A stretch of DNA of 64,000 bases from Streptomyces sp. NBC_01237 (GTDB lineage Bacteria; Actinomycetota; Actinomycetes; Streptomycetales; Streptomycetaceae): positions 1,426,001-1,490,000 of the forward strand of contig NZ_CP108509.1 of assembly GCF_035917275.1 (NCBI RefSeq). Reading direction: 5' to 3'. Of the stretch, positions 1-64,000 are shown piece after piece. A program made the position numbers and the translations under genes. Under the pieces are notes generated by a model, which was not told the DNA's origin, did not search any database, and saw only the letters and a program-made list of their open reading frames with translations. Positions within the stretch are counted from its first letter, which is position 1. Every line of letters begins with the position of its first letter.

Positions 1-439
1 GCGCGTGATGCCCGTCGACGGTCTTCTTCACGCAATGGTCATACGGGCTGTACGAGCGCAGAGGACATTCGGCCGAGACGTGCCGGGCAGAACGAGGAAG
101 GCGTGAGACCGACACTTCGACGAACGATCTGTCGTGACCGTCATCGAACACCAACCGAGCGGACGGTGCGTGTGTTTCCGAAAGACCCGATCCGGATACA
201 TCTGAAACGCCCCCCTCCGGAAGCAGGGATCGCAGAGTATCCTTCATCAGATCCGCTGACACCGGCCTGCCCGAGGATCCATTCACCGTCATTGCGGAAA
301 TCATGGCGGCAGACAGCCCCAGCACCAACGCGACAGAAAGCGTGATCACTCGCCTTCCAGAACCCCACGCGGGCTTCTTCGACGTGTGTTCGGAAAGAAC
401 ACTTCGATCTTCGCGAGTCAAGAGAACCACCGAACTCAT
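1..439 (-). CDS. Membrane-anchored or secreted small protein, 3' end outside window
   Basis: An open minus-strand frame runs from an ATG at 439 to the window edge with no stop, so only the first 146 residues are visible. After a basic cytoplasmic segment of about 25 residues (SKKPAWGSGRR) there is one hydrophobic stretch, roughly residues 31-48 (VITLSVALVLGLSAAM), which fits a signal anchor or non-cleaved signal peptide. A hydrophilic exported domain follows with at least two cysteines (in AECPLRS and DHCVKK). Codon use is streptomycete. No family is recognised. No good ribosome site precedes the ATG itself, but it overlaps the stop of a nine-codon leader frame, so translation may be coupled. 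The call of a real gene is firm enough; its function is unknown. Confidence 0.6.
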   Translation of the reverse strand, partial: MSSVVLLTREDRSVLSEHTSKKPAWGSGRRVITLSVALVLGLSAAMISAMTVNGSSGRPVSADLMKDTLRSLLPEGGVSDVSGSGLSETHAPSARLVFDDGHDRSFVEVSVSRLPRSARHVSAECPLRSYSPYDHCVKKTVDGHHA

Positions 440-465
440 ATAGATGTCGGATGCAGAAATACCAT
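436..465 (-). promoter_or_regulatory. Possible nine-residue leader peptide with ribosome site in a hairpin loop
   Basis: On the minus strand AAGGAAA lies eight bases before an ATG that opens a nine-codon frame (MVFLHPTSI). Its TGA overlaps the ATG of the following membrane-anchored gene (ATATGAG). The ribosome site sits in the loop of the hairpin CCCGCG/CGCGGG (466-484), which could limit access. The main gene has no ribosome site of its own, which favours translational coupling. Seen directly; the regulatory role is inference. Confidence 0.3.
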
Positions 466-516
466 CCCGCGTTTCCTTCGCGGGAGAGCTGATCGGCGCT
501 CCCACGAAGCATGGGG

Positions 517-567
517 GGCCACCTGGTTACCGTCTCCCAAGCGGAACTACGAGGCAACCAGGTGGCC
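517..567. terminator. Inverted repeat, likely terminator
   Basis: GGCCACCTGGTT (517-528) and AACCAGGTGGCC (556-567) form a perfect 12-bp stem with a 27-base loop. It lies downstream of the inhibitor-like gene that ends at 642 on the minus strand, and upstream of the membrane-anchored gene. The long loop is unusual, so a regulatory palindrome is also possible. Confidence 0.5.
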
Positions 568-641
568 TTTCACGGCATCTTCGGAGACGTATCAGCCTGC
601 GCCTTCTGTTACGTCAGTCTGTTACGTCAGTCGCGTTTCTC

Positions 642-1016
642 TCAGCAGCCGTTCACATCGGCCCAGTTCACCCACATGAGAGGGCTGGAGGAGCTGAACG
701 GGCTCCCGACGTAGGACCAGGCACCGCCCTTCCAGAAGCGGTAGTTGACACCATGGTTGCGGTCATTGAAGCCGCACAGGTCCTTGCCCGTGTGGTTGAT
801 CACGGAGTTGACCGGCGTTCCGGTACTCAGGATGCTGTTGTACTTCGTCCACTTATCCCATTGCTGTCCACCGTAGTTCTGCTGTGAGTAGAGATATGCG
901 TAGTCGGCGCGTGCCGCGGATTCTGTGGCGTATGCCGGAACCGCCGTCACACCCGTGACAGCCACACCGGACAACGGGAGAACGGCGAGGGCGACAGCGG
1001 AAATCAGACGCTTCAT
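642..1016 (-). CDS. Secreted peptidase inhibitor I36 / beta-gamma crystallin-like protein
   Basis: A 124-residue preprotein. The ATG at 1016 is chosen because GAGAGGAA precedes it at good spacing and because a classical signal peptide begins there (MKRLISAVALAVLPLSG..., likely cleaved near AYA-TES, about residue 30). The mature part carries the short crystallin-like sequence YLYSQQNYGG followed by a paired-strand region (NSVINHTGKDLCGF) and two cysteines that could pair. The I36 family in Streptomyces includes the metalloprotease inhibitor SMPI; assignment rests on motif resemblance. A paralog with the same YSQQNYGG and NSVI signatures lies 298 bases upstream, so the two arose by tandem duplication. 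The target protease is unknown. Confidence 0.65.
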   Translation of the reverse strand: MKRLISAVALAVLPLSGVAVTGVTAVPAYATESAARADYAYLYSQQNYGGQQWDKWTKYNSILSTGTPVNSVINHTGKDLCGFNDRNHGVNYRFWKGGAWSYVGSPFSSSSPLMWVNWADVNGC

Positions 1017-1314
1017 GAGGTTCCTCTCTGGGTACGACGGAAGATTTGGTACGGACAATTCACCCCGGCGGACAAGGGCTCGCGATGTCCGCCGGGAGCG
1101 AAGAGGCCGCACCGATGTCAAACTCCTGGGCGGGGTGCGCGAAGTCGTCGCCGACTCAGGGCTGTCCTGTCAACCCTGGTGGATCAGCGCGCGGCGTCGG
1201 ATGCGGTGCATCGCAAGACGGACGTCCGCATAGGGGATGTACGCGGGCGTTCCGATAACGCCGCGAGGTGCCGTAGCTGACGCCGTACGCCCGCCAGGGA
1301 TTTTGGGAAAGCCC

Positions 1315-1743
1315 TCAGCATTCAAGGAAGAGCGGGGTTCCCGTGGGGTCGACTCCGATCCGGATGCCGCTCCAGGCCGACGCCCTCAGTGGGTTACCGT
1401 CCGTGAAAGGCGCCCCGACGTAGCTGTAGGAACCGTTCCGGAAGGCGTACTTCTGCTTTCCGTCCCTACTGATGCCGCAGAGCTTCCCCCCACCGTTGTA
1501 GATGACGGAGTTGACGGCTGTCGGGTAGGCCTGGATCTCCTTCAGGTTGCAGTCGTGGAAGAACTGGGTTCCGCCGTAGTTCTGCTGCGAGTAGAGCCAG
1601 GCGTGCGAACACGCAGCCGTGCCGGCCGAGGCATTCTCCGACCCGGACGCCGCCGAAGCGGGCCCCGCAGAGAGAAGCGGAGCCGCTACGCCGGCCATCG
1701 CGGTCAGGCACACGGCAGCCACGGCCGAAGCGATCTTTTTCAT
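1315..1743 (-). CDS. Secreted peptidase inhibitor I36 / beta-gamma crystallin-like protein, paralog
   Basis: A 142-residue preprotein with AAGGAG six bases before the ATG at 1743. The signal peptide (MKKIASAVAAVCLTAMAG...) probably ends after ASA near residue 34. The mature domain repeats the signature of the downstream gene, WLYSQQNYGG, then NSVIYNGGGKLCGI and SYVGAPF, and has four cysteines rather than two. The extra pair flanks the crystallin-like unit (AACSHAW and FHDCNLK). It ends with an exposed C-terminal cysteine (FLEC), as the paralog does (VNGC). Extracellular inhibition of a metallopeptidase is the family-level expectation; this is not shown by the sequence. Confidence 0.65.
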   Translation of the reverse strand: MKKIASAVAAVCLTAMAGVAAPLLSAGPASAASGSENASAGTAACSHAWLYSQQNYGGTQFFHDCNLKEIQAYPTAVNSVIYNGGGKLCGISRDGKQKYAFRNGSYSYVGAPFTDGNPLRASAWSGIRIGVDPTGTPLFLEC

Positions 1744-1900
1744 AGACTCTTCTCCTTCAAAGACGGATGACGATGCAGAACGGATGCGCGGTGCCACCGG
1801 GGCGAACCGGACGAGGAAGAGGGAAGTGCCCTCCGAGTGGGGCGCGGCAGTCGAACAGGCCGCGAGCCGGCAAGCCCCATGCCGTCACTGACGAACCTTC

Positions 1901-1921
1901 AGTGTGACACGTTGTCACACT
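1901..1921. promoter_or_regulatory. 21-bp palindromic operator candidate
   Basis: Arms AGTGTGACA (1901-1909) and TGTCACACT (1913-1921) are perfect 9-bp inverted repeats around CGT. The site lies upstream of the second inhibitor-like gene (start 1743, minus) and behind the LAL regulator gene. It resembles a Crp/GlxR half-site pair (TGTGA/TCACA), but the spacer is 7 rather than 6. The bound factor is unknown. Confidence 0.5.
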
Positions 1922-2038
1922 CTACATACGGAGGCAGGGCGGCGCTAGTGTCAACAGTGGTTTTGGCGCGTACTCCGCGGAACCGACGCGCGAGGTGTCC
2001 ACCGCGGGCGAGCTCATCGGGTGGTGAACTGTCGGCCG

Positions 2039-4798
2039 TCAGGCGCGGGCCAGCGCTCCGCGCAGCTTGTTCCGCGAGTTGACCTCAAGCTTGGTGAACA
2101 CCTTGTGGAGATGCCATTCCACCGTGCGAGGGCTGATGAACAGCTCGGCACCTATCTCGGAGTTCGTCCGTCCATCGGCGGCCAGTCGGGCGATCTGGGC
2201 TTCCTGCGTGGTGAGAGCCTCACGTATGTCGGCCGCGCGCTGCCGTACCGACTCGCCGGTGGCCAGGAGTTCGCGACGGGCGCGCTCGGCAAAGGCACGT
2301 GCTCCGAAACCGTGCAACATGTCGTAGGCGGTGCGCAGTTGCTCGCGCGCTTCGAAGCGCCGGTTCTCGCGACGAAGCCACTCGCCGTACACCAGGTGGG
2401 TGCGAGCGAGGTGGACGGCGACCCGGCTGCGCTCAAGGCGCTCGATGGCCTCGCGGTACAGCAGGTCGGCGGTCCGGCCGTCGCAGAGCAGCGCTCTCGA
2501 CCGGGCCAGAACGCCCAGGGCCCAGTCCGTGCCACCGGCGTCGGCCTGTTCTTCGAGCCGGCGCAGGGCGGTCGCGGCCGCATCGGGGGCATCACTGCGC
2601 GCACCCGCCTCGACGAGCTCGACGAGGGAGAACCCGACGACCGCCAGATCCTCGTACTCCCCCGCCCGTTCGGCACTGGCCAGGGCGTCCTGGTACCGGC
2701 CGAGGCCGTTGTACAGCACCGCGAGCAGATAGTGGGACAAGCCGATCGCTCGCCCCTCCCCCCAGGCGGCCGCGTCTCGGGCTCCGGCCCGGATCAGGTC
2801 CGATGCCTGGGCCTCACCGCGCCAGGCGACGAGCAGGAGCGAGGGGTACCCGAGGGGCGAATTGCCGGTCACCTCCGTGATGTTGTCGGACTCGTTGATC
2901 AACGCCGAGGCGAGGTCGAACTCTCCAGCGTGTACATGAACGGCGGCCCGGTAGGCGAGGGCCAGGGGAAGGAAATTGAGCGCGCCGGTCTCCCTGGCCG
3001 CCCGGACCGCATGCGTGGTCAGTTCGTGCCAGGCCTCGTCGTCCCACATTTCGCCGGCGACCAGCCACGTCAGCCAGAGCCAGCGCATGGCGTCGTCCCC
3101 GTCGCGCCCGGCGGCTCGCCGGAACGCCCGCAGCGCGGGCTTCAACGACGACGCACCGTTGACGTAGCCTTCGGCGAACCGCGTCGCCAGTCCGTCGAGA
3201 AGCAGGTCCGCCAGCCGCGGGGGTCGCGGTCCGCGCGGTGCGGCGCGGGCGGCGTCGGCCACCTCCCGCACTCCGATGCGCCCGTTGAGGCGACCGGCGA
3301 AGACCGCTGCTCCGACTGCTTCGAGGTACGCCTCACCCGCCTGTCCGTCGTCGATCCGTTCCAGTCGGCGGGCCGCGTCGAGCAGCAGTGGCAGAGCCTC
3401 ACCGCCGCGCCTGCGCGCGAAGACGATCTGGGCGCGGAGCCGGGCCAGCCGCGTGTGCTGGGCCTCGTCCAGCGGGCCCATCTCCGCGGCGGCGAGAAGT
3501 TCGAGCGCCGCGTCGGGAGCCCCGGCATCGAAGGTGGCCTGCGCCGCGGCCGCCGCCCTCGTTCCGCGTACGGCCGGATCCGGCGTCAGCTCGGTCGCAC
3601 GTCGCAGGAACGCGGCCGCCGCCGCGATACCGCCGCGGGCCTGGGCCCGGCCGGCCGACCGTTCCAGCTCGCCCGCCACGGCCTCGTCGGGTTCGACCGC
3701 CGCGTGGGCACGATGCCAGGCTCGCCGATCGGAGTCGAACTCGGGAGCGGTCGCCTCGGCCAGCGCACGATGCACGTCCCGGCGTTCCCCGGGGTCGGCC
3801 GCGCGATAGGCCGCCGAGCGCACCAGCGGGTGGCGGAACCGCACCCGCGCACCGAACTCGATCAGCCCCGCCGCCTCGGCCGCCCCTGCGGCGTCCGCCC
3901 CGATGTCGAGCCGCTCGGCCACCCGCCGCAACAACGGCACGTCCCCCACGGGCTCGGCGGCAGCGGCCAGCAGCAGCCGCCGCGTCGCATCCGGCAGCGA
4001 CCCGATTCGCCGCAGGAAACGCTGCTCGATCCGACTCGCCAGCGGCCTCGCGTCCGGCCGCCCGAACCCGCCGGCCAGCTCTGCCGCAGTCAGCCCGCGC
4101 GTCAATTCCAGTAGAGCCAGCGGGTTGCCGCGGGTCTCGGCGACGATCCGGTCGCGGACGCGTTCGTCCAGCCGCCCAGGGACCACCGAGTCCAGAAGCG
4201 CACGCGCGTCGTCGTCGCGCAGCCCCCGTACCACGAGCTCCCTCAGCGCCACCAACGGCTCAGCACCCGCGGCACGTGTCGACGCACGCACCGCGAACAC
4301 CAACGCCACCCGCTCCGCGAGCAGCCGACGCGCGACGAAGGCCAGTGTCTGCGCGGAGACCAGATCGAGCCACTGGGCGTCGTCCACCACACAGACGATC
4401 GGCTGCTCCTCCGCCTCCTCGGCCAGCAGGCTGAGCACCGCCAGCCCGACCATGAAACGGTCCGGCGCGCTGCCCTCACTCAGACCGAACGCGATGGCCA
4501 AGGCAGCACGCTGAGGGCCGGGAAGCCGATCGAGGTGCCCCATCATCGGCATGCACAGCTGGTGCAACCCGGCGAACGCCAGCTCCATCTCGGACTCGAC
4601 GCCGGCAGCCCGCAGGATCTGGCATCCTGCCGCGCTGCCGACCAGGTACTCCATCAACGCGGACTTGCCGACCCCGGGCTCGCCGCGCAGCACCAGTACC
4701 TGGCTCCTACCCGCCCTGGCGCCGGCGACCACCTGATCCAGCGCCCCGCACTCGCCACGCCGACCACGCAGCCCGCGCCGAGGAGCGCTGCTCGACAT
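2039..4798 (-). CDS. LuxR-family LAL transcriptional regulator with AAA-type ATPase domain
   Basis: A 919-residue protein of the large ATP-binding LuxR family. The Walker A motif GEPGVGKS is at residues 39-46 and Walker B (VCVVDD) near 135-140. A long helical TPR-like middle follows, then a C-terminal LuxR helix-turn-helix (LTTQEAQIARLAADG and SPRTVEWHLHKVFTKL) in the last 60 residues. Length and order match the family norm of about 900-1000 residues. LAL proteins are cytoplasmic activators, often acting in polyketide or sugar regulons, with ATP binding and TPR ligand or partner sensing. No obvious biosynthetic target lies next to it. The gene stands alone, reading away from the truncated sigma factor. 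The target genes are not predictable from the context. Confidence 0.9.
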   Translation of the reverse strand: MSSSAPRRGLRGRRGECGALDQVVAGARAGRSQVLVLRGEPGVGKSALMEYLVGSAAGCQILRAAGVESEMELAFAGLHQLCMPMMGHLDRLPGPQRAALAIAFGLSEGSAPDRFMVGLAVLSLLAEEAEEQPIVCVVDDAQWLDLVSAQTLAFVARRLLAERVALVFAVRASTRAAGAEPLVALRELVVRGLRDDDARALLDSVVPGRLDERVRDRIVAETRGNPLALLELTRGLTAAELAGGFGRPDARPLASRIEQRFLRRIGSLPDATRRLLLAAAAEPVGDVPLLRRVAERLDIGADAAGAAEAAGLIEFGARVRFRHPLVRSAAYRAADPGERRDVHRALAEATAPEFDSDRRAWHRAHAAVEPDEAVAGELERSAGRAQARGGIAAAAAFLRRATELTPDPAVRGTRAAAAAQATFDAGAPDAALELLAAAEMGPLDEAQHTRLARLRAQIVFARRRGGEALPLLLDAARRLERIDDGQAGEAYLEAVGAAVFAGRLNGRIGVREVADAARAAPRGPRPPRLADLLLDGLATRFAEGYVNGASSLKPALRAFRRAAGRDGDDAMRWLWLTWLVAGEMWDDEAWHELTTHAVRAARETGALNFLPLALAYRAAVHVHAGEFDLASALINESDNITEVTGNSPLGYPSLLLVAWRGEAQASDLIRAGARDAAAWGEGRAIGLSHYLLAVLYNGLGRYQDALASAERAGEYEDLAVVGFSLVELVEAGARSDAPDAAATALRRLEEQADAGGTDWALGVLARSRALLCDGRTADLLYREAIERLERSRVAVHLARTHLVYGEWLRRENRRFEAREQLRTAYDMLHGFGARAFAERARRELLATGESVRQRAADIREALTTQEAQIARLAADGRTNSEIGAELFISPRTVEWHLHKVFTKLEVNSRNKLRGALARA

Positions 4799-4962
4799 CC
4801 ACCACCACCGCGCAGGTCAAAGGGCCGGACCCTGATCAACTCGGGTCGTCCTCATCATGCACCAGTGCCCGCAGCACGGGCAATCAGCCGGGCAGCCACG
4901 ACCGGAGCCCGGCCGAGGCCCCGTCAACTGCCGTCGGCGGCACGGCCTGTTCCCGGGGATCA

Positions 4963-5658
4963 TCAGGGTTGCGGCAGGGGGCCAAGTCCCTGGAGCAGGT
5001 CGATGAGGTGCGCCATGTCGCCGCCTCGCGCCGCGTCGAGGAAGGCTTCGAGCAGCCCGTCCCGCTCCGCCGGATCGACGGGGTTGTGCCGTTGCCCGGC
5101 GAGATGCCTGCGCGCGCGGGACGCCCGTTGCCGCGCGTTGGCCTCGCTGAGCCCGAGCACTTCGGCGATCTCACGGAACGGGTACCCGAATGCCTCGCGG
5201 AGTACGTACACGGCCCGTTCGACGGGGGACAGCCGTTCCATCATGAGCCGGACCGCGGACTGAAGCGCCTCGCCGCGTTCGGCCTCCGACGCCGGATCGG
5301 CGGATGCGAGCTCGCGTTCCGGACTCCATCCGCAGGCACTGACCTCACGACGGGCGCGCGCCGAGGTTGCCACGTTGAGCGCGGTCCGGGTGGTGACGGT
5401 CACGAGAAACGCGACCCGGTCCCGCACCTGTGCCGGGTCCGCCCCCTGCCAGCGAATCCACACGTCCTGAACGACATCCTCGGCGTCGGCGGCGCGACCC
5501 AGCGTCCGGTAGGCGATCCCGAACAGCCGGGAACGGACACTCTCGAAGTCCACCGCCGCTTCAGGCCCGGGGCGGACGGCTGTCGTCGTTGCGTTCCAGG
5601 TCGCACCCGCGCTCGACGAGCCTGAATCCCACACGATGTCAACGCTGGTCATGTACAT
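4963..5658 (-). CDS. ECF41-type RNA polymerase sigma factor lacking its C-terminal domain
   Basis: The ATG at 5658 gives 231 residues; a longer frame upstream is low-complexity and unlike the family. Region 2 (RLFGIAYRTLGRAADAEDVV, then QDVWIRW) and region 4 (MERLSPVERAVYVLREAFGY, EVLGLSEANARQRASRARRH) are intact and close to the complete ECF41 factor at 7191. The product stops at LIDLLQGLGPLPQP, exactly where ECF41 factors normally begin their SnoaL-like domain with the DGGG motif. That domain is known to modulate ECF41 activity. No SnoaL-like sequence was found in other frames downstream, so it appears deleted rather than frameshifted. It may be inactive, deregulated, or a competitor of its intact neighbour. 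Confidence 0.75.
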   Translation of the reverse strand: MYMTSVDIVWDSGSSSAGATWNATTTAVRPGPEAAVDFESVRSRLFGIAYRTLGRAADAEDVVQDVWIRWQGADPAQVRDRVAFLVTVTTRTALNVATSARARREVSACGWSPERELASADPASEAERGEALQSAVRLMMERLSPVERAVYVLREAFGYPFREIAEVLGLSEANARQRASRARRHLAGQRHNPVDPAERDGLLEAFLDAARGGDMAHLIDLLQGLGPLPQP

Positions 5659-6268
5659 GGCGATTTCCCCTACTCCCGGTGGTCCGGACCGCCGGGACCG
5701 GCTCATCGTGCGCCAAGGGCCCGGCTCGGTGACCCAGCCACCGTCGTCCGGGGCGGGTACCCGTCGCACCCGTGGAAACCCCGGTGTACCCCCTGGCGAA
5801 GCCCCGGGGTCCGTCCCGGGAAGCCCGCACTCCGGACAGTTCGATGTTCCTGGAACAGGACGAGGCCCCGGCCCACGCCTCCGTCGTCCGTAGTCCGTCG
5901 TCCGTCGTCCGTCGATTGGAAGGCGCGGGGCCGGTCCGCCGCGGTGGGCGCGTCCGCTCCGGCGTGTGCGCCACGGACTCGTGCCGTCGCATGAGGGCTC
6001 TCGACCGTACCGTCTGAGATGACATTCAGACACACTGTGTTGAGACAATGTGGTTCCTGCCCGGCGCAGGGGTTGTGGCGGTCCCGGTCAGGCCGCCATG
6101 GAGGCGCGACACCGGGTCACCGAACCGCGTGCATCTTGCCGATTCCGTCTGACGCCGCTTCGCTCAGCACCTTGAGGTGACGGTTCGGAGTGGACCCGAC
6201 AACAGCGGACACGCGCCCGGAGGCGGAGCGGACACGCGTCAAATATGCTGCAGGTCACATCGTCTGTC
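5659..6268. other. 610-base stretch without a convincing gene
   Basis: Several frames are open here, but none has a ribosome site or family resemblance. The only structure noted is a short heptanucleotide tandem repeat at 5881-5915. The right end is the promoter region of the carboxymuconolactone decarboxylase-like gene. Confidence 0.5.
5881..5915. repeat. Five-unit heptanucleotide tandem repeat (CCGTCGT)
   Basis: Units read CCGTCGT, CCGTAGT, CCGTCGT, CCGTCGT and CCGTCGA. It lies upstream of the truncated sigma factor in non-coding sequence. No role is evident. Confidence 0.7.
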
Positions 6269-6295
6269 TGTCACAGTTCGCCGGCCGGCCCGGTC
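6269..6295 (+). promoter_or_regulatory. ECF41-type promoter upstream of CMD-family gene
   Basis: TGTCACA (6269-6275), 16 bases, then GGTC (6292-6295). The reported ECF41 consensus is TGTCACA at -35 and CGTC at -10. The same TGTCACA-N14-CCGGTC string occurs before the epimerase gene. The expected start point is close to 6302, about 30 bases before the ATG at 6333. Confidence 0.75.
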
Positions 6296-6332
6296 AATAG
6301 TGTGAATCCGCACTACGGCGAGGGAGCACACC

Positions 6333-6806
6333 ATGGATGCACGTCTCAACTACTTCGGCAATGCGCTCGGGGCCAAGGTTCTGAAGCACATCAACTCGGC
6401 CAACAAGGTGGTTTCGGCCTCAACGTTGCCGCACACGACACAGGAGCTGGTGAAGATCCGCGCGAGCCAGATCAACGGCTGCGGCTTCTGTACCGACATG
6501 CACACCAAGGATGCCGCCCACGCGGGCGAGTCCGTTCAGCGACTCAACCTGGTGGCGGCCTGGCGGGAGGCCACGGTCTTCACCGACGCCGAACGTGCGG
6601 CGCTGGAGCTGACGGAACAGGGCACCCGGCTCGCCGACGCCGCCGGCGGGGTCACCGACGACGTCTGGGCGAACGCTGCCGAGCACTTCGACGAGGACCA
6701 ACTGGCCGCACTGGTATCCCTCATCGCCGTCATCAACGCCTACAACCGCATCAACGTCATCAACCAGCAGCCCGCTGGGAGCTATCAGCCCGGCCAGTTC
6801 GGCTGA
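6333..6806 (+). CDS. Carboxymuconolactone decarboxylase / AhpD-family protein
   Basis: 157 residues preceded by GAGGGAGCACACC. The AhpD-type active-site stretch INGCGFCTDMH carries the CxxC pair and the downstream histidine seen in alkylhydroperoxidase-like members, followed by KDAAHAGES. Members with this motif act as thiol peroxidases or decarboxylases; the presence of CxxC favours a redox role here. The gene sits beside an ECF41 sigma factor and carries its predicted promoter, which is the classic conserved context of ECF41 (carboxymuconolactone decarboxylases, oxidoreductases or epimerases). The likely job is detoxification or redox defence under that sigma factor. The substrate is unknown. 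Confidence 0.85.
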   Translation: MDARLNYFGNALGAKVLKHINSANKVVSASTLPHTTQELVKIRASQINGCGFCTDMHTKDAAHAGESVQRLNLVAAWREATVFTDAERAALELTEQGTRLADAAGGVTDDVWANAAEHFDEDQLAALVSLIAVINAYNRINVINQQPAGSYQPGQFG

Positions 6807-6809
6807 GCC

Positions 6810-6837
6810 GCCCGGCTGGGTTCGTCATGAGCCGGGC
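6810..6837. terminator. Hairpin after CMD-family gene
   Basis: GCCCGGCT (6810-6817) and AGCCGGGC (6830-6837) form a perfect 8-bp stem with a 12-base loop, immediately after the stop at 6806. There is no T-run, as is usual for streptomycete terminators. Confidence 0.5.
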
Positions 6838-6883
6838 ACCCCGTCGGTGCCCGGTCGCGTTCCCGTGACTGTTCATCAGTGCT

Positions 6884-6910
6884 GACCGGGCAGGGTACGG
6901 ATCTGTGACA
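6884..6910 (-). promoter_or_regulatory. ECF41-type promoter in reverse orientation
   Basis: On the minus strand TGTCACA (6910-6904), 16 bases, then GGTC (6887-6884), the same string as the two forward copies. It points into the 3' end of the CMD-family gene, where no minus-strand gene is credible. It would therefore give an antisense or short untranslated transcript. Confidence 0.5.
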
Positions 6911-7190
6911 TGTACGGCGGTCCGCGGACAGATTCATGCGATGTCACAACGGTGGCGCCAACGCTGTTCTCGGTGTGGTGAGTGGCCGGCATCACCGTCA
7001 CGAAGGCATCCGCCGGGTTGCCGGCCCCTCGACAGGAAGAGATCCGGATGAGAGGTGCTGTTGCGCACCGGCTTGTCCGCGCCGGCGCCGCTCTCGCCAG
7101 GCCTGATCCGGGTCGGCCCGGTTGAACGGACGCCCCGCTCCGCTCCGCCGGTTTGTAGCATGAGGATGCTCAGACCGGAAAGGACCGACC

Positions 7191-8087
7191 ATGCACGCTG
7201 GCGACGACGGTGCCTCCCTCGACCGGGCGGCGAAGGACTTCCTCGCAGTGCGCCCACAACTGTTCGGCATCGCCTACCGCGTGCTGGGCAGCGCGGTGGA
7301 GGCCGAGGACATCGTGCAGGACGCCTGGCTGCGCTGGCAGGGGGCCGACCGAGCGCAAGTCCTTGAGCCGTCGGCCTTCCTGACCACGGTCACCACGCGT
7401 CTGGCCATCAACTTCGCCCAGTCCGCCCGGGTACGGAGGGAGTCGTACGTGGGTCCGTGGCTGCCCGAACCGGTCAACACCAGTCTGGACCCGCAGGTGG
7501 GGGCGGAGCGGGCCGAGGCCCTGGAACTGGCGGTCCTGCTGCTCCTCGAGAAGCTGAACCCGGTGGAACGGGCCGCCTACGTCCTGCGCGAGGCCTTCGA
7601 GTACCCCTACCGGCTGGTCGCGCACATCCTGGAGACGACCGAACCCCACACCCGCCAGCTGGTCAGCCGGGCCCGCAAGCACCTGGCCGCCGAGCGCAGG
7701 GAGCAGGTCAGCTCCGCCGACCACCGGCGCCTGCTCGAGGTGTTCCTGGACGCCGCACGGACCGGGAATCTGACGGTGCTCGAACAGGTCCTCGCCGCAG
7801 ACGTCGTCAGCTACTCCGACGGTGGTGGAGTACGCGGCGCTTCGAGGATCCCGGTCGTCGGACGTACGCACGTCTCCAAGTACCTCGTGGCGTTCGCGCC
7901 GCGCTTCTGGCCCCGGGCGCAGCTGCGGTGGGCGGAGGCCAACGGACGGCCGGTCCTGCTCGTCTCCTCCGCCGAAAACACCGTGGCCCTGCTGTCCGTG
8001 GACGTGTCCGCGGAGGGGATCGACCGGATCATGTGGGTCATGAATCCAGCCAAGTTGTCACCCTATGTGGCGTCCTTGCACGGCTGA
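7191..8087 (+). CDS. ECF41-family RNA polymerase sigma factor (SigJ-like) with SnoaL-like C-terminal domain
   Basis: 298 residues, with GGAAAGGACCGACC before the ATG. Region 2 begins at RPQLFGIAYRVLGSAVEAED and region 4 at LLEKLNPVERAAYVLREAFE. The C-terminal domain opens with SYSDGGGVRGASRIPVVGR, the DGGG signature of ECF41. The fused SnoaL/NTF2-like domain serves in place of an anti-sigma factor and is known to tune activity. The flanking CMD and epimerase genes each carry a matching promoter. The gene's own upstream region has one TGTCACA (6942-6948) but no -10 partner, so autoregulation is not evident. Confidence 0.92.
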   Translation: MHAGDDGASLDRAAKDFLAVRPQLFGIAYRVLGSAVEAEDIVQDAWLRWQGADRAQVLEPSAFLTTVTTRLAINFAQSARVRRESYVGPWLPEPVNTSLDPQVGAERAEALELAVLLLLEKLNPVERAAYVLREAFEYPYRLVAHILETTEPHTRQLVSRARKHLAAERREQVSSADHRRLLEVFLDAARTGNLTVLEQVLAADVVSYSDGGGVRGASRIPVVGRTHVSKYLVAFAPRFWPRAQLRWAEANGRPVLLVSSAENTVALLSVDVSAEGIDRIMWVMNPAKLSPYVASLHG

Positions 8088-8248
8088 ACGCTCGTCCCGG
8101 CGTCTCGACAGCCGAGTCGTGGCCGTGCAGGTGTCGCAGGAGCGGCGGCTCGTCGCTCATCCAGCCATCCGGATACGGACTTCGGCCGAGCGGAGGCTGG
8201 GGCCGCCGGCCTGACGAGAAGAAAAGTTCAGAGATTCTTCCGGGTGCC

Positions 8249-8275
8249 TGTCACAAACACGGGGACCATCCGGTC
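8249..8275 (+). promoter_or_regulatory. ECF41-type promoter upstream of epimerase gene
   Basis: TGTCACA (8249-8255), 16 bases, then GGTC (8272-8275), identical in spacing and key bases to the copy before the CMD-family gene. It predicts a start near 8282 and a leader of about 90 bases before the ATG at 8372. Confidence 0.75.
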
Positions 8276-8371
8276 TTTACTCAGTGAAGTCGTAAAGAAG
8301 CCGATGCCGAAGCGCTGACAGATCCCACACCGCGCGGGCGCGTCCAAGAATCTCCCGAGAGGATTTCCCTC

Positions 8372-9118
8372 ATGAAGGTCGTAGTCATCGGCGGTACCGG
8401 ACTCATCGGCTCGAAGCTGGTCGCCAAGCTCGAAGAACACGACCACGAGGCAGTACCGGCCGCACCCTCCACCGGTGTCAATACGCTGACCGGTGAGGGC
8501 CTCGCCGAGGTCCTCAAGGGCGCCCAGGTGGTGGTCGACGTGTCGAACTCCCCTTCGTTCGAGGACGACGCCGTCATGGAGTTCTTCCGTACCTCGACCA
8601 CCAACCTCCAGAAGGCCGAGGCCGACGCCGGCGTGGCCCACCACGTCGCTCTGTCGGTGGTCGGCACCGAGCACTTGCGGGAGAGTGGCTACTTCCGCGC
8701 CAAGCAGGCTCAGGAAGACCTGATCAAGGCGTCCGGGATTCCGTACTCCATCGTCCACGCCACGCAGTTCTTCGAGTTCATGAAGGGCATCGCCGCCGAG
8801 GCGACCGACGGGGACACCGTGCGCCTGGCGCCGGTCAGGATCAGGCCCGTCCACTCCGACGATGTGGCCGCCACCGTGGGCCGCACGGCTGTCGGCAGCC
8901 CTGTCAACGGCCTGGTGGAGGTGGCAGGCCCTGACACGTTCCAGCTGGACGAGCTCATCCGCAAGAGCCTTGCCGCGAAGAACGACCCGCGCACCGTGGT
9001 GACGGATCCGCACGCCACGTACTTCGGCGCCAGGCTCGGGGAGACCACGCTCCTGCCCGGTCCCGACGCGCACATCGCCGACACCCGCTTCACCGACTGG
9101 CTCGCCCAGCGGTCGTGA
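8372..9118 (+). CDS. NAD(P)H-binding SDR / NmrA-like epimerase-family protein
   Basis: 248 residues, with an N-terminal Rossmann motif at residues 7-13 (GGTGLIG) in MKVVVIGGTGLIGSKLV, typical of atypical short-chain reductases. There is no YxxxK catalytic pair at the usual place, but YFRAKQAQED resembles the NmrA/ycf39 type in which Lys is kept. The ribosome site is GAGAGGATTTCCCTC. It belongs to the ECF41 set and carries a predicted ECF41 promoter. Such proteins are annotated as NAD(P)-dependent epimerases or quinone reductases; the substrate is unknown. Confidence 0.85.
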   Translation: MKVVVIGGTGLIGSKLVAKLEEHDHEAVPAAPSTGVNTLTGEGLAEVLKGAQVVVDVSNSPSFEDDAVMEFFRTSTTNLQKAEADAGVAHHVALSVVGTEHLRESGYFRAKQAQEDLIKASGIPYSIVHATQFFEFMKGIAAEATDGDTVRLAPVRIRPVHSDDVAATVGRTAVGSPVNGLVEVAGPDTFQLDELIRKSLAAKNDPRTVVTDPHATYFGARLGETTLLPGPDAHIADTRFTDWLAQRS

Positions 9119-9124
9119 GCTCCC

Positions 9125-9152
9125 GGGGTGGCCCCGGTCGCAGGGCCACCCC
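9125..9152. terminator. Hairpin terminator after epimerase gene
   Basis: GGGGTGGCCC (9125-9134) and GGGCCACCCC (9143-9152) form a perfect 10-bp stem with an 8-base loop, seven bases past the stop codon. Confidence 0.7.
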
Positions 9153-9268
9153 CGCTTCGGCCGCTCGTCCCCTTTCGTCGTACGGAACCCATCCCGGTGG
9201 ATTCCCGGTCCGGCCATTTCTGGATTCCGCCCCCATTCGGCATCCAACGCACAGGAAATCGGTTCGCC

Positions 9269-9367
9269 ATGCCCAAATTCGGCAATCCGACCACGGATTT
9301 CCGCAGCCCGTACGAGCAGCTGCCCCTCGGCCTGTCCGCGGTCAGGATCGACCGGTCCGACACCTGA
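9269..9367 (+). CDS. Small protein of 32 residues, unrecognised
   Basis: AGGAAA precedes the ATG at 9269 by about ten bases. The peptide starts MPKFGNPTTDFRSPYEQLP and ends SAVRIDRSDT; it is soluble, with no membrane segment or cysteine. It lies 92 bases before a coiled-coil gene in the same direction. Composition differs from the G+C-skewed shadow frames around it, which is the main reason to keep it. It may not be real. Confidence 0.35.
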   Translation: MPKFGNPTTDFRSPYEQLPLGLSAVRIDRSDT

Positions 9368-9459
9368 CCCACGGACGCCCGCCAGTGCTCGGACGTCATT
9401 CCCGGACATTCGACGCGCCGCTACCCCATGTCCACCGCACCACCGACACAGGACGCGTG

Positions 9460-9756
9460 ATGACTTCAACCTCCGACACCCCACTCGCCGTCGCGGCCAC
9501 CGCACAGTCTCTGGCCGCGGAGGCGTTCTCGCTCCAGTCCCGTATCGCCGATCTGCGCGAAAGACTCGCTCTGCTCAACCTGCAGATGCAGGCCGTGTCC
9601 GACACTCTGCACCGGCTTCGGGCCGTCGGCTCCGGGGAAGCGCCCCTGGGCGGCCCGGACGTCACCGGGAAGGCCGTCGCGCCGTGTTCCACCCGGTTCC
9701 AGGCATCTGCGAAGTGTGCTGGTTCCGGCTCGGCCCGTCACATCGAGCAGGTGTGA
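9460..9756 (+). CDS. Coiled-coil protein, short paralog of the next gene
   Basis: 98 residues from the ATG at 9460, with a weak GGA upstream (a GTG at 9457 is an alternative). Residues about 15-55 form a heptad-rich helix (AQSLAAEAFSLQSRIADLR, then ERLALLNLQMQAVSDTLHRL) that parallels the N-terminal helix of the protein starting at 9903 (AESLQEDLARLSVQ). The C-terminal part is disordered and lacks the winged helix of the neighbour. It may have lost that domain or may pair with the longer protein through the shared helix. Function unknown. Confidence 0.5.
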   Translation: MTSTSDTPLAVAATAQSLAAEAFSLQSRIADLRERLALLNLQMQAVSDTLHRLRAVGSGEAPLGGPDVTGKAVAPCSTRFQASAKCAGSGSARHIEQV

Positions 9757-9902
9757 AACACCGTGGGGCGACCCGGTCTCTCGTCAACACGAGGGTGTTC
9801 CTGCCTATGATGTCCGGCAGGACCCAACGTTGGAACCAGGCAACACACCGAGGGAAGCCGGGCGCGGACGCGACCACAAAGGGTTGAGGACGAGAGGAAC
9901 AC

Positions 9903-10493
9903 ATGGTCTCTGTAACCCATACGGCACATGACATCGAGGTCACCGCAGAGAGCCTGCAGGAGGACCTGGCCCGTCTGAGTGTCCAGAAGCAGGCATTGGA
10001 GCGGGAGCTGGCTGCGGTCGTCGCCCATCTCGGCTCCGTCCAGCGAGCTCTCGGCGCCCTTCAGACCCTGATGTCCCCCGCCGGATCGGCACCTCCCGAC
10101 ACCGCGCCCACCCCCGGGGCCGGGACTGCCGCACGCGTGGAAGCGCTGCCGAAGTCGCCTGTGGTGGATCCGGACGACGTCGCGGCAACGGCCGGACGCC
10201 CCGCCCAGGATGCTCATTCCACGGCTGTGCCCGAGGAACACGGCCCTGCGCCGGAGTCCTCCGCCGAAACGGGCGGGCAGAAGCAGTACGGCAGGCTCAC
10301 CGAACAGATCCTGGACTACTTCGCCGGAGTGGGCGACGCCGAGGTACGCGCACGGGATGTCGCCGCGGCGCTCGGCCGCGCCACGGACAGTGGCAGCATC
10401 AACGCTGTCCGGAGCACCCTCGACCGCTTGGTCGGTACATCTCGGATCCGCCGCACGGGCCGTGGCCTGTACCGTGCCGTGCAGGTGCCCTGA
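9903..10493 (+). CDS. Coiled-coil protein with C-terminal winged-helix-like domain
   Basis: 196 residues; GGACGAGAGGAAC precedes the ATG. Layout: an N-terminal coiled coil (residues about 15-55, QKQALERELAAVVAHLGSVQ), a Pro/Ala-rich linker (about 60-120), then a compact domain of about 70 residues (YGRLTEQILDYFAGVGD, VRARDVAAALG, VRSTLDRLVGTSRIRRTGRG). The last domain has the helix-helix-wing order of a winged helix that reads DNA or mediates protein contact. A perfect palindrome, CCAACGTTGG (9824-9833), lies in the leader region and could be its operator. The partner is probably the preceding coiled-coil gene. I do not recognise a named family. Confidence 0.65.
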   Translation: MVSVTHTAHDIEVTAESLQEDLARLSVQKQALERELAAVVAHLGSVQRALGALQTLMSPAGSAPPDTAPTPGAGTAARVEALPKSPVVDPDDVAATAGRPAQDAHSTAVPEEHGPAPESSAETGGQKQYGRLTEQILDYFAGVGDAEVRARDVAAALGRATDSGSINAVRSTLDRLVGTSRIRRTGRGLYRAVQVP

Positions 10494-10720
10494 AGATCAC
10501 TCCCGCTTCCCCTCCCCCTGCGGCGTCGTGTCACAGGGGGTTCACATGCCGAGAGGGGCTTGCGCGCCCCGTGCCGGGCCACGCGCCACGCGAAAGGTGT
10601 CAAACAGTGTGACTGTGTGGCTGCCTGGGCGTCTGTGGGCTCACCGGGGTGAGAGACTTGCCGGCAAGGGCCGGAACGCCGTGGTCGTTTCTTGATCGAA
10701 GAGGTTCGCGGGGAGACGTC

Positions 10721-11602
10721 ATGGACCGACATGCGCAGCTGGTGGATTTCGTGTCCGAGGCGCCCGAGCCTCGCGCGCTGGACGTCGACTGGATCCACGG
10801 ATCGCCGTCGGCGAAGCACAACAACGATCCCGATATCCAGGTCCACGCATACGACGAGCACACGTTCATCCTGCGCCAGAACATGGCGGTCGACTATGAG
10901 GCGCCGTTCCTGTTCCTGATCTTCGGCAACGCCCGCGCCGTGCTCATCGACACCGGAGCCACCGAGTCCGCCGAGTTCTTCCCGCTGCGCCGGGTTGTCG
11001 ATGACCTGATCGGGCGTTGGCTGGCCGAGCACCCCCGGGACGACTACACCCTGCTCGTCCTGCACACCCACGCCCACAGCGACCACGTCGCGGGCGACGC
11101 CCAGTTCGCCGACCGCCCCCGCACCACGGTCGTCGGGGCGGATCTGAACAGTGCCTGGGAGTACTTCGGATACGCCGACGCCCCCGACCGGGTGGCCCGG
11201 GTCGACCTCGGTGGACGAGTGCTGGAGTGCCTCGCCACCCCCGGCCACCACGAGGCGGCCGTCACGTACTACGACCCGCACACCGGCATTCTGCTCACCG
11301 GTGACACGGTGTATCCCGGGCGGTTGTACGTAGCGGACTGGGCTGCCTTCGGCAGAACCGTCGACCGCTTGATCGCGTTCGCCGGCACCCGGCCGGTCAC
11401 CCACGTCCTCGGCTGCCACATCGAGATGACCAACGAGCCCGGCGTGGACTATCCGGTCCTGACCACCTACCAGCCGGACGAGCCACCCTTGCAGATGACC
11501 ACCGGCCAACTGCGCGACATCCGCGAAGCGATCGATGAGATCGGCGGCCGGCCCGGACGGCATCCCTTCCCCGGCTTCGTCATCTGCAACCGAGGCGGGT
11601 AG
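10721..11602 (+). CDS. Metallo-beta-lactamase-fold hydrolase
   Basis: 293 residues from the ATG at 10721, preceded by GGGGAGACGTC. The metal-binding motif HTHAHSDH is at 115-122, with the second-shell histidine in TPGHHEAAV, the aspartate in LLTGDTVYPG, and the last His in LGCHIEM. The full zinc set is therefore present. Family members include glyoxalase II-like thioesterases, lactonases and other hydrolases; the long insert before the core (residues 1-70) does not point to one of them. It is cytoplasmic, with no signal peptide. It stands alone between the coiled-coil pair and a microsatellite. Confidence 0.85.
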   Translation: MDRHAQLVDFVSEAPEPRALDVDWIHGSPSAKHNNDPDIQVHAYDEHTFILRQNMAVDYEAPFLFLIFGNARAVLIDTGATESAEFFPLRRVVDDLIGRWLAEHPRDDYTLLVLHTHAHSDHVAGDAQFADRPRTTVVGADLNSAWEYFGYADAPDRVARVDLGGRVLECLATPGHHEAAVTYYDPHTGILLTGDTVYPGRLYVADWAAFGRTVDRLIAFAGTRPVTHVLGCHIEMTNEPGVDYPVLTTYQPDEPPLQMTTGQLRDIREAIDEIGGRPGRHPFPGFVICNRGG

Positions 11603-11740
11603 GCAGTCGCGGGCCCCGATCGCTCCGCCGCGGTCGACTCCCGTGACCTGAGCAGGCGAACACCGCCTGAGGCGTCTCGTCTCCGCACGGTCCTGACCAC
11701 GTCCATCGTCCGCCGACGTCGACGACCGCCCGCCCGCCCA

Positions 11741-11784
<44 letters not shown>

Positions 11785-12054
11785 GCAAGGACACCTGGCC
11801 AGGCTCCGGGACCGCAAGGACGCCGGGCCCGTGCTGCCGGCTTTTCTGCTCGACCTCGGCTGGACCCGGTTCAGCTCCCCACTGGCCCCGGTACGGACCG
11901 GCTCCGGGAGACGCGGAAGTGCCCGCCGCGGCCGTCCCGGGCGTGACCCCGCCGGGTCACCCGAGGTGCGGGCGGGCCGTGGGTGTGGGTAAGTGGCAGC
12001 GAGCCCCGCAGTCCCCACGTACCGCCGACGCCCCACCCACCCTGGAGTGCGCGC

Positions 12055-13128
12055 ATGCCCGACGCCGTCCCGGACCCGGTCGCGGTCCAGCCCGTAGTCG
12101 CCCCGCTCACGAGCGCCGCGCTGATTCTGGTCGGCACGATCGAACCGGGGGGCGAGGCCGCCGTACGCGAGGTGCTGCCGGACGTCGCGGCGGTCTCCCG
12201 CTCGATCGGTTTCCGCTACCCGCGGGCGGAGCTGGCCTGTGTGACGGCTTTCGGCTCCGCGGCCTGGGACCGGCTGTTCGCGGGGCCGCGTCCGGCGCGG
12301 CTGCACCCGTTCCAGGAACTGCGGGGCCCGCGCCACCACGCCCCGGCGACCCCGGGTGATGTGCTCTTCCATGTCCGGGCCGAGCGGATGGACATCTGCT
12401 ACGAGTGGGCGCGGCAGCTGCTCGAACGGCTCGACGGAGCCGTACGGATCGTCGACGAGACCCAGGGCTTCCGCTATCTCGACCACCGGGACCTGCTCGG
12501 CTTCGTGGACGGCACCGAGAACCCGGTGGGTGACGACGCGCGGTCGGCCGCCCTGGTCGGCGACGACGACCCCGGTTTCGCGGGCGGCAGTTATGTCGTC
12601 GTGCAGAAGTATCTGCACGACCTGACGGCCTGGAACGCGCTGCCCGTCCAGGAGCAGGAACGCGTCATCGGCCGCACCAAGTTCGACGACGTCGAACTGT
12701 CCGACGACGTGAAGCCCGCCGACTCCCATGTCGCCCTCAACACGATCACCGACCCGGACGGCACGGAGCGCGACATCCTGCGCGCGAACATGCCCTTCGG
12801 GAGCTTCGGGCAGGGCGAGTTCGGCACGTACTTCATCGGTTACGCGGCCGACCCCGATGTGACGGAGCGCATGCTCCGCAATATGTTCCTCGGCGATCCG
12901 CCCGGTACCCACGACCGCATTCTCGACTTCTCCACCGCGGTCACCGGCACGCTCTTCTACGCCCCCGGCGCCGATTTCCTCGACGCCCCGCCGCCCTCGC
13001 CCGCGCTTGCCGGGATCGCGGCCCAGCCGGAGCCGGCGACCGCGCCGGTACGGCGGGCCCCGGCCCCGGCGGTCCCGGACAACGGTTCGCTGCGCATCGG
13101 CAGCCTGCAAGAAAGCGCCCAGCGATGA
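12055..13128 (+). CDS. Dye-decolourising (DyP-type) haem peroxidase, encapsulin cargo
   Basis: 357 residues from the ATG at 12055. The DyP motif GFVDGTENP is at 149-157 with the catalytic Asp at 152, and the proximal haem histidine is in DSHVALN near 225. After a Pro/Ala-rich linker the protein ends in DNGSLRIGSLQ, matching the encapsulin cargo-loading peptide (consensus close to GSLGIGSLK). It overlaps the encapsulin gene by four bases (ATGA), so cargo and shell are co-translated. The enzyme is expected to work inside the shell, oxidising substrates with hydrogen peroxide. The order and tail make this one of the surest calls in the window. Confidence 0.95.
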   Translation: MPDAVPDPVAVQPVVAPLTSAALILVGTIEPGGEAAVREVLPDVAAVSRSIGFRYPRAELACVTAFGSAAWDRLFAGPRPARLHPFQELRGPRHHAPATPGDVLFHVRAERMDICYEWARQLLERLDGAVRIVDETQGFRYLDHRDLLGFVDGTENPVGDDARSAALVGDDDPGFAGGSYVVVQKYLHDLTAWNALPVQEQERVIGRTKFDDVELSDDVKPADSHVALNTITDPDGTERDILRANMPFGSFGQGEFGTYFIGYAADPDVTERMLRNMFLGDPPGTHDRILDFSTAVTGTLFYAPGADFLDAPPPSPALAGIAAQPEPATAPVRRAPAPAVPDNGSLRIGSLQESAQR

Positions 13129-13922
13129 ACAACCTCCACCGCGAACTCGCGCCCGTCACGGAAGCCGCCTGGGACCAGATCGAAGAGGAGGCCCGGCGCA
13201 CCTTCAGCCGTCATCTCGCGGGCCGCCGGGTGGTCGATGTCACCGACCCGGACGGGCCCGCGCTGGCCGCGATCGGCGACGGCCACCTCCGTGACATCGA
13301 CCCGCCCACCCCCGACGTACTGGCACGGGCCCGCACCTCGATGCCGGTCATCGAGTGGAAGGTGCCGTTCACGGTGACGCGCGCGGCGGTGGACGATGTC
13401 GAGCGGGGCTCCGACGACAGTGACTGGCAGCCCGTCAAGGACGCGGCCCGCACCTGTGCGTTCGCCGAGGACATGGCCATCATCGACGGCTACCCGGCGG
13501 CCGGGATCACCGGCCTGCGGGACGGCTCCTCGCACGCCCCGCTGGCGCTGCCCGCCGACGCGCGGGACTACCCGGCGGCGGTCAGCCAGGCGCTGACGCG
13601 GCTGCGGCTCGCGGGGGTCGACGGACCGTACCGGCTGCTGCTCGGTGCCGACGCGTTCACCGAGGCAACCGAGACCTCCGACCACGGCTATCCGGTCGCC
13701 ACCCACCTGGGACGCCTGCTGGACGACCAGATCCTGTGGGCGCCCGCCGTCACGGGCGGAGTGCTGCTCTCCACGCGTGGTGGCGACTTCGAACTGCGGC
13801 TGGGCCAGGACCTGTCGATCGGTTACCAGGACCACGACGCCACCAGCATCCGGCTCTACTTCCATCAGGCGTTCACCTTCCGGATGCTGACGCCGGAGGC
13901 CGCGGTCCCGCTCATCGCCTGA
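13125..13922 (+). CDS. Encapsulin shell protein (family 1, linocin M18-like)
   Basis: 265 residues, the usual size of family 1 encapsulins (HK97 phage-capsid fold). Its start overlaps the stop of the DyP gene. Recognisable stretches include the N-terminal cargo-binding helix (NLHRELAPVTEAAWDQIEEE), ARRTFSRHLAGRR, the mid-region WKVPFTVTRAAVDDVERG, and the C-terminal RLYFHQAFTFRMLTPEA. It should assemble into a 24-32 nm icosahedral compartment that takes up the peroxidase through its tail. It converges with the M64 peptidase gene with only 24 bases between the stops. Confidence 0.95.
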   Translation: MNNLHRELAPVTEAAWDQIEEEARRTFSRHLAGRRVVDVTDPDGPALAAIGDGHLRDIDPPTPDVLARARTSMPVIEWKVPFTVTRAAVDDVERGSDDSDWQPVKDAARTCAFAEDMAIIDGYPAAGITGLRDGSSHAPLALPADARDYPAAVSQALTRLRLAGVDGPYRLLLGADAFTEATETSDHGYPVATHLGRLLDDQILWAPAVTGGVLLSTRGGDFELRLGQDLSIGYQDHDATSIRLYFHQAFTFRMLTPEAAVPLIA

Positions 13923-13946
13923 GCGGTCCGCGGCCCGGGGTCCGGA

Positions 13947-15383
13947 TCAGCGGCGGGGGCCGGTGGCCTTGACCGTCCAGCTGAGCTCGTCGCCGCTCAG
14001 GGCCCGTACGGCGGGGTCGCGGATCGCGTCCGTACGGTCCACGAAGGTGACGGTCACCGTGTGGCGGCGGCCGTCGTGGCGTACGCCGAGCGCGAGGGGG
14101 GTGACGGTCGTACGTCCCCGGGCGGAGACCTTCTCCTTGCCGTCGACGTACCAGCGCAGGTCGGGTGCGGCCAGGGCCTTGCCCGCCCCGGGCCGGCCGT
14201 GCCGGTCCGTGCCGCCGAGGCCCGCGGTGCTCACCGTGATCCGGTGGCCGGGCGCGAGGGTGCTGCCCGCCGCGCGGGTGCTGCTCAGCGCGCTGCCCGC
14301 GCGGTAGAAGCCCGCGATCATCGCCTCGCGGCCGGGCAGGTTGAACTCGGTGTTGCTCAGCTCGCGCATCAGGGAGCTGGCGGTGGGCCGGTAGATACCG
14401 AACGGATAGTACGAGCTGCCCTCGAAGGTGCCGACCGTGCCGCCCGCCGGGTCGGTCTGTCCCAGCCAGCGGTACCACTTGGCGCGCTTCTCGGTGAGCT
14501 GCGCGGGGGTGTAGGTGGTGGAGTTGAGGTCGGCCGGCTCACCACCGGTCCAGGTGCCGTAGGAGTCGTAGGTGTACTCGTCGGCCAGGAGTCCGACGGA
14601 GTGGCCTATCTCGTGGGCGGCGATGAGGCTGGAGGAGGCGTTGTCGGAGGAGAGGGTGGAGACCCCGTTGAACGGGTAGCCCTCGGCGGTGAGTCCGGAG
14701 TAGCCGGCGCCGCCGTACTTGGTGGAGTTGGAGAGGACGACCACGAGGTCGGCGGCGGGGGCCTTGGCCGCGTACGACGCCACCTTGTCGATGTCGGCGC
14801 AGATCAGCCGCTCGATGCCGTCGCACCAGAAGCCGCTGCCGAGGGCCGTGTCCCGGACCACGTCCGCGGTCGGGTCGCCACTGATGCCGGACTCCTTGGA
14901 GACGGCGTCGACGGTCCAGACGTTGAACAGGCCCTGGTAGCTCCTGTACGGCTCGATGGCCGTGATGTCGGCCCACTTGGCGGTGGCGTCCGCGTGGAAG
15001 TCGCCCTGCTGGCCGGCCGTGTAGCCGTCGCCGACGATGACGACGTCGAGGCGGTCCTCGCTGGGTCCGGTCACCGCCTGCCGTCCGAGCGCACCGTCCG
15101 TGCGCGCCTCGGCGGCGGTGAGCGGCGTCGTGCCGCGGCGGGCCTTCGCGCTCCGGGCGGGCCCGTCGGACGGAACCCGCGTGGTGTGTCCGCTGCCGCC
15201 GGCCTGGGGGAAGTACTCGACCGTGAGGCCGCCCGGTCCGTCTCCGGAGCCCGGAGCGGCCACGGACGAATCCCCGGAGGAGGCAGTGGCGGAGGCCGGG
15301 GACACGGCGGCGGCCAGCAGACCGGCGAGTGCCAGACCGGCCACGGCGCCCGCGGTGCGACGCCTGGCGAGGCGTATGTGCAT
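13947..15383 (-). CDS. Secreted M64-family (IgA peptidase-like) zinc metallopeptidase
   Basis: 478 residues. The ATG at 15383 follows AAGGAGTTGTCC and begins a signal peptide (MHIRLARRRTAGAVAGLALA, cleavage near ASA around residue 33). A propeptide-like segment leads to DRLDVVIVGDGYT, the usual start of the M64 domain. Zinc motif HEIGHSVGLLADEY begins at residue 257, with a third ligand probably in the following Asp/Glu. A C-terminal beta-rich domain (residues about 370-478) is typical. Expected to act outside the cell on proteins. The upstream region at 15450-15500 is A+T-richer and contains GTTAAG/CTTAAC arms that might be an operator. Confidence 0.88.
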   Translation of the reverse strand: MHIRLARRRTAGAVAGLALAGLLAAAVSPASATASSGDSSVAAPGSGDGPGGLTVEYFPQAGGSGHTTRVPSDGPARSAKARRGTTPLTAAEARTDGALGRQAVTGPSEDRLDVVIVGDGYTAGQQGDFHADATAKWADITAIEPYRSYQGLFNVWTVDAVSKESGISGDPTADVVRDTALGSGFWCDGIERLICADIDKVASYAAKAPAADLVVVLSNSTKYGGAGYSGLTAEGYPFNGVSTLSSDNASSSLIAAHEIGHSVGLLADEYTYDSYGTWTGGEPADLNSTTYTPAQLTEKRAKWYRWLGQTDPAGGTVGTFEGSSYYPFGIYRPTASSLMRELSNTEFNLPGREAMIAGFYRAGSALSSTRAAGSTLAPGHRITVSTAGLGGTDRHGRPGAGKALAAPDLRWYVDGKEKVSARGRTTVTPLALGVRHDGRRHTVTVTFVDRTDAIRDPAVRALSGDELSWTVKATGPRR

Positions 15384-15597
15384 GGACAACTCCTTCGAAT
15401 CCGCGCGGCCTTCGGGCGGGCGCGCAGGGCGAGTGGGCACACCCGTGACATAACTCGGATGTTAAGTAGAATTAATGTTCGGCTTAACCTAAGGGCGGAA
15501 GCGCCGCGCAACAAGGTCCCCGGGCCTGCGGGTTGATACTCATGACCGGGCCGACGACCGTGTCCGGGACGCAGGACGACGCGAAGAGGGTGACGCA

Positions 15598-17007
15598 GTG
15601 GCCGAACAGCACACGCCGGGACGGGGGTCCGGGCGCGGTCCGTCCGACGATCCCGGAGCCGTCGGCCGACGCGTCCAGCGCCTGCGCGCGGAGCGCGGTC
15701 TCACCCAGCGGCAGCTGGCCGAGCCGTCCTACACCCCCGCGTACATCTCCACCCTGGAGGCGGGCCGGGTCCGGCCCTCGGAGGCGGCCGTACGCCATCT
15801 CGCCGAGCGGCTCGGCGTCAGTTACGAGGAGCTGGCCACGGGACGCCCCGCAGCCCTGGCCACCGGAGTGCGCGAGCGGCTCGTCGAGGCCCAGCGCACC
15901 CTGGCCACCGGCGCGGCCGAGGACGCCGCGGCGTCCTACCGGGCGCTGCTCGCCGAGGCCGGGCGGCTGGGTCTCGACGGCGAACGCGCCACCGCGCTGC
16001 TGGGCCTGGGCCAGTGCGCCCTGGAGACCGGGGACCTGCCCGCCGCCCTGCGGCACTTCGAGGCGGCCGAGAAGCTGCTCGCCGACGCACCCCTGCCCCA
16101 GCGCGCCCCGGCCGTCCGCGGCCGAGCGGTCGCCCATCTGCTGGCGGGCGAACTGCGCTACGCCTGCTACCTGCTGGAGAGCGCCGTCGACGAGCTCAAC
16201 GCCTCCGGGCTCCAGGACCCCAACGCCCTCCTGCTCCTCTACACGGCATCGATCGCGCCCTACATGGACATGGGCGCGCACGCCCGCGCCGCGCAGGCCG
16301 GTGAACTGGCCCTGGCCCTGGCCCCCCGCGTCTCCGACCCCGAGTTGGTCGCCGGGCTGCACCGTCAGGTCGCCCGGACCCTGATCGCCGCGGGCCGTAC
16401 GGCGGAGGCCGACGCCTCGCTCGCCAAGGCCGCCGAGATCTATCAACAGCTCCAGATCCGCACCGAGATGGCGCACTGCCACTGGATGCGCGGCTATGTG
16501 CGCGCCCAGGGCGGCGACCTGTCCGGCGCGGAGAGCGAACTGCGCGCCGCCCGCGACATGCTGGCGTCCAAACGGGCCGCCCTGTACACCGCGCAGGTCG
16601 AGGTGGAGCTGGCCGATGTGCTGCGCAGGCAGGGCAGATCACGCGAAGCCCAGGAGCTGCTGCACCGGCTGCTCGGCGAACTGCACCCGGACCGGGGCTC
16701 GGTCCACGCGGGCGGCGCGCACCGGCTGCTCGGGCTGATCTGCGAGGCGAACGGCGAGCGGGAAGCGGCCGAGGAGCACTACGTCACCGCGCTCGCCCTG
16801 CTGGAGCGGGCGGGCGCGGCGGGAGATCTGGCGGACATCTGCCGTCTGCTGGGCGATCTGCTGCGCGGGGCGGGCCGTACGGAGGCGGCGATGGACGCGT
16901 ACCGCACGGGGCTGGGCCACCGGGCGTCCCCCGGCAGCACCACGCTCGGCCCGGCGCCGGTGGTGCCGCGGCCCGCCCCGGACGGGGCGGCACCGGAGAC
17001 CGGCTGA
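15598..17007 (+). CDS. XRE-family regulator with tetratricopeptide repeats
   Basis: 469 residues from a GTG at 15598, with GAAGAGGG upstream. An N-terminal Cro/C1-type helix-turn-helix (residues about 25-80: RRVQRLRAERGLTQRQLAE, then YISTLEAGRVRPSEAAVRHL) is followed by TPR-like helical pairs through about residue 440 and a Pro-rich tail. This layout is common in streptomycete regulators in which the TPR region senses a partner or peptide. The gene is next to the PucR-family regulator and codes in the same direction with 85 bases between, but co-transcription is unproven. The target is unknown. Confidence 0.82.
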   Translation: MAEQHTPGRGSGRGPSDDPGAVGRRVQRLRAERGLTQRQLAEPSYTPAYISTLEAGRVRPSEAAVRHLAERLGVSYEELATGRPAALATGVRERLVEAQRTLATGAAEDAAASYRALLAEAGRLGLDGERATALLGLGQCALETGDLPAALRHFEAAEKLLADAPLPQRAPAVRGRAVAHLLAGELRYACYLLESAVDELNASGLQDPNALLLLYTASIAPYMDMGAHARAAQAGELALALAPRVSDPELVAGLHRQVARTLIAAGRTAEADASLAKAAEIYQQLQIRTEMAHCHWMRGYVRAQGGDLSGAESELRAARDMLASKRAALYTAQVEVELADVLRRQGRSREAQELLHRLLGELHPDRGSVHAGGAHRLLGLICEANGEREAAEEHYVTALALLERAGAAGDLADICRLLGDLLRGAGRTEAAMDAYRTGLGHRASPGSTTLGPAPVVPRPAPDGAAPETG

Positions 17008-17092
17008 CGGCACGTCCGGCCGACGCCGACGACCCCTCCCGACTCCTGTCCGCCCCGCCCGCCCCGCTCGCCCCGCTCGTATGCTCGGTGCC

Positions 17093-18739
17093 ATGAACAG
17101 CGGACCGCCCCACGGCGTCCCGGCGTCCGGCGGCACGCTCCGGGAGATCCTGGCGTTCGACGACAGCGGGACGCTGCGGCTGCTGCTGGCGCCCTCCGGG
17201 CAGGACATCGAGGTCCGGGGCGTCGCGTTCGGCGACGAGGAGGCGGACCGGTCCGCCGAGGCTCACATCGTCCTGGCGGTCGGGGCATCGGCTGCCCAGG
17301 CCGAGGCGGCGGAGCCGGTGCGCCGGGCGGCCCGGCAGGGCGCCTGCGCCGTGGTGCTGCGCGAGGCGGAGGGTGCGGCCACGGCACCGGAAGTGCTGGC
17401 CGCGGCCGAGGAGTCGGGGATCGCGCTGCTGGCCCGCGCGGTGTGGACGGACTGGACCGACACGGCGACGCTGCTGCGCTCCGCGCTCGCGTACGGCTGG
17501 GCCGGCCGGAACGACGGCGCGGTGGCGGACGACGGTCCGGCGGGCGGGCTGAGCGCGCTCGCCGCCTCCATCGCCGAGTCCACCGGCGGCTCGATCACCA
17601 TCGAGGACACCCGCTTCCGGGTGCTGGCCCACTCCGCCACCCGGCCCGAGGCCGACGGCGTACGCCGGTCCACCATCCTGGGCGGCCGGGTTCCCGAGTG
17701 GCGCGTGGCCGAGCTGCGCCGCAGCGGGATTCTGCGGAACCTGTGGACCTCGCGGGACGTCATCCACCGCCCGGCCGACGGCGACAGCCCGGAGCGCCTG
17801 ATCATCGCCGTGCGCAACGGCACCGAAGTGCTCGGTTCGATCTGGGCGGCCGCGGACGGCCGCCCGCTGTCCCCCCGGGCCGGGGAGGCGCTGCGCCGCG
17901 CCGCCGGGGCCGCAGCGCCCCATCTGGTACGGCACCGGCTGCGCGAGAGCGGTGCCGTACGCCGCCGGGACCACGCCCTGCGCGGACTGCTGTACGGCCG
18001 GGGGGACCGCCGTACGCATGCCTGGTCGCTGGGCCTGGCACCGGACGAGCCGTGTGCGGTACTGGCGGTGGTGCCCGACCCCGGCGCCGGTTCACCGTCG
18101 CGGGCCGACCGCGCCCTGGACGTGCTCGCCCTCCAGGCCGCCGCGTACCGTCGCACGGTGCTGGTCCTGCGCGAACGGGCCCGGCTGCTGGTCCTGCTGC
18201 CCGCCGACCGCGGGCAGGACCGGGAAGCGCTCGCGCTGGCCCGGGAGCTGGACCGGGTCGCGACGTCGTTGCCCGGCGGTGTTCCCGTCCGGATCGGGGC
18301 CGGGTCCGTGGCCGCGTCCGCCCCGGGCGCCGCCGGCTCGTGCGAGGAGGCCGTGCTCGTCGTACGGGTGCTGCGTGAACGGGAGCGGCGCGGCGCCGAC
18401 GGGGTTCCGCTCCGGTACGCCGGAGCGTCGGGGGTGCGCACGGCCCTCGATGTCCTGCGCATGCTGGACGCCGTACGGCCCCTGTGGGACTCGGGCGGCG
18501 GGCCGGTGCACGATCTTGTACGCGCCGATCTCGCGACCGGCGGCGAACTGGTCCGCTCGATCGCCGCCCACCTCGACGCCTCGGGCGATGTGGCGAGGGC
18601 TGCGCTCCGGCTCACGGTGCATCCCAACACCCTGCGGTACCGGCTGCGGCGCGCACGGGAGCGCTTCGGTGTCGATGTGGACGACCCGGACACCCGGCTG
18701 CTCCTCTCGCTGGCCGTGCGCCTGACGGGTGACGTTTGA
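17093..18739 (+). CDS. PucR-family transcriptional regulator
   Basis: The second ATG (17093) is preferred because it opens the conserved part, but neither ATG (17081, 17093) has a clear ribosome site. The N-terminal PucR domain (TLREILAFDDSGTLRLLLAP) is followed by a GGDEF-like CdaR region and a C-terminal helix-turn-helix (DVARAALRLTVHPNTLRYRL near residues 500-520). PucR regulators control purine, amino-acid and polyamine use. The next gene, 110 bases downstream in the same direction, encodes a decarboxylase or racemase of the LysA fold and is the natural target candidate. The effector is unknown. Confidence 0.85.
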   Translation: MNSGPPHGVPASGGTLREILAFDDSGTLRLLLAPSGQDIEVRGVAFGDEEADRSAEAHIVLAVGASAAQAEAAEPVRRAARQGACAVVLREAEGAATAPEVLAAAEESGIALLARAVWTDWTDTATLLRSALAYGWAGRNDGAVADDGPAGGLSALAASIAESTGGSITIEDTRFRVLAHSATRPEADGVRRSTILGGRVPEWRVAELRRSGILRNLWTSRDVIHRPADGDSPERLIIAVRNGTEVLGSIWAAADGRPLSPRAGEALRRAAGAAAPHLVRHRLRESGAVRRRDHALRGLLYGRGDRRTHAWSLGLAPDEPCAVLAVVPDPGAGSPSRADRALDVLALQAAAYRRTVLVLRERARLLVLLPADRGQDREALALARELDRVATSLPGGVPVRIGAGSVAASAPGAAGSCEEAVLVVRVLRERERRGADGVPLRYAGASGVRTALDVLRMLDAVRPLWDSGGGPVHDLVRADLATGGELVRSIAAHLDASGDVARAALRLTVHPNTLRYRLRRARERFGVDVDDPDTRLLLSLAVRLTGDV

Positions 18740-18849
18740 GCGGTTCGGTACGTTTCCGTACGGCGGTTGCCCGTGCGGCCAGGGATTGCCGCCAGTCTTG
18801 GTCCTTCCCGACAAAGACCTGTGGGGCCGTCATCACCGACTCTCGCCGT

Positions 18850-20226
18850 ATGACACAGACTTCCTTCCGGAACACCGGTACGCGCCCGGCCGCCAGGTTC
18901 GACGACGCCGTCCGCGCGGCCGTCGAGCAGGGGCTGCTGGGCGAGCGCGGCGCCGTCGTGGGCTTCATCGACATCGATGGCGTACGCGAGAGTGTCGCCG
19001 CGCTGCGGGACGCGTTCGCCGCGACGCCCGATGTGCTCCACACGTTCGCGGCGAAGGCCGCCTCCCTGATTCCGGTACTGCGGCTGCTGGCCGACTGCGG
19101 GATGGGGTGCGAGGTGGCCGGCCCCGGTGAGCTGCGGCTCGCCCTGGACGCCGGGTTCGCGCCCTCGGCCATCGTTCTGGACTCCCCCGCCAAGACGCGT
19201 GAGGAGCTCCGGCTGGCGCTCGCGCTGGGCGTGGCGGTCAACGCCGACAGCCTCCAGGAACTGCGGCGGATCGACGAACTGCGCTCCCGTGACACCGTGT
19301 CCGTCCTCGGGCTGCGGGTCAATCCACAGGTGGGCGGTGGTTCCATCGGGGCGATGAGCACGGCGACGGCCACGTCCAAGTTCGGGGTGGCGCTGCGCGA
19401 CGCGGGGGCCCGCGAGGCCGTCGTCCAGGCGTTCGCGGACCGGCCGTGGCTGACCCGGCTGCATGCCCATGTCGGCTCCCAGGGCTGCCCGTTGGAACTC
19501 ATCGCGGCCGGGATCGCGGAGACGTACCGGCTGGCCGAGGAGATCAACGAGCGGCTGGGAACCCGGCGGATCACCAGCCTCGACATCGGCGGCGGGCTCC
19601 CGGTCAACTTCGACGACGAAACGGTCCGTCCCACCTGCGCCGACTACGTGGCCGCCCTCACGGAAGCGGTGCCCGGTCTCTTCGACGGCCGCTATGCGCT
19701 CGTCACCGAGTTCGGCCGGTCCCTGCTCGCGAAGAACGGCTTCATCGGTGCTCTGGTGGAGTACACGAAGGACGCGGGCGGACGCCGTATCGCGCTCACC
19801 CATGCGGGTGCGCAGACCGCCACCCGTACCGTCCTCATGCCCGACGCCTGGCCCTTGCGGGTCGGCGCGTTCGGCGCGGACGGGCGCCCGAAGGAAGGGC
19901 CGGCGCTGGCCCAGGACATCGCGGGCCCGTGCTGCTTCGCCGGGGACGTGGTGGCGCACGGCCGGGAGCTGCCGGAGCTGCACGAGGGCGACTTCGTGGT
20001 GCTGTACGACACGGGGGCCTACTACTTCTCCACCCCGTGGGCGTACAACAGCCTGCCGCGGCCCGCCGTGTACGGCTTCCGGGCCGCGGCGGCCGACGGT
20101 TCCACCGATGTGGTGTTCGCCCCGGTGCGGGACGCCCAGTCGCTGGACTCGATCGCGGCGGAGAGCGGTCTCGCCCACGCGAACGCGCTGATCGAGCCCG
20201 GTGGCGCGTCGTCCCGGCCCTCGTGA
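18850..20226 (+). CDS. PLP-dependent decarboxylase, fold type III (LysA/ornithine decarboxylase-like)
   Basis: 458 residues from the ATG at 18850; the frame is open further upstream but without homology. The PLP lysine is in HTFAAKA (residue 69), the phosphate-binding segment is DIGGGLP, the histidine that stacks on PLP is in HVGSQG, and the active-site cysteine loop is GPCCFAGD. These fit the diaminopimelate, arginine and carboxynorspermidine decarboxylase group; the alternative is a fold-III racemase. It lies behind a PucR regulator and apart from lysine genes, which points to amino-acid or polyamine catabolism rather than lysine synthesis. Substrate not resolvable by eye. Confidence 0.8.
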   Translation: MTQTSFRNTGTRPAARFDDAVRAAVEQGLLGERGAVVGFIDIDGVRESVAALRDAFAATPDVLHTFAAKAASLIPVLRLLADCGMGCEVAGPGELRLALDAGFAPSAIVLDSPAKTREELRLALALGVAVNADSLQELRRIDELRSRDTVSVLGLRVNPQVGGGSIGAMSTATATSKFGVALRDAGAREAVVQAFADRPWLTRLHAHVGSQGCPLELIAAGIAETYRLAEEINERLGTRRITSLDIGGGLPVNFDDETVRPTCADYVAALTEAVPGLFDGRYALVTEFGRSLLAKNGFIGALVEYTKDAGGRRIALTHAGAQTATRTVLMPDAWPLRVGAFGADGRPKEGPALAQDIAGPCCFAGDVVAHGRELPELHEGDFVVLYDTGAYYFSTPWAYNSLPRPAVYGFRAAAADGSTDVVFAPVRDAQSLDSIAAESGLAHANALIEPGGASSRPS

Positions 20227-20269
20227 CGGGCCGGACAACGGCCCCGTGACGGCTCAGCGGCTCAATGCC

Positions 20270-20479
20270 TCACCCGGCCGGCTGGGGTGAGGGCTCCGGC
20301 TCCGGTACGGGGTCGGGGTCGGGCCTGGGCGGCTGCGGAATCGGGTCCGGCGCGGGCCCCGGAGGCATGGGGCCGGGGCCCGGCGGTACGGGCGGCGGAC
20401 CGGGCAGGGGCGCGGGCGGACCGGGCACGGGTGCGGGGGTCGGCGACGGCGGTACGGGATCGGGGTACGGGTGGGTCAT
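20270..20479 (-). CDS. Small proline-rich protein
   Basis: 69 residues; GGAGGT lies five bases before the ATG at 20479, a strong ribosome site. After MTHPYPDP the protein is almost entirely PxP repeats with Asp/Glu (PDPDPVPEPEPSPQPAG at the end). There is no membrane segment or cysteine. It is likely disordered; role unknown. The convergent decarboxylase gene ends 43 bases away. Confidence 0.5.
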   Translation of the reverse strand: MTHPYPDPVPPSPTPAPVPGPPAPLPGPPPVPPGPGPMPPGPAPDPIPQPPRPDPDPVPEPEPSPQPAG

Positions 20480-20631
20480 CTCGGACCTCCAAAGCATCGG
20501 GCAACGTACGGGTGGAGCTCATCTCCACCGTCTCCCGGTGCGGCTGCCCGCGCCCGTCGAGTCCACACGTGTACGCCGCAGATCCCTCCACCCGCGCCTG
20601 TCCGGCCGCCCGCGTGGGGCGTCCCCGCAGG

Positions 20632-20985
20632 TCAGAACAGCTCGGGGTGGGACTTGAGCTGCCGCTCCGCCTCCTGGACCAGTTCGGCGGGGGCCACGGG
20701 AGCCTGCTCGGGGTGGCGCTGCGCCCATTTCGCCGCGTACGGGCAGAGCGGGACGACGGGGACTCCCTCACGGGCCGCCATGCCGTAGAACTCCTGGACG
20801 AGGGCGCCCGCGATGCCCCTGCCCTCGTGGCCCGGCTCGACGACGGTGTGCACGGCGACAAGGGCACCGGGCGCCGGGTCCATCACGAAGTACGCGATGA
20901 CTCCGGCCGCCTTGCCGTCCTCGTAGGCCACGAGATTGCCGTGGGCCCGGTCGTCCCGGATCTCTACTGCGGAGTTCTCTGCCAT
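20632..20985 (-). CDS. Short GNAT-family N-acetyltransferase (YjdJ-like)
   Basis: 117 residues, far below the usual 150-180 of GNAT enzymes but right for the small Gcn5-like subgroup. The acetyl-CoA motif is VEPGHEGRGIAGALVQEF, the N-terminal strands are present (GNLVAYEDGKAAGVIAYFVM), and the conserved end LCPYAAKWAQRHPE marks the group. It sits upstream of panD on the same strand as the next three genes in a loose array. The acceptor is unknown. Confidence 0.82.
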   Translation of the reverse strand: MAENSAVEIRDDRAHGNLVAYEDGKAAGVIAYFVMDPAPGALVAVHTVVEPGHEGRGIAGALVQEFYGMAAREGVPVVPLCPYAAKWAQRHPEQAPVAPAELVQEAERQLKSHPELF

Positions 20986-21025
20986 GGCGGGGCTCCCTGC
21001 TGTGTGCGGGCGTGGATGGGGCGGG

Positions 21026-21451
21026 TCAGCCGGCCGCGGGCACCGCGTGCGGGCTGCGTTCCGTGCGGGTCCCCGGAACCGGCGCGGAGGTGTCGTCGCC
21101 GAGCGCGACGATCCGGTTGTCCGCGTCGACGTGGACCACTGTCGGGGTCAGCGCGCGGGCCTCGGCATCGTCGACCTGCGCGTAGCTGATCAGGATGACC
21201 AGGTCGCCGGGGTGCACGAGGTGGGCGGCCGCCCCGTTGATACCGATGACACCCGAACCGCGCTCACCCTCGATGACGTACGTCTCCAGGCGTGCGCCGT
21301 TGTCGATGTCGACGATGTGCACGAGTTCACCCGGCAGTAGATCGGCGGCTTCCATCAGCTCGCCGTCGATGGTCACGGATCCGACATAGTGCAGGTCGGC
21401 CTGGGTCACGGTGGCCCGGTGAATCTTGGACTTGAACATCGTACGCATCAT
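21026..21451 (-). CDS. panD: Aspartate 1-decarboxylase (pyruvoyl-dependent)
   Basis: Converts L-aspartate to beta-alanine for pantothenate and CoA synthesis. 141 residues from the ATG at 21451; AGGAG lies upstream. The self-cleavage site Gly24-Ser25 in [12 protein letters not shown] yields the pyruvoyl group at the new alpha chain. The conserved tail [20 protein letters not shown] is complete. panB and panC are not in the window. A hairpin-like stretch in the leader (CCTGC AAAAAC GCAGG) may be structural or regulatory. It is a close match to the family throughout. Confidence 0.96.
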
Positions 21452-21556
21452 CTAGGTACTCCTGGAGGTAGGCTCCCTGCCTGCGTTTTTGCAGGTCAAG
21501 GGCTGTTTCCTTACCCTACAACGAGTCGCATGTCCGGGCAGCTCCCCCCAGGTTCT

Positions 21557-21735
21557 TCAGGACTCGTGCTGACCACTTGGTTGCTTGCAGGCCGCGAGGG
21601 CCTTGGTGGTCGTTGCGACGGCGTCGGGTGTCTCGTCCGGATCCTGGTAGTCGGTGGCCTGCCGTGGCCGTCCTCGTTGCCTACGACGGCCACGGCGGCG
21701 ACCTTGCCGTACGTGTGCGCGGTCCTGGTCATCGG
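21557..21735 (-). pseudogene. Remnant of a flavodoxin / NADPH-dependent FMN reductase
   Basis: Two adjacent frames carry pieces of the C-terminal half of an NADPH-dependent FMN reductase or flavodoxin-like protein: TYGKVAAVAVVGNEDGHG in one, and DYQDPDETPDAVATTTKALA in the other. Together they would fit in order with a frameshift and a small deletion between them. No N-terminal FMN-binding part was found upstream. The remainder of 21736-21933 has no recognisable gene. The identification is by resemblance only. Confidence 0.4.
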
Positions 21736-21933
21736 TCTCGGGGCCGTTCGGGCCGGCAGCGTCGGCGATGAGGGCGTTGATCCGCGGGGGCGCCTCTGCC
21801 ATGTCTCGATCCATCGTCACCGGGCGACCTCGCGAAACACTTGCGGTCGCCGCCTCGAACCGTGACTCGCCCGGCTCGCCGATCCGGGCGTTTTCGGCCG
21901 ACTCGCCAAGCCCGGCGTGCGGGACCACAGCCT

Positions 21934-22914
21934 TCAGGCTCGCACATTGCTCGGCGTGAGCTGTCGGATGCGCGCGTCGAGCTCGCGCTGGTAGAAGTCG
22001 ATGAAGCCGTCGGGGTCGGGGCCCGCGTTCTGCATGACCAGCCTGTCGAAGCCCGCGTCGACGTAGCTCTGAGCGACCTCGATGTAGCGTCCGGGGTCCG
22101 CTCCGCAAGCGAACTTCTCCAGAATGTCACTCTCGCGCACGGTGGTGGTCGCGGCATCGAAGTTGACCGGATTGGGCAGCTCGCTCATCACTTTCCACCC
22201 GGTCAGCGCCCACCGCGACGTCTTGAGAGCGGCACGCGCGGCGGTGTGTGCGTCGGGTGCCCAGGCCATCGGAACCTCGCCGTAGCACGGGCCGGTTCCC
22301 CCGGCGTCACGGTAGTGCTGGACAATGCTCGGCTTGTCCTCAGTGGCGAACAGGCCGTCGCCCAGTTCGGCGGCGATGCGGGTCGACATGTGACCGCTGG
22401 CGGCCACGGCGATCAGAGGCAGCTCGCCGGGGAGGTCGAAGACCCGGGCGTCCTGCAGTCGCAGATGCTTTCCCTCGTAGGACCGGTAGCCCCCGCTCCA
22501 CAGCAGTCGGATGATCTCCAGGGCTTCCGTGAGCATTTCGTGCCGGGGGCGGACCGCGTCGGGGAATCCGGGACCGACGACGTGTTCGTTCAGCCGCTCC
22601 CCCGAGCCGACACCCAGGACGAAGCGGCCTTCCGAGAGCAGGGCGAGCGTCGCAGCCGCCTGAGCGATGATCGCGGGATGGTAACGCACAGTGGGACACG
22701 TGACCCCGGTCGCCAGACCGATCCGCGACGTCTTGGCCGCGATGCTTCCCAGCACCGTCCAGGCGAACGGTGAGTGTCCCTGGTTGTCGAGCCAGGGGTG
22801 GTAGTGGTCGCTGATCTCCACGAAGTCGAATCCCGCCTCCTCGGCGAGCACTGCCTGCCTGACCAGCTCCGCCGGGCCGAACGCCTCCGCCGCCAGCTTG
22901 TAACCCACCTGCAT
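21934..22914 (-). CDS. LLM-class F420-dependent oxidoreductase
   Basis: 326 residues from the ATG at 22914, chosen because GAGG precedes it by seven bases (the upstream ATG at 22932 is the alternative). A TIM-barrel luciferase-like monooxygenase of the TIGR03557 type: EEAGFDFVEISDHYHPW, GLATGVTCPTVRYHPA, FVLGVGSGERLNEHVVG, and the C-terminal ADPGRYIEVAQSYVDAGFDRL. These enzymes use coenzyme F420H2, common in actinobacteria, to reduce or oxidise small molecules. A remnant of a similar protein lies at 32504-32788. The substrate is unknown. Confidence 0.88.
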   Translation of the reverse strand: MQVGYKLAAEAFGPAELVRQAVLAEEAGFDFVEISDHYHPWLDNQGHSPFAWTVLGSIAAKTSRIGLATGVTCPTVRYHPAIIAQAAATLALLSEGRFVLGVGSGERLNEHVVGPGFPDAVRPRHEMLTEALEIIRLLWSGGYRSYEGKHLRLQDARVFDLPGELPLIAVAASGHMSTRIAAELGDGLFATEDKPSIVQHYRDAGGTGPCYGEVPMAWAPDAHTAARAALKTSRWALTGWKVMSELPNPVNFDAATTTVRESDILEKFACGADPGRYIEVAQSYVDAGFDRLVMQNAGPDPDGFIDFYQRELDARIRQLTPSNVRA

Positions 22915-23091
22915 GTGATCCTCATTCCGCACGCGTCACGGCCACTTCTTCCGCACAGGGATACCCCCTGATATCTACACATAACGGTCGAGTGCGTAGG
23001 GCCGTGCGGAATGCAGCCTTGACCTGGCCTTTCCTGCCGACGAGTCGTGTCCCGCCTGCTCGGGTGCACGAGGGGGTTCGACGTGCGCGCG

Positions 23092-23781
23092 TCAGTCGGG
23101 GGCCGGCCCGAAAGGGCTGTCGTCGAGGCGGTCGAGCAGATCGGCCACATCCAGATAGACCGCTTCCGCTCCTGCCCGCTCCAGGTCGGCGCGGGGGATA
23201 CCGCCCGACAGGAGAGCAACCGCAGTCACCCCGGCCCGGGCCGCCGCCTCCATGTCCCATACCGTGTCGCCCACGAACACCGCTTGCCCCGCACTGACAC
23301 CGGCCAGCCGGCAGGCCAGCTCGACGGGCTCCGGGGAGGGCTTGCCCCGGTCGACGTCGTCCGAGCTCGCCGTGGCCCGGACCGCCTCGTCCGCGTCCAC
23401 CGCCCGCCGCAGAGCCGCGAGCTCCGTGCCGCTCGCCGAGGTGGCGAGAACAACCCGCCAACCGCGTTCGGCCAGGGTGCGCAGCAGGTCGCCCGCGCCC
23501 CGGAAGGCCGGGAGTCGGTCGAAGTACGTGGCGTAGAGCACCGTGTGCGCGGAGCTGATGGCCGTGTCCTGCCCGGGGTCACGGTCGGGCCCCAGCAGTC
23601 GCTCGATCAGATCGCCGGAACCGAGGCCGACCGCCCGGTGGATGTCCGGCATCGGCACGGTGTGCCCGGCCTGCCGAAAGGCCTCCCACCAGGCCACCAC
23701 GTGGAGGTGGTTGGTATCGGTGAGAGTGCCGTCCACATCGAAGATCGCCGCCCCTGCCGTGGTCTTCCCCAGCGTCGCCAT
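23092..23781 (-). CDS. HAD-superfamily phosphatase (beta-phosphoglucomutase-like)
   Basis: 229 residues. Motif I is AIFDVDGTLTDTNHLH with the nucleophile Asp and the acid Asp two residues on; motif II is VLATSASGT; motif III Lys is in DRGKPSPEP; motif IV is VFVGDTVWDM. All four catalytic motifs are intact. The cap is inserted after motif I (C1 type), as in phosphoglucomutase, phosphoglycolate and epoxide-type HAD enzymes. It overlaps the DUF5709 gene by one base (TGATG), so the two are co-translated. Confidence 0.85.
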   Translation of the reverse strand: MATLGKTTAGAAIFDVDGTLTDTNHLHVVAWWEAFRQAGHTVPMPDIHRAVGLGSGDLIERLLGPDRDPGQDTAISSAHTVLYATYFDRLPAFRGAGDLLRTLAERGWRVVLATSASGTELAALRRAVDADEAVRATASSDDVDRGKPSPEPVELACRLAGVSAGQAVFVGDTVWDMEAAARAGVTAVALLSGGIPRADLERAGAEAVYLDVADLLDRLDDSPFGPAPD

Positions 23782-24254
23782 CAGACCTCGCGCCCCTGGA
23801 TGTCCGCCTCGTCCGTGACATGGACGGCCGCTTCCTCCGCCGACGCCGCGCCACCGTCGATGCCCACGTCCTCGGCGAAGACGTCGTTCTCCCGCCCGGC
23901 CGCGTCGTCCGCCGCGCTGAGGCGTCCCGCCCGGGGCTCGCGCTCGGACGCTTCCAACGGTTCGCCCTCACCCCCGGCGAGGTCGCCGACGCCGTCACCG
24001 TTGGGTGGTTCCACATCGTCGGTCTCCTGGGCGAGCCGCTGGTCCAGGGACTCACCGTGGCGCACCTCGGCCCCGGTCGTACCGAACCTGTTCACGGCCA
24101 AGGGGCGTTCGGGAGGGGAGTAGCCCTCATCCATTCGGTCGTCCAGATCGCGTTCGTCGAGCGTGTTCTCCAGGTCGAGGCCGTCGTTCGGCGGATCGCC
24201 GCCGTCGTCGCCCTGCGGCTGGTACACATCGTCGCCGCGTGCGTCTGCGGGCAT
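23781..24254 (-). CDS. DUF5709-family acidic protein
   Basis: 157 residues, strongly acidic, with the family hallmark LDERDLDDRMDEGYSPPERP around residues 32-52. No membrane segment, no cysteine; probably largely disordered. It is widespread in Streptomyces, often beside stress genes. It starts an operon with the HAD phosphatase gene. Function unknown. Confidence 0.75.
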   Translation of the reverse strand: MPADARGDDVYQPQGDDGGDPPNDGLDLENTLDERDLDDRMDEGYSPPERPLAVNRFGTTGAEVRHGESLDQRLAQETDDVEPPNGDGVGDLAGGEGEPLEASEREPRAGRLSAADDAAGRENDVFAEDVGIDGGAASAEEAAVHVTDEADIQGREV

Positions 24255-24306
24255 GTCCTGTTTCCTTCGTCGTGCGGGCGACCGGTCCCCGGGCCGCCGG
24301 TGGGCA

Positions 24307-24633
24307 TCAGCGTCCGAGGGCCTTACGGAGCTGTTCCTTGTTCATGGAGGAACGCCCGTCGATGTTCTTCTTTTTGGCCTCCGCGTAGAGCTGGTCCTTC
24401 GTGGGTCCCTGCGCGCCCTTGTGGGAGCGTTCACCGCCGCGTTCGTAGGCGGACTTCCTGTCCTGGAGCGATGTCCTGCTCGCCGTCCTCGACTCACCGG
24501 ACCGGGCGCGCTGCTTGTTGACTGTCCGGGCCGCGATCTCCTTCGCACGGGGCGTCGACGCGCCCTGTTCCTCCTGACTCTCCTTGATGTGCTCGTACTG
24601 CCGCTCACGCTTCTTGCTGGATCCGGCCGGCAT
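24307..24633 (-). CDS. Basic protein with C-terminal Rho-N/SAP-like motif ("plasmid stabilization protein" type)
   Basis: 108 residues, rich in Lys/Arg. The N-terminal half SSKKRERQYEHIKESQEEQG, then AKEIAARTVNKQRAR, is the hallmark of streptomycete proteins usually labelled plasmid stabilization proteins. The C-terminal TKDQLYAEAKKKNIDGRSSM, then NKEQLRKAL, resembles a Rho-N/SAP-type nucleic-acid-binding helix pair. It is probably a DNA- or RNA-binding protein; the historical name should not be taken as function. It lies 52 bases upstream of the DUF5709 operon. Confidence 0.7.
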   Translation of the reverse strand: MPAGSSKKRERQYEHIKESQEEQGASTPRAKEIAARTVNKQRARSGESRTASRTSLQDRKSAYERGGERSHKGAQGPTKDQLYAEAKKKNIDGRSSMNKEQLRKALGR

Positions 24634-25147
24634 GGCGCGCTCCTCCGCTTCCTCTCGTGGGCGTCGGGTCCGGAAACCGTCACGGACTCGGGGACGGCCA
24701 CCGTCTTTCCCGTACGGATCCCACTAAACAACGCACCCCGCGACGGCGCCCCCGGAGGCGGGATCAGGAGTGCCCCGAGGCCGGCGGGGCATCGGCCGGA
24801 TGCCGTGCGGACGTAGTGGCCCAGCCCAACCGGCCGGCCCCGACGTAACGCGGACTGCCGCCTGCCGAAGATCTGAGCCGACCACAGCGCAGAGGGACTG
24901 AACGGCCCAGGAGCGAAATGGACAGCCCCGGTATGGAGTGCCGAGGCCACGACCGGGCCAGCCTTTTATGAGACAGGCTGTGAACCATGGCCAGACTCGT
25001 GGGTGTCCCGATCAGTTGTGGACGACGACCGGGGCGGCCCGGGGCGGCCTCCGGCCATCGTGGAAGGGCTCCGATAGAAACCCACCGGTGTCATGGGCGA
25101 TTCTCAGGACAGGCGAGCACCGTACGTGCGACGAGGGAAGGCGTTTC
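24634..25147. other. 514-base stretch without a gene
   Basis: Divergent intergenic region between the basic small protein and the phosphoketolase pseudogene. No coding frame here has a ribosome site or family resemblance. No strong repeat was noted. Confidence 0.5.
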
Positions 25148-27493
25148 ATGGAGCTGCGGCTGAACGGAACCCGGGAATACCGACAGGCGGCCGACTACGT
25201 GGCTGCCGCGCTGATCTTCCTTCAGGACAACGTCCTGTTGCGGGAGCCGTTGCGCCGTGAGCATCTCAAACCGCGTCTGCTGGGCCACTGGGGTTCGTGT
25301 CCGGGGATCACTATGGCCTACGCGGCACTCAATAGTTTGGTCAAGGAGCGCGACACCGACGTGCTGCTGGTCACCGGGCCCGGACACGGCGCCCCCGCCA
25401 ACCACGCCAATCTGTGGCTGGAGGGCACGCACGAGACATACGATCCGGCGCTGTCCCGGACCGACAGCGGCCTGCACGAGTTGGCCCGGCGCTATTGCGC
25501 GCCCGACGGCTTTCCCAGCCATCTCTCGCCGGCGCTCCCGGGCACCCTCCACGAGGGCGGCGAGCTCGGCTACGCGCTGGCCACGGCCTTCGGCGCAGCC
25601 TTCGACGCCCCGGACCGGCTGGTGGCCTGCATCGTCGGTGACGGCGAGGCCGAGACGGGGCCGACCGCGGGGGCATGGCACTCCTCCAAGTTCCTCGATC
25701 CGGTCACCGGCGGTGCGGTGCTCCCGATCCTGCACCTGAACGGCTACAAGATCTCCTCACCCACCGTGTTTGCCACCATGTCCGACGAGGAGCTGACCGC
25801 ACTGTTTCGCGGGTACGGGTGGGCCCCTCGCATCGTCGACATGACCCAGGATCCGCAGAGCGAGGCGATGACGGACGCGGTACGTGACGCTCACACGGCC
25901 ATCGTCGACATCCAGGCCCGAGCCCGTGCCGGTGACATGCCCGAGCGCCCGCCCTGGCCGATGATCGTGCTGCGTAGCCTGAAGGGCCAGGGTGCACCCG
26001 CCAAGGCCGGGGGGAAACGCATCGAAGGCACCTTCCACGCGCACCAGGTGCCCCTGGCCGACGTCCACGACGATCCCTAACAGTTCAGAGCCCTGGAGGC
26101 GTGGCTCCGTTCGTACAGGCCGGACGAACTCTTTGACGGGGCCGGCCGCCCCCCGGCCCGAGGTTCTTGCCGTGTGCCCCCGGGGCGATCGGCGTATCGG
26201 AATGCAGCCCGCGGGCGACGGGGGCCGGTTGCGACGGCCGCTGGTTCTTCCGCCGCTGGAGCCGTGCGCAGTCGATGTCCACGCGGGGCCGGGCGTCGCC
26301 TCCGCGAGCCCCAACCGGGTCCTCGCCGAGTGGCTGGCAGAGATCATGCGCCGGACGGAGGCAAGCCGGGACTTTCGGATCATGTCCCCTGACGAACTCG
26401 CCTCGAACAAGCTCGACAGCATCCTGGGCGTGAGCGGACGGGCTTACGCCTGGCCCGTGGACGAGTACGCCGAGGGCCTCTCGCGCGACGGACGTGTCAT
26501 GGAAGTGCTCTCCGAGCACAACTGCCAGGGCTGGCTCCAGGGCTACCTCCAGACCGGCCGCCACGGGCTGTTCCCGACATATGAGGCGTTCGCCTCCGTC
26601 GTGGACAGCATGCTCAACCAGTACGCCAAGTGGCTGAAGATGTCCCGCGAGGTGCCGTGGCGGGCGCCCGTCAGCAGCCTCACCTACCTGCTGACCAGCG
26701 AGGGCTGGCGTCAGGAGCACAACGGTTACAGCCATCAGGGCCCTGGGTTCATCAACAATCTGCTCACCAAGAAGAGCACCGTCACCGGCGTCTACCTCCC
26801 GCCCGACGCCAACACCCTGCTCGTCACCATGGAACGCCTGCTCGCCGACACCGGCAGGATCAATCTGGTCGTGTCCGGAAGCACACCGCCGCCCAGTGGC
26901 TCGATCTCGACGCCGCCCGCCGACACTGCGAGGCCGGTGCCTCCATCTGGCCTTGGGCCTCCACCTATGAGGGTGAAGATCCGGAAGTGATCCTCGCCTG
27001 CGCGGGGGGTATTCCGACGGTCGAAACGCTCGCAGCAGCCGCCCTGCTGCGCCGCGACCTGCCCGACGCACGCATCCGTGTGGTCAACATCGTGGACCTG
27101 TGCGTCCTCACCCCACCGGACCGCCACCCGCACGGCATGGCCGACGCCGGGTTTCGTGAGCTGTTCGGCACGGACACGCCGGTCGTGTTCGACTTCCACG
27201 GCTACCCCTCAGCCGTCCACCAACTGCTCCACGGAAGGCCGGAACCGGAGCGCTTCCATGTCCGCGGCTACGTCGAGGAAGGCTCCACCACCACCCCCTA
27301 CGACCTCCTCGCACGCAACGGTGTCTCCCGGCACGACCTGGTCATTTCCGCGCTGGGCCACCTGCACGGACGCGCCACCGTCACCGGCGACCTGGCCGCC
27401 GCCCACGCACGCCACCGCGACCGGCTGCGCGAGGAGATCCGCCGCACCGGCACCGACCCCACTGAGATCACCGAGTGGAAGTGGCAGCGGTGA
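25148..27493 (+). pseudogene. Phosphoketolase pseudogene with a nonsense codon and two frameshifts
   Basis: The three frames together spell a phosphoketolase of about 780 residues, the family length. The first frame (25148-26080) carries the thiamine-diphosphate part (CIVGDGEAETGPTAGAWHSS, KPRLLGHWGSCPGITMAYAAL). It is stopped by TAA at 26078-26080 where Glu is expected (DDP-stop-QFRALEAWLRSYRPDELF). An extra G near 26155 then shifts the frame (expected RPPPEVLAV). The second frame continues (ASPNRVLAEWLAEIM, NGYSHQGPGFINN). Near 26880 one A is missing (expected VVSGKHTAAQWL), and the third frame completes the end (VVNIVDLCVLTPPDRHPHGM). Three lesions argue against a single sequencing error. 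The intact enzyme makes acetyl phosphate from xylulose 5-phosphate or fructose 6-phosphate. Confidence 0.9.
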
Positions 27494-27660
27494 ACGCCCG
27501 AGACAGCCTCGTCGTCGACGCCGGCTTCTGCGCCTTTCCGTCGTGGGCGCCGACGGCCGCGAGGAATCCGTGAAGCATCGGAACGAGCCACCCGGCCCCG
27601 AGACCACCGGCCTGATCGCGAGTTCCTGCACGACGGACGCGGTTTCCGGGTGGGCGCATC
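27490..27660 (+). pseudogene. N-terminal remnant of an acetate kinase-like gene
   Basis: A GTG overlapping the phosphoketolase stop opens SLVVDAGFCAF, resembling the acetate kinase start (VLVVNAGSSSLK). The adjacent frame continues RLSVVGADGREESVKHRNEPPG. The match stops soon after. Acetate kinase commonly follows phosphoketolase in actinobacteria, so the position supports the reading. The rest of the gene is missing. The identification is tentative. Confidence 0.4.
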
Positions 27661-27724
27661 CGGACACCGCATGGGCAGGCAGTGTGCGAGCTCTCCCCCT
27701 GGCTGGTTTCCTGACTTGGAACCA

Positions 27725-27949
27725 TCAGCCGGACGGTTCGTCCGGGATCGGGTGCTCGGGGTGAACGGAGCCGTCGTTGCGACTGCCGACCGGCCCCGTA
27801 CCGGCCTCATCGGTGTCCGGGAGTTCAGTGCCCTCTTCGAGGCCGGCGGGCACCGGTACCGTCAGCGGGTCATCATCGTTGGCGAGCTGGTCCTCAGGGT
27901 CCCGGGGCAGTGGTTGATCCGCGTGTTCCCGGCTTGCTCGATCGCCCAT
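27725..27949 (-). CDS. Small acidic protein, conserved streptomycete type
   Basis: 74 residues, acidic and probably disordered. The opening MGDRASREHADQPLPRDPED and the close HPEHPIPDEPSG resemble a small protein common in Streptomyces genomes of unknown role. AGAAAGG lies upstream of the ATG at 27949 with long spacing. It faces the decayed phosphoketolase locus. Confidence 0.5.
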   Translation of the reverse strand: MGDRASREHADQPLPRDPEDQLANDDDPLTVPVPAGLEEGTELPDTDEAGTGPVGSRNDGSVHPEHPIPDEPSG

Positions 27950-28482
27950 CGGGGTACCGCCTTTCTGTTTGTCGATCAGCGTGTTGTGGTCCGAGCCGGA
28001 TGACGGCTTCGGTCGAAAGGGGCGCGTGATCAGCTCAACGGGTAGGGCGCCCCAGGAAGGGAGGGGTGCTGGAACGCCAGAAGTCTCATGGCCCCCGTCC
28101 GTCCGGATGGGATGTCGCTCTTGTCCTCTCCGAGCGCGTCCCCGCCCTCCAACGGGCACAAACATGGATTTAAGGTGTAAAACAGCACAGCACGCGGCTG
28201 CCCGTGAAGAGGCCCCCGCCGGCTCATGAGCAGGAAAGGCGGATTGCCGATGCTGCCACAGCGCGCAATGGTGGGAGAGGCCCGAAAGCAAACCGCTCGG
28301 CGGCCCCGCGCGGCAGTGTGACAAATGCGCCGCCGCCCCTCCCCGCGCTACGCCGCTTCGTGCGCCAGAGGCCGGACGGACTGTCGGACCGGAGGCATGA
28401 GCTTCGCCAGGGCGGGAACCCAGGTGCTGCGGCCCACCGGAAGGACTCGGGTGTGCTCGGCACAAGGCAGGAAGGACAGACG
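27950..28482. other. 533-base stretch without a gene
   Basis: Divergent region between a small acidic protein and the DJ-1/PfpI gene. There are A+T-richer patches around 28160-28185 (GGATTTAAGGTGTAAAAC). No credible coding frame; promoters in both directions are expected here but not defined. Confidence 0.5.
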
Positions 28483-29043
28483 ATGACGGACCACGACGTG
28501 AGCAGGCGGAAGATACTGGCAATCGTCACCAACTACGGCGTCGAGCAGGACGAGCTCGTCGTGCCGCTCGATCATCTTCGCGGAGGGGGTGCCCAGGTCG
28601 ATGTCGCTGCCGTGACCATGGACGACATTGACACCCTCGTCAGCGACAAGGAGCCCGGCAGGGCTGTCCGCCCCGACCTCACGCTGGACGATGCCGACCC
28701 GGCGGAGTACGACCTCCTCCTCGTACCGGGCGGTACGTTGAACGCAGACACGCTCCGACTGCACGAGTCCACTCCTCGCGTCGTGCGCTCCTTCACCGAA
28801 TCCGGGCGACCGGTCGCCGCCATCTGCCACGGCCCCTGGGCGCTGGTCGAAGCCGGTGCCGTCGCCGGGAAACGGCTCACCTCGTACGCCTCACTGCAAA
28901 CAGACATCCGCAACGCAGGCGGTGACTGGGCCGACGAACCGGTCGTCACCGACGAGGCGGGAGGCTGGAAACTCATTACCTCGCGCAACCCCGGTGACCT
29001 GGAACCGTTCATCCGGGAGATCGACGCAGCACTCGCCCTCTGA
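28483..29043 (+). CDS. DJ-1/PfpI-family protein (type 1 glutamine amidotransferase-like)
   Basis: 186 residues from the ATG at 28483 (GGAAGGACAGACG upstream). The nucleophile elbow is AAICHGPWALVEAG with the catalytic Cys, and the Glu-rich early segment NYGVEQDELVVPLDHLRGGG fits the PfpI subgroup. Members act as stress-induced deglycases or chaperone-like proteases; the exact activity is not predictable. The surrounding genes (HhH-GPD, Dps, SpoIIE phosphatase) suggest a stress group. Confidence 0.85.
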   Translation: MTDHDVSRRKILAIVTNYGVEQDELVVPLDHLRGGGAQVDVAAVTMDDIDTLVSDKEPGRAVRPDLTLDDADPAEYDLLLVPGGTLNADTLRLHESTPRVVRSFTESGRPVAAICHGPWALVEAGAVAGKRLTSYASLQTDIRNAGGDWADEPVVTDEAGGWKLITSRNPGDLEPFIREIDAALAL

Positions 29044-29315
29044 GGGCCGTCCCGTAATCAGTTCTCGTGGCTCCGCGGTCGTCACTCCGGTGCTCGCCCG
29101 TCGAAAGGGACCGCTCCCCGGACCCAGCTTGAACCTGTGGGTGTCGGCTGGAGGGCAGCTCAAGTTGGTCGAACAGATCCCTCGTCAAACGAGCGGCATC
29201 ACGTAGCGGGCGGCGGCTGTGCCCCTGTCCCCTGCTTCTGCGGTTGCCCCCCGCTTTGGGACAATTCAGCAGAACGGAGTCCTAAGAGCTGCACCATTCA
29301 CTCAGGGAGGCCGTC

Positions 29316-30011
29316 ATGAGTGCCACGGCCACACGCCGTGAAACCGTCCTCGCACTGCTCGACGGCCATGGGCAGACCTATGCAGCCCAGGCCGGAATTC
29401 GACTGCGGAACACTCCCCAGCCGCTCTACCAACTACTCGTCCTTTCATGCCTTCTCAGCGCGCGCATCCGCGCTTCGGTCGCGGTCGGTGCGGCCCGTGA
29501 ATTGTTCAAGGCGAGCATGCGCACCCCCCGCCGGATGCAGGAGGCCACATGGCAGCAGCGTGTGGACGCACTGGGCGCGGGACATTACAGGCGCTACGAC
29601 GAGAGCACGTCCACGACCCTCGGCAAAGGCGCGGCGTTCCTCCGCGAGCGCTATGGAGGCGACCTGCGACGTCTGCGCAAGGAAGCCCACAACGACCCCG
29701 CACGCATGCGGGAGCTCCTCCAGGAGTTGCCCGGGCTCGGACCTGTGGGCGCGGCTGTCTTCCTGCGCGAAGTCCAAGGCGTCTGGACCGAGCTGGAGCC
29801 CTACCTCGACGGCAAAGCCGTCCAAGGGGCGCAGCGCATCGGACTGCCGACGAAATCCCGCGAACTGGCGAAACTGGTGCCCGCAGAGCAACTGACGGTC
29901 TTTGCCGCGGCGCTCGTGCGGGCCGCGCTGGACAAGTCGGTGGTGCAAGACGTGAAGGACCGGACAGACGCGCCCGTGCACAACCCTGCGCGCAACCCTC
30001 GGCTTGCGTGA
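29316..30011 (+). CDS. HhH-GPD (endonuclease III-like) DNA-repair protein
   Basis: 231 residues. The helix-hairpin-helix segment ELPGLGPVGAAVFLREVQG is followed by WTELEPYLDGKAVQGAQRIG. The usual catalytic Lys of bifunctional glycosylases is not at the expected place (GPVGAA), and the C-terminal four-cysteine iron-sulfur loop of Nth is absent. It is therefore a divergent member that may be a monofunctional glycosylase or a DNA-binding protein. It converges with the dps gene (54 bases between stops). Substrate unknown. Confidence 0.72.
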   Translation: MSATATRRETVLALLDGHGQTYAAQAGIRLRNTPQPLYQLLVLSCLLSARIRASVAVGAARELFKASMRTPRRMQEATWQQRVDALGAGHYRRYDESTSTTLGKGAAFLRERYGGDLRRLRKEAHNDPARMRELLQELPGLGPVGAAVFLREVQGVWTELEPYLDGKAVQGAQRIGLPTKSRELAKLVPAEQLTVFAAALVRAALDKSVVQDVKDRTDAPVHNPARNPRLA

Positions 30012-30064
30012 GTGCGTCGAAGTCAGCTCACCGTGGTGCTGCGCACCGGGCCGTACATCACCCG

Positions 30065-30673
30065 CTACGCTTTGCCGCCGGCCTTCTTCGGCGCCCGCTT
30101 GGCAGCCGGCTTCCTGATCGGCGCCGCAGCGTTGGCAGCCTGCTTCTCCGTCCTGGCGCCGGCCGTGGCAAGAGACCCGCCGGAGCTCTCCAGGTGGGCC
30201 CGGACAAACCACTGGAACTGCTCCAGGGAACGGAGGTGCTCGATGAGGAGATCCTCAGTGACGGGATCGATGGAGCTGACCTTGGAGACGGCCGAGCGGT
30301 GCTCCGTGATGATGCCGGAATACACCAGGTCCAGCGCCCCCAGATGAGCCAGTGCGTCTGCACGGCCGAGGCTGTAGTCGTCCCACGTCCGCTCGTCGAC
30401 CAGGGCGCCGGGAGTGCCCTGCGGTTCGCCGCCGAGCGCAGAGATACGTTCCGCTGTGTCGTCAGCCATACCCCTCACGGCGAGGGTCTGTGGATCGAGC
30501 ATCTCGTGAACGGCAATGAAATGAGGCCCTACCACGTTCCAGTGAATGTGTTTGAGGGTGAGTGCCAAGTCGTTCAGCGCATGCAGACGCATACCCAGAA
30601 GTGAGATGACCTGCTTGCCCGCCTTGATACTGAGGCCTGGCACCGTGTAGCGGGGCTCGCTGGAGACTGCCAT
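30065..30673 (-). CDS. dps: Dps-family ferritin-like DNA-protecting protein
   Basis: 202 residues; CGAAGGAGCGAT precedes the ATG. Ferroxidase-site residues at the dimer interface are in LTLKHIHWNVVGPHF and MLDPQTLAVRGMADDTAERI. The C-terminal 45 residues form a Lys/Ala/Pro tail (KPAAKRAPKKAGGKA) suited to DNA binding. It stores iron as ferric mineral and shields DNA in starvation and oxidative stress. The upstream region contains GTTA-N15-GGGCAG, a partial match to a SigB/SigH-type promoter. Confidence 0.93.
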   Translation of the reverse strand: MAVSSEPRYTVPGLSIKAGKQVISLLGMRLHALNDLALTLKHIHWNVVGPHFIAVHEMLDPQTLAVRGMADDTAERISALGGEPQGTPGALVDERTWDDYSLGRADALAHLGALDLVYSGIITEHRSAVSKVSSIDPVTEDLLIEHLRSLEQFQWFVRAHLESSGGSLATAGARTEKQAANAAAPIRKPAAKRAPKKAGGKA

Positions 30674-31241
30674 ATCGCTCCTTCGTAGGATGAATTACGC
30701 CTTTTCCTCTGCCCCTTCTCGGGCGTTTGTAACCAGAGTGGAGGCTGTCGGGCTGATCAGGCGGCTGCCTCCTCAACGGGTCGCAGCCGCAGAACATGGC
30801 TCTCGGTTGGATCTGCTTCCGCCTGCTCCTATCGCGAAAACGACCCACGTTCGGCGTCATCGGCGGGACGTCACGAGCCCGTCCCGGCTGCGGCACCGAC
30901 GGTCCTGGCCACCCCTCGCACGTTCATCGCTCCGACGCACTCTGCGGGCCCCGGCGGCGACTTCGGGGCGCGGACCCAGCTGTGACGCCGGTGTCCGGTA
31001 TCGCACCAGAGCTGTGTCCTCCTTCTCCCGGAGACGCAGATCGGCCCCCCTCGAAGCGGTCGAAGAACGCTGTCGTTCCATCCGGCATCGTCGCCTCGAC
31101 CGGCCCACCCGCCAGCAGGGGGCCTCTTTCATCGAGTACGTACCGGTTCGCGGGGCTGGTGCCCCGCCGTGCGTACGGGGGTAGGCCGGGCGACACTGCT
31201 CACGTGGGAGAGGCAGGCGACGCACGAGGAAGGGCGGCGCA
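30674..31241. other. 568-base stretch without a gene
   Basis: Divergent region between dps and the phosphatase gene. Open frames on both strands are arginine-rich shadows with no ribosome sites. No repeat or palindrome was noted. Confidence 0.5.
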
Positions 31242-32423
31242 ATGACGGCATCCGCGACCGGCGAAGACCTGTTGGCCGCTTTCCTGGCCGACCCGGCCAA
31301 TGCGGCCCTGGATCTGGCGACAGCCGTGGAACGATGCTCCACGGCCCTCGGCCTGAAGCATTCGGTGGTCTACCTGACCGATCTGCAGCAGCGTCTTCTG
31401 GTTCCCTTGACGGGACATGGACAGGACCTCGAAATCGACGCCTCACTCGCCGGCTGGGCCTATCGCACCCAGTCGTTGCGGGTGGAAGAAGGCGAAGTGA
31501 GCGGCCTGACGGCGTGGCTGCCGCTGGTGGACGGCGCGGAACGCCTGGGTGTGGTGGCGGTGCTGTCTCCCGTACTCGACCCCGTTTTGCTCTGCCGTGC
31601 CCGGGCCCTCGCCGCCCTTCTGGCCATGATGATCACCTCGAAGCGGTCCTACAAGGACTCCTTCGTGCGCCGGACCCGCACCGAACCGATGCAGTTGCCC
31701 GCAGAGTTGCTCCGGGCGCTTCTTCCTCCCCGCACCATCGGCACCACTCACGTCGTCTCGACGGCTGTTCTGGAGCCTGCCTACGAAATCGCGGGAGACG
31801 GGTTCGATCACGCCCTGACGGCTACGACTCTGCACGCATCGATCCTCGATGCCATGGGCCATGACCTGACGTCCGGCCTCGCCACCTCCGTCACGCTGGC
31901 CGCCTGCCGCAACGCACGTCGCACCGGAGCCGACCTGCCGCTGCTCGTCGACAGCGTCGACGCCGCGCTTTCCCAGTGGCTTCCGGAACAGTTCTGCACT
32001 GGCATCCTGGCCCAGCTCGACCTGCCCTCCGGCGTACTGCGCTGGATCAACTGCGGTCATCCGGCCCCGCTGCTCATCCGGTGCGGGGCGCTGGTCCCCC
32101 GTGCGATGGAAATGGAGGCGGACCCGCCCATGGGCTTTCCCTCCGTCTTCGCTTCCGGCCCCCGCCAGGTCCACCAGATCGCTCTGGAACCGGGAGACCG
32201 TGTGCTCATGTACACAGACGGCACGACGGAATCACGCATGCGCAACGGAACGGAGTTCGGAGTCGAGCGTTTCGTCGACTACGTCGTACGCGCCGCCGCG
32301 GCAGGAGAGCTCGCTCCGGAGACATTGCGCCGGCTCATCCATTCACTTCTGGACTCGGGGAGCGCAAGGCTCCGAGACGACGCGACCATTCTCATGTTCG
32401 AATGGAAGAGCCCCCAGCCATGA
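31242..32423 (+). CDS. GAF-like sensor / SpoIIE (PP2C-type) serine phosphatase
   Basis: 393 residues with CGAGGAAGGGCGGCGCA upstream of the ATG. Residues about 1-140 resemble a GAF sensor (LATAVERCSTALGLKHSVVY); residues about 165-390 are a SpoIIE phosphatase with the metal-binding segments EIAGDGFDHALTATTLHASI, LDAMGHDLTSG and MYTDGTTESRMRNGTEFGV. Such enzymes act on anti-anti-sigma factors in the SigB/SigH partner-switching network. No anti-sigma kinase gene is adjacent. It lies in a group with other stress genes. Confidence 0.88.
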   Translation: MTASATGEDLLAAFLADPANAALDLATAVERCSTALGLKHSVVYLTDLQQRLLVPLTGHGQDLEIDASLAGWAYRTQSLRVEEGEVSGLTAWLPLVDGAERLGVVAVLSPVLDPVLLCRARALAALLAMMITSKRSYKDSFVRRTRTEPMQLPAELLRALLPPRTIGTTHVVSTAVLEPAYEIAGDGFDHALTATTLHASILDAMGHDLTSGLATSVTLAACRNARRTGADLPLLVDSVDAALSQWLPEQFCTGILAQLDLPSGVLRWINCGHPAPLLIRCGALVPRAMEMEADPPMGFPSVFASGPRQVHQIALEPGDRVLMYTDGTTESRMRNGTEFGVERFVDYVVRAAAAGELAPETLRRLIHSLLDSGSARLRDDATILMFEWKSPQP

Positions 32424-32503
32424 GTCGTAGGCTAAGGGTTGCCCCGTAATCCCTGGCCGGCGCACGACGACAGCTACGGCAGGCGTCCGATTTCCGCGAG
32501 GTC

Positions 32504-32788
32504 TCAGATGTCGCGCAGCGCGGGTACCAGTTCTCGCTGCGCCCACTCCAGATACGGTTCCTGGTGATCGCCTCCGATCAGGACGAGGGCGATCTCGGTG
32601 GATCCGGCCTCGGTGTAGGCCTGTACCACCTCCACGACGGCCCCGACGTCGTCCCCGGACGGGATGGACTCGACCACGTCTTCGGGCCGGACGACCTGCA
32701 CGGCGGAAGCGAATCCGTCCGGTCCCGGCGGCTCCGAGTTGGCCTTCCGGCCTCCGCCGAACCACCGGAACCGGCCGTGCGAAGCCAT
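32504..32788 (-). pseudogene. C-terminal remnant of an LLM-class F420-dependent oxidoreductase
   Basis: Residues from about 34 on (RPEDVVESIPSGDDVGAVVE, then LVLIGGDHQEPYLEWAQREL) match the C-terminal end of TIGR03557-type LLM enzymes. No barrel core lies upstream. The first 33 residues are unrelated. An IS-end-like sequence (GTTGCCCCGTAATCCC) lies about 70 bases away. The intact counterpart is at 21934-22914. Confidence 0.55.
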
Positions 32789-33405
32789 CGATCAGCGCAG
32801 ACTTCGGTTCCGTGGCGATCAACAGATGCGCGAGGTGCCCGGCGCGCCTGCCGGGACACCTCGCCTGAGGCCGGCGGAGCCCTCAGCGCTCGGAGCGGTC
32901 CTGTACGACGGCCGGGCGCGGGATACGTTCCGGGCCGATGACGTTCACGAGGTGGGCGTCACCCGGGACGGGCCACCGAGGCCGGGAGATCGTCGACAGA
33001 ATCGAGTCCGCTTCAGCGTTCACAGAGTTGCCAGTACGTCACGCTCGAACACCCCGGCGCCCTTCTTGGTCTTCTTGGGGGCGTGGACGGGACGGGGTGT
33101 GAGTCCGAGGGCGGGGAACCGGGTTCGCTCCTCGGCAGCACGGCTGCCCGGACCGGGTGTTCACGCTGCTTGCCGGTCCGGGTGGGATGTGCCGGGTTGG
33201 TGCCAGTGGGCAAGTGACAGCGACGGGATGTCAGACCGCGACAGCCACCAGCAGAAACGCCGACGGAGGGCAGAACGGCATCTGCGGGAGCGCTCGACTG
33301 CCACGGGGCGGGTACGGCCCGCCCCGTGGCCCTGTCTCGGGAGCGATGCTCCGCATCTGGTGAATGGGTTCGGCCGGGGCCGATCAGCCGGAAGGCACGG
33401 GGGTC
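32789..33405. other. 617-base stretch of probable gene remnants
   Basis: No complete gene. On the minus strand a short open frame ending at 33020 (VHAPKKTKKGAGVFERDVLA) and an overlapping frame upstream of it (HPTRTGKQREHPVRAAVLP) look like pieces of one frameshifted protein that I do not recognise. No ribosome site precedes either. Confidence 0.35.
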
Positions 33406-34026
33406 TCAGGCTGGGACACAGAATCCGATCTCGGCGAGGGCCTCCTTGATGAGCTGTTTCAGGTATTCCGGGCTGGGCGGATCACCGGGTTCGCCCTTGG
33501 CACCGCGGGAGCCCCGGGGCCCAACGGCCCCCTCGGGGCCCAAGTCGCCCCTGGGCCCCTGCGGCCCCCTGGGCCCGGCCGGTCCTTCCCTGCCGTCGGC
33601 TCCGGGCAGCCCGTGGGCACCCGGCTTTCCGTCCCTGCCGTCCCTGCCCGGCTGGCCTTCGCCGCCCTTGGCCCCGACGGGACCTTCCGGGCCGGACGGG
33701 CCGCCCGCACCCTCCGGGCCCGCAGGCCCCTCGTTGCCGCGGAGGCCCTGCGGGCCGGCCGGGCCTACCGGTCCGGGAATCCCTGTGGGACCCGCGGGAC
33801 CTGTCGCGCCCGCAGGCCCCACAGGTCCGGCAGGACCCGTGCAGCCCGTACGGCCTGGCGGGCCCTGAGGTCCGGGCGGACCCTGAGGTCCGGCGGGCCC
33901 CTGCTCGCCGGGCGGCGGACCGCACGCCGGATCGCGGCCGTCGAGAACCGGGGCGCGCGAGCCCTCGGGTGGACTCTGCGCAGGTAATGGTGCTTCAGAG
34001 GATGTGGTGGTGGACGCTGTGGCCAT
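33406..34026 (-). CDS. Collagen-like (Gly-X-Y) repeat protein
   Basis: 206 residues from the ATG at 34026, chosen because GGAGG lies six bases upstream. After about 40 residues of Pro/Ser-rich sequence a run of roughly 45 Gly-X-Y triplets ([17 protein letters not shown]..., [11 protein letters not shown]) extends to about residue 180, with charged triplets ([10 protein letters not shown]) that favour trimer formation. The C-terminal 25 residues ([20 protein letters not shown]) form a helix that could act as a trimerisation cap and carry a cysteine. No signal peptide is visible, so secretion would need another route. Bacterial collagen-like proteins are often surface or spore-coat components. 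Confidence 0.82.
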
Positions 34027-34912
34027 GCCGCCTCCTGAGGTTCTTCGCACCCGTGAGGTGCGCCGGGTGGACGCCGTCCCGCCCCGAGACGGGACGGCTT
34101 GACGGGAGCGGAGAGCGAGCGGCCATTCAAATTGCCGGATCAGAATCCGAACCGCAGTGGTCGCATTTTACTTTCCCGCTCGCCTGTGACCATTCCCCGG
34201 CCGCTCAGCGGGGTAACCACACGCAAGGATGATGGATAAGTAATACTTAAGAAGCGTGAAACAATTGGAACAGAATTGCTTTTTCGTGACTTATTTCAGT
34301 GCGGGGCAGTGCGAAAGATGATTATGGCGAGAGCCCCCCGGCCGCCCGGTGACACTCACCCGGATGCGGCCCAGCAGTCGGCCTCCCTCGGGGCCCGCAC
34401 GCACCTGACCAGGGCGATGACCGACGCCCTGGCCGAGAACCCGCGATGCTGCGCAACCTTCTTGCACTGCCTGGCTTCGCACGCGCCGAGCGCACCGAAG
34501 GACCGGGGCGGACGAGGCGAGCCCGTATGCGTACACACCGACACCACCGCCCCACCCCCCGAGGGAAGCTTTGTGAGACGCCTGCAGGATGTCAGTGGAT
34601 TAAGTCACTTATTCGGCAGCATGATTCATGGTTCACATGCTCTACGGTCTGGGGATCTAATTGGCCTGCAGTGGATTCTTACGGCGCTTCTACTGACAGA
34701 GTGTGGCGTTTTTTCGCTGTCATTTCACCTTGCCGTTTCGGTTGGGCCGAGGTGGCTGCGTTGATCATCAACTGTTGGGTGGTCGAGGCGGTTCTGTTGC
34801 CCGGGCATGGTGGAGTCCCGGCACCATGGCCGGGTTCTCCGGTCCTTCGGATCCGGGTGGGGCGCCGCAGGCAGGTCGGGCGGTCGTCTCGTTCACCACC
34901 CCGATCCAAGAT
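34027..34912. other. 886-base low-G+C stretch without a clear gene
   Basis: This region contains A+T-rich patches (34220-34290 and 34600-34760) unlike the rest of the window. Open frames exist (for example 34315-34764 on the plus strand with a hydrophobic end, WILTALLLTECGVFSLSFHL), but none has a ribosome site or recognised family. It may be foreign or remnant DNA. The right end leads into the MarR operator. Confidence 0.4.
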
Positions 34913-34942
34913 GCATAAAGGATTCATATAAATCCACTATGC
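34913..34942. promoter_or_regulatory. MarR-type operator overlapping the promoter
   Basis: A 30-bp imperfect palindrome: GCAT (34913), GGATT (34920-34924), CATATA, AATCC (34931-34935) and ATGC (34939-34942). It overlaps a TATAAAT-like -10 element and ends eight bases before the MarR ATG, so bound regulator would block transcription of its own operon. Confidence 0.65.
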
Positions 34943-34949
34943 TTCAGCC

Positions 34950-35408
34950 ATGAGTCGCCGAGACGCCGCGCATGACGCTTCCGATGCCATCGGGTCAGCC
35001 CTCTACGGTCTGGCCACCAGGGCCGTGAGACGCCTTCCCCGCGACATGAGCCTGACGTCCGCCGCCACCTTGGCCACCCTGGACAGGACCGGCCCGCGAC
35101 GGATCACCGATCTGGCGGTGTCCGAGGGCGTCACCCAGCCCGCGATGACCGTCCTGGTCCGGGTGATGGAGGAATCCGGGCTGGTCGAGCGGAAGGGCCA
35201 TCCGTCCGACAGGCGGGTCACGCTGGTCTGCCTGACCGAAGCCGGCGCGTCGTACGTCCGGACGCGACGCCGGGCGGGCGTCGACGCGTACGCGCAGTTG
35301 ATCGACGAACTGACCGGTGACGAGGTCGAGGCCTTGGCAGCAGCCCTTCCGGCGCTGCTGCATCTGGCGGAGATCGAAAGCCGCGCCCGAGAGGTGTCGG
35401 ACCGGTGA
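34950..35408 (+). CDS. MarR-family transcriptional regulator
   Basis: 152 residues. The winged helix-turn-helix covers residues about 40-100 (RITDLAVSEGVTQPAMTVLV, RVMEESGLVERKGHPSDRRV), with the DRR wing signature of the family. There is no clear ribosome site; the operator-promoter sits so close that the transcript may be nearly leaderless. It overlaps the MFS transporter gene by four bases. It is expected to repress this operon and release on binding a phenolic or drug-like ligand. Confidence 0.88.
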   Translation: MSRRDAAHDASDAIGSALYGLATRAVRRLPRDMSLTSAATLATLDRTGPRRITDLAVSEGVTQPAMTVLVRVMEESGLVERKGHPSDRRVTLVCLTEAGASYVRTRRRAGVDAYAQLIDELTGDEVEALAAALPALLHLAEIESRAREVSDR

Positions 35409-36835
35409 CCGGGGACCAAGCTCATGACCAGCCGATGAGTACTGCCCCGATACGTTCCGAAGTGCGTCTGCTGGTCCCTGCCCTGCTGTTCATCGCCCTG
35501 GTCGTGGCGGCGGTCGCCAGTCTCGGGACGCCGCTCATCACCAGCGTGGCGACCACGTTCCATGTCTCCCTCGACAGCGCGCAGTGGACGCTGACCATCG
35601 CCCTGCTCAGCGGCGCCGTCGCCACACCCGTCCTCGGCCGGCTCGGAGCCGGTCCGCACCGGCGGGCCACGATTCTCGCCACGCTGGCGATCGTCGTCGT
35701 CGGCAGCGCGCTCACCGTGCTGACGCTGCCGTTCGCCTGGCTGCTCGTGGGCAGAGCGGCCCAAGGCGTCGGACTCGGTCTCACGGCGCTGATGATGGGC
35801 GTGGCCCGCGACCATCTTCCCGAGGAGCGCAGCGCGGCCACGATCGCCCTGATCTCAGTGGTCTCCATCATCGGCGCGGGCGTCGGCTACCCGCTGGCCG
35901 CCCTGCTCGCCGAGTTCGCCGGACTGCGGGCCGCCTACGGCCTCGGCCTGCTCGTCACCGCCATCGCCTTCGTGACCGCGTGGCGCTCCATGCCCGCAGC
36001 TCCCGAGGGCCGCTACGCTCACGTGAACGTGGCCGGTGCGCTCGTCCTGGCGGGCGGACTGCTCCTCGTCCTGTTCCTGGCCGGCGAGAGGAGCCTGTGG
36101 AGCCGACACCTCGCCGTGGCGGTGACCCTTGCCGTCGCCGCCGTACTCCTGCTCTGCCTCTGGACCGTTTCCGAACTGCGGACCAAGTCGCCCCTGGTCG
36201 ATGTCCGGGCGGTACGGCACCCGGCGGTCGCCGGGGCGAACATCGCCATGTTCGTCGGCGGGAGCGGCATGTACCTCCTGCTCACGCTCATCACCCGGTA
36301 CGCGCAGACGCCGCGCAGCGCCGGCTACGGCTTCGGACTGACCACCTTCGTGGCGGGGCTGGTCCTCATCCCGTTCTCCGTGCTGGGGTTCGTCGCCGGC
36401 AAGCTCACGCCGCGGGTCCGCGAACGGATCGACGGCCCCCTGCTGCTGGCCGGCAGCGCCGCCATCGTCGGCGGCGGGTTCGTCCTGTTCGCCACCGCCC
36501 GGTCCAACCTGGCCGAACTGCTCGCTGCCATGGGCGTGCTGGGTTTCGGCGTCGGCAGCTTCTCGGCCGCCATGCCGGGCGTCATCCTGGCCGTCACCCC
36601 CAAGAGCGAGACGTCGAGCGCCATGAGCTTCAACTACGTCGTCCGCAGCGTCGGTTACTCCCTGGGCAGCGCCATCGGCGGTCTGGTCCTGGCCTCCGGC
36701 ACCGCCACGGGCCGCCTCTTCCCGAACGACGACGCCTACACGACCGCGGCGCTGATCGGCGTCGCCGCGATGGCGATCACGACGATGGCCGGCCTTGCCC
36801 TCGCCCGCCGACGCTCGTCCGAGACCAACCCGTAA
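35405..36835 (+). CDS. Major facilitator superfamily drug exporter
   Basis: 476 residues with about 14 membrane segments, the DHA2-type number. The loop-2 motif is weak (GRLGAGPHRR), while the motif-C-like stretch GAGVGYPLAALLAEFAG is clear. It starts at a GTG overlapping the MarR stop. Exports an unknown toxic compound, probably one sensed by MarR. Membrane protein. Confidence 0.88.
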   Translation: MTGDQAHDQPMSTAPIRSEVRLLVPALLFIALVVAAVASLGTPLITSVATTFHVSLDSAQWTLTIALLSGAVATPVLGRLGAGPHRRATILATLAIVVVGSALTVLTLPFAWLLVGRAAQGVGLGLTALMMGVARDHLPEERSAATIALISVVSIIGAGVGYPLAALLAEFAGLRAAYGLGLLVTAIAFVTAWRSMPAAPEGRYAHVNVAGALVLAGGLLLVLFLAGERSLWSRHLAVAVTLAVAAVLLLCLWTVSELRTKSPLVDVRAVRHPAVAGANIAMFVGGSGMYLLLTLITRYAQTPRSAGYGFGLTTFVAGLVLIPFSVLGFVAGKLTPRVRERIDGPLLLAGSAAIVGGGFVLFATARSNLAELLAAMGVLGFGVGSFSAAMPGVILAVTPKSETSSAMSFNYVVRSVGYSLGSAIGGLVLASGTATGRLFPNDDAYTTAALIGVAAMAITTMAGLALARRRSSETNP

Positions 36836-36867
36836 GTCAGATGCACTCGTCCCACACTGGAGGTTCC

Positions 36868-37161
36868 ATGCCCAAGGGTTACTGGGTCAGCGCCTACCGC
36901 ACCATTGCAGACCCCGAGAAGCTGGCTGCTTACAACAAGCTGGCCGCTCCGGCCGTCCAGGCCGGGGGCGGCCGGGCCCTCGCCCGTGGCGGTCGGGTCG
37001 TCGCCCACGACGCCGGAATCGCCGAGCGCACCGTCCTGATCGAGTTCGACAGCTTCGAACAGGCGGTCGCCGCACATGCGAGTGCGGCCTACCAGGAGGC
37101 CCTGGCCGCACTTGCTGACGGCGTCGAGCGCGACTTCCGCATCATCGAAGGCCTCGACTGA
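36868..37161 (+). CDS. DUF1330-family protein
   Basis: 97 residues; TGGAGGTTCC precedes the ATG. The dimeric alpha/beta ferredoxin-like fold is typical: MPKGYWVSAYRTIADPEKLA, RTVLIEFDSFEQAVAAHAS and YQEALAAL. It sits 32 bases after the exporter, so it is probably the third gene of the MarR operon. Activity is not established for the family. The 297 bases after it have an open frame (GQWTLTDDRFKQTGVAGLSV) but no recognisable gene. Confidence 0.85.
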   Translation: MPKGYWVSAYRTIADPEKLAAYNKLAAPAVQAGGGRALARGGRVVAHDAGIAERTVLIEFDSFEQAVAAHASAAYQEALAALADGVERDFRIIEGLD

Positions 37162-37458
37162 CGATCGAGGCTGCGTCGGACATGACCTGCGAGGGACATG
37201 TCTCCTGCTGAAACAAGGCCGGCCGCATACCCGGGTCGTGCTCCAGCGGCCCCGTGTGGAGAGCGACGAGGTGCCGGTCGGCAGGCAGGGACACTTTCCG
37301 TACGGGTGGTGGCGAGGGGAAGCGGCCGGGCAGTGGACGCTGACCGACGACCGGTTCAAACAGACCGGGGTGGCCGGGCTCAGCGTTCTGGGTGGCCCAC
37401 AGGTCATACGGTGTCCTTGGCAGGTTCCGCTGTCACTGGCTCCGCCTATGGTCTGGGC

Positions 37459-38148
37459 ATGATTGATCAGCAGTGGAGCGGTGTCCGCCGGCGTGTGGGC
37501 GTTTTGGGTGCCCTGTCGGGGAGCAGCAGGGTGTTCGGCTCGCACGGGCACAGATGGGCTCTGGACGACCCCTTGGCCGCCGACGGGCTCGCCGAACTCG
37601 AAGCACAGATAGGCGTGCGGTTGCCCGATGAGTACCGAACCTTCCTCACCTGCGTCGGTGCCGGCGGCGCGGGTCCTGCGTACGGCCTCTTTCCCGTTCG
37701 CCGCGTCCAAGGCCGCTGGCGCTGGGAAGGTGACGGTGCCGACCTGGCCGATCTTTCCATGCTCGCCCGGCCCTTTCCCGGTCACGGACCGGATCCCCGG
37801 GACCGCGACGCACTTCTCGCCGTACGCCCTGAAGAAGAGGGCTTCGACGAGATCGAGGACTTCGACGACGCCATCGAAGCGTGGGACGAACGCTGGCACG
37901 CCCTGGTGTTCGCCCCCGAGCGCACCGCCGGCGCGATCGTGATCTCCCACCTCGGCTGCGCCCAGAGGGAGTGGCTGATCATCAGCGGCACCCATCGGGG
38001 CACCGTCTGGTCCGACTGGCGGGCGGACGACGGCGACCTGGTCCCCCTCCGCGACCCGGCCGGCGAGCCGGTCACATTCACTCGCTGGTACAGCGACTGG
38101 CTGCGGCAGGCCGAGCTCACCGCGCACCAGCCACCTACGAACGCCTGA
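37459..38148 (+). CDS. SMI1/KNR4-family protein
   Basis: 229 residues from the ATG at 37459. The family core is GLAELEAQIGVRLPDEYRTF, then LTCVGAGGAGPAYGLFPV. Bacterial SMI1/KNR4 (SUKH) proteins are often immunity proteins of contact-dependent or polymorphic toxins, but no toxin gene is adjacent. There are internal acidic clusters (DEIEDFDDAIEAWDERW). No ribosome site is obvious. Function unknown. Confidence 0.7.
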   Translation: MIDQQWSGVRRRVGVLGALSGSSRVFGSHGHRWALDDPLAADGLAELEAQIGVRLPDEYRTFLTCVGAGGAGPAYGLFPVRRVQGRWRWEGDGADLADLSMLARPFPGHGPDPRDRDALLAVRPEEEGFDEIEDFDDAIEAWDERWHALVFAPERTAGAIVISHLGCAQREWLIISGTHRGTVWSDWRADDGDLVPLRDPAGEPVTFTRWYSDWLRQAELTAHQPPTNA

Positions 38149-38258
38149 CGCCAGCATGGCGTGCGGACCTCGGCGAGAGCACCGGGCACGGTCCCGGCGA
38201 CCCCTGCTGAGCGGATCGCTGCCGCAGCCGGAATGGGTGCGCGGCGGATACTTGTCGG

Positions 38259-38903
38259 ATGGATGGATCAAGCGCTACTTGGGTCAACACCACGCACGAC
38301 TGGGCCGGCGTCGTGGACGCGGACCATCTCGGCCGGATCCGCCGGGGATCCGCGGAGTTCGCGCCGGGCGGGCCTGGACACCTCGTTCTCGAAATCGTTG
38401 CTTACGCCGCCGACGAGGCAGCGAGCCGAGGCGGCGGACGATGCGTGGTCACGCTGCACGCCGACGGCTCGGTGTCGGTGAAGGACGACGGCCGGGGCAC
38501 CGACACTCGGGTCGACGAGCATGGCCACGTGGTCAAGAAACCGGTCATGGCCACGAAGGATCTTCGGTTCTTCGACCTCCCGGAGGCGGAGCGGCTTCCG
38601 AACGGACACCCGCGTCGCGGCATGTCCGTCGTCGCAGCGCTCAGCGAGTGGCTGATTCATACCAACCGCCGTCTCAACGGATCCTGGAGCCAGCGCTATG
38701 AGCACGGCGTCCCGGTGACCGATCTGCGGCCCGTCGAAGCCGACGGGACCACGGGGACCTGCGTCCGCTTCCTGCCTGTCGAAGCCCTGCGTTCACGGTG
38801 GTCGTTGACCGCGGGCGATCCGGTGCGGTGGTCCGCGCACTGGCCCGACCTGGTTGCCCGCCTCGACGATCAGCGCGACGGCGAGGAGCGGCCAGGTCCG
38901 TGA
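38259..38903 (+). CDS. Truncated GyrB-like GHKL ATPase domain protein
   Basis: 214 residues resembling only the ATP-binding domain of DNA gyrase subunit B: HLVLEIVAYAADEAAS (N-box), VKDDGRGTDT (G1-like), PRRGMSVVAALSEWL (G2-like), then SWSQRYEHGVPVTDL and TGTCVRFLP. There is no transducer, TOPRIM or tail. In the N-box the Mg-binding Asn of GyrB (EVVDNSIDEA) is replaced by Tyr (EIVAYAADEA), so ATP hydrolysis is doubtful. Similar short gyrB-like genes occur in Streptomyces. It is probably not a gyrase; role unknown. Confidence 0.7.
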   Translation: MDGSSATWVNTTHDWAGVVDADHLGRIRRGSAEFAPGGPGHLVLEIVAYAADEAASRGGGRCVVTLHADGSVSVKDDGRGTDTRVDEHGHVVKKPVMATKDLRFFDLPEAERLPNGHPRRGMSVVAALSEWLIHTNRRLNGSWSQRYEHGVPVTDLRPVEADGTTGTCVRFLPVEALRSRWSLTAGDPVRWSAHWPDLVARLDDQRDGEERPGP

Positions 38904-39514
38904 CCACAGGGCGGTACGACCGAGCTGCACCGGGGAGAGCGGCCCGTTCGGCCCCGCGGCATGTGCGAACGACCCGCAGTACGTACCTTCCTCGCCGATG
39001 ATCAGGTCGATGGCCCTGGTGATCCCAGCGGTCCGGGCGGTGCGCACGGTCGACGCGGCCATCTCCGGTGCCCGGACTTCTCCGGGCACCGCCGACGTCG
39101 ACCCGCCCCGGCGGCTCACCGTCGTCTTCGGGGCGGATGTGCCCGGGCGGCAGCTCCCGGAACGTCCGCCCCGAGCCCGGCCGCGTTCTCACCGCGCGAC
39201 CGCCTCGACCAACTCCTCGCTCGGCGCGGTGGGGGGCTTGGCCTCGTAGGCCACGAACGGCTTCCTACTGATGCCGGGCGGCTCGGCGCGGAGCTGAAGT
39301 CGAGCCCCACTCGGTGGGCTGGGGCGAGCCAGGCGGCTGGGTCCTTCGGGTCAAGCGTTCGACATCTCTCGGCGGTCCGGCGCCGGATGCCCTGGCTGCC
39401 CTGGCTGCCCTGATCCAGGTGCTGTCGCCCCTGCGCGACCCCGCAACCGGCGCCGCCCTGCGGCCCCATGACCGCCACCACCGTCCCCGGCCGGGTGCCC
39501 GCCCGATCATCCGT
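38904..39514. other. 611-base stretch with decayed frames
   Basis: On the minus strand two short readable stretches appear: PVQLGRTALWSRTWPLLAVA near 38900-38960, and KPFVAYEAKPPTAPSEELVE near 39190-39260. Neither belongs to a complete frame or a family I recognise. No ribosome site. The stretch is probably remnant DNA at the border of the peptide locus. Confidence 0.4.
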
Positions 39515-42040
39515 CTACGCCAGGCACGGCCGCGGCGGCGCGCCCCCCGCCGTTACCCGCCCCGCGCCGTCGTCCCGGCCCCGCAGGGGCCCGGTCTCCA
39601 CCGGGGCGTGCCCCGGGCGACGGCTGTGGACCGCGCGGCGACGCGCTCCGCCGGGCAGCTCGCTCCCAGCCGCCCCGGCCGCCGCCGTACCCCCGGGCCA
39701 TACCGTCCCGGACCCGTACGCCCGACCCCGCCGCGACGGAAAGCCGTCCAGCACCAGGGCCAGCTGCCACACCACCACGTCCCACTTCCGCCGCTCCGCC
39801 ACCCGCCGGGCCCCCGCGAGACACGCCCACTCATTGCGGAACCAGGCCCCCGCCGCGCGCCGGTCCGCGGGCCGCTGCGGAGTCACTCCCGGCAGCGGTG
39901 GCCCCAGCCACACCGGCGGATACCGGTACGGGTCCAGCAGCCGATCGGCCGCCCGCGCCGTGTGCAGATAGTGGTCCAGCACCCGCCGCAGCGCCCGCTC
40001 GAACGGTTCCGCCTCCCGCAGCTCGGCCGAGTACAGCCGCACCAGCGCGTTCACCCGATACCGGCCGGGCCGGTGCTGCTCCACCAGATGGACCGCCTCC
40101 AGCTCTCGCAGCAGCGCCCGCGCCGACGCCGGGGAACGGCCCAGCAGACTCCCCGCGGCGCCCAGCCCGATGTCCGGCCCAGGCACCGCCGACAGCAGCC
40201 GGAACGCCCCGGCCGCGGCACCGCCCAGCGCCCGGTACGACAGACGCAGCGCCGTCCGGACATCCGCCGACGGATCATCCGTGCCCAGCGCGGTCAGCCG
40301 CCCCGCCTCGTCCCGCAGTTCCTCGGCGAGGGCCGCCAGCGGAAAGCCGGGCCGGGCCGCCGCCCGCGCCGCGACCACGGCGAGCGCCAGCGGCAGGCCC
40401 GCGCACTGCTCCACGAGGGCCGCCGTCGACTTCGGCTCGGCCGTCGGCCGCGCCTCGCCCAGCCGGTGGCCGAGCAGTTCCCTGGAGTCCGCCCCGGACA
40501 GCGTGGACAGCGGCACCGTCCGCGCCCCCTGGGTGACGGCGAGCCCGGTCAGCCGGCGGCGGCTGGTGACCAGCACGGCGGCCCCGGCGCTCGCCGGCAG
40601 CAGCGCCGCCACCTGCTCGGCATCCGCGGCGTCGTCCAGGACGATCAGCACCCGGCGGTCCGCGACCACGCTCCGGTACAGCCCGGCGAGCGCCCCCTGA
40701 CCGGCCGGGACCGCCCCCGGGTCCGCACCGAGACCGCACAGGAGCAGCCGGAGTGCCTCGGTGGGCGCCAGCGGAGCGCCCTCGCGGGCGAACCCGCGCA
40801 GATCCACGTACAGCTGGCCGTCGGGGAAGCGGCGGGTGTTCCGGTGCGCCCAGTGCAGTGCCACCGAGGTCTTGCCGACCCCCGCGCCGCCACTGATGAC
40901 ACACACCGGCCCCGCGCCGGAACCGCCGCCGGGCGCCCGGTCCGCCGTCTCGTCCGGCGACTGGCCCAGTGCCCGTTCCAGGAGGGCGAGTTCAGCCGTA
41001 CGCCCGGTGAAGCACCGTGTCGCGGGAGGAAGCTGATGCGGCACCGCGCCGGTGCGCTGCCCGTCCGGGAGCGTGCGGGGGTCCGGCTCGGTGAGGGAGC
41101 CCGCCCCGGCGGAGGAGCGGGACACCGCGGAGAAGCCGGACACCGCGGGGGAGCTGGTCACCGTGAGGGAGCCCGCCGTCCCGGTGACCGGGGCGGAACC
41201 GGTCACCGGGACGGCGGCCGACCGCCCGGCCGGCCCGAGCGCCGGATCGCCCGCCAGCACCCGCTGATACAGCCGCCGCAGCTCCAGCCCCGGATCACTG
41301 CCCAGTTCCTCCGCCAGCGCGCACCGCACCCGCTCGAAGCAGCGCAGCGCGTCCGCCGTCCGCCCGCTCCGGTACAGCGCGAGCATGAGCTGGGCTGCCA
41401 GCCGCTCGTCCCAGGGGTGCTCGTCGTGGCAGGCACCCAGCTCCGGCAGGAGCTTGCTGTGACACCCCAGCCACAGCGCCAGGTCGTTGCGGTCCAGCCG
41501 ACAGGCGTGCCGCTGCTCCGACAGCGAGGCCCGTACCGCGTTGAACCACGGGGTGTCCACCCCCGCGAACGGCTCGCCCCGCCACAGCGCGAGCGCCCGG
41601 TCGTACAACTCCAGCGCCCGGTCACCGTCGGCGGCCCGCGCCCGCGCGACCAGATCGTGGAAGAGATGCGCGTCCACCGCGCCCGGACCGGCGAGCACCG
41701 TGTACCCGCCGGGCCGCCGCACGATGGCGGACCACCCCGTACCGGCCTCCTCCGATACGGCGGAGCCCTGTGCGGGCCGCTCCAGCACCCGGCGCAGCCG
41801 TGACAGGTAGCTGTGCAGCGTCGCGGTGACCTGACGCGGCGGCCGGGCACCCCACACCCGCTCCGCCAGCCCCTCCAGGGGCACCAACCGGTCGGCGTCC
41901 ATCAGCAGCGCCGCCAGGACGGTCCGCTGCCGGGCCGGGCCCAGGTCCATACGGCATCCGTCCCGCCGTGCCTCGATCTCCCCGAGCACTCCGTACCCGA
42001 TGTCCAACGCGTCCCGTCCGTCCGCTGAGTGCCATCCCAC
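39515..42040 (-). CDS. SARP (AfsR-type) regulator with BTAD and NB-ARC ATPase domains
   Basis: 841 residues from the ATG at 42040. Order: OmpR-type DNA-binding domain (residues about 25-105: GPARQRTVLAALLMDADRLV, TLHSYLSRLRRVL), BTAD helical domain to about 265, linker, NB-ARC ATPase with Walker A GGAGVGKTS and RRVLIVLDDAAD, then a helical region (YLHTARAADRLLDPYRYPPV). The TPR domain found in full AfsR proteins is missing; the last 80 residues are low-complexity. It is divergent from the cysteine-rich peptide genes, with tandem 11-bp repeats in between. It is the obvious pathway activator. Confidence 0.88.
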   Translation of the reverse strand: MGWHSADGRDALDIGYGVLGEIEARRDGCRMDLGPARQRTVLAALLMDADRLVPLEGLAERVWGARPPRQVTATLHSYLSRLRRVLERPAQGSAVSEEAGTGWSAIVRRPGGYTVLAGPGAVDAHLFHDLVARARAADGDRALELYDRALALWRGEPFAGVDTPWFNAVRASLSEQRHACRLDRNDLALWLGCHSKLLPELGACHDEHPWDERLAAQLMLALYRSGRTADALRCFERVRCALAEELGSDPGLELRRLYQRVLAGDPALGPAGRSAAVPVTGSAPVTGTAGSLTVTSSPAVSGFSAVSRSSAGAGSLTEPDPRTLPDGQRTGAVPHQLPPATRCFTGRTAELALLERALGQSPDETADRAPGGGSGAGPVCVISGGAGVGKTSVALHWAHRNTRRFPDGQLYVDLRGFAREGAPLAPTEALRLLLCGLGADPGAVPAGQGALAGLYRSVVADRRVLIVLDDAADAEQVAALLPASAGAAVLVTSRRRLTGLAVTQGARTVPLSTLSGADSRELLGHRLGEARPTAEPKSTAALVEQCAGLPLALAVVAARAAARPGFPLAALAEELRDEAGRLTALGTDDPSADVRTALRLSYRALGGAAAGAFRLLSAVPGPDIGLGAAGSLLGRSPASARALLRELEAVHLVEQHRPGRYRVNALVRLYSAELREAEPFERALRRVLDHYLHTARAADRLLDPYRYPPVWLGPPLPGVTPQRPADRRAAGAWFRNEWACLAGARRVAERRKWDVVVWQLALVLDGFPSRRGRAYGSGTVWPGGTAAAGAAGSELPGGARRRAVHSRRPGHAPVETGPLRGRDDGAGRVTAGGAPPRPCLA

Positions 42041-42058
42041 CGGCCGCCGCCGATTTCA

Positions 42059-42080
42059 GATTTGCTCAAGATTCGTGCAA
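42059..42080 (+). promoter_or_regulatory. SARP-type tandem direct repeats
   Basis: GATTTGCTCAA (42059-42069) and GATTCGTGCAA (42070-42080) agree at 8 of 11 positions and lie in direct tandem at 11-bp spacing, one helical turn, as SARP-binding sites do. They sit in the 126-base gap between the divergent SARP gene and the peptide genes, about 90 bases before the first peptide frame. Confidence 0.6.
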
Positions 42081-42166
42081 GGGCGTCCCCGGAAGCTGAC
42101 GGGGCCGAAGACGCTTCCACGCAATCGGCCGGGAGCACACCGAGTCCCCTCACCCAGAGGAAGTCC

Positions 42167-42404
42167 ATGCGCATGTGGTTCCAGAACCGGCCCGGTTCTT
42201 TGACCGGCCGTCCGGTCCCACAGGCGGAGGCCGCCGCCACCGGGCGCCGGTACGGGGAATCCCCCGCCGCCCGACAGGGCGCACCGGCTCCGCGGCGCGA
42301 CCCGGTACCGGCCTCCGGACGGCCGTGACCCGTCACGTCCGCGCCGACGGCAGCCGCGTTTCCCGCGCCACCGCCGCGAGCGCCGCAACGGCCGGTCGGC
42401 CCCA
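42167..42404 (+). pseudogene. Decayed paralog of the six-cysteine precursor peptide
   Basis: CCCAGAGGAAGTCC precedes an ATG whose first 24 codons align in register with the leaders of the two downstream peptides (MRMWF..., VPQAEAAA). After that the frame is unlike the family. In another frame the sequence HVRADGSRVSRATAASAATA matches the end of the first intact peptide (QVCADGSRSYRGVRCARCNG), with Cys changed to Arg or Ala. The gene has therefore suffered a frameshift and lost its cysteines. It is the first of three tandem copies. Confidence 0.65.
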
Positions 42405-42444
42405 GGGCCGGCCGCTCACAACAACACCAACCGAAGGACCTCTC

Positions 42445-42666
42445 ATGCGCGCGTGGTTCGAAAACCTCTCCGACTCCCTGATCGACCGCCTGGTCCCCCG
42501 GGCGGAGGCCGCCGCCGCCACCGAGTGCTGGACCGAGGAGATCTGCCAGCAGGGGCCGCTCCAGCTCTGCGGCTCCACCGGCCGCTGGGGCTACTTCATC
42601 TACCAGGTGTGCGCCGACGGCAGCCGCTCCTACCGGGGCGTCCGCTGCGCCCGCTGCAACGGCTGA
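42445..42666 (+). CDS. Six-cysteine precursor peptide (putative RiPP-like or defensin-like), copy 1
   Basis: 73 residues; GAAGGACCTCTC precedes the ATG. The first 27 residues form an amphipathic, non-hydrophobic leader (MRAWFENLSDSLIDRLVPRA, then EAAAA). The remaining 46 residues (core) carry cysteines at 28, 34, 42, 56, 68 and 71, rich in aromatic residues between Cys 42 and 56 (GSTGRWGYFIYQV). The leader lacks a Sec-type hydrophobic core, so export through the ABC transporter is likely. AEAAAA offers an A-x-A cleavage site for the S26 peptidase. Three disulfides are expected in the mature peptide. No known family recognised. Confidence 0.78.
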   Translation: MRAWFENLSDSLIDRLVPRAEAAAATECWTEEICQQGPLQLCGSTGRWGYFIYQVCADGSRSYRGVRCARCNG

Positions 42667-42718
42667 CCCACCCCCGGCACCATCCCTCACCCACCTCTCC
42701 TCGACGAAAGGGTCTCCC

Positions 42719-42940
42719 GTGCGCAAGTGGTTCCGGAAACTGTCCGATGATCTGGTCGACCGCCTGGTCCCCCGGGCGGAGGCGGCCGCCGCCGTCCAGT
42801 GCTGGACCGAGGAATCGTGCATCCGGACGATGATCCCGGTGTGCCACCAGACCGGCTTCAGGGCGCTCTCCACCTACCAGGTCTGTTCCGACGGCACCCG
42901 CTACTACCAGAGCTATCGCTGCGCCAACTGCACCGCCTGA
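42719..42940 (+). CDS. Six-cysteine precursor peptide, copy 2
   Basis: 73 residues from a GTG (AAAGG upstream). The leader (MRKWFRKLSDDLVDRLVPRA, EAAAA) and cysteine positions (28, 34, 42, 56, 68, 71) match copy 1 exactly, giving the same spacing C-x5-C-x7-C-x13-C-x11-C-x2-C. The residues between cysteines differ (IRTMIPV; HQTGFRALSTYQV; SDGTRYYQSYR). Conserved cysteines with variable loops are what one expects of a disulfide-rich peptide under diversifying selection. It lies 52 bases after copy 1 and about 80 before the MauE-like gene. Confidence 0.78.
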   Translation: MRKWFRKLSDDLVDRLVPRAEAAAAVQCWTEESCIRTMIPVCHQTGFRALSTYQVCSDGTRYYQSYRCANCTA

Positions 42941-43023
42941 CCAGCCCGTCGGCCCCTGGCGGGGGAGGGGGAACTCTCCCGCCGCCCCCGCCGGGGGCCA
43001 CCCCCTCAAAGAAGGACACCGTC

Positions 43024-43620
43024 GTGGAACTCGCCCTCTGGGCGGTCCGGGGCTGTCTGCTGCTGGTGTTCACGCGCTCGGTCATGGGCAAGGTACGGAG
43101 CCGGGCCGCCTTCGCGGAGTTCACCGGGACCGTGCGCTCCCTGCCGCCCGCCCGGCCGCTGTCCGCCCCGCTGCCCGCCCGCACCCTCGCCGTGCTGGTG
43201 GTGACCGCGGAGGCCGCCCTCGTACCCGCCCTCGCCCTGCCGGGCGTTCTCGCACCCCCGGCCGTACTCGCCGCCGGGCTCGGGACCGCCGCCGTGCTGC
43301 TCGCCGCATTCACCGCGCTGGCCGCCGACGCCGCCCGCAGGGGCAGTCGTGTCCCCTGCCGCTGCTTCGGCCGTACGACGACCCCGCTCGGCGCCGTCCA
43401 CGCCGTACGCAACTCCGTTCTGCTCGCGGTGGCGGTCACCGGCCTCGTCGCCGTCACCGTCACCGGGCGGTCCCCGGAGGCGGGCGACCCGATGGGGGGC
43501 GACCCGATGGTGGTGCTGACCGCCCTTCTCGGGGGTGCGGTCCTCGGCCTGCTCGTCACGGCCCTCGACGACCTCGCCGCGCTCTTCCGTCCCCTGCCCC
43601 GAAAGGAATCCGCCCCGTGA
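43024..43620 (+). CDS. MauE/DoxX-like redox-associated membrane protein
   Basis: 198 residues from a GTG at 43024 (GAAGGACACC upstream). Four to five hydrophobic segments are present. The motif VPCRCFGRT (CxCFG), between the third and fourth, is the cysteine motif of the MauE family, whose founding member is needed for disulfide-dependent maturation of methylamine dehydrogenase light chain. No methylamine dehydrogenase genes are present, so the natural substrate here is the cysteine-rich peptide. The stop overlaps the next gene (GTGA). Confidence 0.85.
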   Translation: MELALWAVRGCLLLVFTRSVMGKVRSRAAFAEFTGTVRSLPPARPLSAPLPARTLAVLVVTAEAALVPALALPGVLAPPAVLAAGLGTAAVLLAAFTALAADAARRGSRVPCRCFGRTTTPLGAVHAVRNSVLLAVAVTGLVAVTVTGRSPEAGDPMGGDPMVVLTALLGGAVLGLLVTALDDLAALFRPLPRKESAP

Positions 43621-44213
43621 ATCCGCTCGCCGTCGCCATCCTCGCCGTCGGAGCCCTGGCCCTGGTCAACCTCGTTCTCACCGTCGGTGTCGTCCGACGG
43701 CTGCGTGAACACTCCGACCTGCTGGAGCGCGCACCGGTGCCCGCCGTCGGCATGCCCGAGGGCATGTCCGGGATCGCGGCCGTCGGCACCTCGATCCCCT
43801 CCTTCACCGCGGGCCCGCCCGACAGCCCCGTCACCGACCGGGATCTCGCCGACGGAACCCTCGTCGCGTTCTTCTCGCCCACCTGCGCGCCCTGCCGCGA
43901 CAAGCTGCCCGGCTTCGTCGCCCGCTACGCGGACCGGCCCGAGGAGGCCCGGCGGGTACTCGCCGTGGTCGTCGACGACTCGGGCGACTCGCACGGCTCG
44001 GACGAGCACGGCTCGGGCGCGTCCGACGCGTCGATGGCCGCCGCTCTTGCCGCCGTGGTGCCCACCGTCCAGGAGTCCCATGACGGCCCGGTGACCCGGG
44101 CTTTCGCCGCCAAGGCGTTTCCCAGCTGTGTACAGGTGGGACACGGCCCCGACGGCGGTCTCGTGGTGACCGAGGTCGGCCGGTGGCCCCGTACCCCCGT
44201 CGCCGCCCGGTGA
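43617..44213 (+). CDS. Membrane-anchored thioredoxin-like (TlpA/MauD-type) protein
   Basis: 198 residues from a GTG overlapping the MauE-like stop. One N-terminal membrane anchor (LAVAILAVGALALVNLVLTV) is followed by an extracytoplasmic domain with FFSPTCAPCRDKLPGF, a CxxC thioredoxin active site. It would exchange disulfides with the peptide outside the membrane, with the MauE-like protein as electron partner. A Ser/Asp/Gly-rich insert (SGDSHGSDEHGSGASDAS) lies after the active site. The stop overlaps the ABC gene. Confidence 0.85.
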   Translation: MNPLAVAILAVGALALVNLVLTVGVVRRLREHSDLLERAPVPAVGMPEGMSGIAAVGTSIPSFTAGPPDSPVTDRDLADGTLVAFFSPTCAPCRDKLPGFVARYADRPEEARRVLAVVVDDSGDSHGSDEHGSGASDASMAAALAAVVPTVQESHDGPVTRAFAAKAFPSCVQVGHGPDGGLVVTEVGRWPRTPVAAR

Positions 44214-46180
44214 CCGGCCCCGCCGCCGGACCCGGTGACGAGCCCGACGACTCCCCGCTCCTCACCGTGATGGCCGCCGCGGTCCGCCTCGCCCGCCGGG
44301 CGGCACCCGCCACACTCACGGGCTGGCTGCTGCTCACCGTGGCCGCGTCCGCCGCCCCGGTCGCCGCCGCCTGGACCCTCAAGACCGTGATCGACCGGCT
44401 GGTCACCGGCCCCTCCGCCGGCGGCTCGCTCACCGGTCCGGTCCTGCTGCTGGTCGGCTGCGGTGTCGCCGTGGCCGTCGTACCCCAGTTCCTCCAGTAT
44501 CTGCGGGCCCAGCTCGGCCGGGCGGTGGGGCTGCGCGCCCAGATCGAACTGCACACCGCCGTCGACCGGTTCACCGGTATCGGCCCGTACGAGAACCCGC
44601 GCTTCCTGGACCGGCTGCGGATGGCCCGTCAGTACGGCGGCTCCGCCCCGGTCGACGCGGTCGGCAGTGTCATCGGCACCGTCGGCGCCGTGGTGACCCT
44701 CACCGGCTTCCTCGGCGCGCTCGCCCTGCTCGGCCCCTGGATGGCGGCGGCGGTCCTGGCCTCCGGCGTCCTCGTCCTCGGCGCCGAGATCGCGCTCAGC
44801 CGCCGGCGCGCCGCGCTCGTCTGGTCGGTGGGCCCGGTGGAGCGCCGGGAACTGTTCTACAGCGCCCTCCTGACGGATCTGCGGGCCGCGAAGGAGATCC
44901 GGCTCTTCGGTCTGGGGCGATTCCTCGGTGATCGGATGGTCGCGGAGCGCCGTACCTCGGACGCCGCGAAGCGGGGGATGGACCGTCAGGAGCTGGCCGT
45001 CCAGGCGGGGCTCGCCCTGCTCTCGGCCCTGGTCGCGGGGGCCGGCCTGCTGTGGGCGGTCTCGGCCGCCCGCTCGGGGCAGATCACGGTCGGCGGGGTG
45101 ACCGTCCTGGTCACCGCGCTGCCCGCAGTGCAGGCGGCCCTGGCCGGTCTCGCCGGCGAACTCGCCATGGGCCACCACGCCCTTCTGATGTTCCGCCACT
45201 TCCTCACCGTGACCGGTGCAGGGCCCGATCTGCCGGTGCCCGCCCGCCCCCGTCCCGTCCCGCCGCTGCGTCACTCGGTGGAGTTCCGTGATGTGTGGTT
45301 CCGTTACGGCGAGGACCAGCCCTGGGTGCTCCGGGGCGTCGATCTGGTCCTGCCCGCCGGGCAGGCCGTGGGCCTCGTCGGCCTCAACGGCGCCGGGAAG
45401 TCCACGCTGGTGAAGCTGGTGTGCCGGTTCTACGATCCCAGCCGGGGGCAGATCCTCTGGGACGGTGTCGACCTGCGCGAGCTGTGCCCGCGTGAGCTGC
45501 GCCGCCGGATGGGGGCGACGTTCCAGGACTTCATGGAGTACGACCTGACGGCCCGCGAGAACATCGCCCTGGGCGATCTCGCCGCGCTCCAGGACCCCGA
45601 CCGGGTGGAACAGGTCGCCCGTGTCGCGGGAATCCACGACCGGCTGACCGGACTGCCCCACGGCTACGACACCCTGCTGAGCCGGATCTTCTTCAGCGAG
45701 CGGGACAAGGACGATGCCACGACCGGCATCGTCCTCTCCGGCGGCCAGTGGCAGCGGCTCGCCCTCGCCCGCTCCCTGATCCGGGACGACGCCGACCTGC
45801 TGGTCCTGGACGAGCCCGGCTCCGGTCTCGACCCCGAGGCGGAGTACGAGATCCACCGCCGGCTGCGGCGCCACCGCGCGGGCCGGGCGGGGCTGCTCAT
45901 CTCGCACCGCCTCAACACCCTGCGCGACGCGGACACGATCGTGGTCCTGGAGGACGGCCGGATCGTCGAGCGGGGACCGCACGCCGACCTCATGCGCCGT
46001 TCCGGGGTGTACGCCCGGCTGTTCAGCCTCCAGGCCAGCGGGTACGCGCCCGACGGCGACGGCGGCGCTCATGGTGAGGGGCCTTCCGCGGTCGCCCCGC
46101 CGCTCTCCGGCGCCGCTGCCGGGACGCAGCCGCCCGCCGTCGTGGTGGCCGCCGCCTCCGGGAGCGGAGGTTCTCCGTGA
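44210..46180 (+). CDS. ABC transporter, fused membrane and ATPase domains
   Basis: 656 residues from a GTG at 44210 overlapping the preceding stop (an upstream ATG frame is less likely). Residues about 25-335 form the membrane domain; residues about 350-600 are the ATPase with Walker A GLNGAGKST, signature LSGGQWQRLALARSL and Walker B LLVLDEPGSGLD. It lacks an N-terminal C39 peptidase domain, so leader removal must be done by another protease; the S26 peptidase gene follows directly. It should export the cysteine-rich peptide. The Pro/Ala-rich tail is of unknown role. Confidence 0.9.
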   Translation: MTGPAAGPGDEPDDSPLLTVMAAAVRLARRAAPATLTGWLLLTVAASAAPVAAAWTLKTVIDRLVTGPSAGGSLTGPVLLLVGCGVAVAVVPQFLQYLRAQLGRAVGLRAQIELHTAVDRFTGIGPYENPRFLDRLRMARQYGGSAPVDAVGSVIGTVGAVVTLTGFLGALALLGPWMAAAVLASGVLVLGAEIALSRRRAALVWSVGPVERRELFYSALLTDLRAAKEIRLFGLGRFLGDRMVAERRTSDAAKRGMDRQELAVQAGLALLSALVAGAGLLWAVSAARSGQITVGGVTVLVTALPAVQAALAGLAGELAMGHHALLMFRHFLTVTGAGPDLPVPARPRPVPPLRHSVEFRDVWFRYGEDQPWVLRGVDLVLPAGQAVGLVGLNGAGKSTLVKLVCRFYDPSRGQILWDGVDLRELCPRELRRRMGATFQDFMEYDLTARENIALGDLAALQDPDRVEQVARVAGIHDRLTGLPHGYDTLLSRIFFSERDKDDATTGIVLSGGQWQRLALARSLIRDDADLLVLDEPGSGLDPEAEYEIHRRLRRHRAGRAGLLISHRLNTLRDADTIVVLEDGRIVERGPHADLMRRSGVYARLFSLQASGYAPDGDGGAHGEGPSAVAPPLSGAAAGTQPPAVVVAAASGSGGSP

Positions 46181-46665
46181 TCGTGCGCCTCGCCCGCCGT
46201 CTGCTGCGGACCCGTCTGCTGGCCGTCACCGTCACCGGCCCCAGCATGGAGCCCGCCCTCCGTGACGGCGACCGCGTCCTCGTGCGCCGCCGCCCGTCCG
46301 GCCCGGCCCGGGGTGATGTCGTCGTCCTCGAACCGCCTCCCGGAGCCCGTGAGGCGGGGCTGACGCACGAGGGGCTGATCATCAAACGGGTCGCCGCCGG
46401 GCCGGGCGACCCGGTTCCGGCCCTCTTCGCCGAACGGCTGGGCGTCCCCCCGGGCGCGGTCGTGCCGCCCGGCCACTACCTGGTCCTGGGCGACAACCGG
46501 CCCCTGAGCGTCGACTCCCGCCGCTTCGGCTATGTCACCCGCGCCCTGCTGACCGGTGTGGTGACACGCCCTCTGCCCCGCCACACCCCCACCGTGCCGG
46601 CCGCCCCCGTCACCACGGCTGATCCGCTCCTCCCCGTGGCGGAGCCGGTGAGGGACGCGGGGTGA
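46177..46665 (+). CDS. S26-family signal peptidase
   Basis: 162 residues, starting at a GTG overlapping the ABC stop. The catalytic Ser is in VTGPSMEPALRDGDRVL, the Lys general base in IIKRVAAGPGDPV, and the end motif is YLVLGDNRPLSVDSRRFGYV. One N-terminal hydrophobic segment is weak, so membrane attachment is uncertain. The gene completes a translationally coupled set (stop/start overlaps through four genes). It is the best candidate to cut the AEAAAA leader of the two precursor peptides. Confidence 0.88.
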   Translation: MIVRLARRLLRTRLLAVTVTGPSMEPALRDGDRVLVRRRPSGPARGDVVVLEPPPGAREAGLTHEGLIIKRVAAGPGDPVPALFAERLGVPPGAVVPPGHYLVLGDNRPLSVDSRRFGYVTRALLTGVVTRPLPRHTPTVPAAPVTTADPLLPVAEPVRDAG

Positions 46666-47633
46666 TCCCGCCCCGGTGGTTCCGCGTCCCCGGAGCACGC
46701 GCCGCCACCGCCGGCCGGTGAGCAAGCTCCCACACCACACCTCGGACTCCGAGGTTCTCCAGCGGACGCCGAGCGGCGACCCGTTCGCGTCCAGGCCCAG
46801 CGAATCGATCCGCCCGCCGTGGACCGGCCCGGTGCCGCTGCGGGCACCACGCGCTCGACGCCCTGCCCGGCAGCTCGTACGAGATCTGCCGGTTGCCCCT
46901 CACCGGTTTCCCTCGAAACGCTCCGTGCCACGGCACAGGAGCGGCAGCGAAGTCCCGGACGGACGCGCTTGTTGGGGTCCTGTGCGCAAGGTCCGACGCC
47001 GCTTCACCGTCGATTCAGGCGATTTGGCCGATGCTCCATGGTCAAAGGGCCACTAGACACTTCGGCAGACCGGCAGGAGTATCACTTCTTATTCCAACAA
47101 GCACGCGGGCCGTCTCCGGGGTGAAACGCTTGGACATCAATAATCTGCAGTGAATCGCTTGGGACGACTGGGTGTTGAAAGGCTTCAACACCACTGACAT
47201 ACCGTTGAATCTCTGCGTGCTTCAGGAAAGAACAGCTGCGGCCTCCACCGCATGGCGGAAAGAGCGGTTCGACGCTGCGCGTCCCGGCTGAGAGATGTGG
47301 GTGCTGAGGAGCAACAGGCATGAGCGAGAGCGGAACGCAAGCATGAGTGCCTTCGGCGCCCGAGTGGGCCGGGTGGCCGATCCGCGGGGCGCGATCGTCG
47401 TCACCCGGGCCTCGTGGAGGTCGGGAGCCACGGTGCGGTGGACCTGTACGCCGCCGGGATCGGCATGGAACCGGACGGGGTCCGCCGCCGCAACGTCATC
47501 GCCGCGGACATCTTCTCCTTCCCTACCGCGACGGGCGCTTGCCACGGCTCCGGTGAACATCGTCGAGGCCGTGCTCGCCGCGGCTGCCGAGCGGCAACCC
47601 GCACCAACCCCGTCCGTGTGAATGAGGAGATCG
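46666..47633. other. 968-base stretch with no intact gene
   Basis: Between the peptide locus and the NRPS locus. From about 47340 to 47621 three frames contain pieces of what was probably one protein (VGRVADPRGAIVVTR; GSHGAVDLYAAGIGMEPDGV; ALATAPVNIVEAVLAAAAER), which I cannot identify. A 22-bp palindrome is at 47171-47192. 46666-47150 holds nothing I can support. Confidence 0.4.
47171..47192. promoter_or_regulatory. Palindromic operator candidate before the NRPS locus
   Basis: GGTGTTGAA (47171-47179) and TTCAACACC (47184-47192) are perfect 9-bp inverted arms around AGGC. It lies in an A+T-richer stretch upstream of the carrier protein and carbamoyltransferase genes and could be an operator or a short hairpin. 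Confidence 0.5.
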
Positions 47634-47885
47634 ATGGAAGCCGATTGGCCTGAAGAGTTCGAGACCCTCGTGCGCGGCTATCTGCCTCGTCTGCGCGATG
47701 AGGACCGACTGCATCCTGATTCCGACCTGATCAACCTGGGTCTCGATTCACTCAACGCGGTCGGACTGCTGCTGGATCTTGAGGGGGCATTCGACGTGAT
47801 GGTTCCCGCCGACGGGCTCAATATCAGGACCGTGCAGTCCCCGAGTTCCCTGTGGTCGACGATCGACGAACTGCGCAAGGCGTAA
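47634..47885 (+). CDS. Free-standing acyl/peptidyl carrier protein
   Basis: 83 residues from the ATG at 47634 (TGAGGAGATCG upstream). The phosphopantetheine serine is in LINLGLDSLNAVGLLLDLEG. It is acidic and helical as carrier proteins are. It opens the small NRPS locus: carbamoyltransferase, C-A-PCP module and LLM monooxygenase follow in the same direction. It may hold a starter or an aminoacyl group passed to the condensation domain. Confidence 0.88.
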   Translation: MEADWPEEFETLVRGYLPRLRDEDRLHPDSDLINLGLDSLNAVGLLLDLEGAFDVMVPADGLNIRTVQSPSSLWSTIDELRKA

Positions 47886-48099
47886 AGGCCGAGGTTGTGC
47901 ATACCCATCGACGGCGGCTGGATTCTCTGCTGCCACTCCCGCAGGGTAATGAAATCGCGAAGGCAGAACCGAGTAGGCGGCCCAGGGCGGTCGGACCGCC
48001 TCTCGGCCTGTGAGGCGCATGTGAACGGCTGGCCGGCGGCACTGCCGGCGAGGGCCCCTGTCCCTTGCGCCGGCAGTGCCCAAGGGAATTGAGGAATCC

Positions 48100-49770
48100 A
48101 TGCTCATCTGCGGAATCAAGGCTACCCACGACGGAGCGGTCGCGGTCATCGAGGACGGCCGTCTCCTGTTCAGTATCGAGACCGAGAAGATAGAAAATGG
48201 TGACCGCTACAGTTCACTGGGCGATCTGCGGAAGGTGTCCGACATCCTCGACCGCGAGGGACTGTCACCGGCCGATGTCGACCAGTTCGTGATCGATGGC
48301 TGGTACACGACCGACGCGAGCGGTGCGCACGCCGTCACAGTGAACAACGGCGACCGGCCGGTGGAGCTCCCCGTCGCCCCCTACGTGGAGACCTTTGGCG
48401 GCGCGGAACCACTGCAGCGGCACAGTTTCGACGGTGCCGACTTCATCGGCGGTTCCGACTATGCCAGCTTCCACCACGTGGCCCATCATCTTCTCGCCGC
48501 CTACTGCACGAGCCCCTTCGCCGCGAACGGCGAGGACGCGCTCGCCCTGGTGTGGGACGGGGGCATCGCGCCACGGCTCTACGAGGTGCGGGCCGCCACT
48601 CGCGAGGTGACGTTGGTCTCCGTGCTGCTGCCGATCACGGGCAACAGCTTCGCGAACTTCGCCGGGGAGTTCAGCCCGTACGCGGCGGACCTGACTGGCC
48701 TGACGCCGGACGAGGTGCTCCGCCACCGCCTGTCGATCGCGGGTAAGGCGATGGCGTACTCGGCACTGGGTACAGCGGAGCCCGATGCCTTCCCCTTGCT
48801 CGATGATCTCATCGCTGAATTCCCCAGCGTGAGCATGAAGAACGCACGGACCATGGGGGCGAAGGTCGCCTCGAACCGAGACGAAATGATGCCGGGCATG
48901 TCCGACGCGGACATCATCGCCACGTTTCAGGAGTACCTGGGTCAGCGTCTGCTGAACCGGCTGGCCGCAGTCGTGAGGCGCAGGTTCCCCGACCGTCGGC
49001 CCAATCTGGTGCTCGGTGGCGGCTGCGCCCTGAATATCAAGTGGAACAGCTTGATCCGCGCGAGTGGGCTCTTCGGGGACGTATTCGCACCGCCGTTCCC
49101 GAACGATGCCGGAGCGGCCATCGGCACAGCCGTGTGCGAGTCGTTCCACCGCGGGAACCTCGCACTCGACTGGGACGTCTACACCGGACCCGCGCTGGTC
49201 GCCGGCCCGGTTCCCGACGGATGGCAGGCGCGGCCGTGTGACGAGGTGCGGCTGGCGCAGCTTTTGCACACGGAGGGCGAACCGGTGGTCGTCCTTTCGG
49301 GACGTGCCGAGTTGGGCCCGCGCGCCTTGGGCAACCGGAGCATCCTGGCTCCCGCCGATGATCCCGGGATGAAAGCCCGGCTCAACGCGATGAAGAACCG
49401 GGCCGATTACCGGCCGGTGGCCCCGATCTGCCTGGAAGCCCGGGCGCCCGAGGTGTTCACCCCCGGCACTCCGGACCCTCACATGCTGTTCGAGCACCGG
49501 ATGCGCCCCGGGTGGGCCGAACGCGTCCCGGCCGTCGTCCACCTGGACGGTACCGCCAGGCTTCAGACCATCGGCGACGACAGCAGCTCGGCCGCCGTCC
49601 GGATCCTCACCGCGTACGAGGAGATCAGCGGTCTGCCCGTGCTGTGCAACACCAGCGCGAACTTCGAGGGGCGCGGCTTCTTTCCCGACGTGGCGTCGGC
49701 CGCCCGTTGGGGAGGGACGCGCTACATCTGGTCGGAAGGCGTGTTGTACACGAATACGGTGCCCCGATGA
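48100..49770 (+). CDS. Carbamoyltransferase (NodU/CmcH family)
   Basis: 556 residues from the ATG at 48100 (GAGGAATCC upstream). The N-terminal Kae1-like part begins MLICGIKATHDGAVAVIEDG, with the metal-binding histidines in YASFHHVAHHLLAAY and WDGGIAPRLYEV; the C-terminal carbamoylation part has NLVLGGGCALNIKWNS, LSGRAELGPRALGNRSILAP and VLCNTSANFEGRGF. It transfers a carbamoyl group from carbamoyl phosphate to a hydroxyl or amine of a natural product. It lies between the carrier protein and the NRPS gene. Confidence 0.92.
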   Translation: MLICGIKATHDGAVAVIEDGRLLFSIETEKIENGDRYSSLGDLRKVSDILDREGLSPADVDQFVIDGWYTTDASGAHAVTVNNGDRPVELPVAPYVETFGGAEPLQRHSFDGADFIGGSDYASFHHVAHHLLAAYCTSPFAANGEDALALVWDGGIAPRLYEVRAATREVTLVSVLLPITGNSFANFAGEFSPYAADLTGLTPDEVLRHRLSIAGKAMAYSALGTAEPDAFPLLDDLIAEFPSVSMKNARTMGAKVASNRDEMMPGMSDADIIATFQEYLGQRLLNRLAAVVRRRFPDRRPNLVLGGGCALNIKWNSLIRASGLFGDVFAPPFPNDAGAAIGTAVCESFHRGNLALDWDVYTGPALVAGPVPDGWQARPCDEVRLAQLLHTEGEPVVVLSGRAELGPRALGNRSILAPADDPGMKARLNAMKNRADYRPVAPICLEARAPEVFTPGTPDPHMLFEHRMRPGWAERVPAVVHLDGTARLQTIGDDSSSAAVRILTAYEEISGLPVLCNTSANFEGRGFFPDVASAARWGGTRYIWSEGVLYTNTVPR

Positions 49771-50013
49771 CGGGCGTGGAGCAGCCGGGCGGGTGAAGGA
49801 GTCGCGCAGGCCCGGCAGTTCACTGGCGTACCCGGTCACGACGCCGATCGAGATCCGGTCCGCCGGCCGGCCGTTCGGAGAGAGACCTCTTCATCGTGGC
49901 CGACGTCGTGCTCCGCGTGGGCGGACCGCCGAGATGACCGGCCTCGAATCGCAGCACGTGGAAACGAACATGGCACGCCCCGACGGGTGTGGGCGCCGAG
50001 AGGACGAAAGGTG

Positions 50014-53000
50014 ATGAGCATGGCCGAGAACCCGGCCCCGGAGAGTCCGACAGCGGCGCTCGGCGGGAACGGTGGAGGGCGTCCCGCGCTGGTCCGGCAG
50101 TCGCGTCCCGTGCTGATCCCACTGTCACCCGCGCAACGGCAACTATGGATTCTTGACAAGGTCGCGGGAGGCGGAGATCGTGCCGCCGCGGCCAACAACA
50201 TCACGTTGGCGCTGCGCCTGTCCGGTCGGCTCGACTCCGCCGCCCTGCGGAGCGCACTCAGTGACCTGGTGACACGGCACGAGGTGCTGCGCACGGTCTT
50301 CCCCGGAACGGAGTCCGAAACCGCCTACCTCGCCCACCAGGTCGTTCTCGGCGCCTTCAGGCCCGCGCTGCCGGTTACCGACATCTCGCCCGGGGAACTG
50401 GATGACGCTCTGGCGGCCGAGGCGGCGCGCGGATTCGATCTGACGGCTGCGCCGCCGATCCGCTGCCATCTGTTCGCGGTCTCGCCGGACGAGCATGTGT
50501 TGCTGATTTCGGTCCATCACATCGCGATGGACCGCTGGTCGTGCGAGCCGCTGGCAGCCGATCTCGCACTGGCCTACACCGCCCGGTCCCAAGGGCTGGA
50601 GCCCGGCTTCGGGCCGCCGGCCGCCCAGTTCGCCGACTATGTCCTCTGGCACCAGCGCATCATGGGCGACGAACGCGATACCGGCAGCCCGGCGGGTTCG
50701 CAGCTGGCCTTCTGGCGGCGGGCGCTGGCCGGACTGCCTGATGAGCTGGACCTACCGACCGAGCGGCGCCGCCCGGCCACGGCCGGCCGGCGCCGCTCGA
50801 CCGTTCCGATCCGGCTTGACGCCGCGCTGCATAGCCGGCTGACACAGCTGGCGCGGACCACCCGTACAAGCTTGTTCATGGTGTTGCAGGGCGGACTCGC
50901 CGCCATGCTCACCCGCCTCGGCGCCGGGACCGACATCCCGCTGGGCTGCCAGGTGGCCGGCCGCGACGACGCGGCCCTGGCGGACATGGTCGGCTGCCTT
51001 CGTAACACGCTGGTGCTGCGGACCGACACATCGGGCGATCCGGCCTTCACCGAACTGCTCGACCGGATACGGAAGAGCGGTCTGGAGGCCCGTGCCAACT
51101 CCGACCTGCCGTTCGACCGCGTGGTGGACGCCGTCCATCCGACGCGCTCCCTGGCCAGGCACCCGCTTTTCCAGATCATGCTGGTACTGCGGAACGCCTC
51201 GGTACGGCAGTTCGCCCTGCCCGGAATCGAAGTCACCGAGCAATACGTGCACACTGCCGACGCACGCTTTGACCTGGTGATCGACTTTCGGGAGGAGCCC
51301 GGCGGCGAACTCGGCGGGGTCGTCGAATACGCCGACGACCTGTACGACCGGGTCAGCGTCGAGCGCTTCGCGGCGCGGCTGGTGCGTCTGCTGCGCGCTT
51401 TCGCCGCGGATCCCAGCCTGCCCATCGGACGGCCGCCGCTGCTGGAACCAGCGGAATTCGAGCGCATGGCGACGGAGTGGCACGGTACCGAGGTAGATGC
51501 GGAGCCGGTTCCCGTACAGCGTCAGTTCGAGGCCCAGGCGCGCCGGACGCCTGACGGTCTCGCGGTGGCCTTCCGCGACCGGCGGCTCAGCTACGCCGAA
51601 CTCGACGCGCGAGCAGACGATCTGGCCCGGCGGATCGCCGCGCGGGGTGTCGGTCCGGAGAAGCTGGTGGCCGTGTGCATGCCGCGATCCGAATGGCTGG
51701 TCGTCGCGTTGCTCGCGGTGCTCAAGGCCGGCGGTGTGTATCTGCCGGTCGACCCGGACTACCCGCCGAATCGCATCGCCTACATCCTGGACGACGCCGC
51801 CCCCGTGCTCGCGCTCGCCACGTCCGCGACGGCTGCCGGGCTTGCGGAGGCCAAGGTGCCGTGCCTGCTCCTGGACGGGGACCCGGCCGACGACAGGCCG
51901 ACCGGCGATGGGCAGGACGCCGACAGCGGTACCGCGGCCCCGGTCCCGCCGGCGGCACCCGCCTTCGTGATCTACACCTCGGGATCGACCGGACGGCCCA
52001 AGGGGGTCGTCATTTCCCACGGCGCGCTGGTCAACCTCCTCGGGGCCATGGGTGAGCGTTTCCCGCTCGGCCACAGCGACCGGTGGCTCGCGGTGACCAC
52101 GATCGCCTTCGACATCTCCCATCTCGAACTGTGGCTGCCGCTGATATCCGGTGCCGGAGTCGTCCTCGCGGACCAGGACATCGTCTACGATCCGGCCGCC
52201 CTCAGCGCCGTCGTCAAGTCCGCCGGAGTTACCGTCATGCAGGCCACGCCATCGCTGTGGCAGTCCCAGCTCGGTGCCGACCTCGACGGCGTGACGGGCC
52301 TGCGGATGCTCACCGGTGGGGAGGTGCTCCCGCCGGCGCTGGCCAGGGCCATGGCGGAGCGGGCAGCTGAGGTGGTCAATGCCTACGGCCCCACCGAGAC
52401 CACGATCTATTCGACGATGGCCACCGTTCCCCCCTCAGCCGGCCACATTTCGATCGGGCGCCCGATCCGGAACACCCGGGTGTACGTCCTCGACGCCGGA
52501 TTGCGGCCGCTTCCGAATGGCGTCGTGGGGGAGCTCCATATCGCCGGCGCCGGCCTTGCCCGCGGTTACCTGAACCGTGCCGCACTGACCGCTGAACGCT
52601 TCGTGGCCGACCCGTTCGGCCCGCCGGGCTCACGGATGTACAGGACGGGCGACATGGCTCGCCGGCGGGCCGACGGCACCCTCGACTACATCGGCCGGGT
52701 CGACCAGCAGGTGAAGCTCCGGGGGTTCCGTATCGAGCTCGGCGAGGTGGAGAACACTCTGGCCGCTCACGGGAGTGTCGCGCAGGCCGCCGTGGTGATC
52801 CGGGAGGACCGTCCAGGGGACAGGCAACTGGTCGGCTATGTGGTTCCCACCGTCCCGGACGGGTCGGTCGCGGCACCTCTCGACCCGGTGGACCTGCGGA
52901 CTTTCGCGGGAGAGGTGCTCCCCGGCTACATGGTGCCCGGATCGATCGTTGTGCTGGACGCGCTTCCGCTGACCCCCAACGGCAAATTGGACCGCGGGGC

Positions 53001-53334
53001 GTTGCCCGCCCCGGAGCTGCCGGACGCTGCTTCCCGTCGGTCTCCCGTTTCCGGGACCGAGGAACTCCTGTGCCGGCTGTTCGCGCAGGAGCTCGGCCTC
53101 GCCGGTGTCGGCGCCGATGTCCCGTTCTTCGACCTCGGCGGAAACAGCCTCACCGCGATCCGGCTGGTCAACGCCGCTCGCAGGGCCGGACTGCCGCTGA
53201 CGGTGCGGGAGGTTTTCGCGCACCGGACCGTCGAGCGCCTCGCTCGTGCCGTCGACGGCCGCTCCGGGGAACAGGAACCCGTGCAGGGGGCCGAATCCGG
53301 CCCGCTCACGCGCCCGCACGGAGCGGACCGGTAG
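50014..53334 (+). CDS. Single-module NRPS: condensation - adenylation - carrier (C-A-PCP)
   Basis: 1106 residues; AAAGG precedes the ATG at 50014. Condensation domain residues about 40-470 with active site HHIAMDRWS (His168-169; the usual DG is DR). Adenylation domain about 500-1010 (YTSGSTGRPKGVVISHG, NAYGPTETTI, YRTGDMARRRADGTLDYIGR). Aligned by eye with GrsA, the specificity code reads D-I-L-Q-L-G-A-I-Y plus Lys, close to a glycine-type code. Carrier domain near 1030-1090 with FFDLGGNSLTAIRL. No thioesterase or reductase domain, so product release must use another protein. Confidence 0.95.
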   Translation: MSMAENPAPESPTAALGGNGGGRPALVRQSRPVLIPLSPAQRQLWILDKVAGGGDRAAAANNITLALRLSGRLDSAALRSALSDLVTRHEVLRTVFPGTESETAYLAHQVVLGAFRPALPVTDISPGELDDALAAEAARGFDLTAAPPIRCHLFAVSPDEHVLLISVHHIAMDRWSCEPLAADLALAYTARSQGLEPGFGPPAAQFADYVLWHQRIMGDERDTGSPAGSQLAFWRRALAGLPDELDLPTERRRPATAGRRRSTVPIRLDAALHSRLTQLARTTRTSLFMVLQGGLAAMLTRLGAGTDIPLGCQVAGRDDAALADMVGCLRNTLVLRTDTSGDPAFTELLDRIRKSGLEARANSDLPFDRVVDAVHPTRSLARHPLFQIMLVLRNASVRQFALPGIEVTEQYVHTADARFDLVIDFREEPGGELGGVVEYADDLYDRVSVERFAARLVRLLRAFAADPSLPIGRPPLLEPAEFERMATEWHGTEVDAEPVPVQRQFEAQARRTPDGLAVAFRDRRLSYAELDARADDLARRIAARGVGPEKLVAVCMPRSEWLVVALLAVLKAGGVYLPVDPDYPPNRIAYILDDAAPVLALATSATAAGLAEAKVPCLLLDGDPADDRPTGDGQDADSGTAAPVPPAAPAFVIYTSGSTGRPKGVVISHGALVNLLGAMGERFPLGHSDRWLAVTTIAFDISHLELWLPLISGAGVVLADQDIVYDPAALSAVVKSAGVTVMQATPSLWQSQLGADLDGVTGLRMLTGGEVLPPALARAMAERAAEVVNAYGPTETTIYSTMATVPPSAGHISIGRPIRNTRVYVLDAGLRPLPNGVVGELHIAGAGLARGYLNRAALTAERFVADPFGPPGSRMYRTGDMARRRADGTLDYIGRVDQQVKLRGFRIELGEVENTLAAHGSVAQAAVVIREDRPGDRQLVGYVVPTVPDGSVAAPLDPVDLRTFAGEVLPGYMVPGSIVVLDALPLTPNGKLDRGALPAPELPDAASRRSPVSGTEELLCRLFAQELGLAGVGADVPFFDLGGNSLTAIRLVNAARRAGLPLTVREVFAHRTVERLARAVDGRSGEQEPVQGAESGPLTRPHGADR

Positions 53335-53518
53335 TCCGTTTCCCTCGTGACGGCCCTGGACGGGCAGTCACATGAAACCCCTGAGGGCTGTCCCAGTTGG
53401 GGCGATGACCGGGGAAACCGAGAGATGAACAACCTGTCGGCATTTGTTCCGCCGCGCCGGAGGCGCCGGAACCAATGCGGCAGATCACCGGCAACAGGTC
53501 GATCACTGGAGGACAGTC

Positions 53519-54565
53519 GTGGATTTCAGTCTTTTCTGCTTCGCTCACGACGGAGCCGACGGAACCCGGCAGATGCCTTACAACCTCCTACTGGAAGGAG
53601 CACGTTTCGCGGACCGGCATGGGTTCGCGGCGGTGTGGACCCCGGAACGGCACCTGCACCCGTTCGGCGGGATCCATCCCAATCCCGCTCTGACGGGCGC
53701 GGCGGTCGCGGCCGTCACGGACCGGGTGGAGATCAGGGCGGGGAGTGTCGTCGGCCCGCTTCGTGACCCGATCAGGATCGCGGAGGAGTGGGCGGTGGTC
53801 GACAACCTCTCCGAGGGCCGCACAGCGCTGTCCTTCGGACCCGGCTGGCCCGGCCCCGATTTCGTCCTGCCGCCGGAGGACTATTCCCAGCGCCGGGAAG
53901 CTCTCCTGCGAACGATCGATGCCGTGCGACGGCTGTGGCGCCAGGAGACCTTCGAACTGGCGGACGGCACCGCCCAACCGGCGGCCAAGCGCATTCACCC
54001 AGCCCCGGTGCGGCCCGAAGTGCCGGTCTGGCTCATGAGTGCGGGCAGCACCGAGACCTGCCGGACAGCCGGCCGGCTCGGCGCCGGGCTTCTCACCCAC
54101 CTGCTCTGCCAGAATCTGGAGGAACTCGCCGAGAAGATCAGCATCTATCGCGAGTCATATACGGGGACCGAAGCGCCACGGGTAGCGCTCATGCTCCCCA
54201 CCTTCCTCGGACAGGACCGCGAGACGGTACGGGAGACCGTCCGTGTCCCGTTCCTGCGCACCAAGGCGGGGTTGCTCCTGCAGGCACCGGGGGACCTCCT
54301 CCCGGGGATGGATCCGGACAACCTCGACCCGGAAGACCTGGACTTCGTCGTCGAGCAGGCTTTCGATCGCTATTTCGAGACCGGCGGGCTGTTCGGCCAC
54401 GTGGAAGATGCCGCGCGGATGCTGGACAGGGTCGCCGAGATCGGCGTCGACGAGGTGGCGTGCATGATCGACCTCGATGTGGAGGCCGGCTCCGTGCTTG
54501 CCGGCCTCGACCGGCTGGCTACGCTCAAGGACACGTGGCAGACCTCGCGGGCAGCCGCCGGGTAG
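53519..54565 (+). CDS. LLM-class luciferase-like monooxygenase of natural-product type (MupA-like)
   Basis: 348 residues from a GTG at 53519 with CTGGAGGACAGTC upstream. Barrel motifs: FADRHGFAAVWTPERHLHPF, IRAGSVVGPLRDPIRIAEEW, ALSFGPGWPGPDFVLPPEDY and WLMSAGSTETCRTAGRLGAG. This is the MupA/Atu3640 group of FMN-dependent monooxygenases that occur inside or beside NRPS and PKS genes. It probably oxidises a carrier-bound intermediate. It closes the small NRPS locus. Confidence 0.88.
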   Translation: MDFSLFCFAHDGADGTRQMPYNLLLEGARFADRHGFAAVWTPERHLHPFGGIHPNPALTGAAVAAVTDRVEIRAGSVVGPLRDPIRIAEEWAVVDNLSEGRTALSFGPGWPGPDFVLPPEDYSQRREALLRTIDAVRRLWRQETFELADGTAQPAAKRIHPAPVRPEVPVWLMSAGSTETCRTAGRLGAGLLTHLLCQNLEELAEKISIYRESYTGTEAPRVALMLPTFLGQDRETVRETVRVPFLRTKAGLLLQAPGDLLPGMDPDNLDPEDLDFVVEQAFDRYFETGGLFGHVEDAARMLDRVAEIGVDEVACMIDLDVEAGSVLAGLDRLATLKDTWQTSRAAAG

Positions 54566-54898
54566 CCTCGGCGGGGGTCGGTACGGCGTGTGCGGCGAAT
54601 ACGCGGCAACCGCGTCACCGGCGTGGCCGAAGGCGCGACAACGAGTGGTCGCGAGCCCGGCGGCGCTTTCCCCACCGTTCGTCCCGCATCCCGGCGTGCC
54701 CCGGGTCACGGGGCCTGGACCTGCGTGTTCGCCGCTTTTGGCCCTGCCGCGGACGATGCCGAGGGCGATGCGGGTGACGTCGATGAGGCCGGCATCGTAG
54801 AGGATCATCGGTAAGTCGTGTGCGGGAAAGGTGCACGCACGGATGGAAAGGGGACGGAGGGTACGGGCCCGCAAGGGGCGCCGCGCCTCCAACTGTCA
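54566..54898. other. 333-base stretch without a gene
   Basis: A minus-strand frame opens with MILYDAGLIDVTRIALGIVR from about 54811, but it has no ribosome site and becomes low-complexity after 30 codons. Nothing else supportable. Confidence 0.4.
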
Positions 54899-55804
54899 AT
54901 GACTGAGACCGAGACCGAGATCACCGCGGGTCTTGTCCGCGACCTGCTGCTGGACCAGCATCCGGACCTGGCCGGGTTGCCCCTCCGCGAGGTGGAGGGC
55001 GGCTGGGGCAACCAGATGTGGCGCCTCGGGGACGAGCTGGCCGTGCGGATCCAGCGCATGGACACCGACCCCGATCACCAGCTCAAGGAGCGCCGGTGGC
55101 TGCCGCTGCTCGCCCCACGCCTGCCGTTGCCCATCCCCGTCCCGGTGCGCAGCGGTGCGCCCTCCGAACGGTTCCCCAAGATCTGGACGGTCATGACGTG
55201 GGTGCCGGGCCTGCCGCTGGACCACGGGACGATCACCCGCGGCGAGCACGCGGCCGACACTCTGGCAGCGTTCCTCCGGGCGCTGCATGTCGCTGTGCCC
55301 GCCGACGCGGGGGTTGATACCGGCCGCGGGGTGCACCCCAAGGAGTACAAGGACAGCTTCGACCAGTTCTTCGACTCCGTCGACGCCGCCACGATCGGCT
55401 CCGACGCCGCCGAGGTCAGGGCCGTCTGGGACGACGCCGTCGCGGCCCCGGCATGGGAGGGTCCGTCGGTGTGGGTGCACGGCGACCTGCATCCCGCGAA
55501 CGTCGTCGTCGCGGACGGGACGCTGGCGGGCGTCGTCGACTTCGGCGACCTGTCCGTCGGCGACCCGGCAGCGGACCTGGCGGCTGCCTGGGTGCTGCTG
55601 CCGGCGGGTGCGGCGGAACGCTTCTTCGCCGCGTACGGGGAGGCCGACGAGGCGACGGTCCGGCGTGCCCGCGGACTGGCCGCGATGAAGAGCCTCTTCC
55701 TGATGCTGATGGGCCAGAACGGGGACCGCGGCCTGCCCGGCGGCAAGCCGGCGTGGGGTCCGGCGGGGCGGGCGGCGCTCGACCGGGTCCTGAGGGGGCG
55801 TTGA
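54899..55804 (+). CDS. Aminoglycoside phosphotransferase-family kinase (APH)
   Basis: 301 residues from the ATG at 54899, chosen for the conserved start; no clear ribosome site. ATP-binding N-lobe: WGNQMWRLGDELAVRIQRMD. Catalytic loop VWVHGDLHPANVVVADG with Asp and Asn, then metal-binding VVDFGDLSVGDPAADLA. APH-fold proteins phosphorylate antibiotics, homoserine, choline or metabolites; no aminoglycoside cluster is near, so resistance is not claimed. Cytoplasmic. Confidence 0.88.
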   Translation: MTETETEITAGLVRDLLLDQHPDLAGLPLREVEGGWGNQMWRLGDELAVRIQRMDTDPDHQLKERRWLPLLAPRLPLPIPVPVRSGAPSERFPKIWTVMTWVPGLPLDHGTITRGEHAADTLAAFLRALHVAVPADAGVDTGRGVHPKEYKDSFDQFFDSVDAATIGSDAAEVRAVWDDAVAAPAWEGPSVWVHGDLHPANVVVADGTLAGVVDFGDLSVGDPAADLAAAWVLLPAGAAERFFAAYGEADEATVRRARGLAAMKSLFLMLMGQNGDRGLPGGKPAWGPAGRAALDRVLRGR

Positions 55805-56083
55805 TCCAGCCGCATCGCTCTCCTGTGTGCCTGCCTCCGGCGCGTGGGCCCGGCCCGCGTTCGCGTCGCGGGCGGCCACGGCCGGCGCCTGCCCGGCCGG
55901 AAGCGACCGGCTTATGCCCCTGCCCGTTCGAGGACGGCCGCCGAGGCCGACCGCACGCCCCACGGCCCGGAAGAGGACGAGGGGAAGAAAAGACGAGAAG
56001 TCACCCCGTCGCAGAAATATCGTCCATATGATCGACCTCGGCTCCCGCAGGTGGGACGGGAGCGGCGACAGGAGGAGGGGACC

Positions 56084-56431
56084 ATGTCGAGCATGTCCAG
56101 ACGGTCACTGCTGGGGTATTCGGGATCGGCGGTGGCGGGCGCCGCGTTCGCGTCCGCCGGGACGGCCACGGCCGCCGGTGCGGAGGAATCGCCTTCGGCC
56201 TCGGTGGAGTTCGATCCGGGGACGAAGTTCTCGGCGCAGGCCAACGCCTCCGGCTCCGACCTGCTGATGGAGATGTCGTTCAGCGTACGGGTGGACCGGC
56301 CCAACGGCGTTCCGACGGCGCAGGAGATCACGCCTCTGGAGATCGCCGAGGCGCTGTCCGCGCTCGCCGAGGCGAAGGGCTGGCCGCCGATCACCTTCTA
56401 CGGCACGCCGCCTCCCGTACCGCTGAACTGA
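56084..56431 (+). CDS. Small exported protein with twin-arginine signal
   Basis: 115 residues; GGAGGAGGGGACC is a strong ribosome site for the ATG at 56084. The N-terminus MSSMSRRSLLGYSGSAVAGA carries a twin-arginine-type motif (SRRSLLG) and a hydrophobic stretch ending near TATAAGAEE (residues 28-36). The mature region is acidic (VEFDPGTKFSAQANASGSDL) and has no cysteine. It may be exported folded. Function unknown. Confidence 0.65.
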   Translation: MSSMSRRSLLGYSGSAVAGAAFASAGTATAAGAEESPSASVEFDPGTKFSAQANASGSDLLMEMSFSVRVDRPNGVPTAQEITPLEIAEALSALAEAKGWPPITFYGTPPPVPLN

Positions 56432-56473
56432 CCTGTCACCGGGGCGGGTCGGGGGGCACGTCCGTCGTGGACG

Positions 56474-56493
56474 GGCCCCGGCAGCCCGGGGCC
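56474..56493. terminator. Hairpin between convergent genes
   Basis: GGCCCCGG (56474-56481) and CCGGGGCC (56486-56493) form a perfect 8-bp stem with a CAGC tetraloop, between the Tat-type gene (ends 56431) and the membrane protein gene (ends 56558), so it can serve both. Confidence 0.6.
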
Positions 56494-56557
56494 GGGGCCG
56501 CTCCGCACCACGGCGGAGGCGACGAACGGGCCCTGAAGACACTCGGGTTGGGCACAT

Positions 56558-56956
56558 CTACGCGCCCATCCCCCGCCGGTACACGGCTGCCGCCCCACCG
56601 GCACCCGTGTCCGGCGGCAGGACGAGCCTGGGCAGGACGATCAGGCTGTCGGCGTATCGACCGGTGCGGCGGCCCGTGAACCGGTCCCGGACGCCCGCGC
56701 GGACGCGGACGCGTCGTGCCCGGCGGGCCCGGCGGTTCCCGTCGCGCCGCCGGGCCTTCCACTGCCGGTGGCGGATGCGGTTGGCCTGCATGGCGACCGC
56801 GTCGGCGGACTCGCCCGGGTGCGTTGCCCTCACGACCTCGGCGATACCGGAGGCCGCGGTGCGGATGACCAGCACCAGGGCCACGGTCAGGAGGAGCGGG
56901 TACACGAGCCACAGCGGTACCCCCAGGGCGAGGAGCTCCTGGATCAAGCCGTTCAT
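56558..56956 (-). CDS. Small membrane protein with basic tail
   Basis: 132 residues; AGGACGGCACC precedes the ATG at 56956. One membrane segment near residues 12-35 (LGVPLWLVYPLLLTVALVLV) is followed by a long Arg-rich region (RRRDGNRRARRARRVRVRAG) suggesting a cytoplasmic tail that binds nucleic acid or acidic lipid. No family recognised. Confidence 0.55.
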   Translation of the reverse strand: MNGLIQELLALGVPLWLVYPLLLTVALVLVIRTAASGIAEVVRATHPGESADAVAMQANRIRHRQWKARRRDGNRRARRARRVRVRAGVRDRFTGRRTGRYADSLIVLPRLVLPPDTGAGGAAAVYRRGMGA

Positions 56957-57035
56957 GGTGCCGTCCTCGGGCTTCGTAGGTGGGCTTGAGGGTGCGGCGG
57001 CCGCCTGACCGGGCCGCGCTGTCTGTCCGCGGACA

Positions 57036-57070
57036 GGAGAAGGGCTCCCGGCCTCCGGGAGCCCTTCTCC
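57036..57070. terminator. Very strong hairpin, 16-bp stem
   Basis: GGAGAAGGGCTCCCGG (57036-57051) and CCGGGAGCCCTTCTCC (57055-57070) form a perfect 16-bp stem with a 3-base loop. It lies downstream of the small gene at 57201-57380 and upstream of the membrane protein gene. Confidence 0.8.
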
Positions 57071-57072
57071 AT

Positions 57073-57102
57073 CGGCGTGAGTTCTTACCTCTTCTCACGC
57101 CG
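57073..57102. terminator. Second hairpin of a tandem set
   Basis: CGGCGTGAG (57073-57081) and CTCACGCCG (57094-57102) form a 9-bp stem with a 12-base loop, between two stronger hairpins. Confidence 0.55.
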
Positions 57103-57146
57103 CAGGTCACTCACGGTCCGTCCATGACGCCGGTGACCATCCGTCC

Positions 57147-57184
57147 GACGAGCCGGCCGCTCCCCCATATGCGGCCGGCTCGTC
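57147..57184. terminator. Third hairpin of a tandem set, 14-bp stem
   Basis: GACGAGCCGGCCGC (57147-57160) and GCGGCCGGCTCGTC (57171-57184) form a perfect 14-bp stem with a 10-base loop, 17 bases past the stop of the small gene. First terminator met by its transcript. Confidence 0.75.
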
Positions 57185-57200
57185 GTGCGGGGTGCGCCGG

Positions 57201-57380
57201 TCACAGCCGTGCCACCTGGCCCGGAAGGTCGATGCGCACCGGTTCGCCCGCCGGGGGCGCGACGACGGCACGCGGCAGAGTCAGAGCCGATTCGGGCGTG
57301 ATGAGCCTGATGAACCAGGTGACGACTCCATTCCAGATGGCAGCCAGTGGTGCCACCAATGCGGTGAGAGGTGCGAACAC
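57201..57380 (-). CDS. Small membrane-type protein of 59 residues
   Basis: A GTG at 57380 follows AAGGAG at ideal spacing. The peptide begins VFAPLTALVAPLAAIWNGVV and continues TWFIRLITPESALTLPRAVV, with a likely membrane or membrane-surface helix in the first 25 residues, and ends VRIDLPGQVARL. Three hairpins follow it. It is 104 bases downstream of the sigma-like gene and on the same strand, so they may form an operon. No family recognised. Confidence 0.6.
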   Translation of the reverse strand: MFAPLTALVAPLAAIWNGVVTWFIRLITPESALTLPRAVVAPPAGEPVRIDLPGQVARL

Positions 57381-57484
57381 AAGTACTCCTTCGTCGACCG
57401 GTGAGAGGTGATAGACCTCCCCGCCGTCCGCGCGGACCGGGTCCTCCGGGCCGCCCGGCAGCGGGGCGCTCCAGCCTCTGGTCC

Positions 57485-58162
57485 CTAGTCGCGCGCCGTG
57501 TCCCGCGTGCGCTCACGCGTCGGCCCGTACCCGAGATCGGCGAACCTGCCCTCGTGGTACGCGCGGTTGACCTTCTTGACGGCCCTGCGGCGGATCCGGG
57601 CCACGGCCCGGGACGTCGTCGGCGGGTCGAGCCACTGCCCGATCGTGTCGAGGTCCTGGCCCACCACCTGGGACAGGACGAAGACGTCCGCCTCGGCGGG
57701 CTTGAGGACGCCCGAGGCACGGATGTTCCTGACGAGTTCGATCAGCTCGTGGTTGAGTTCGAGCGCTTCCCCGAAGTCGGGGTCGCCCTTGAGGAGTGCC
57801 AGGCTCTCGTCGCCGACCAGGATCTCGACCGTGGTACGCAGCTTCCTGAGCTGGTTGCTGACGCAGCTGTTCAGATACGGGTCGAGGTGCTCGACGGGGC
57901 CGAGGTTGCCCAGCCGTACGTGCAGGCTCACCATGATGTTGGCCCACATGTCGTCGGCCAGGTCCCGGCCGGCCTTCTTCGCCATGCGACCGCGGTGGAG
58001 CTCCTTCTGCTCCATCGCGCGGACCAGCTGTTCCTGGGCCCGGGGCGAGAGCTCGACCCCGGATCCGCGCGACGGCTTCCCCTCGCGTGTGCTGAGCTGC
58101 CCTTCAGCGGACGGTGGATTCGGGGATGCTGAACGGCCACCGCCGTGCATCTCTTCGGGCAT
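57485..58162 (-). CDS. Sigma-70-like regulatory protein
   Basis: 225 residues. Segments such as ADDMWANIMVSLHVRLGNLG, HLDPYLNSCVSNQLRKL and the C-terminal DTIGQWLDPPTTSRAVARIR, then RRAVKKVNRAYHEGRF resemble sigma region 2 and region 4, but weakly. A disordered N-terminus (about 45 residues) and a spacer between the helices (ETLV-like segments) differ from ECF factors. It could be a sigma factor of an unusual group or a sigma-like phage or regulatory protein. Partner may be the small membrane protein downstream. Confidence 0.55.
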   Translation of the reverse strand: MPEEMHGGGRSASPNPPSAEGQLSTREGKPSRGSGVELSPRAQEQLVRAMEQKELHRGRMAKKAGRDLADDMWANIMVSLHVRLGNLGPVEHLDPYLNSCVSNQLRKLRTTVEILVGDESLALLKGDPDFGEALELNHELIELVRNIRASGVLKPAEADVFVLSQVVGQDLDTIGQWLDPPTTSRAVARIRRRAVKKVNRAYHEGRFADLGYGPTRERTRDTARD

Positions 58163-58314
58163 CGGTTCTCTCCCGCTGGTGTGTGATCAACCGGTCAACG
58201 GCAATCAGTCGCGGGAAGCTCCGGATGTCACCGAATCCCCGGAGAATCTTCGCTCTCTCGGCGGCCGGTGATCGCTGCGCCTGTGCACGAGAGTCCCGCC
58301 GGGGCCGGCTCCGT

Positions 58315-59358
58315 TCACCGCCGTGTCCTCCCGTCCAGGCGCCGCGTCGTGACTCCGTGCGACCCCAGCCATCCCAGGACGCCTTCCAGAGAAGGTAGTT
58401 GCTCGATGTGATGGACCCCGGCTGGCAGCGAACCCGTCATCAGTTCGCGGGCGGCGAAGGCCGCGACCAGGCCGGTGACGCGGCTCTGTGCGCGGCCCGT
58501 GAGGCCGTACGCGGCGTGCCGGTCACCATGCCGGGCGTCGGCGCGTACGGCGAAGGCGTCACCGCCGGTGTGGACGCGGCGGAAGACACCGGTCAGCAGC
58601 CGTTGAGCGGCCGGCCGGCGCGCGACGCGCAGCAGTCCGGCGCGCCGCAGCGCGAACAGCATCCCCGTCAGCGGCCGTGAGTCGAGGCAGAGCCGGGTGG
58701 TCACGTCCGGCACCCCGAGGGTGCGCCGAAGGGTGTGCTGGTCGGAGAAGGGGAACGGATGGGCGGTCCGGGCTCCGAACCCCGGCAGGAAGGTCCGCTC
58801 CGGGCCCGCGGTGGCGGGCTCGGCCAGCCCCTGGACGGTCCAGCGCACCGCGTCGGCTCCATGCCGTTCGCCGGAGCCGAGCAGTACCGTCAGGCGGAGG
58901 CTCTCCGCGCCGCCGACGGCTTCGTGGGCGCGTCGGGCGAGCAGATTCGTCAGCCCGGGAGCGACGCCGACGCTGAGCAGCGCGGTGGCGCCCGCGCGGA
59001 CCGCCGGATCGTGCAGCTCCGCCACCGCGTCGAGCTGTCGGCGGGTGGCCCCGATGTCGACCAGGTGGATGCCGCGCTCCAGACATGTCCGGGCGACGCG
59101 CGCGTCCGGGGGTTCGACGCACAGCACGACCGCGGCGACATCGCCGAGCCCGTCCAGCACCTCCCGGAAGCCCTCCGGATCGGACACGTCGACGCGGACT
59201 CCCCCGTTCTCCCGTGCGCGTGCCGCGTCTCGCCCACCGGGAATCACCCGGCCGGGAAACCATTCCGTGAGCGTGGACGTCACGGTCGCGCCGACCGCTC
59301 CGTAGCCACCGACGACCAGGATCCGCCCGGTGGGGCCGCCCATATTCGCTGTAGTCAT
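58315..59358 (-). CDS. Saccharopine dehydrogenase-like NAD(P)-binding protein
   Basis: 347 residues. Rossmann motif VVGGYGAVGATVTSTL at residues about 15-30, then LCVEPPDARVARTCLERGIH and LVDIGATRRQLDAV, as in the saccharopine dehydrogenase/trans-acting enoyl-reductase group. Uses NAD(P)H on an unknown carbonyl or imine. Divergent from a TetR gene, with a shared palindrome in the 59-base gap, so TetR probably controls it. Confidence 0.78.
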   Translation of the reverse strand: MTTANMGGPTGRILVVGGYGAVGATVTSTLTEWFPGRVIPGGRDAARARENGGVRVDVSDPEGFREVLDGLGDVAAVVLCVEPPDARVARTCLERGIHLVDIGATRRQLDAVAELHDPAVRAGATALLSVGVAPGLTNLLARRAHEAVGGAESLRLTVLLGSGERHGADAVRWTVQGLAEPATAGPERTFLPGFGARTAHPFPFSDQHTLRRTLGVPDVTTRLCLDSRPLTGMLFALRRAGLLRVARRPAAQRLLTGVFRRVHTGGDAFAVRADARHGDRHAAYGLTGRAQSRVTGLVAAFAARELMTGSLPAGVHHIEQLPSLEGVLGWLGSHGVTTRRLDGRTRR

Positions 59359-59375
59359 ACTCCAATGAAATACAT

Positions 59376-59390
59376 TGTAGTGTCACTACA
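59376..59390. promoter_or_regulatory. TetR-type operator
   Basis: TGTAGTG and CACTACA (59376-59382, 59384-59390) form a perfect palindrome around a single T in the divergent promoter region of the dehydrogenase and TetR genes. The gap is only 59 bases, so binding would affect both directions. Confidence 0.75.
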
Positions 59391-59417
59391 GTCAAAATAT
59401 GGATCGAGGAGTGTCCC

Positions 59418-60044
59418 GTGACCGCCCCCATGACCCGCGCGGAGAAGACCCGCCGCACTCGCCTGCGGATGCTCGACGCGGCCGCCCGCCTCTTCGTCGA
59501 GCGCGGCTGGGCCGGCGCGACCGTGGAGGACATCGCCCGCGCCGCCGAAGTCGGCACGCAGACCGTGTACTTCACCTTCCGCAACAAACGCGTCCTGCTC
59601 AAGGAAGTCCTGGACAGCGTGATCGCCGGCGACGCGGACCAGGTGGCGACCCTGGACCGCCCCTGGGCCCGCCGGGTCATCGGGGAACCGGCCCCGGCCG
59701 TCCAGCTCACCCTCCAGGCCGCCGGAGCCCGCCTGATCCTGGAACGCGCCGCACCGGTCCTGGACGTCGTACGCGGCGCGGCGGCCTCGGATCCGGAGCT
59801 GGCCGAGCTGTGGCGGATCAACCAGGAGCAGCGGCACACCGTCCAGCTGCGCTTCGCCCGGGCACTGACGGAGAAGACCGGCGGATCGCTGCGGGACGGT
59901 CACGACGCCGCGTCGGCCGCCGACATCGCGCTCACGGTCCTCGGCCCGGAGACCTACGGCCTGCTGGTCACCGGCCGCGGCTGGCTTCCGTCGCGCTGGG
60001 AGAAGTGGGCCGCGGACGCACTCGTACGCCAGTTGCTCCCCTGA
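59418..60044 (+). CDS. TetR-family transcriptional regulator
   Basis: 208 residues from a GTG at 59418 (GAGGAGTGTCCC upstream). N-terminal helix-turn-helix: RMLDAAARLFVERGWAGATV, EDIARAAEVGTQTVYFTFRN, KRVLLKEVLDSV. The C-terminal ligand domain is helical and not conserved. It is expected to repress itself and the divergent dehydrogenase by binding the palindrome between them. Confidence 0.9.
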   Translation: MTAPMTRAEKTRRTRLRMLDAAARLFVERGWAGATVEDIARAAEVGTQTVYFTFRNKRVLLKEVLDSVIAGDADQVATLDRPWARRVIGEPAPAVQLTLQAAGARLILERAAPVLDVVRGAAASDPELAELWRINQEQRHTVQLRFARALTEKTGGSLRDGHDAASAADIALTVLGPETYGLLVTGRGWLPSRWEKWAADALVRQLLP

Positions 60045-60148
60045 GGTCCGGCCCGGCCGCCGGATACGTCAACTCACGCGGGCGCGGGGAGGGTTACGGC
60101 GGGCGCGGCCACCTCCGGGCGCCCCGCGGAAACGTAGATCATAATTTA

Positions 60149-60167
60149 TTAGGTTAGGCTAAGCTAA
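60149..60167 (+). promoter_or_regulatory. Iron box (DmdR/IdeR operator) before isochorismatase-like gene
   Basis: TTAGGTTAGGCTAAGCTAA matches the consensus TTAGGTTAGGCTAACCTAA at 18 of 19 positions, in an A+T-rich promoter patch about 50 bases before the ATG at 60220. Predicts repression when iron is plentiful. Confidence 0.92.
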
Positions 60168-60219
60168 TCATCGTTTGAGGGCTCGGTCCACGGGCCCGGT
60201 CATCCGGGAGGGGCCAGCC

Positions 60220-60876
60220 ATGGGCTTGCCGGTCATCGCGTCCTACTCCATGCCCAACCGCTCGGCCCTCCCCCGCTCGTACGCCCCCTGGGCCATCGAC
60301 AGCGGACGCGCCGCGCTGCTGGTCCACGACATGCAGAACCACTTCGTACGCGCCTTCCCCGCGCAACGGTCGCCGGTCGTGGAACTCGTCGAGAACATCG
60401 CCGCGCTACGGGAACTCGCCGGCCGGCTCGGCATTCCGGTCGTCTTCGGCACCGAGCCGGCGGCCCAGTCCCCCGACCGGCGCGGGCTCGTCGCCGATGT
60501 GTGGGGGCCGGGCATCGGCGACGAGCCCGAGGACTCCGCGATCATCGAGCCCCTCACACCCCGCCCCGGCGAGTACGTACTGCCCCACGTCCGCCCCAAC
60601 GCCTTCCTCCACAGCCACCTCGGCCGGCTGCTGCGGTCGAAGGGCCGCGACCAGCTGATCCTCTGCGGCGTGTACGCGCAGCTCGGTGTCCTGCTGACCG
60701 CGTCGGACGCCTTCATGAACGACATCCAGCCCTTCGTCGTCGCCGACGCCGTGGCCGATTTCTCCGCCGAGGAGCACTCCACGGCCCTACGCTGGGCCGC
60801 ACGCAGCGGCGTCGTCTGCACGACGGACGGCCTGCTGCGTGATCTGCGGCCGGGCGCGGACCCGCGTAACGGCTGA
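60220..60876 (+). CDS. Isochorismatase-like protein with altered active site
   Basis: 218 residues; GGGAGGGGCCAGCC precedes the ATG at 60220. Clear family resemblance: AALLVHDMQNHFVRAFPAQR, RDQLILCGVYAQLG, DAFMNDIQPFVVADAVADFS. It lacks the aryl carrier domain of EntB. The catalytic Lys of EntB/PhzD (KWRYSAF) is His here (HVRPNAF), and the following YAHxGC is YAQLGV, so classical isochorismate hydrolysis is uncertain. An iron box lies upstream, and acetylglutamate kinase follows within 40 bases. Probably iron-regulated siderophore supply. Confidence 0.85.
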   Translation: MGLPVIASYSMPNRSALPRSYAPWAIDSGRAALLVHDMQNHFVRAFPAQRSPVVELVENIAALRELAGRLGIPVVFGTEPAAQSPDRRGLVADVWGPGIGDEPEDSAIIEPLTPRPGEYVLPHVRPNAFLHSHLGRLLRSKGRDQLILCGVYAQLGVLLTASDAFMNDIQPFVVADAVADFSAEEHSTALRWAARSGVVCTTDGLLRDLRPGADPRNG

Positions 60877-60912
60877 CGGCTTCCCCGCACCACGGAAATG
60901 AGACGGACGAAC

Positions 60913-61842
60913 ATGAGCGGGGTGGCGGCAGGGATGAGCAGCACCGTCGGACAGCGGGTCACGGCAGTGGAACCTCCGTCCGGGCATCCTGCCGCGGAAG
61001 TGCTGCGGGACCGGACGGTGGTCATCAAGTTCGGCGGCAACGCCATGGTGGACGACACCCTCCAGCAGACGTTCGCACGGGATGTCGTGGAGCTGCGGCG
61101 CGCGGGCGTGCTCCCGGTCGTGGTGCACGGCGGCGGACCGCAGATCAGCTCGATGCTCGACCGGCTCGGGCTGGAGGTCCGTTTCGAGGCCGGCCTGCGG
61201 GTGACCACCCCGGAGACCATGGACGTGGTCCGGATGGTGCTCACGGGGCGGGTCCAGCGCGACATCGTCGGCGCGATCAACGCGCATGGACCCTTCGGCG
61301 TGGGCATGTCGGGCGAGGACGCGCACACCATGATCGCCGTGCGCCGCACCGCGCAGGTGGACGGACGCCCGGTGGACATCGGTCTCGTCGGGGACATCGT
61401 GACCGTGAACCCGGAGACCGTACGGGCACTGCTCGACCAGGGCCGCATCCCGGTCGTCTCCCCCGTCGCACGCGGCACGGACGGACAGATCTACAACGTC
61501 AACGCCGATCTCGCGGCGTCGGCGCTGGCCGTCGCCCTCGACGCCGAACGGCTCGTGATGCTCACCGACGTCGAGGGGCTGTACGCGGACTGGCCGCACA
61601 GCACCGAGGTCATCGACCGCCTGACGGCCGCGGAGTTGGGCGAACTGCTTCCACGGCTCGCCAGCGGGATGCTCCCGAAGATGGAGGGCTGCCTGCGGGC
61701 GGTCCGGTCCGGGGTCGGCCGTGCGCAGGTCCTCGACGGCCGGGTGCCGCACGCGGTGCTGGACGGCATCCTGCTGGAGCGGAGCCCCGGCACCACGGTC
61801 GTCCCGGACCGGGCACCCGACCGCTCCGGCGCGCCCGCCTAG
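60913..61842 (+). CDS. argB: Acetylglutamate kinase
   Basis: 309 residues from the ATG at 60913 (the ATG at 60898 is equally possible). Phosphorylates N-acetyl-L-glutamate, the second step of ornithine and arginine synthesis. Catalytic Lys in [13 protein letters not shown], Gly-rich [11 protein letters not shown], Asp in [21 protein letters not shown] and the second Lys in [13 protein letters not shown] are all present. The usual argCJBD neighbours are absent, so this is a second copy tied to the iron-regulated locus, likely supplying ornithine for a siderophore. It converges with the GNAT gene (8 bases between stops). Confidence 0.88.
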
Positions 61843-61850
61843 ACCCACCG

Positions 61851-62381
61851 TCAGAGCGCGCGGGCGAGTATCTGTGCGCCTCGCCCGGAGTCGAGGGTCC
61901 GTGCCCAGGACGCGGGGGCGGCGCTCGCGGGGGCCGGAGCGAAGCCGTACCGGAGGAAGAGGCGGCCGCTGCCGGTCGTCGCCGTGAACAGCGCCACGAG
62001 CGACCGGGCCCGCGCGCCGGTCAGCGCCGCGCCCAGCAGCCGTGCGCCCAGACCACTCCCCTGCCGGTGCCGGGCGACACAGAAGTTGTAGAGGACGCCG
62101 GAGGCGCTGCCCTCGCGCACCGCGTCGGCGTGCACGCCCAACGCCAGGCAGCCCTCAAGGGTTCCGTCGGACGCCTCGGCCACGAAGAAGTCGGCGGCAC
62201 GGGCCGCGTACACCGCCGAGGGGCGCTCGCGCAGTGCGCCCGAGCGGACGAACGGCTCGGAGAGTGCGGCGAGTGCGGCGGCGTCCCCGGGCTCCGCGGT
62301 GCGCACCAGGAGCGGGAGCGGACCGGGCGGGTGCGGCGGGCGCGGCAGCGGCGTGACGGGGCGTGGCGTGGCCGTGGTCAA
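61851..62381 (-). CDS. GNAT-family N-acetyltransferase
   Basis: 176 residues from a TTG at 62381, chosen because GAGGAAGGAACGCC lies before it and because the upstream iron box would otherwise fall inside the gene. The acetyl-CoA motif is VARHRQGSGLGARLLGAALT, followed by GSGRLFLRYGFAPAP. With acetylglutamate kinase beside it, a role as N-acetylglutamate synthase (the first step to ornithine) is attractive but unproven. An iron box 75 bases upstream predicts iron control. Confidence 0.78.
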   Translation of the reverse strand: MTTATPRPVTPLPRPPHPPGPLPLLVRTAEPGDAAALAALSEPFVRSGALRERPSAVYAARAADFFVAEASDGTLEGCLALGVHADAVREGSASGVLYNFCVARHRQGSGLGARLLGAALTGARARSLVALFTATTGSGRLFLRYGFAPAPASAAPASWARTLDSGRGAQILARAL

Positions 62382-62455
62382 GGCGTTCCTTCCTCGGTTC
62401 CACCGTGCGCGAAGGGCAGTTGGAGCGCCTCGGGGCTCCGACGCGACAGCAAGAC

Positions 62456-62474
62456 TTAGGTTAGCCTCACCTAA
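62456..62474 (-). promoter_or_regulatory. Iron box (DmdR/IdeR operator) before GNAT gene
   Basis: Read on the minus strand, TTAGGTGAGGCTAACCTAA differs from the consensus TTAGGTTAGGCTAACCTAA at one position. It lies 75 bases before the TTG start of the acetyltransferase gene. Confidence 0.92.
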
Positions 62475-62559
62475 CCGCATCGACCAAGTCCGGAGAGCCG
62501 CCGCCCGGTTGAGGCGGGCGGCTGCCGCCTGCGGCCCGGCCCGGCGAACCCCGCTGCGC

Positions 62560-63261
62560 TCAGCTGCGGTTCGTACCGGAGTCCGCCGTACGAATCGCGC
62601 AGGCTGCCGCGTAGCCCGGTTGGGCGGGCACATCGGTGAGCGTCCAGCCGGGGACGGCCGCCGGGGCGGACCCCGCTCCCACATGTGTGACGGAGAGGTC
62701 CTCGCCCAGGCCGATGCCGACGCCCTTGAGATAGGCCTCCTTGCGGGCCCAGCAGCGAACCACCGCGGCCGGCCGGGCCGCGTACGGCAGGGCCGCCAGC
62801 TCCGCGCGCTCGGCCGGATGGAACAGTGCTCCCATCTCCGCCGCCGTCCCGGCATCGGGCATCGCCTCGACGTCGACGCCGACCGGAGTGTCCGCGAAGG
62901 CCATCAGGACGGCGTCGCGTGAGTGGGAGAAGTGCGGTGCGCCTGCCGCCACCGCCGGGCGGCCGTGCGGTTCACCGCAGCCGGGACAGGGCTCGCGCGT
63001 CAGCCGTACGTCCGCCGGATCCCGGTCGAGGTAGGCGCCGAGCAGTTGTCGCAGCGCCACATGCGCGACCCGGTAGCGGTCGCGGTCGGTGTCGCGCAGG
63101 AAGGCCCGGCAGCGCGCCAGCTCCGCACCGTCCAGCACCGCTTGCCGTGCGACGGCCCGGTCCCGGTACTCGCCCACGCGCAGGGACCACAGCATCGGGC
63201 CCGCGCCGGCCACCCACGGCTCCGGCAACGGGTCCCTGCCCAGGACCGCCGGGGGCGTCAT
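62560..63261 (-). CDS. 4'-phosphopantetheinyl transferase (Sfp type)
   Basis: 233 residues from the ATG at 63261, one base into the preceding stop. Magnesium and CoA motifs: DTPVGVDVEAM and VVRCWARKEAYLKGVGIGLG; substrate helix ARCRAFLRDTDRDRYRVAHV. Activates carrier domains of NRPS/PKS by adding phosphopantetheine. It lies in the iron-regulated locus, so its natural client is probably a siderophore synthetase outside the window; it could also serve the NRPS at 50 kb. Confidence 0.9.
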   Translation of the reverse strand: MTPPAVLGRDPLPEPWVAGAGPMLWSLRVGEYRDRAVARQAVLDGAELARCRAFLRDTDRDRYRVAHVALRQLLGAYLDRDPADVRLTREPCPGCGEPHGRPAVAAGAPHFSHSRDAVLMAFADTPVGVDVEAMPDAGTAAEMGALFHPAERAELAALPYAARPAAVVRCWARKEAYLKGVGIGLGEDLSVTHVGAGSAPAAVPGWTLTDVPAQPGYAAACAIRTADSGTNRS

Positions 63262-63488
63262 CAGGCGCACGGGCGTCCCGGGTAGTCGTCGCTCTCCGGC
63301 ACCCCGGCACGGCGCATCCGGTGCAGGACGTCCGGCAGGAACTCGTCCTCCACGGGGGCCGGAACGTTGAGTTCCCGGTCGAAGGCCATGGTGTCCCCGT
63401 CCGCGTTCCAGATGACCCACCGGGGTGTGGACGTCCGCGGCTGCCACAGGGACGCCCAGGATTCGAGGCCGTCCGCACACTCGCTCAC
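63261..63488 (-). CDS. Small protein between amidohydrolase and phosphopantetheinyl transferase genes
   Basis: 75 residues from a GTG overlapping the amidohydrolase stop by four bases. It carries SLWQPRTSTPRWVIWNADGD and ELNVPAPVEDEFLPDVLHRM, then PESDDYPGRPCA. It is translationally coupled on both sides, so it is real. Not an MbtH protein: the conserved tryptophans do not fit. Role unknown. Confidence 0.7.
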   Translation of the reverse strand: MSECADGLESWASLWQPRTSTPRWVIWNADGDTMAFDRELNVPAPVEDEFLPDVLHRMRRAGVPESDDYPGRPCA

Positions 63489-64000
63489 GACCGCGTCACC
63501 TGCTTCGTGTCGCGGCCGTCCACGAAGGTCGACAGGACCTCGATGTCCCCGATCCGGGAGGTGTCGACATGCGTCGGATCATCGCCCAGCACCACGAGAT
63601 CGGCCCGCTTCCCCGGTGTGAGGCTGCCTGCGCTGCCGTCCCAGCGGCAGGCGTACGCACCGGCGACCGTATAGGCGCGCAGCGCCTCGTCGACGGTGAC
63701 GCTCTCGTCCGGGCCTATCAGCCGGCCCGAGACGGAGGCGCGCTCGACCATGAACTGGACCGCGCGCAGCGGCGATCCGTCCGTGACGGGCCGGTCGGAG
63801 CTGCCCACGACCGTGACACCGTGGTCGAGGAACCCACGGCCCCGGTACATCCACGGGGCCCGCAGCTCCCCCATGACCGTCGCGTAGTCGTCGCCGAAGT
63901 AGCGCAGGAAGTTCGGCTGGATCACCGCGCTGACGCCGAGCCGCGCGAAGCGTGGGAGCTGGTCGGGGCGGATCAGCCCGGCGTGCTCGATGCGGTGCCG
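63485..64000 (-). CDS. Amidohydrolase (YtcJ-like), 5' end outside window
   Basis: Only the C-terminal 171 residues are inside the window; the frame runs open off the right edge. Family stretches: RHRIEHAGLIRPDQLPRFA, GVSAVIQPNFLRYFGDDYAT, GVTVVGSSDRPVTDGSP, and GSLTPGKRADLVVLGDDP, which is the composite beta-domain return typical of Amidohydro_3 proteins. The visible metal-binding His is in RIEHAG. It hydrolyses an unknown amide or ester. It starts the operon with the small protein and the phosphopantetheinyl transferase. Confidence 0.85.
   Translation of the reverse strand, partial: RHRIEHAGLIRPDQLPRFARLGVSAVIQPNFLRYFGDDYATVMGELRAPWMYRGRGFLDHGVTVVGSSDRPVTDGSPLRAVQFMVERASVSGRLIGPDESVTVDEALRAYTVAGAYACRWDGSAGSLTPGKRADLVVLGDDPTHVDTSRIGDIEVLSTFVDGRDTKQVTRS

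Follow-up and report, generated by a model that had tools for sequence, protein, structure and literature searches.

The locus lies within a 64,000-nucleotide window of the genome of the soil bacterium Streptomyces sp. NBC_01237 and contains two plus-strand genes for 73-residue precursor peptides, precursor 1 at positions 42445..42666 and precursor 2, with a GTG start, at 42719..42940. In agreement with the preliminary description of this DNA, both carry six cysteines at identical positions (28, 34, 42, 56, 68, and 71). The tail of the plus-strand ORF at 42029-42328, read by eye, contains a decayed third copy (42167..42328) with a leader-like start and no cysteines. No Pfam or NCBIfam family was found for the precursors; DurB-like (0.028) and DUF7462 (0.32) matches were taken as noise. 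Further along the plus strand are genes for a MauE-type membrane redox protein with a CxCFG motif (43024..43620; PF07291, 1.3e-16, 61.5 bits against a cut-off of 27), a membrane-anchored TlpA/MauD-like protein of the thioredoxin fold with a CAPC motif (43617..44213; AhpC/TSA, 6.5e-5, at 23.3 bits under the cut-off of 26), an ABC exporter comprising a TMD and an ATPase (44210..46180; ABC_tran, 6.5e-27, and ABC_membrane, 0.002, the latter below cut-off), and an S26 signal-peptidase-like protease with its serine in GPSMEP and its lysine in IIKR (46177..46665; PF10502, 2.3e-22). Stop/start overlaps had been described as following directly from the precursors. These are present, at 4 nt each, at the mauE/tlpA, tlpA/ABC, and ABC/S26 junctions, but 83 nt without overlap separate precursor 2 from mauE. 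The SARP regulator reported to stand divergent is indeed encoded on the minus strand (39515..42040), as a SARP/AfsR-type protein with BTAD (1.1e-36) and NB-ARC (1e-9) matches in Pfam and AfsR-like NCBIfam matches under cut-off.

Genes for lanthionine, lasso, thiazole, or radical-SAM chemistry had been noted as missing, and we found no Lan, radical-SAM, lasso cyclase, or YcaO match for the two precursors, the four operon proteins, or the SARP regulator in Pfam or among the NCBIfam matches listed (25 of 190 for the ABC protein). The operon proteins likewise gave no RRE-type Pfam match, no immunity gene was recognised, and a search of the operon DNA against plasmids returned no match.

The precursor leader is an amphipathic segment of about 24 residues that is not Sec-like. 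It is better conserved than the region behind it: the two precursors are identical at 18 of 24 leader residues and at 16 of 43 non-cysteine core residues, and mean pairwise identity among relatives is 45% for leaders versus 23% for non-cysteine cores. An Ala-x-Ala motif closes the leader at fixed spacing, with alanine at P+4 in 77 and at P+6 in 79 of 80 anchored sequences, a rule that predicts cleavage motifs at 42508..42516 in precursor 1 (Ala22-Ala23-Ala24) and at 42782..42790 in precursor 2, both on the plus strand. Ala-x-Ala is the motif cut by signal peptidase. Cleavage after Ala24 would release a mature peptide of 49 residues with six cysteines, slightly longer than the 46-48 residues first estimated. 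For the two peptides cut in this way, the calculated average masses are 5475.1 and 5597.2 Da with the cysteines oxidised and 5481.1 and 5603.3 Da with them reduced. Because no Peptidase_C39 domain appears among the Pfam matches of the ABC protein, leader removal would need another protease. The S26 protein is of the bacterial type, scoring 81.9 bits with TIGR02227 (cut-off 47) and 18.4 with the archaeal TIGR02228, under its cut-off of 51.85. A short ORF with a conserved leader and a variable core beside modification and export genes is the arrangement expected of RiPP- and bacteriocin-like systems.

We examined 65 mauE-centered Streptomyces loci, picked by MauE similarity alone, in which S26 was scored with a motif-built profile. 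All four genes, together with a small cysteine-rich ORF carrying the same kind of leader, were present in 57 of them. Such co-occurrence in MauE-selected loci is therefore not due to chance, and the gene set is conserved together in other genomes. Counting loci truncated by the edge of a contig as well as whole ones, 53 of 392 sampled genomes of the genus carry this type, and it extends to Streptosporangiales, Pseudonocardiales, and Nocardia. The gene set, which appears to be uncharacterised, is present in many actinomycetes with very different peptides, and the NBC_01237 locus belongs to a large family that is essentially undescribed.

Apart from an even number of cysteines, the cores of this family vary freely. 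Cysteine number was even in 84 of 85 cores in a first set and in 138 of 142 in a larger one (four odd), the latter leaving out one complete MauE-matching locus with a 10-cysteine precursor. Among spurious small ORFs used as controls, 152 of 213 had even counts, or 31 of 92 without the four-cysteine bin. Even numbers point to complete disulfide pairing, and this parity implies disulfides in the cores, the modification of the product itself being a prediction from sequence. The three-disulfide architecture first proposed fits the six cysteines of this precursor pair but does not extend to the family, in which cores contain 4 to 10 cysteines and 8- and 10-cysteine members make up 53 of 142. An alternative use of so many thiols is metal binding, with TlpA making or keeping them reduced and the mature peptides acting as chalkophore or metallothionein-like products. 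The high cysteine fraction of the cores (mean 0.17) and the CxPC form of the TlpA motif in 15 of 21 sequences are compatible with this idea. However, metal binding does not need even parity over 4, 6, 8, and 10 cysteines, and a compact core fold is predicted confidently without metal, so we regard it as quite improbable.

The motifs of the redox pair are strongly conserved. Both cysteines of the MauE CxC motif are invariant in 19 of 19 aligned sequences; in TlpA, the first cysteine and one proline, taken as the thioredoxin cis-Pro, are present in 21 of 21 sequences and the second cysteine in 20. CxPC is common in thioredoxin-type reductases and counts against the direction originally assumed, so that oxidation by the pair is putative. 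Maturation of methylamine dehydrogenase likewise involves a MauE-family membrane protein and a thioredoxin-like partner, but no light chain of that enzyme was found with the present locus, its redox genes are partnered with an ABC exporter and S26, and its substrate is a small leader peptide. Consistent with the reported absence of methylamine dehydrogenase, the light-chain profile PF02975 found nothing in the genome that could count as a real match (best E 2.18). Across 246 genomes of the phylum, it had no match over cut-off, and a single sub-threshold match (8.4e-4) fell in a distant family. A seeming resemblance to MauA had raised the possibility that the peptides derive from this light chain, which neither profile nor PF02975 searches supported. 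We also considered a role like that of MauA in methylamine dehydrogenase, in which the peptides would not be secreted free but would serve an enzyme as a small subunit or a folding partner. In its favour, PMC7794033 describes MauE, with a MauD-like partner, as acting for methylamine dehydrogenase in other settings. Against it, besides the PF02975 results, the operon contains no partner enzyme, and hypervariable cores under one leader in tandem copies are unlike an enzyme subunit, making this very improbable.

Together, gene co-conservation, even cysteine number, a fixed Ala-x-Ala motif matching S26, and conserved redox motifs strongly support the central proposal of the preliminary description, a dedicated line for maturing an exported disulfide peptide. 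The gene set, its conservation, the Ala-x-Ala motif, the even cysteine number, and the conserved redox and catalytic residues can be read directly from the sequences, as can a core fold that is confidently predicted. From these features, the products of the operon are likely to be small, exported peptides with every cysteine in a disulfide, made by means of MauE/TlpA, the ABC exporter, and S26. The leader would address the cysteine-rich precursor to the dedicated set; the MauE/TlpA pair would handle its thiols, with net oxidation and transfer of electrons from MauE to quinone; the ABC exporter would move the peptide across the membrane; and S26 would cut after Ala-x-Ala, yielding two peptides, each about 49 residues long and held by three disulfides.

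Export followed by oxidation outside the cell, as first envisaged, was not borne out by the charge distribution of the redox proteins. In 60 of 61 TlpA proteins, more Lys/Arg residues follow the TM segment than precede it, and across 64 MauE proteins the mean net charge is +5.1 for the CxC loop and +3.1 for the first loop, with the two remaining loops at -0.9 and -0.1. By the positive-inside rule, these charges suggest a cytoplasmic position for the TlpA domain and for the CxC loop of MauE. The redox pair and the peptidase could form an inside-out disulfide system on the cytoplasmic face, with oxidation of the peptide, and perhaps its trimming, preceding or accompanying transport by the ABC protein. 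The S26 protein of the NBC_01237 locus, which has no clear TM segment, would fit this arrangement, whereas 12 of 16 S26 proteins inspected have a hydrophobic stretch (19-mer mean of at least 1.5) ahead of the serine motif. In addition, positive-inside is only a rule, applied here to MauE and TlpA proteins of this locus type alone, and pumping a 49-residue fold with all its cross-links in place may be difficult. MauD and MauE of methylamine dehydrogenase are themselves thought to serve a periplasmic protein. On balance, we consider the inside-out system somewhat unlikely.

AlphaFold modelled the 49-residue core confidently (pLDDT 94.7); a poor model of the CHVVGG core type (pLDDT 58.6) was left out of the reasoning. 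A fold search of the core model listed the laterosporulin structures 6lwy, 4ozk, and 6lwz, with scores not above those of unrelated entries in a VIA-align list where the absence of a structure means little; the predicted fold is thus weakly suggestive of laterosporulin bacteriocins. Searches against PDB sequences gave chance-level matches only, with no sequence match to laterosporulins. Like the predicted products, these class IId defensin-like bacteriocins of Brevibacillus have about 50 residues, six cysteines, and three disulfides, and they have a beta-rich fold of a kind that the core may adopt. They differ in being leaderless (according to the PDB title of 4ozk), whereas the precursors here have a conserved 24-residue leader; their neighbours, in the excerpt available, are an ABC transporter, a dehydrogenase, a hypothetical protein, and a regulator, with no mention there of MauE, TlpA, or S26. 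Actifensins, the defensin-like peptides of Actinomyces, are also actinobacterial, with a six-cysteine core behind a 32-residue leader, several precursor copies, and nearby ABC genes. Their cysteine spacing is different, however, most of their leaders close with a GA-type motif followed by Glu, they are accompanied by a subtilisin-like protease and not S26, and the word thioredoxin is absent from the text of their description.

Leader removal by a signal-peptidase-I-like enzyme has been reported for the linear polyphosphorylated peptides (Nat Commun 2026, PMC13381572), whose authors state that no such peptidase was previously known from RiPP pathways. That system is from Bacillota, is RRE-dependent, and relies on an archaeal/SipW-type peptidase, unlike the bacterial-type S26 found here in actinomycetes, in an operon without an RRE-type Pfam match. 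Three mauE-containing candidate RiPP families were listed without characterisation by decRiPPter (PLoS Biol 2020, PMC7794033), from Streptomyces sp. 2112.3, S. viridosporus T7A, and CS081A. This is the only report of mauE in RiPP clusters among the matches listed for open-licence literature, and it qualifies the view that the peptides belong to no described class, which otherwise mostly holds. As far as the excerpted description goes, Streptomyces mauE (with mauD in one case) lies by a predicted cysteine-rich precursor, and transporter, peptidase, and regulator genes were required by the filter; the precursors have at least eight cysteines, and a leader rule, an S26/Ala-x-Ala link, parity, and breadth are not part of it. 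Compared by description, these candidates probably belong to the same wider family.

Tentatively, we propose a new, widespread class of actinomycete peptides in which a conserved amphipathic, non-Sec leader ending in Ala-x-Ala would deliver hypervariable cores with 4-10 cysteines to a general machine, MauE/TlpA/ABC/S26, for disulfide formation and export. This machine would be largely core-independent, possibly with a cytoplasmic redox center, and would act as a natural plug-in folding platform for disulfide-rich peptides. The class would be a rich source of disulfide peptides yet to be studied, which its exact rule for leader and cleavage site would help to locate. MauE would gain a function beyond amine dehydrogenases, and a signal peptidase of bacterial type would be seen to act on a non-Sec leader. 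Should the machine tolerate different cores, designed disulfide peptides could be folded and secreted in laboratory hosts.

As for biological role, bacteriocin-like antagonism of other bacteria is the most likely, although we hold this at about even confidence. The cores are slightly positive in net charge (mean +0.9) and not strongly cationic. The divergent SARP gene, and SARP-like matches at some other loci, would instead fit a SARP-controlled secreted signal or development factor without antibacterial function, which we judge unlikely. Cores diverge far more than leaders, with up to three precursor copies per locus, a pattern more like that of a repertoire for antagonism.

In the 10.2-Mb genome of Streptomyces sp. 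NBC_01237, the region from 39515 to 46665 holds a SARP/AfsR-type regulator divergent to the operon, a decayed precursor copy, two intact precursors of 73 residues each, and four overlapping genes for MauE, a TlpA-like protein, an ABC exporter, and an S26 protease. As the preliminary description stated, both intact precursors have six cysteines at identical positions (28, 34, 42, 56, 68, and 71). The decayed third copy (42167-42328) has a recognizable leader start and no cysteines. Three related precursors (P0002, P0006, and P0007) occur in Streptomyces sp. NPDC000594.

Close precursor relatives were found in only 6 of 392 genus genomes at an E-value of 1e-3, including the query genome and a same-species genome (G019); in two of the six, G096 and G367, the match lay within a broken locus. 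These remnants, L079 (G096 C6) and L105 (G367 C156), lack mauE and tlpA, with the leader or precursor abutting a truncated ABC gene, and look as if the operon were undergoing deletion. Unlike the close precursor type, the operon type is not rare in the genus: MauE matches at 1e-8 occurred in 56 of 392 genomes, at 67 places, and the operon type, whole or cut, in 53 of 392, three genomes with unrelated mauE excluded. We examined 65 of the 67 MauE-selected loci, all except that of the query genome and one of the two copies in G166. All four genes were present in 59/65, and the full set plus a leader-bearing cysteine-rich ORF in 57/65 (58/64 and 56/64, respectively, plus one further complete locus), ten of the 57 precursors having been first recognized by eye or through weak matches and credited by hand. 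The genes are kept together in other genomes. A leader profile built with those ten precursors included recovered 10/10. The eight incomplete loci comprised unrelated mauE genes (L045, L084, and L085), contig ends (L054, L076, and L094), L052, where no S26 was detected, and L102, where no precursor was. One genome, G137, has two operon copies (L066 and L104) in opposite orientation, about 11.6 kb apart, with the same precursor.

A class-level search with a MauE profile at 1e-10 matched 155 of 394 genomes; among the matches listed, those below 1e-29 were confined to two families. The operon was complete in 15 of 20 class loci, all outside the genus, which were hand-picked from that list, mostly as top-scoring MauE matches; among the incomplete ones (L136, L151, L153, L154, and L155), L153 does carry a cysteine-rich ORF. 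In the species collection, 25 of 28 named loci were complete among the matches listed, including those of Streptomyces klenkii, S. hiroshimensis, S. albireticuli, S. eurocidicus, Planobispora longispora, Planomonospora venezuelensis, Amycolatopsis regifaucium, Actinophytocola xinjiangensis, Umezawaea tangerina, and Nonomuraea and Nocardia species; in Kibdelosporangium, mauE stood without the other genes. The locus sets overlap, several named loci being genomes already in other sets. When 23 diverse precursors served as queries against proteins, the search returned 47, whose names, where shown, were only "hypothetical" or "uncharacterized" and none of which had a Pfam domain.

The leader comparison covered 85 different sequences taken from the window, the retrieved loci, and six protein matches, and gave a consensus of roughly M..KLE.LG..LLERLVP....AxA. 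A hydrophobic-hydrophobic-proline anchor was present in 80/85, and the anchored leaders had alanine four residues after the proline in 77/80 and six after it in 79/80. This exact spacing was not built in, since the first pattern required only an alanine within about ten residues of the proline. Hydrophobicity was low (best 12-mer mean 0.65, highest 1.95; n = 85), and stretches free of charged, N, Q, and H residues reached 12 at most, and 7 or fewer in 79/85. Judged by sequence, the leader is unlike a Sec h-region. Mean pairwise identity was 45% for leaders versus 23% for cores without cysteines.

If every cysteine pairs with another cysteine, an even number is expected; if cysteines react with Ser or Thr, it is not. 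Core cysteines numbered 4, 6, 8, or 10 in 84 of 85 sequences and were even in 138/142 once protein matches and named loci were added. Excluded from this count were the two broken loci (L079 and L105), the L100 fragment, near copies (the L040 pair and L159), exact duplicates, profile matches of doubtful standing such as L170, and L186 (10 cysteines). The odd cores were L067 (seven), P0043 (five), L173 (nine), and L179b (seven); L174 and L180, Nocardia relatives of L173, carry ten. Clustering at three cut-offs gave four groups with an odd member out of 72, 53, or 33. Control spurious small ORFs with at least four cysteines from the same DNA were even in 152/213, and in 31/92 without the four-cysteine bin. 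At L141 (G514), one precursor has seven cysteines in all, one inside the leader; removal at AxA would leave six, consistent with even parity being restored by cleavage.

Invariant MauE residues include K23, C112, C114, F115, and G116 (19 aligned sequences). In TlpA, the first cysteine and one proline, which we take to be the thioredoxin cis-proline, were invariant in 21/21, and the second cysteine in 20/21, the exception being L092, which reads CGPT. Loci L090, L092, L093, and L096 each have two TlpA-like matches, and the CGPT protein is possibly a redox-dead paralogue. With a CxPC motif in 15/21, the TlpA proteins may oxidize, isomerize, or reduce. The ABC protein matched transmembrane (weakly) and ATPase domains in Pfam and gave no C39 peptidase match, so that a separate protease is needed. 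The S26 protease retains Ser and Lys and scores as a bacterial signal peptidase I. We propose that the maturation machinery would recognize the leader, that precursor thiols would be oxidized, that the ABC protein would export the peptide, and that the leader would be cut at AxA. The preliminary description had placed export before oxidation by the MauE/thioredoxin-like pair, followed by S26 leader removal. Charge topology, compared among operon-type proteins alone, speaks against this simple export-first order: positive charge was higher after the TlpA transmembrane segment than before it in 60/61, and the MauE CxC loop had a net charge of +5.1.

An earlier survey (PMC7794033) presents three candidate families with mauE, one also with mauD, whose precursors have at least eight cysteines, and argues against a methylamine role; elsewhere, SpI-like peptidases are called new to RiPP pathways (PMC13381572). 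Unlike the operon type here, the actifensin (PMC6989792) and laterosporulin (PMC3293901) loci have no MauE/TlpA-like redox genes described in the consulted portions of those reports; laterosporulins are also covered in PMC8529825 and PMC5396196. A literature search, mostly at listing level, found no characterized product of this operon type.

Elsewhere in the window, 47622-54565 holds a compact cluster neighboring the operon, with a carrier protein, a carbamoyltransferase, a one-module NRPS (C-A-PCP), and a luciferase-like monooxygenase, probably a biosynthetic cluster separate from the peptide operon. An XFP phosphoketolase N-terminal domain lies at 24938-26077 and a SpoIIE-type phosphatase at 31242-32420.
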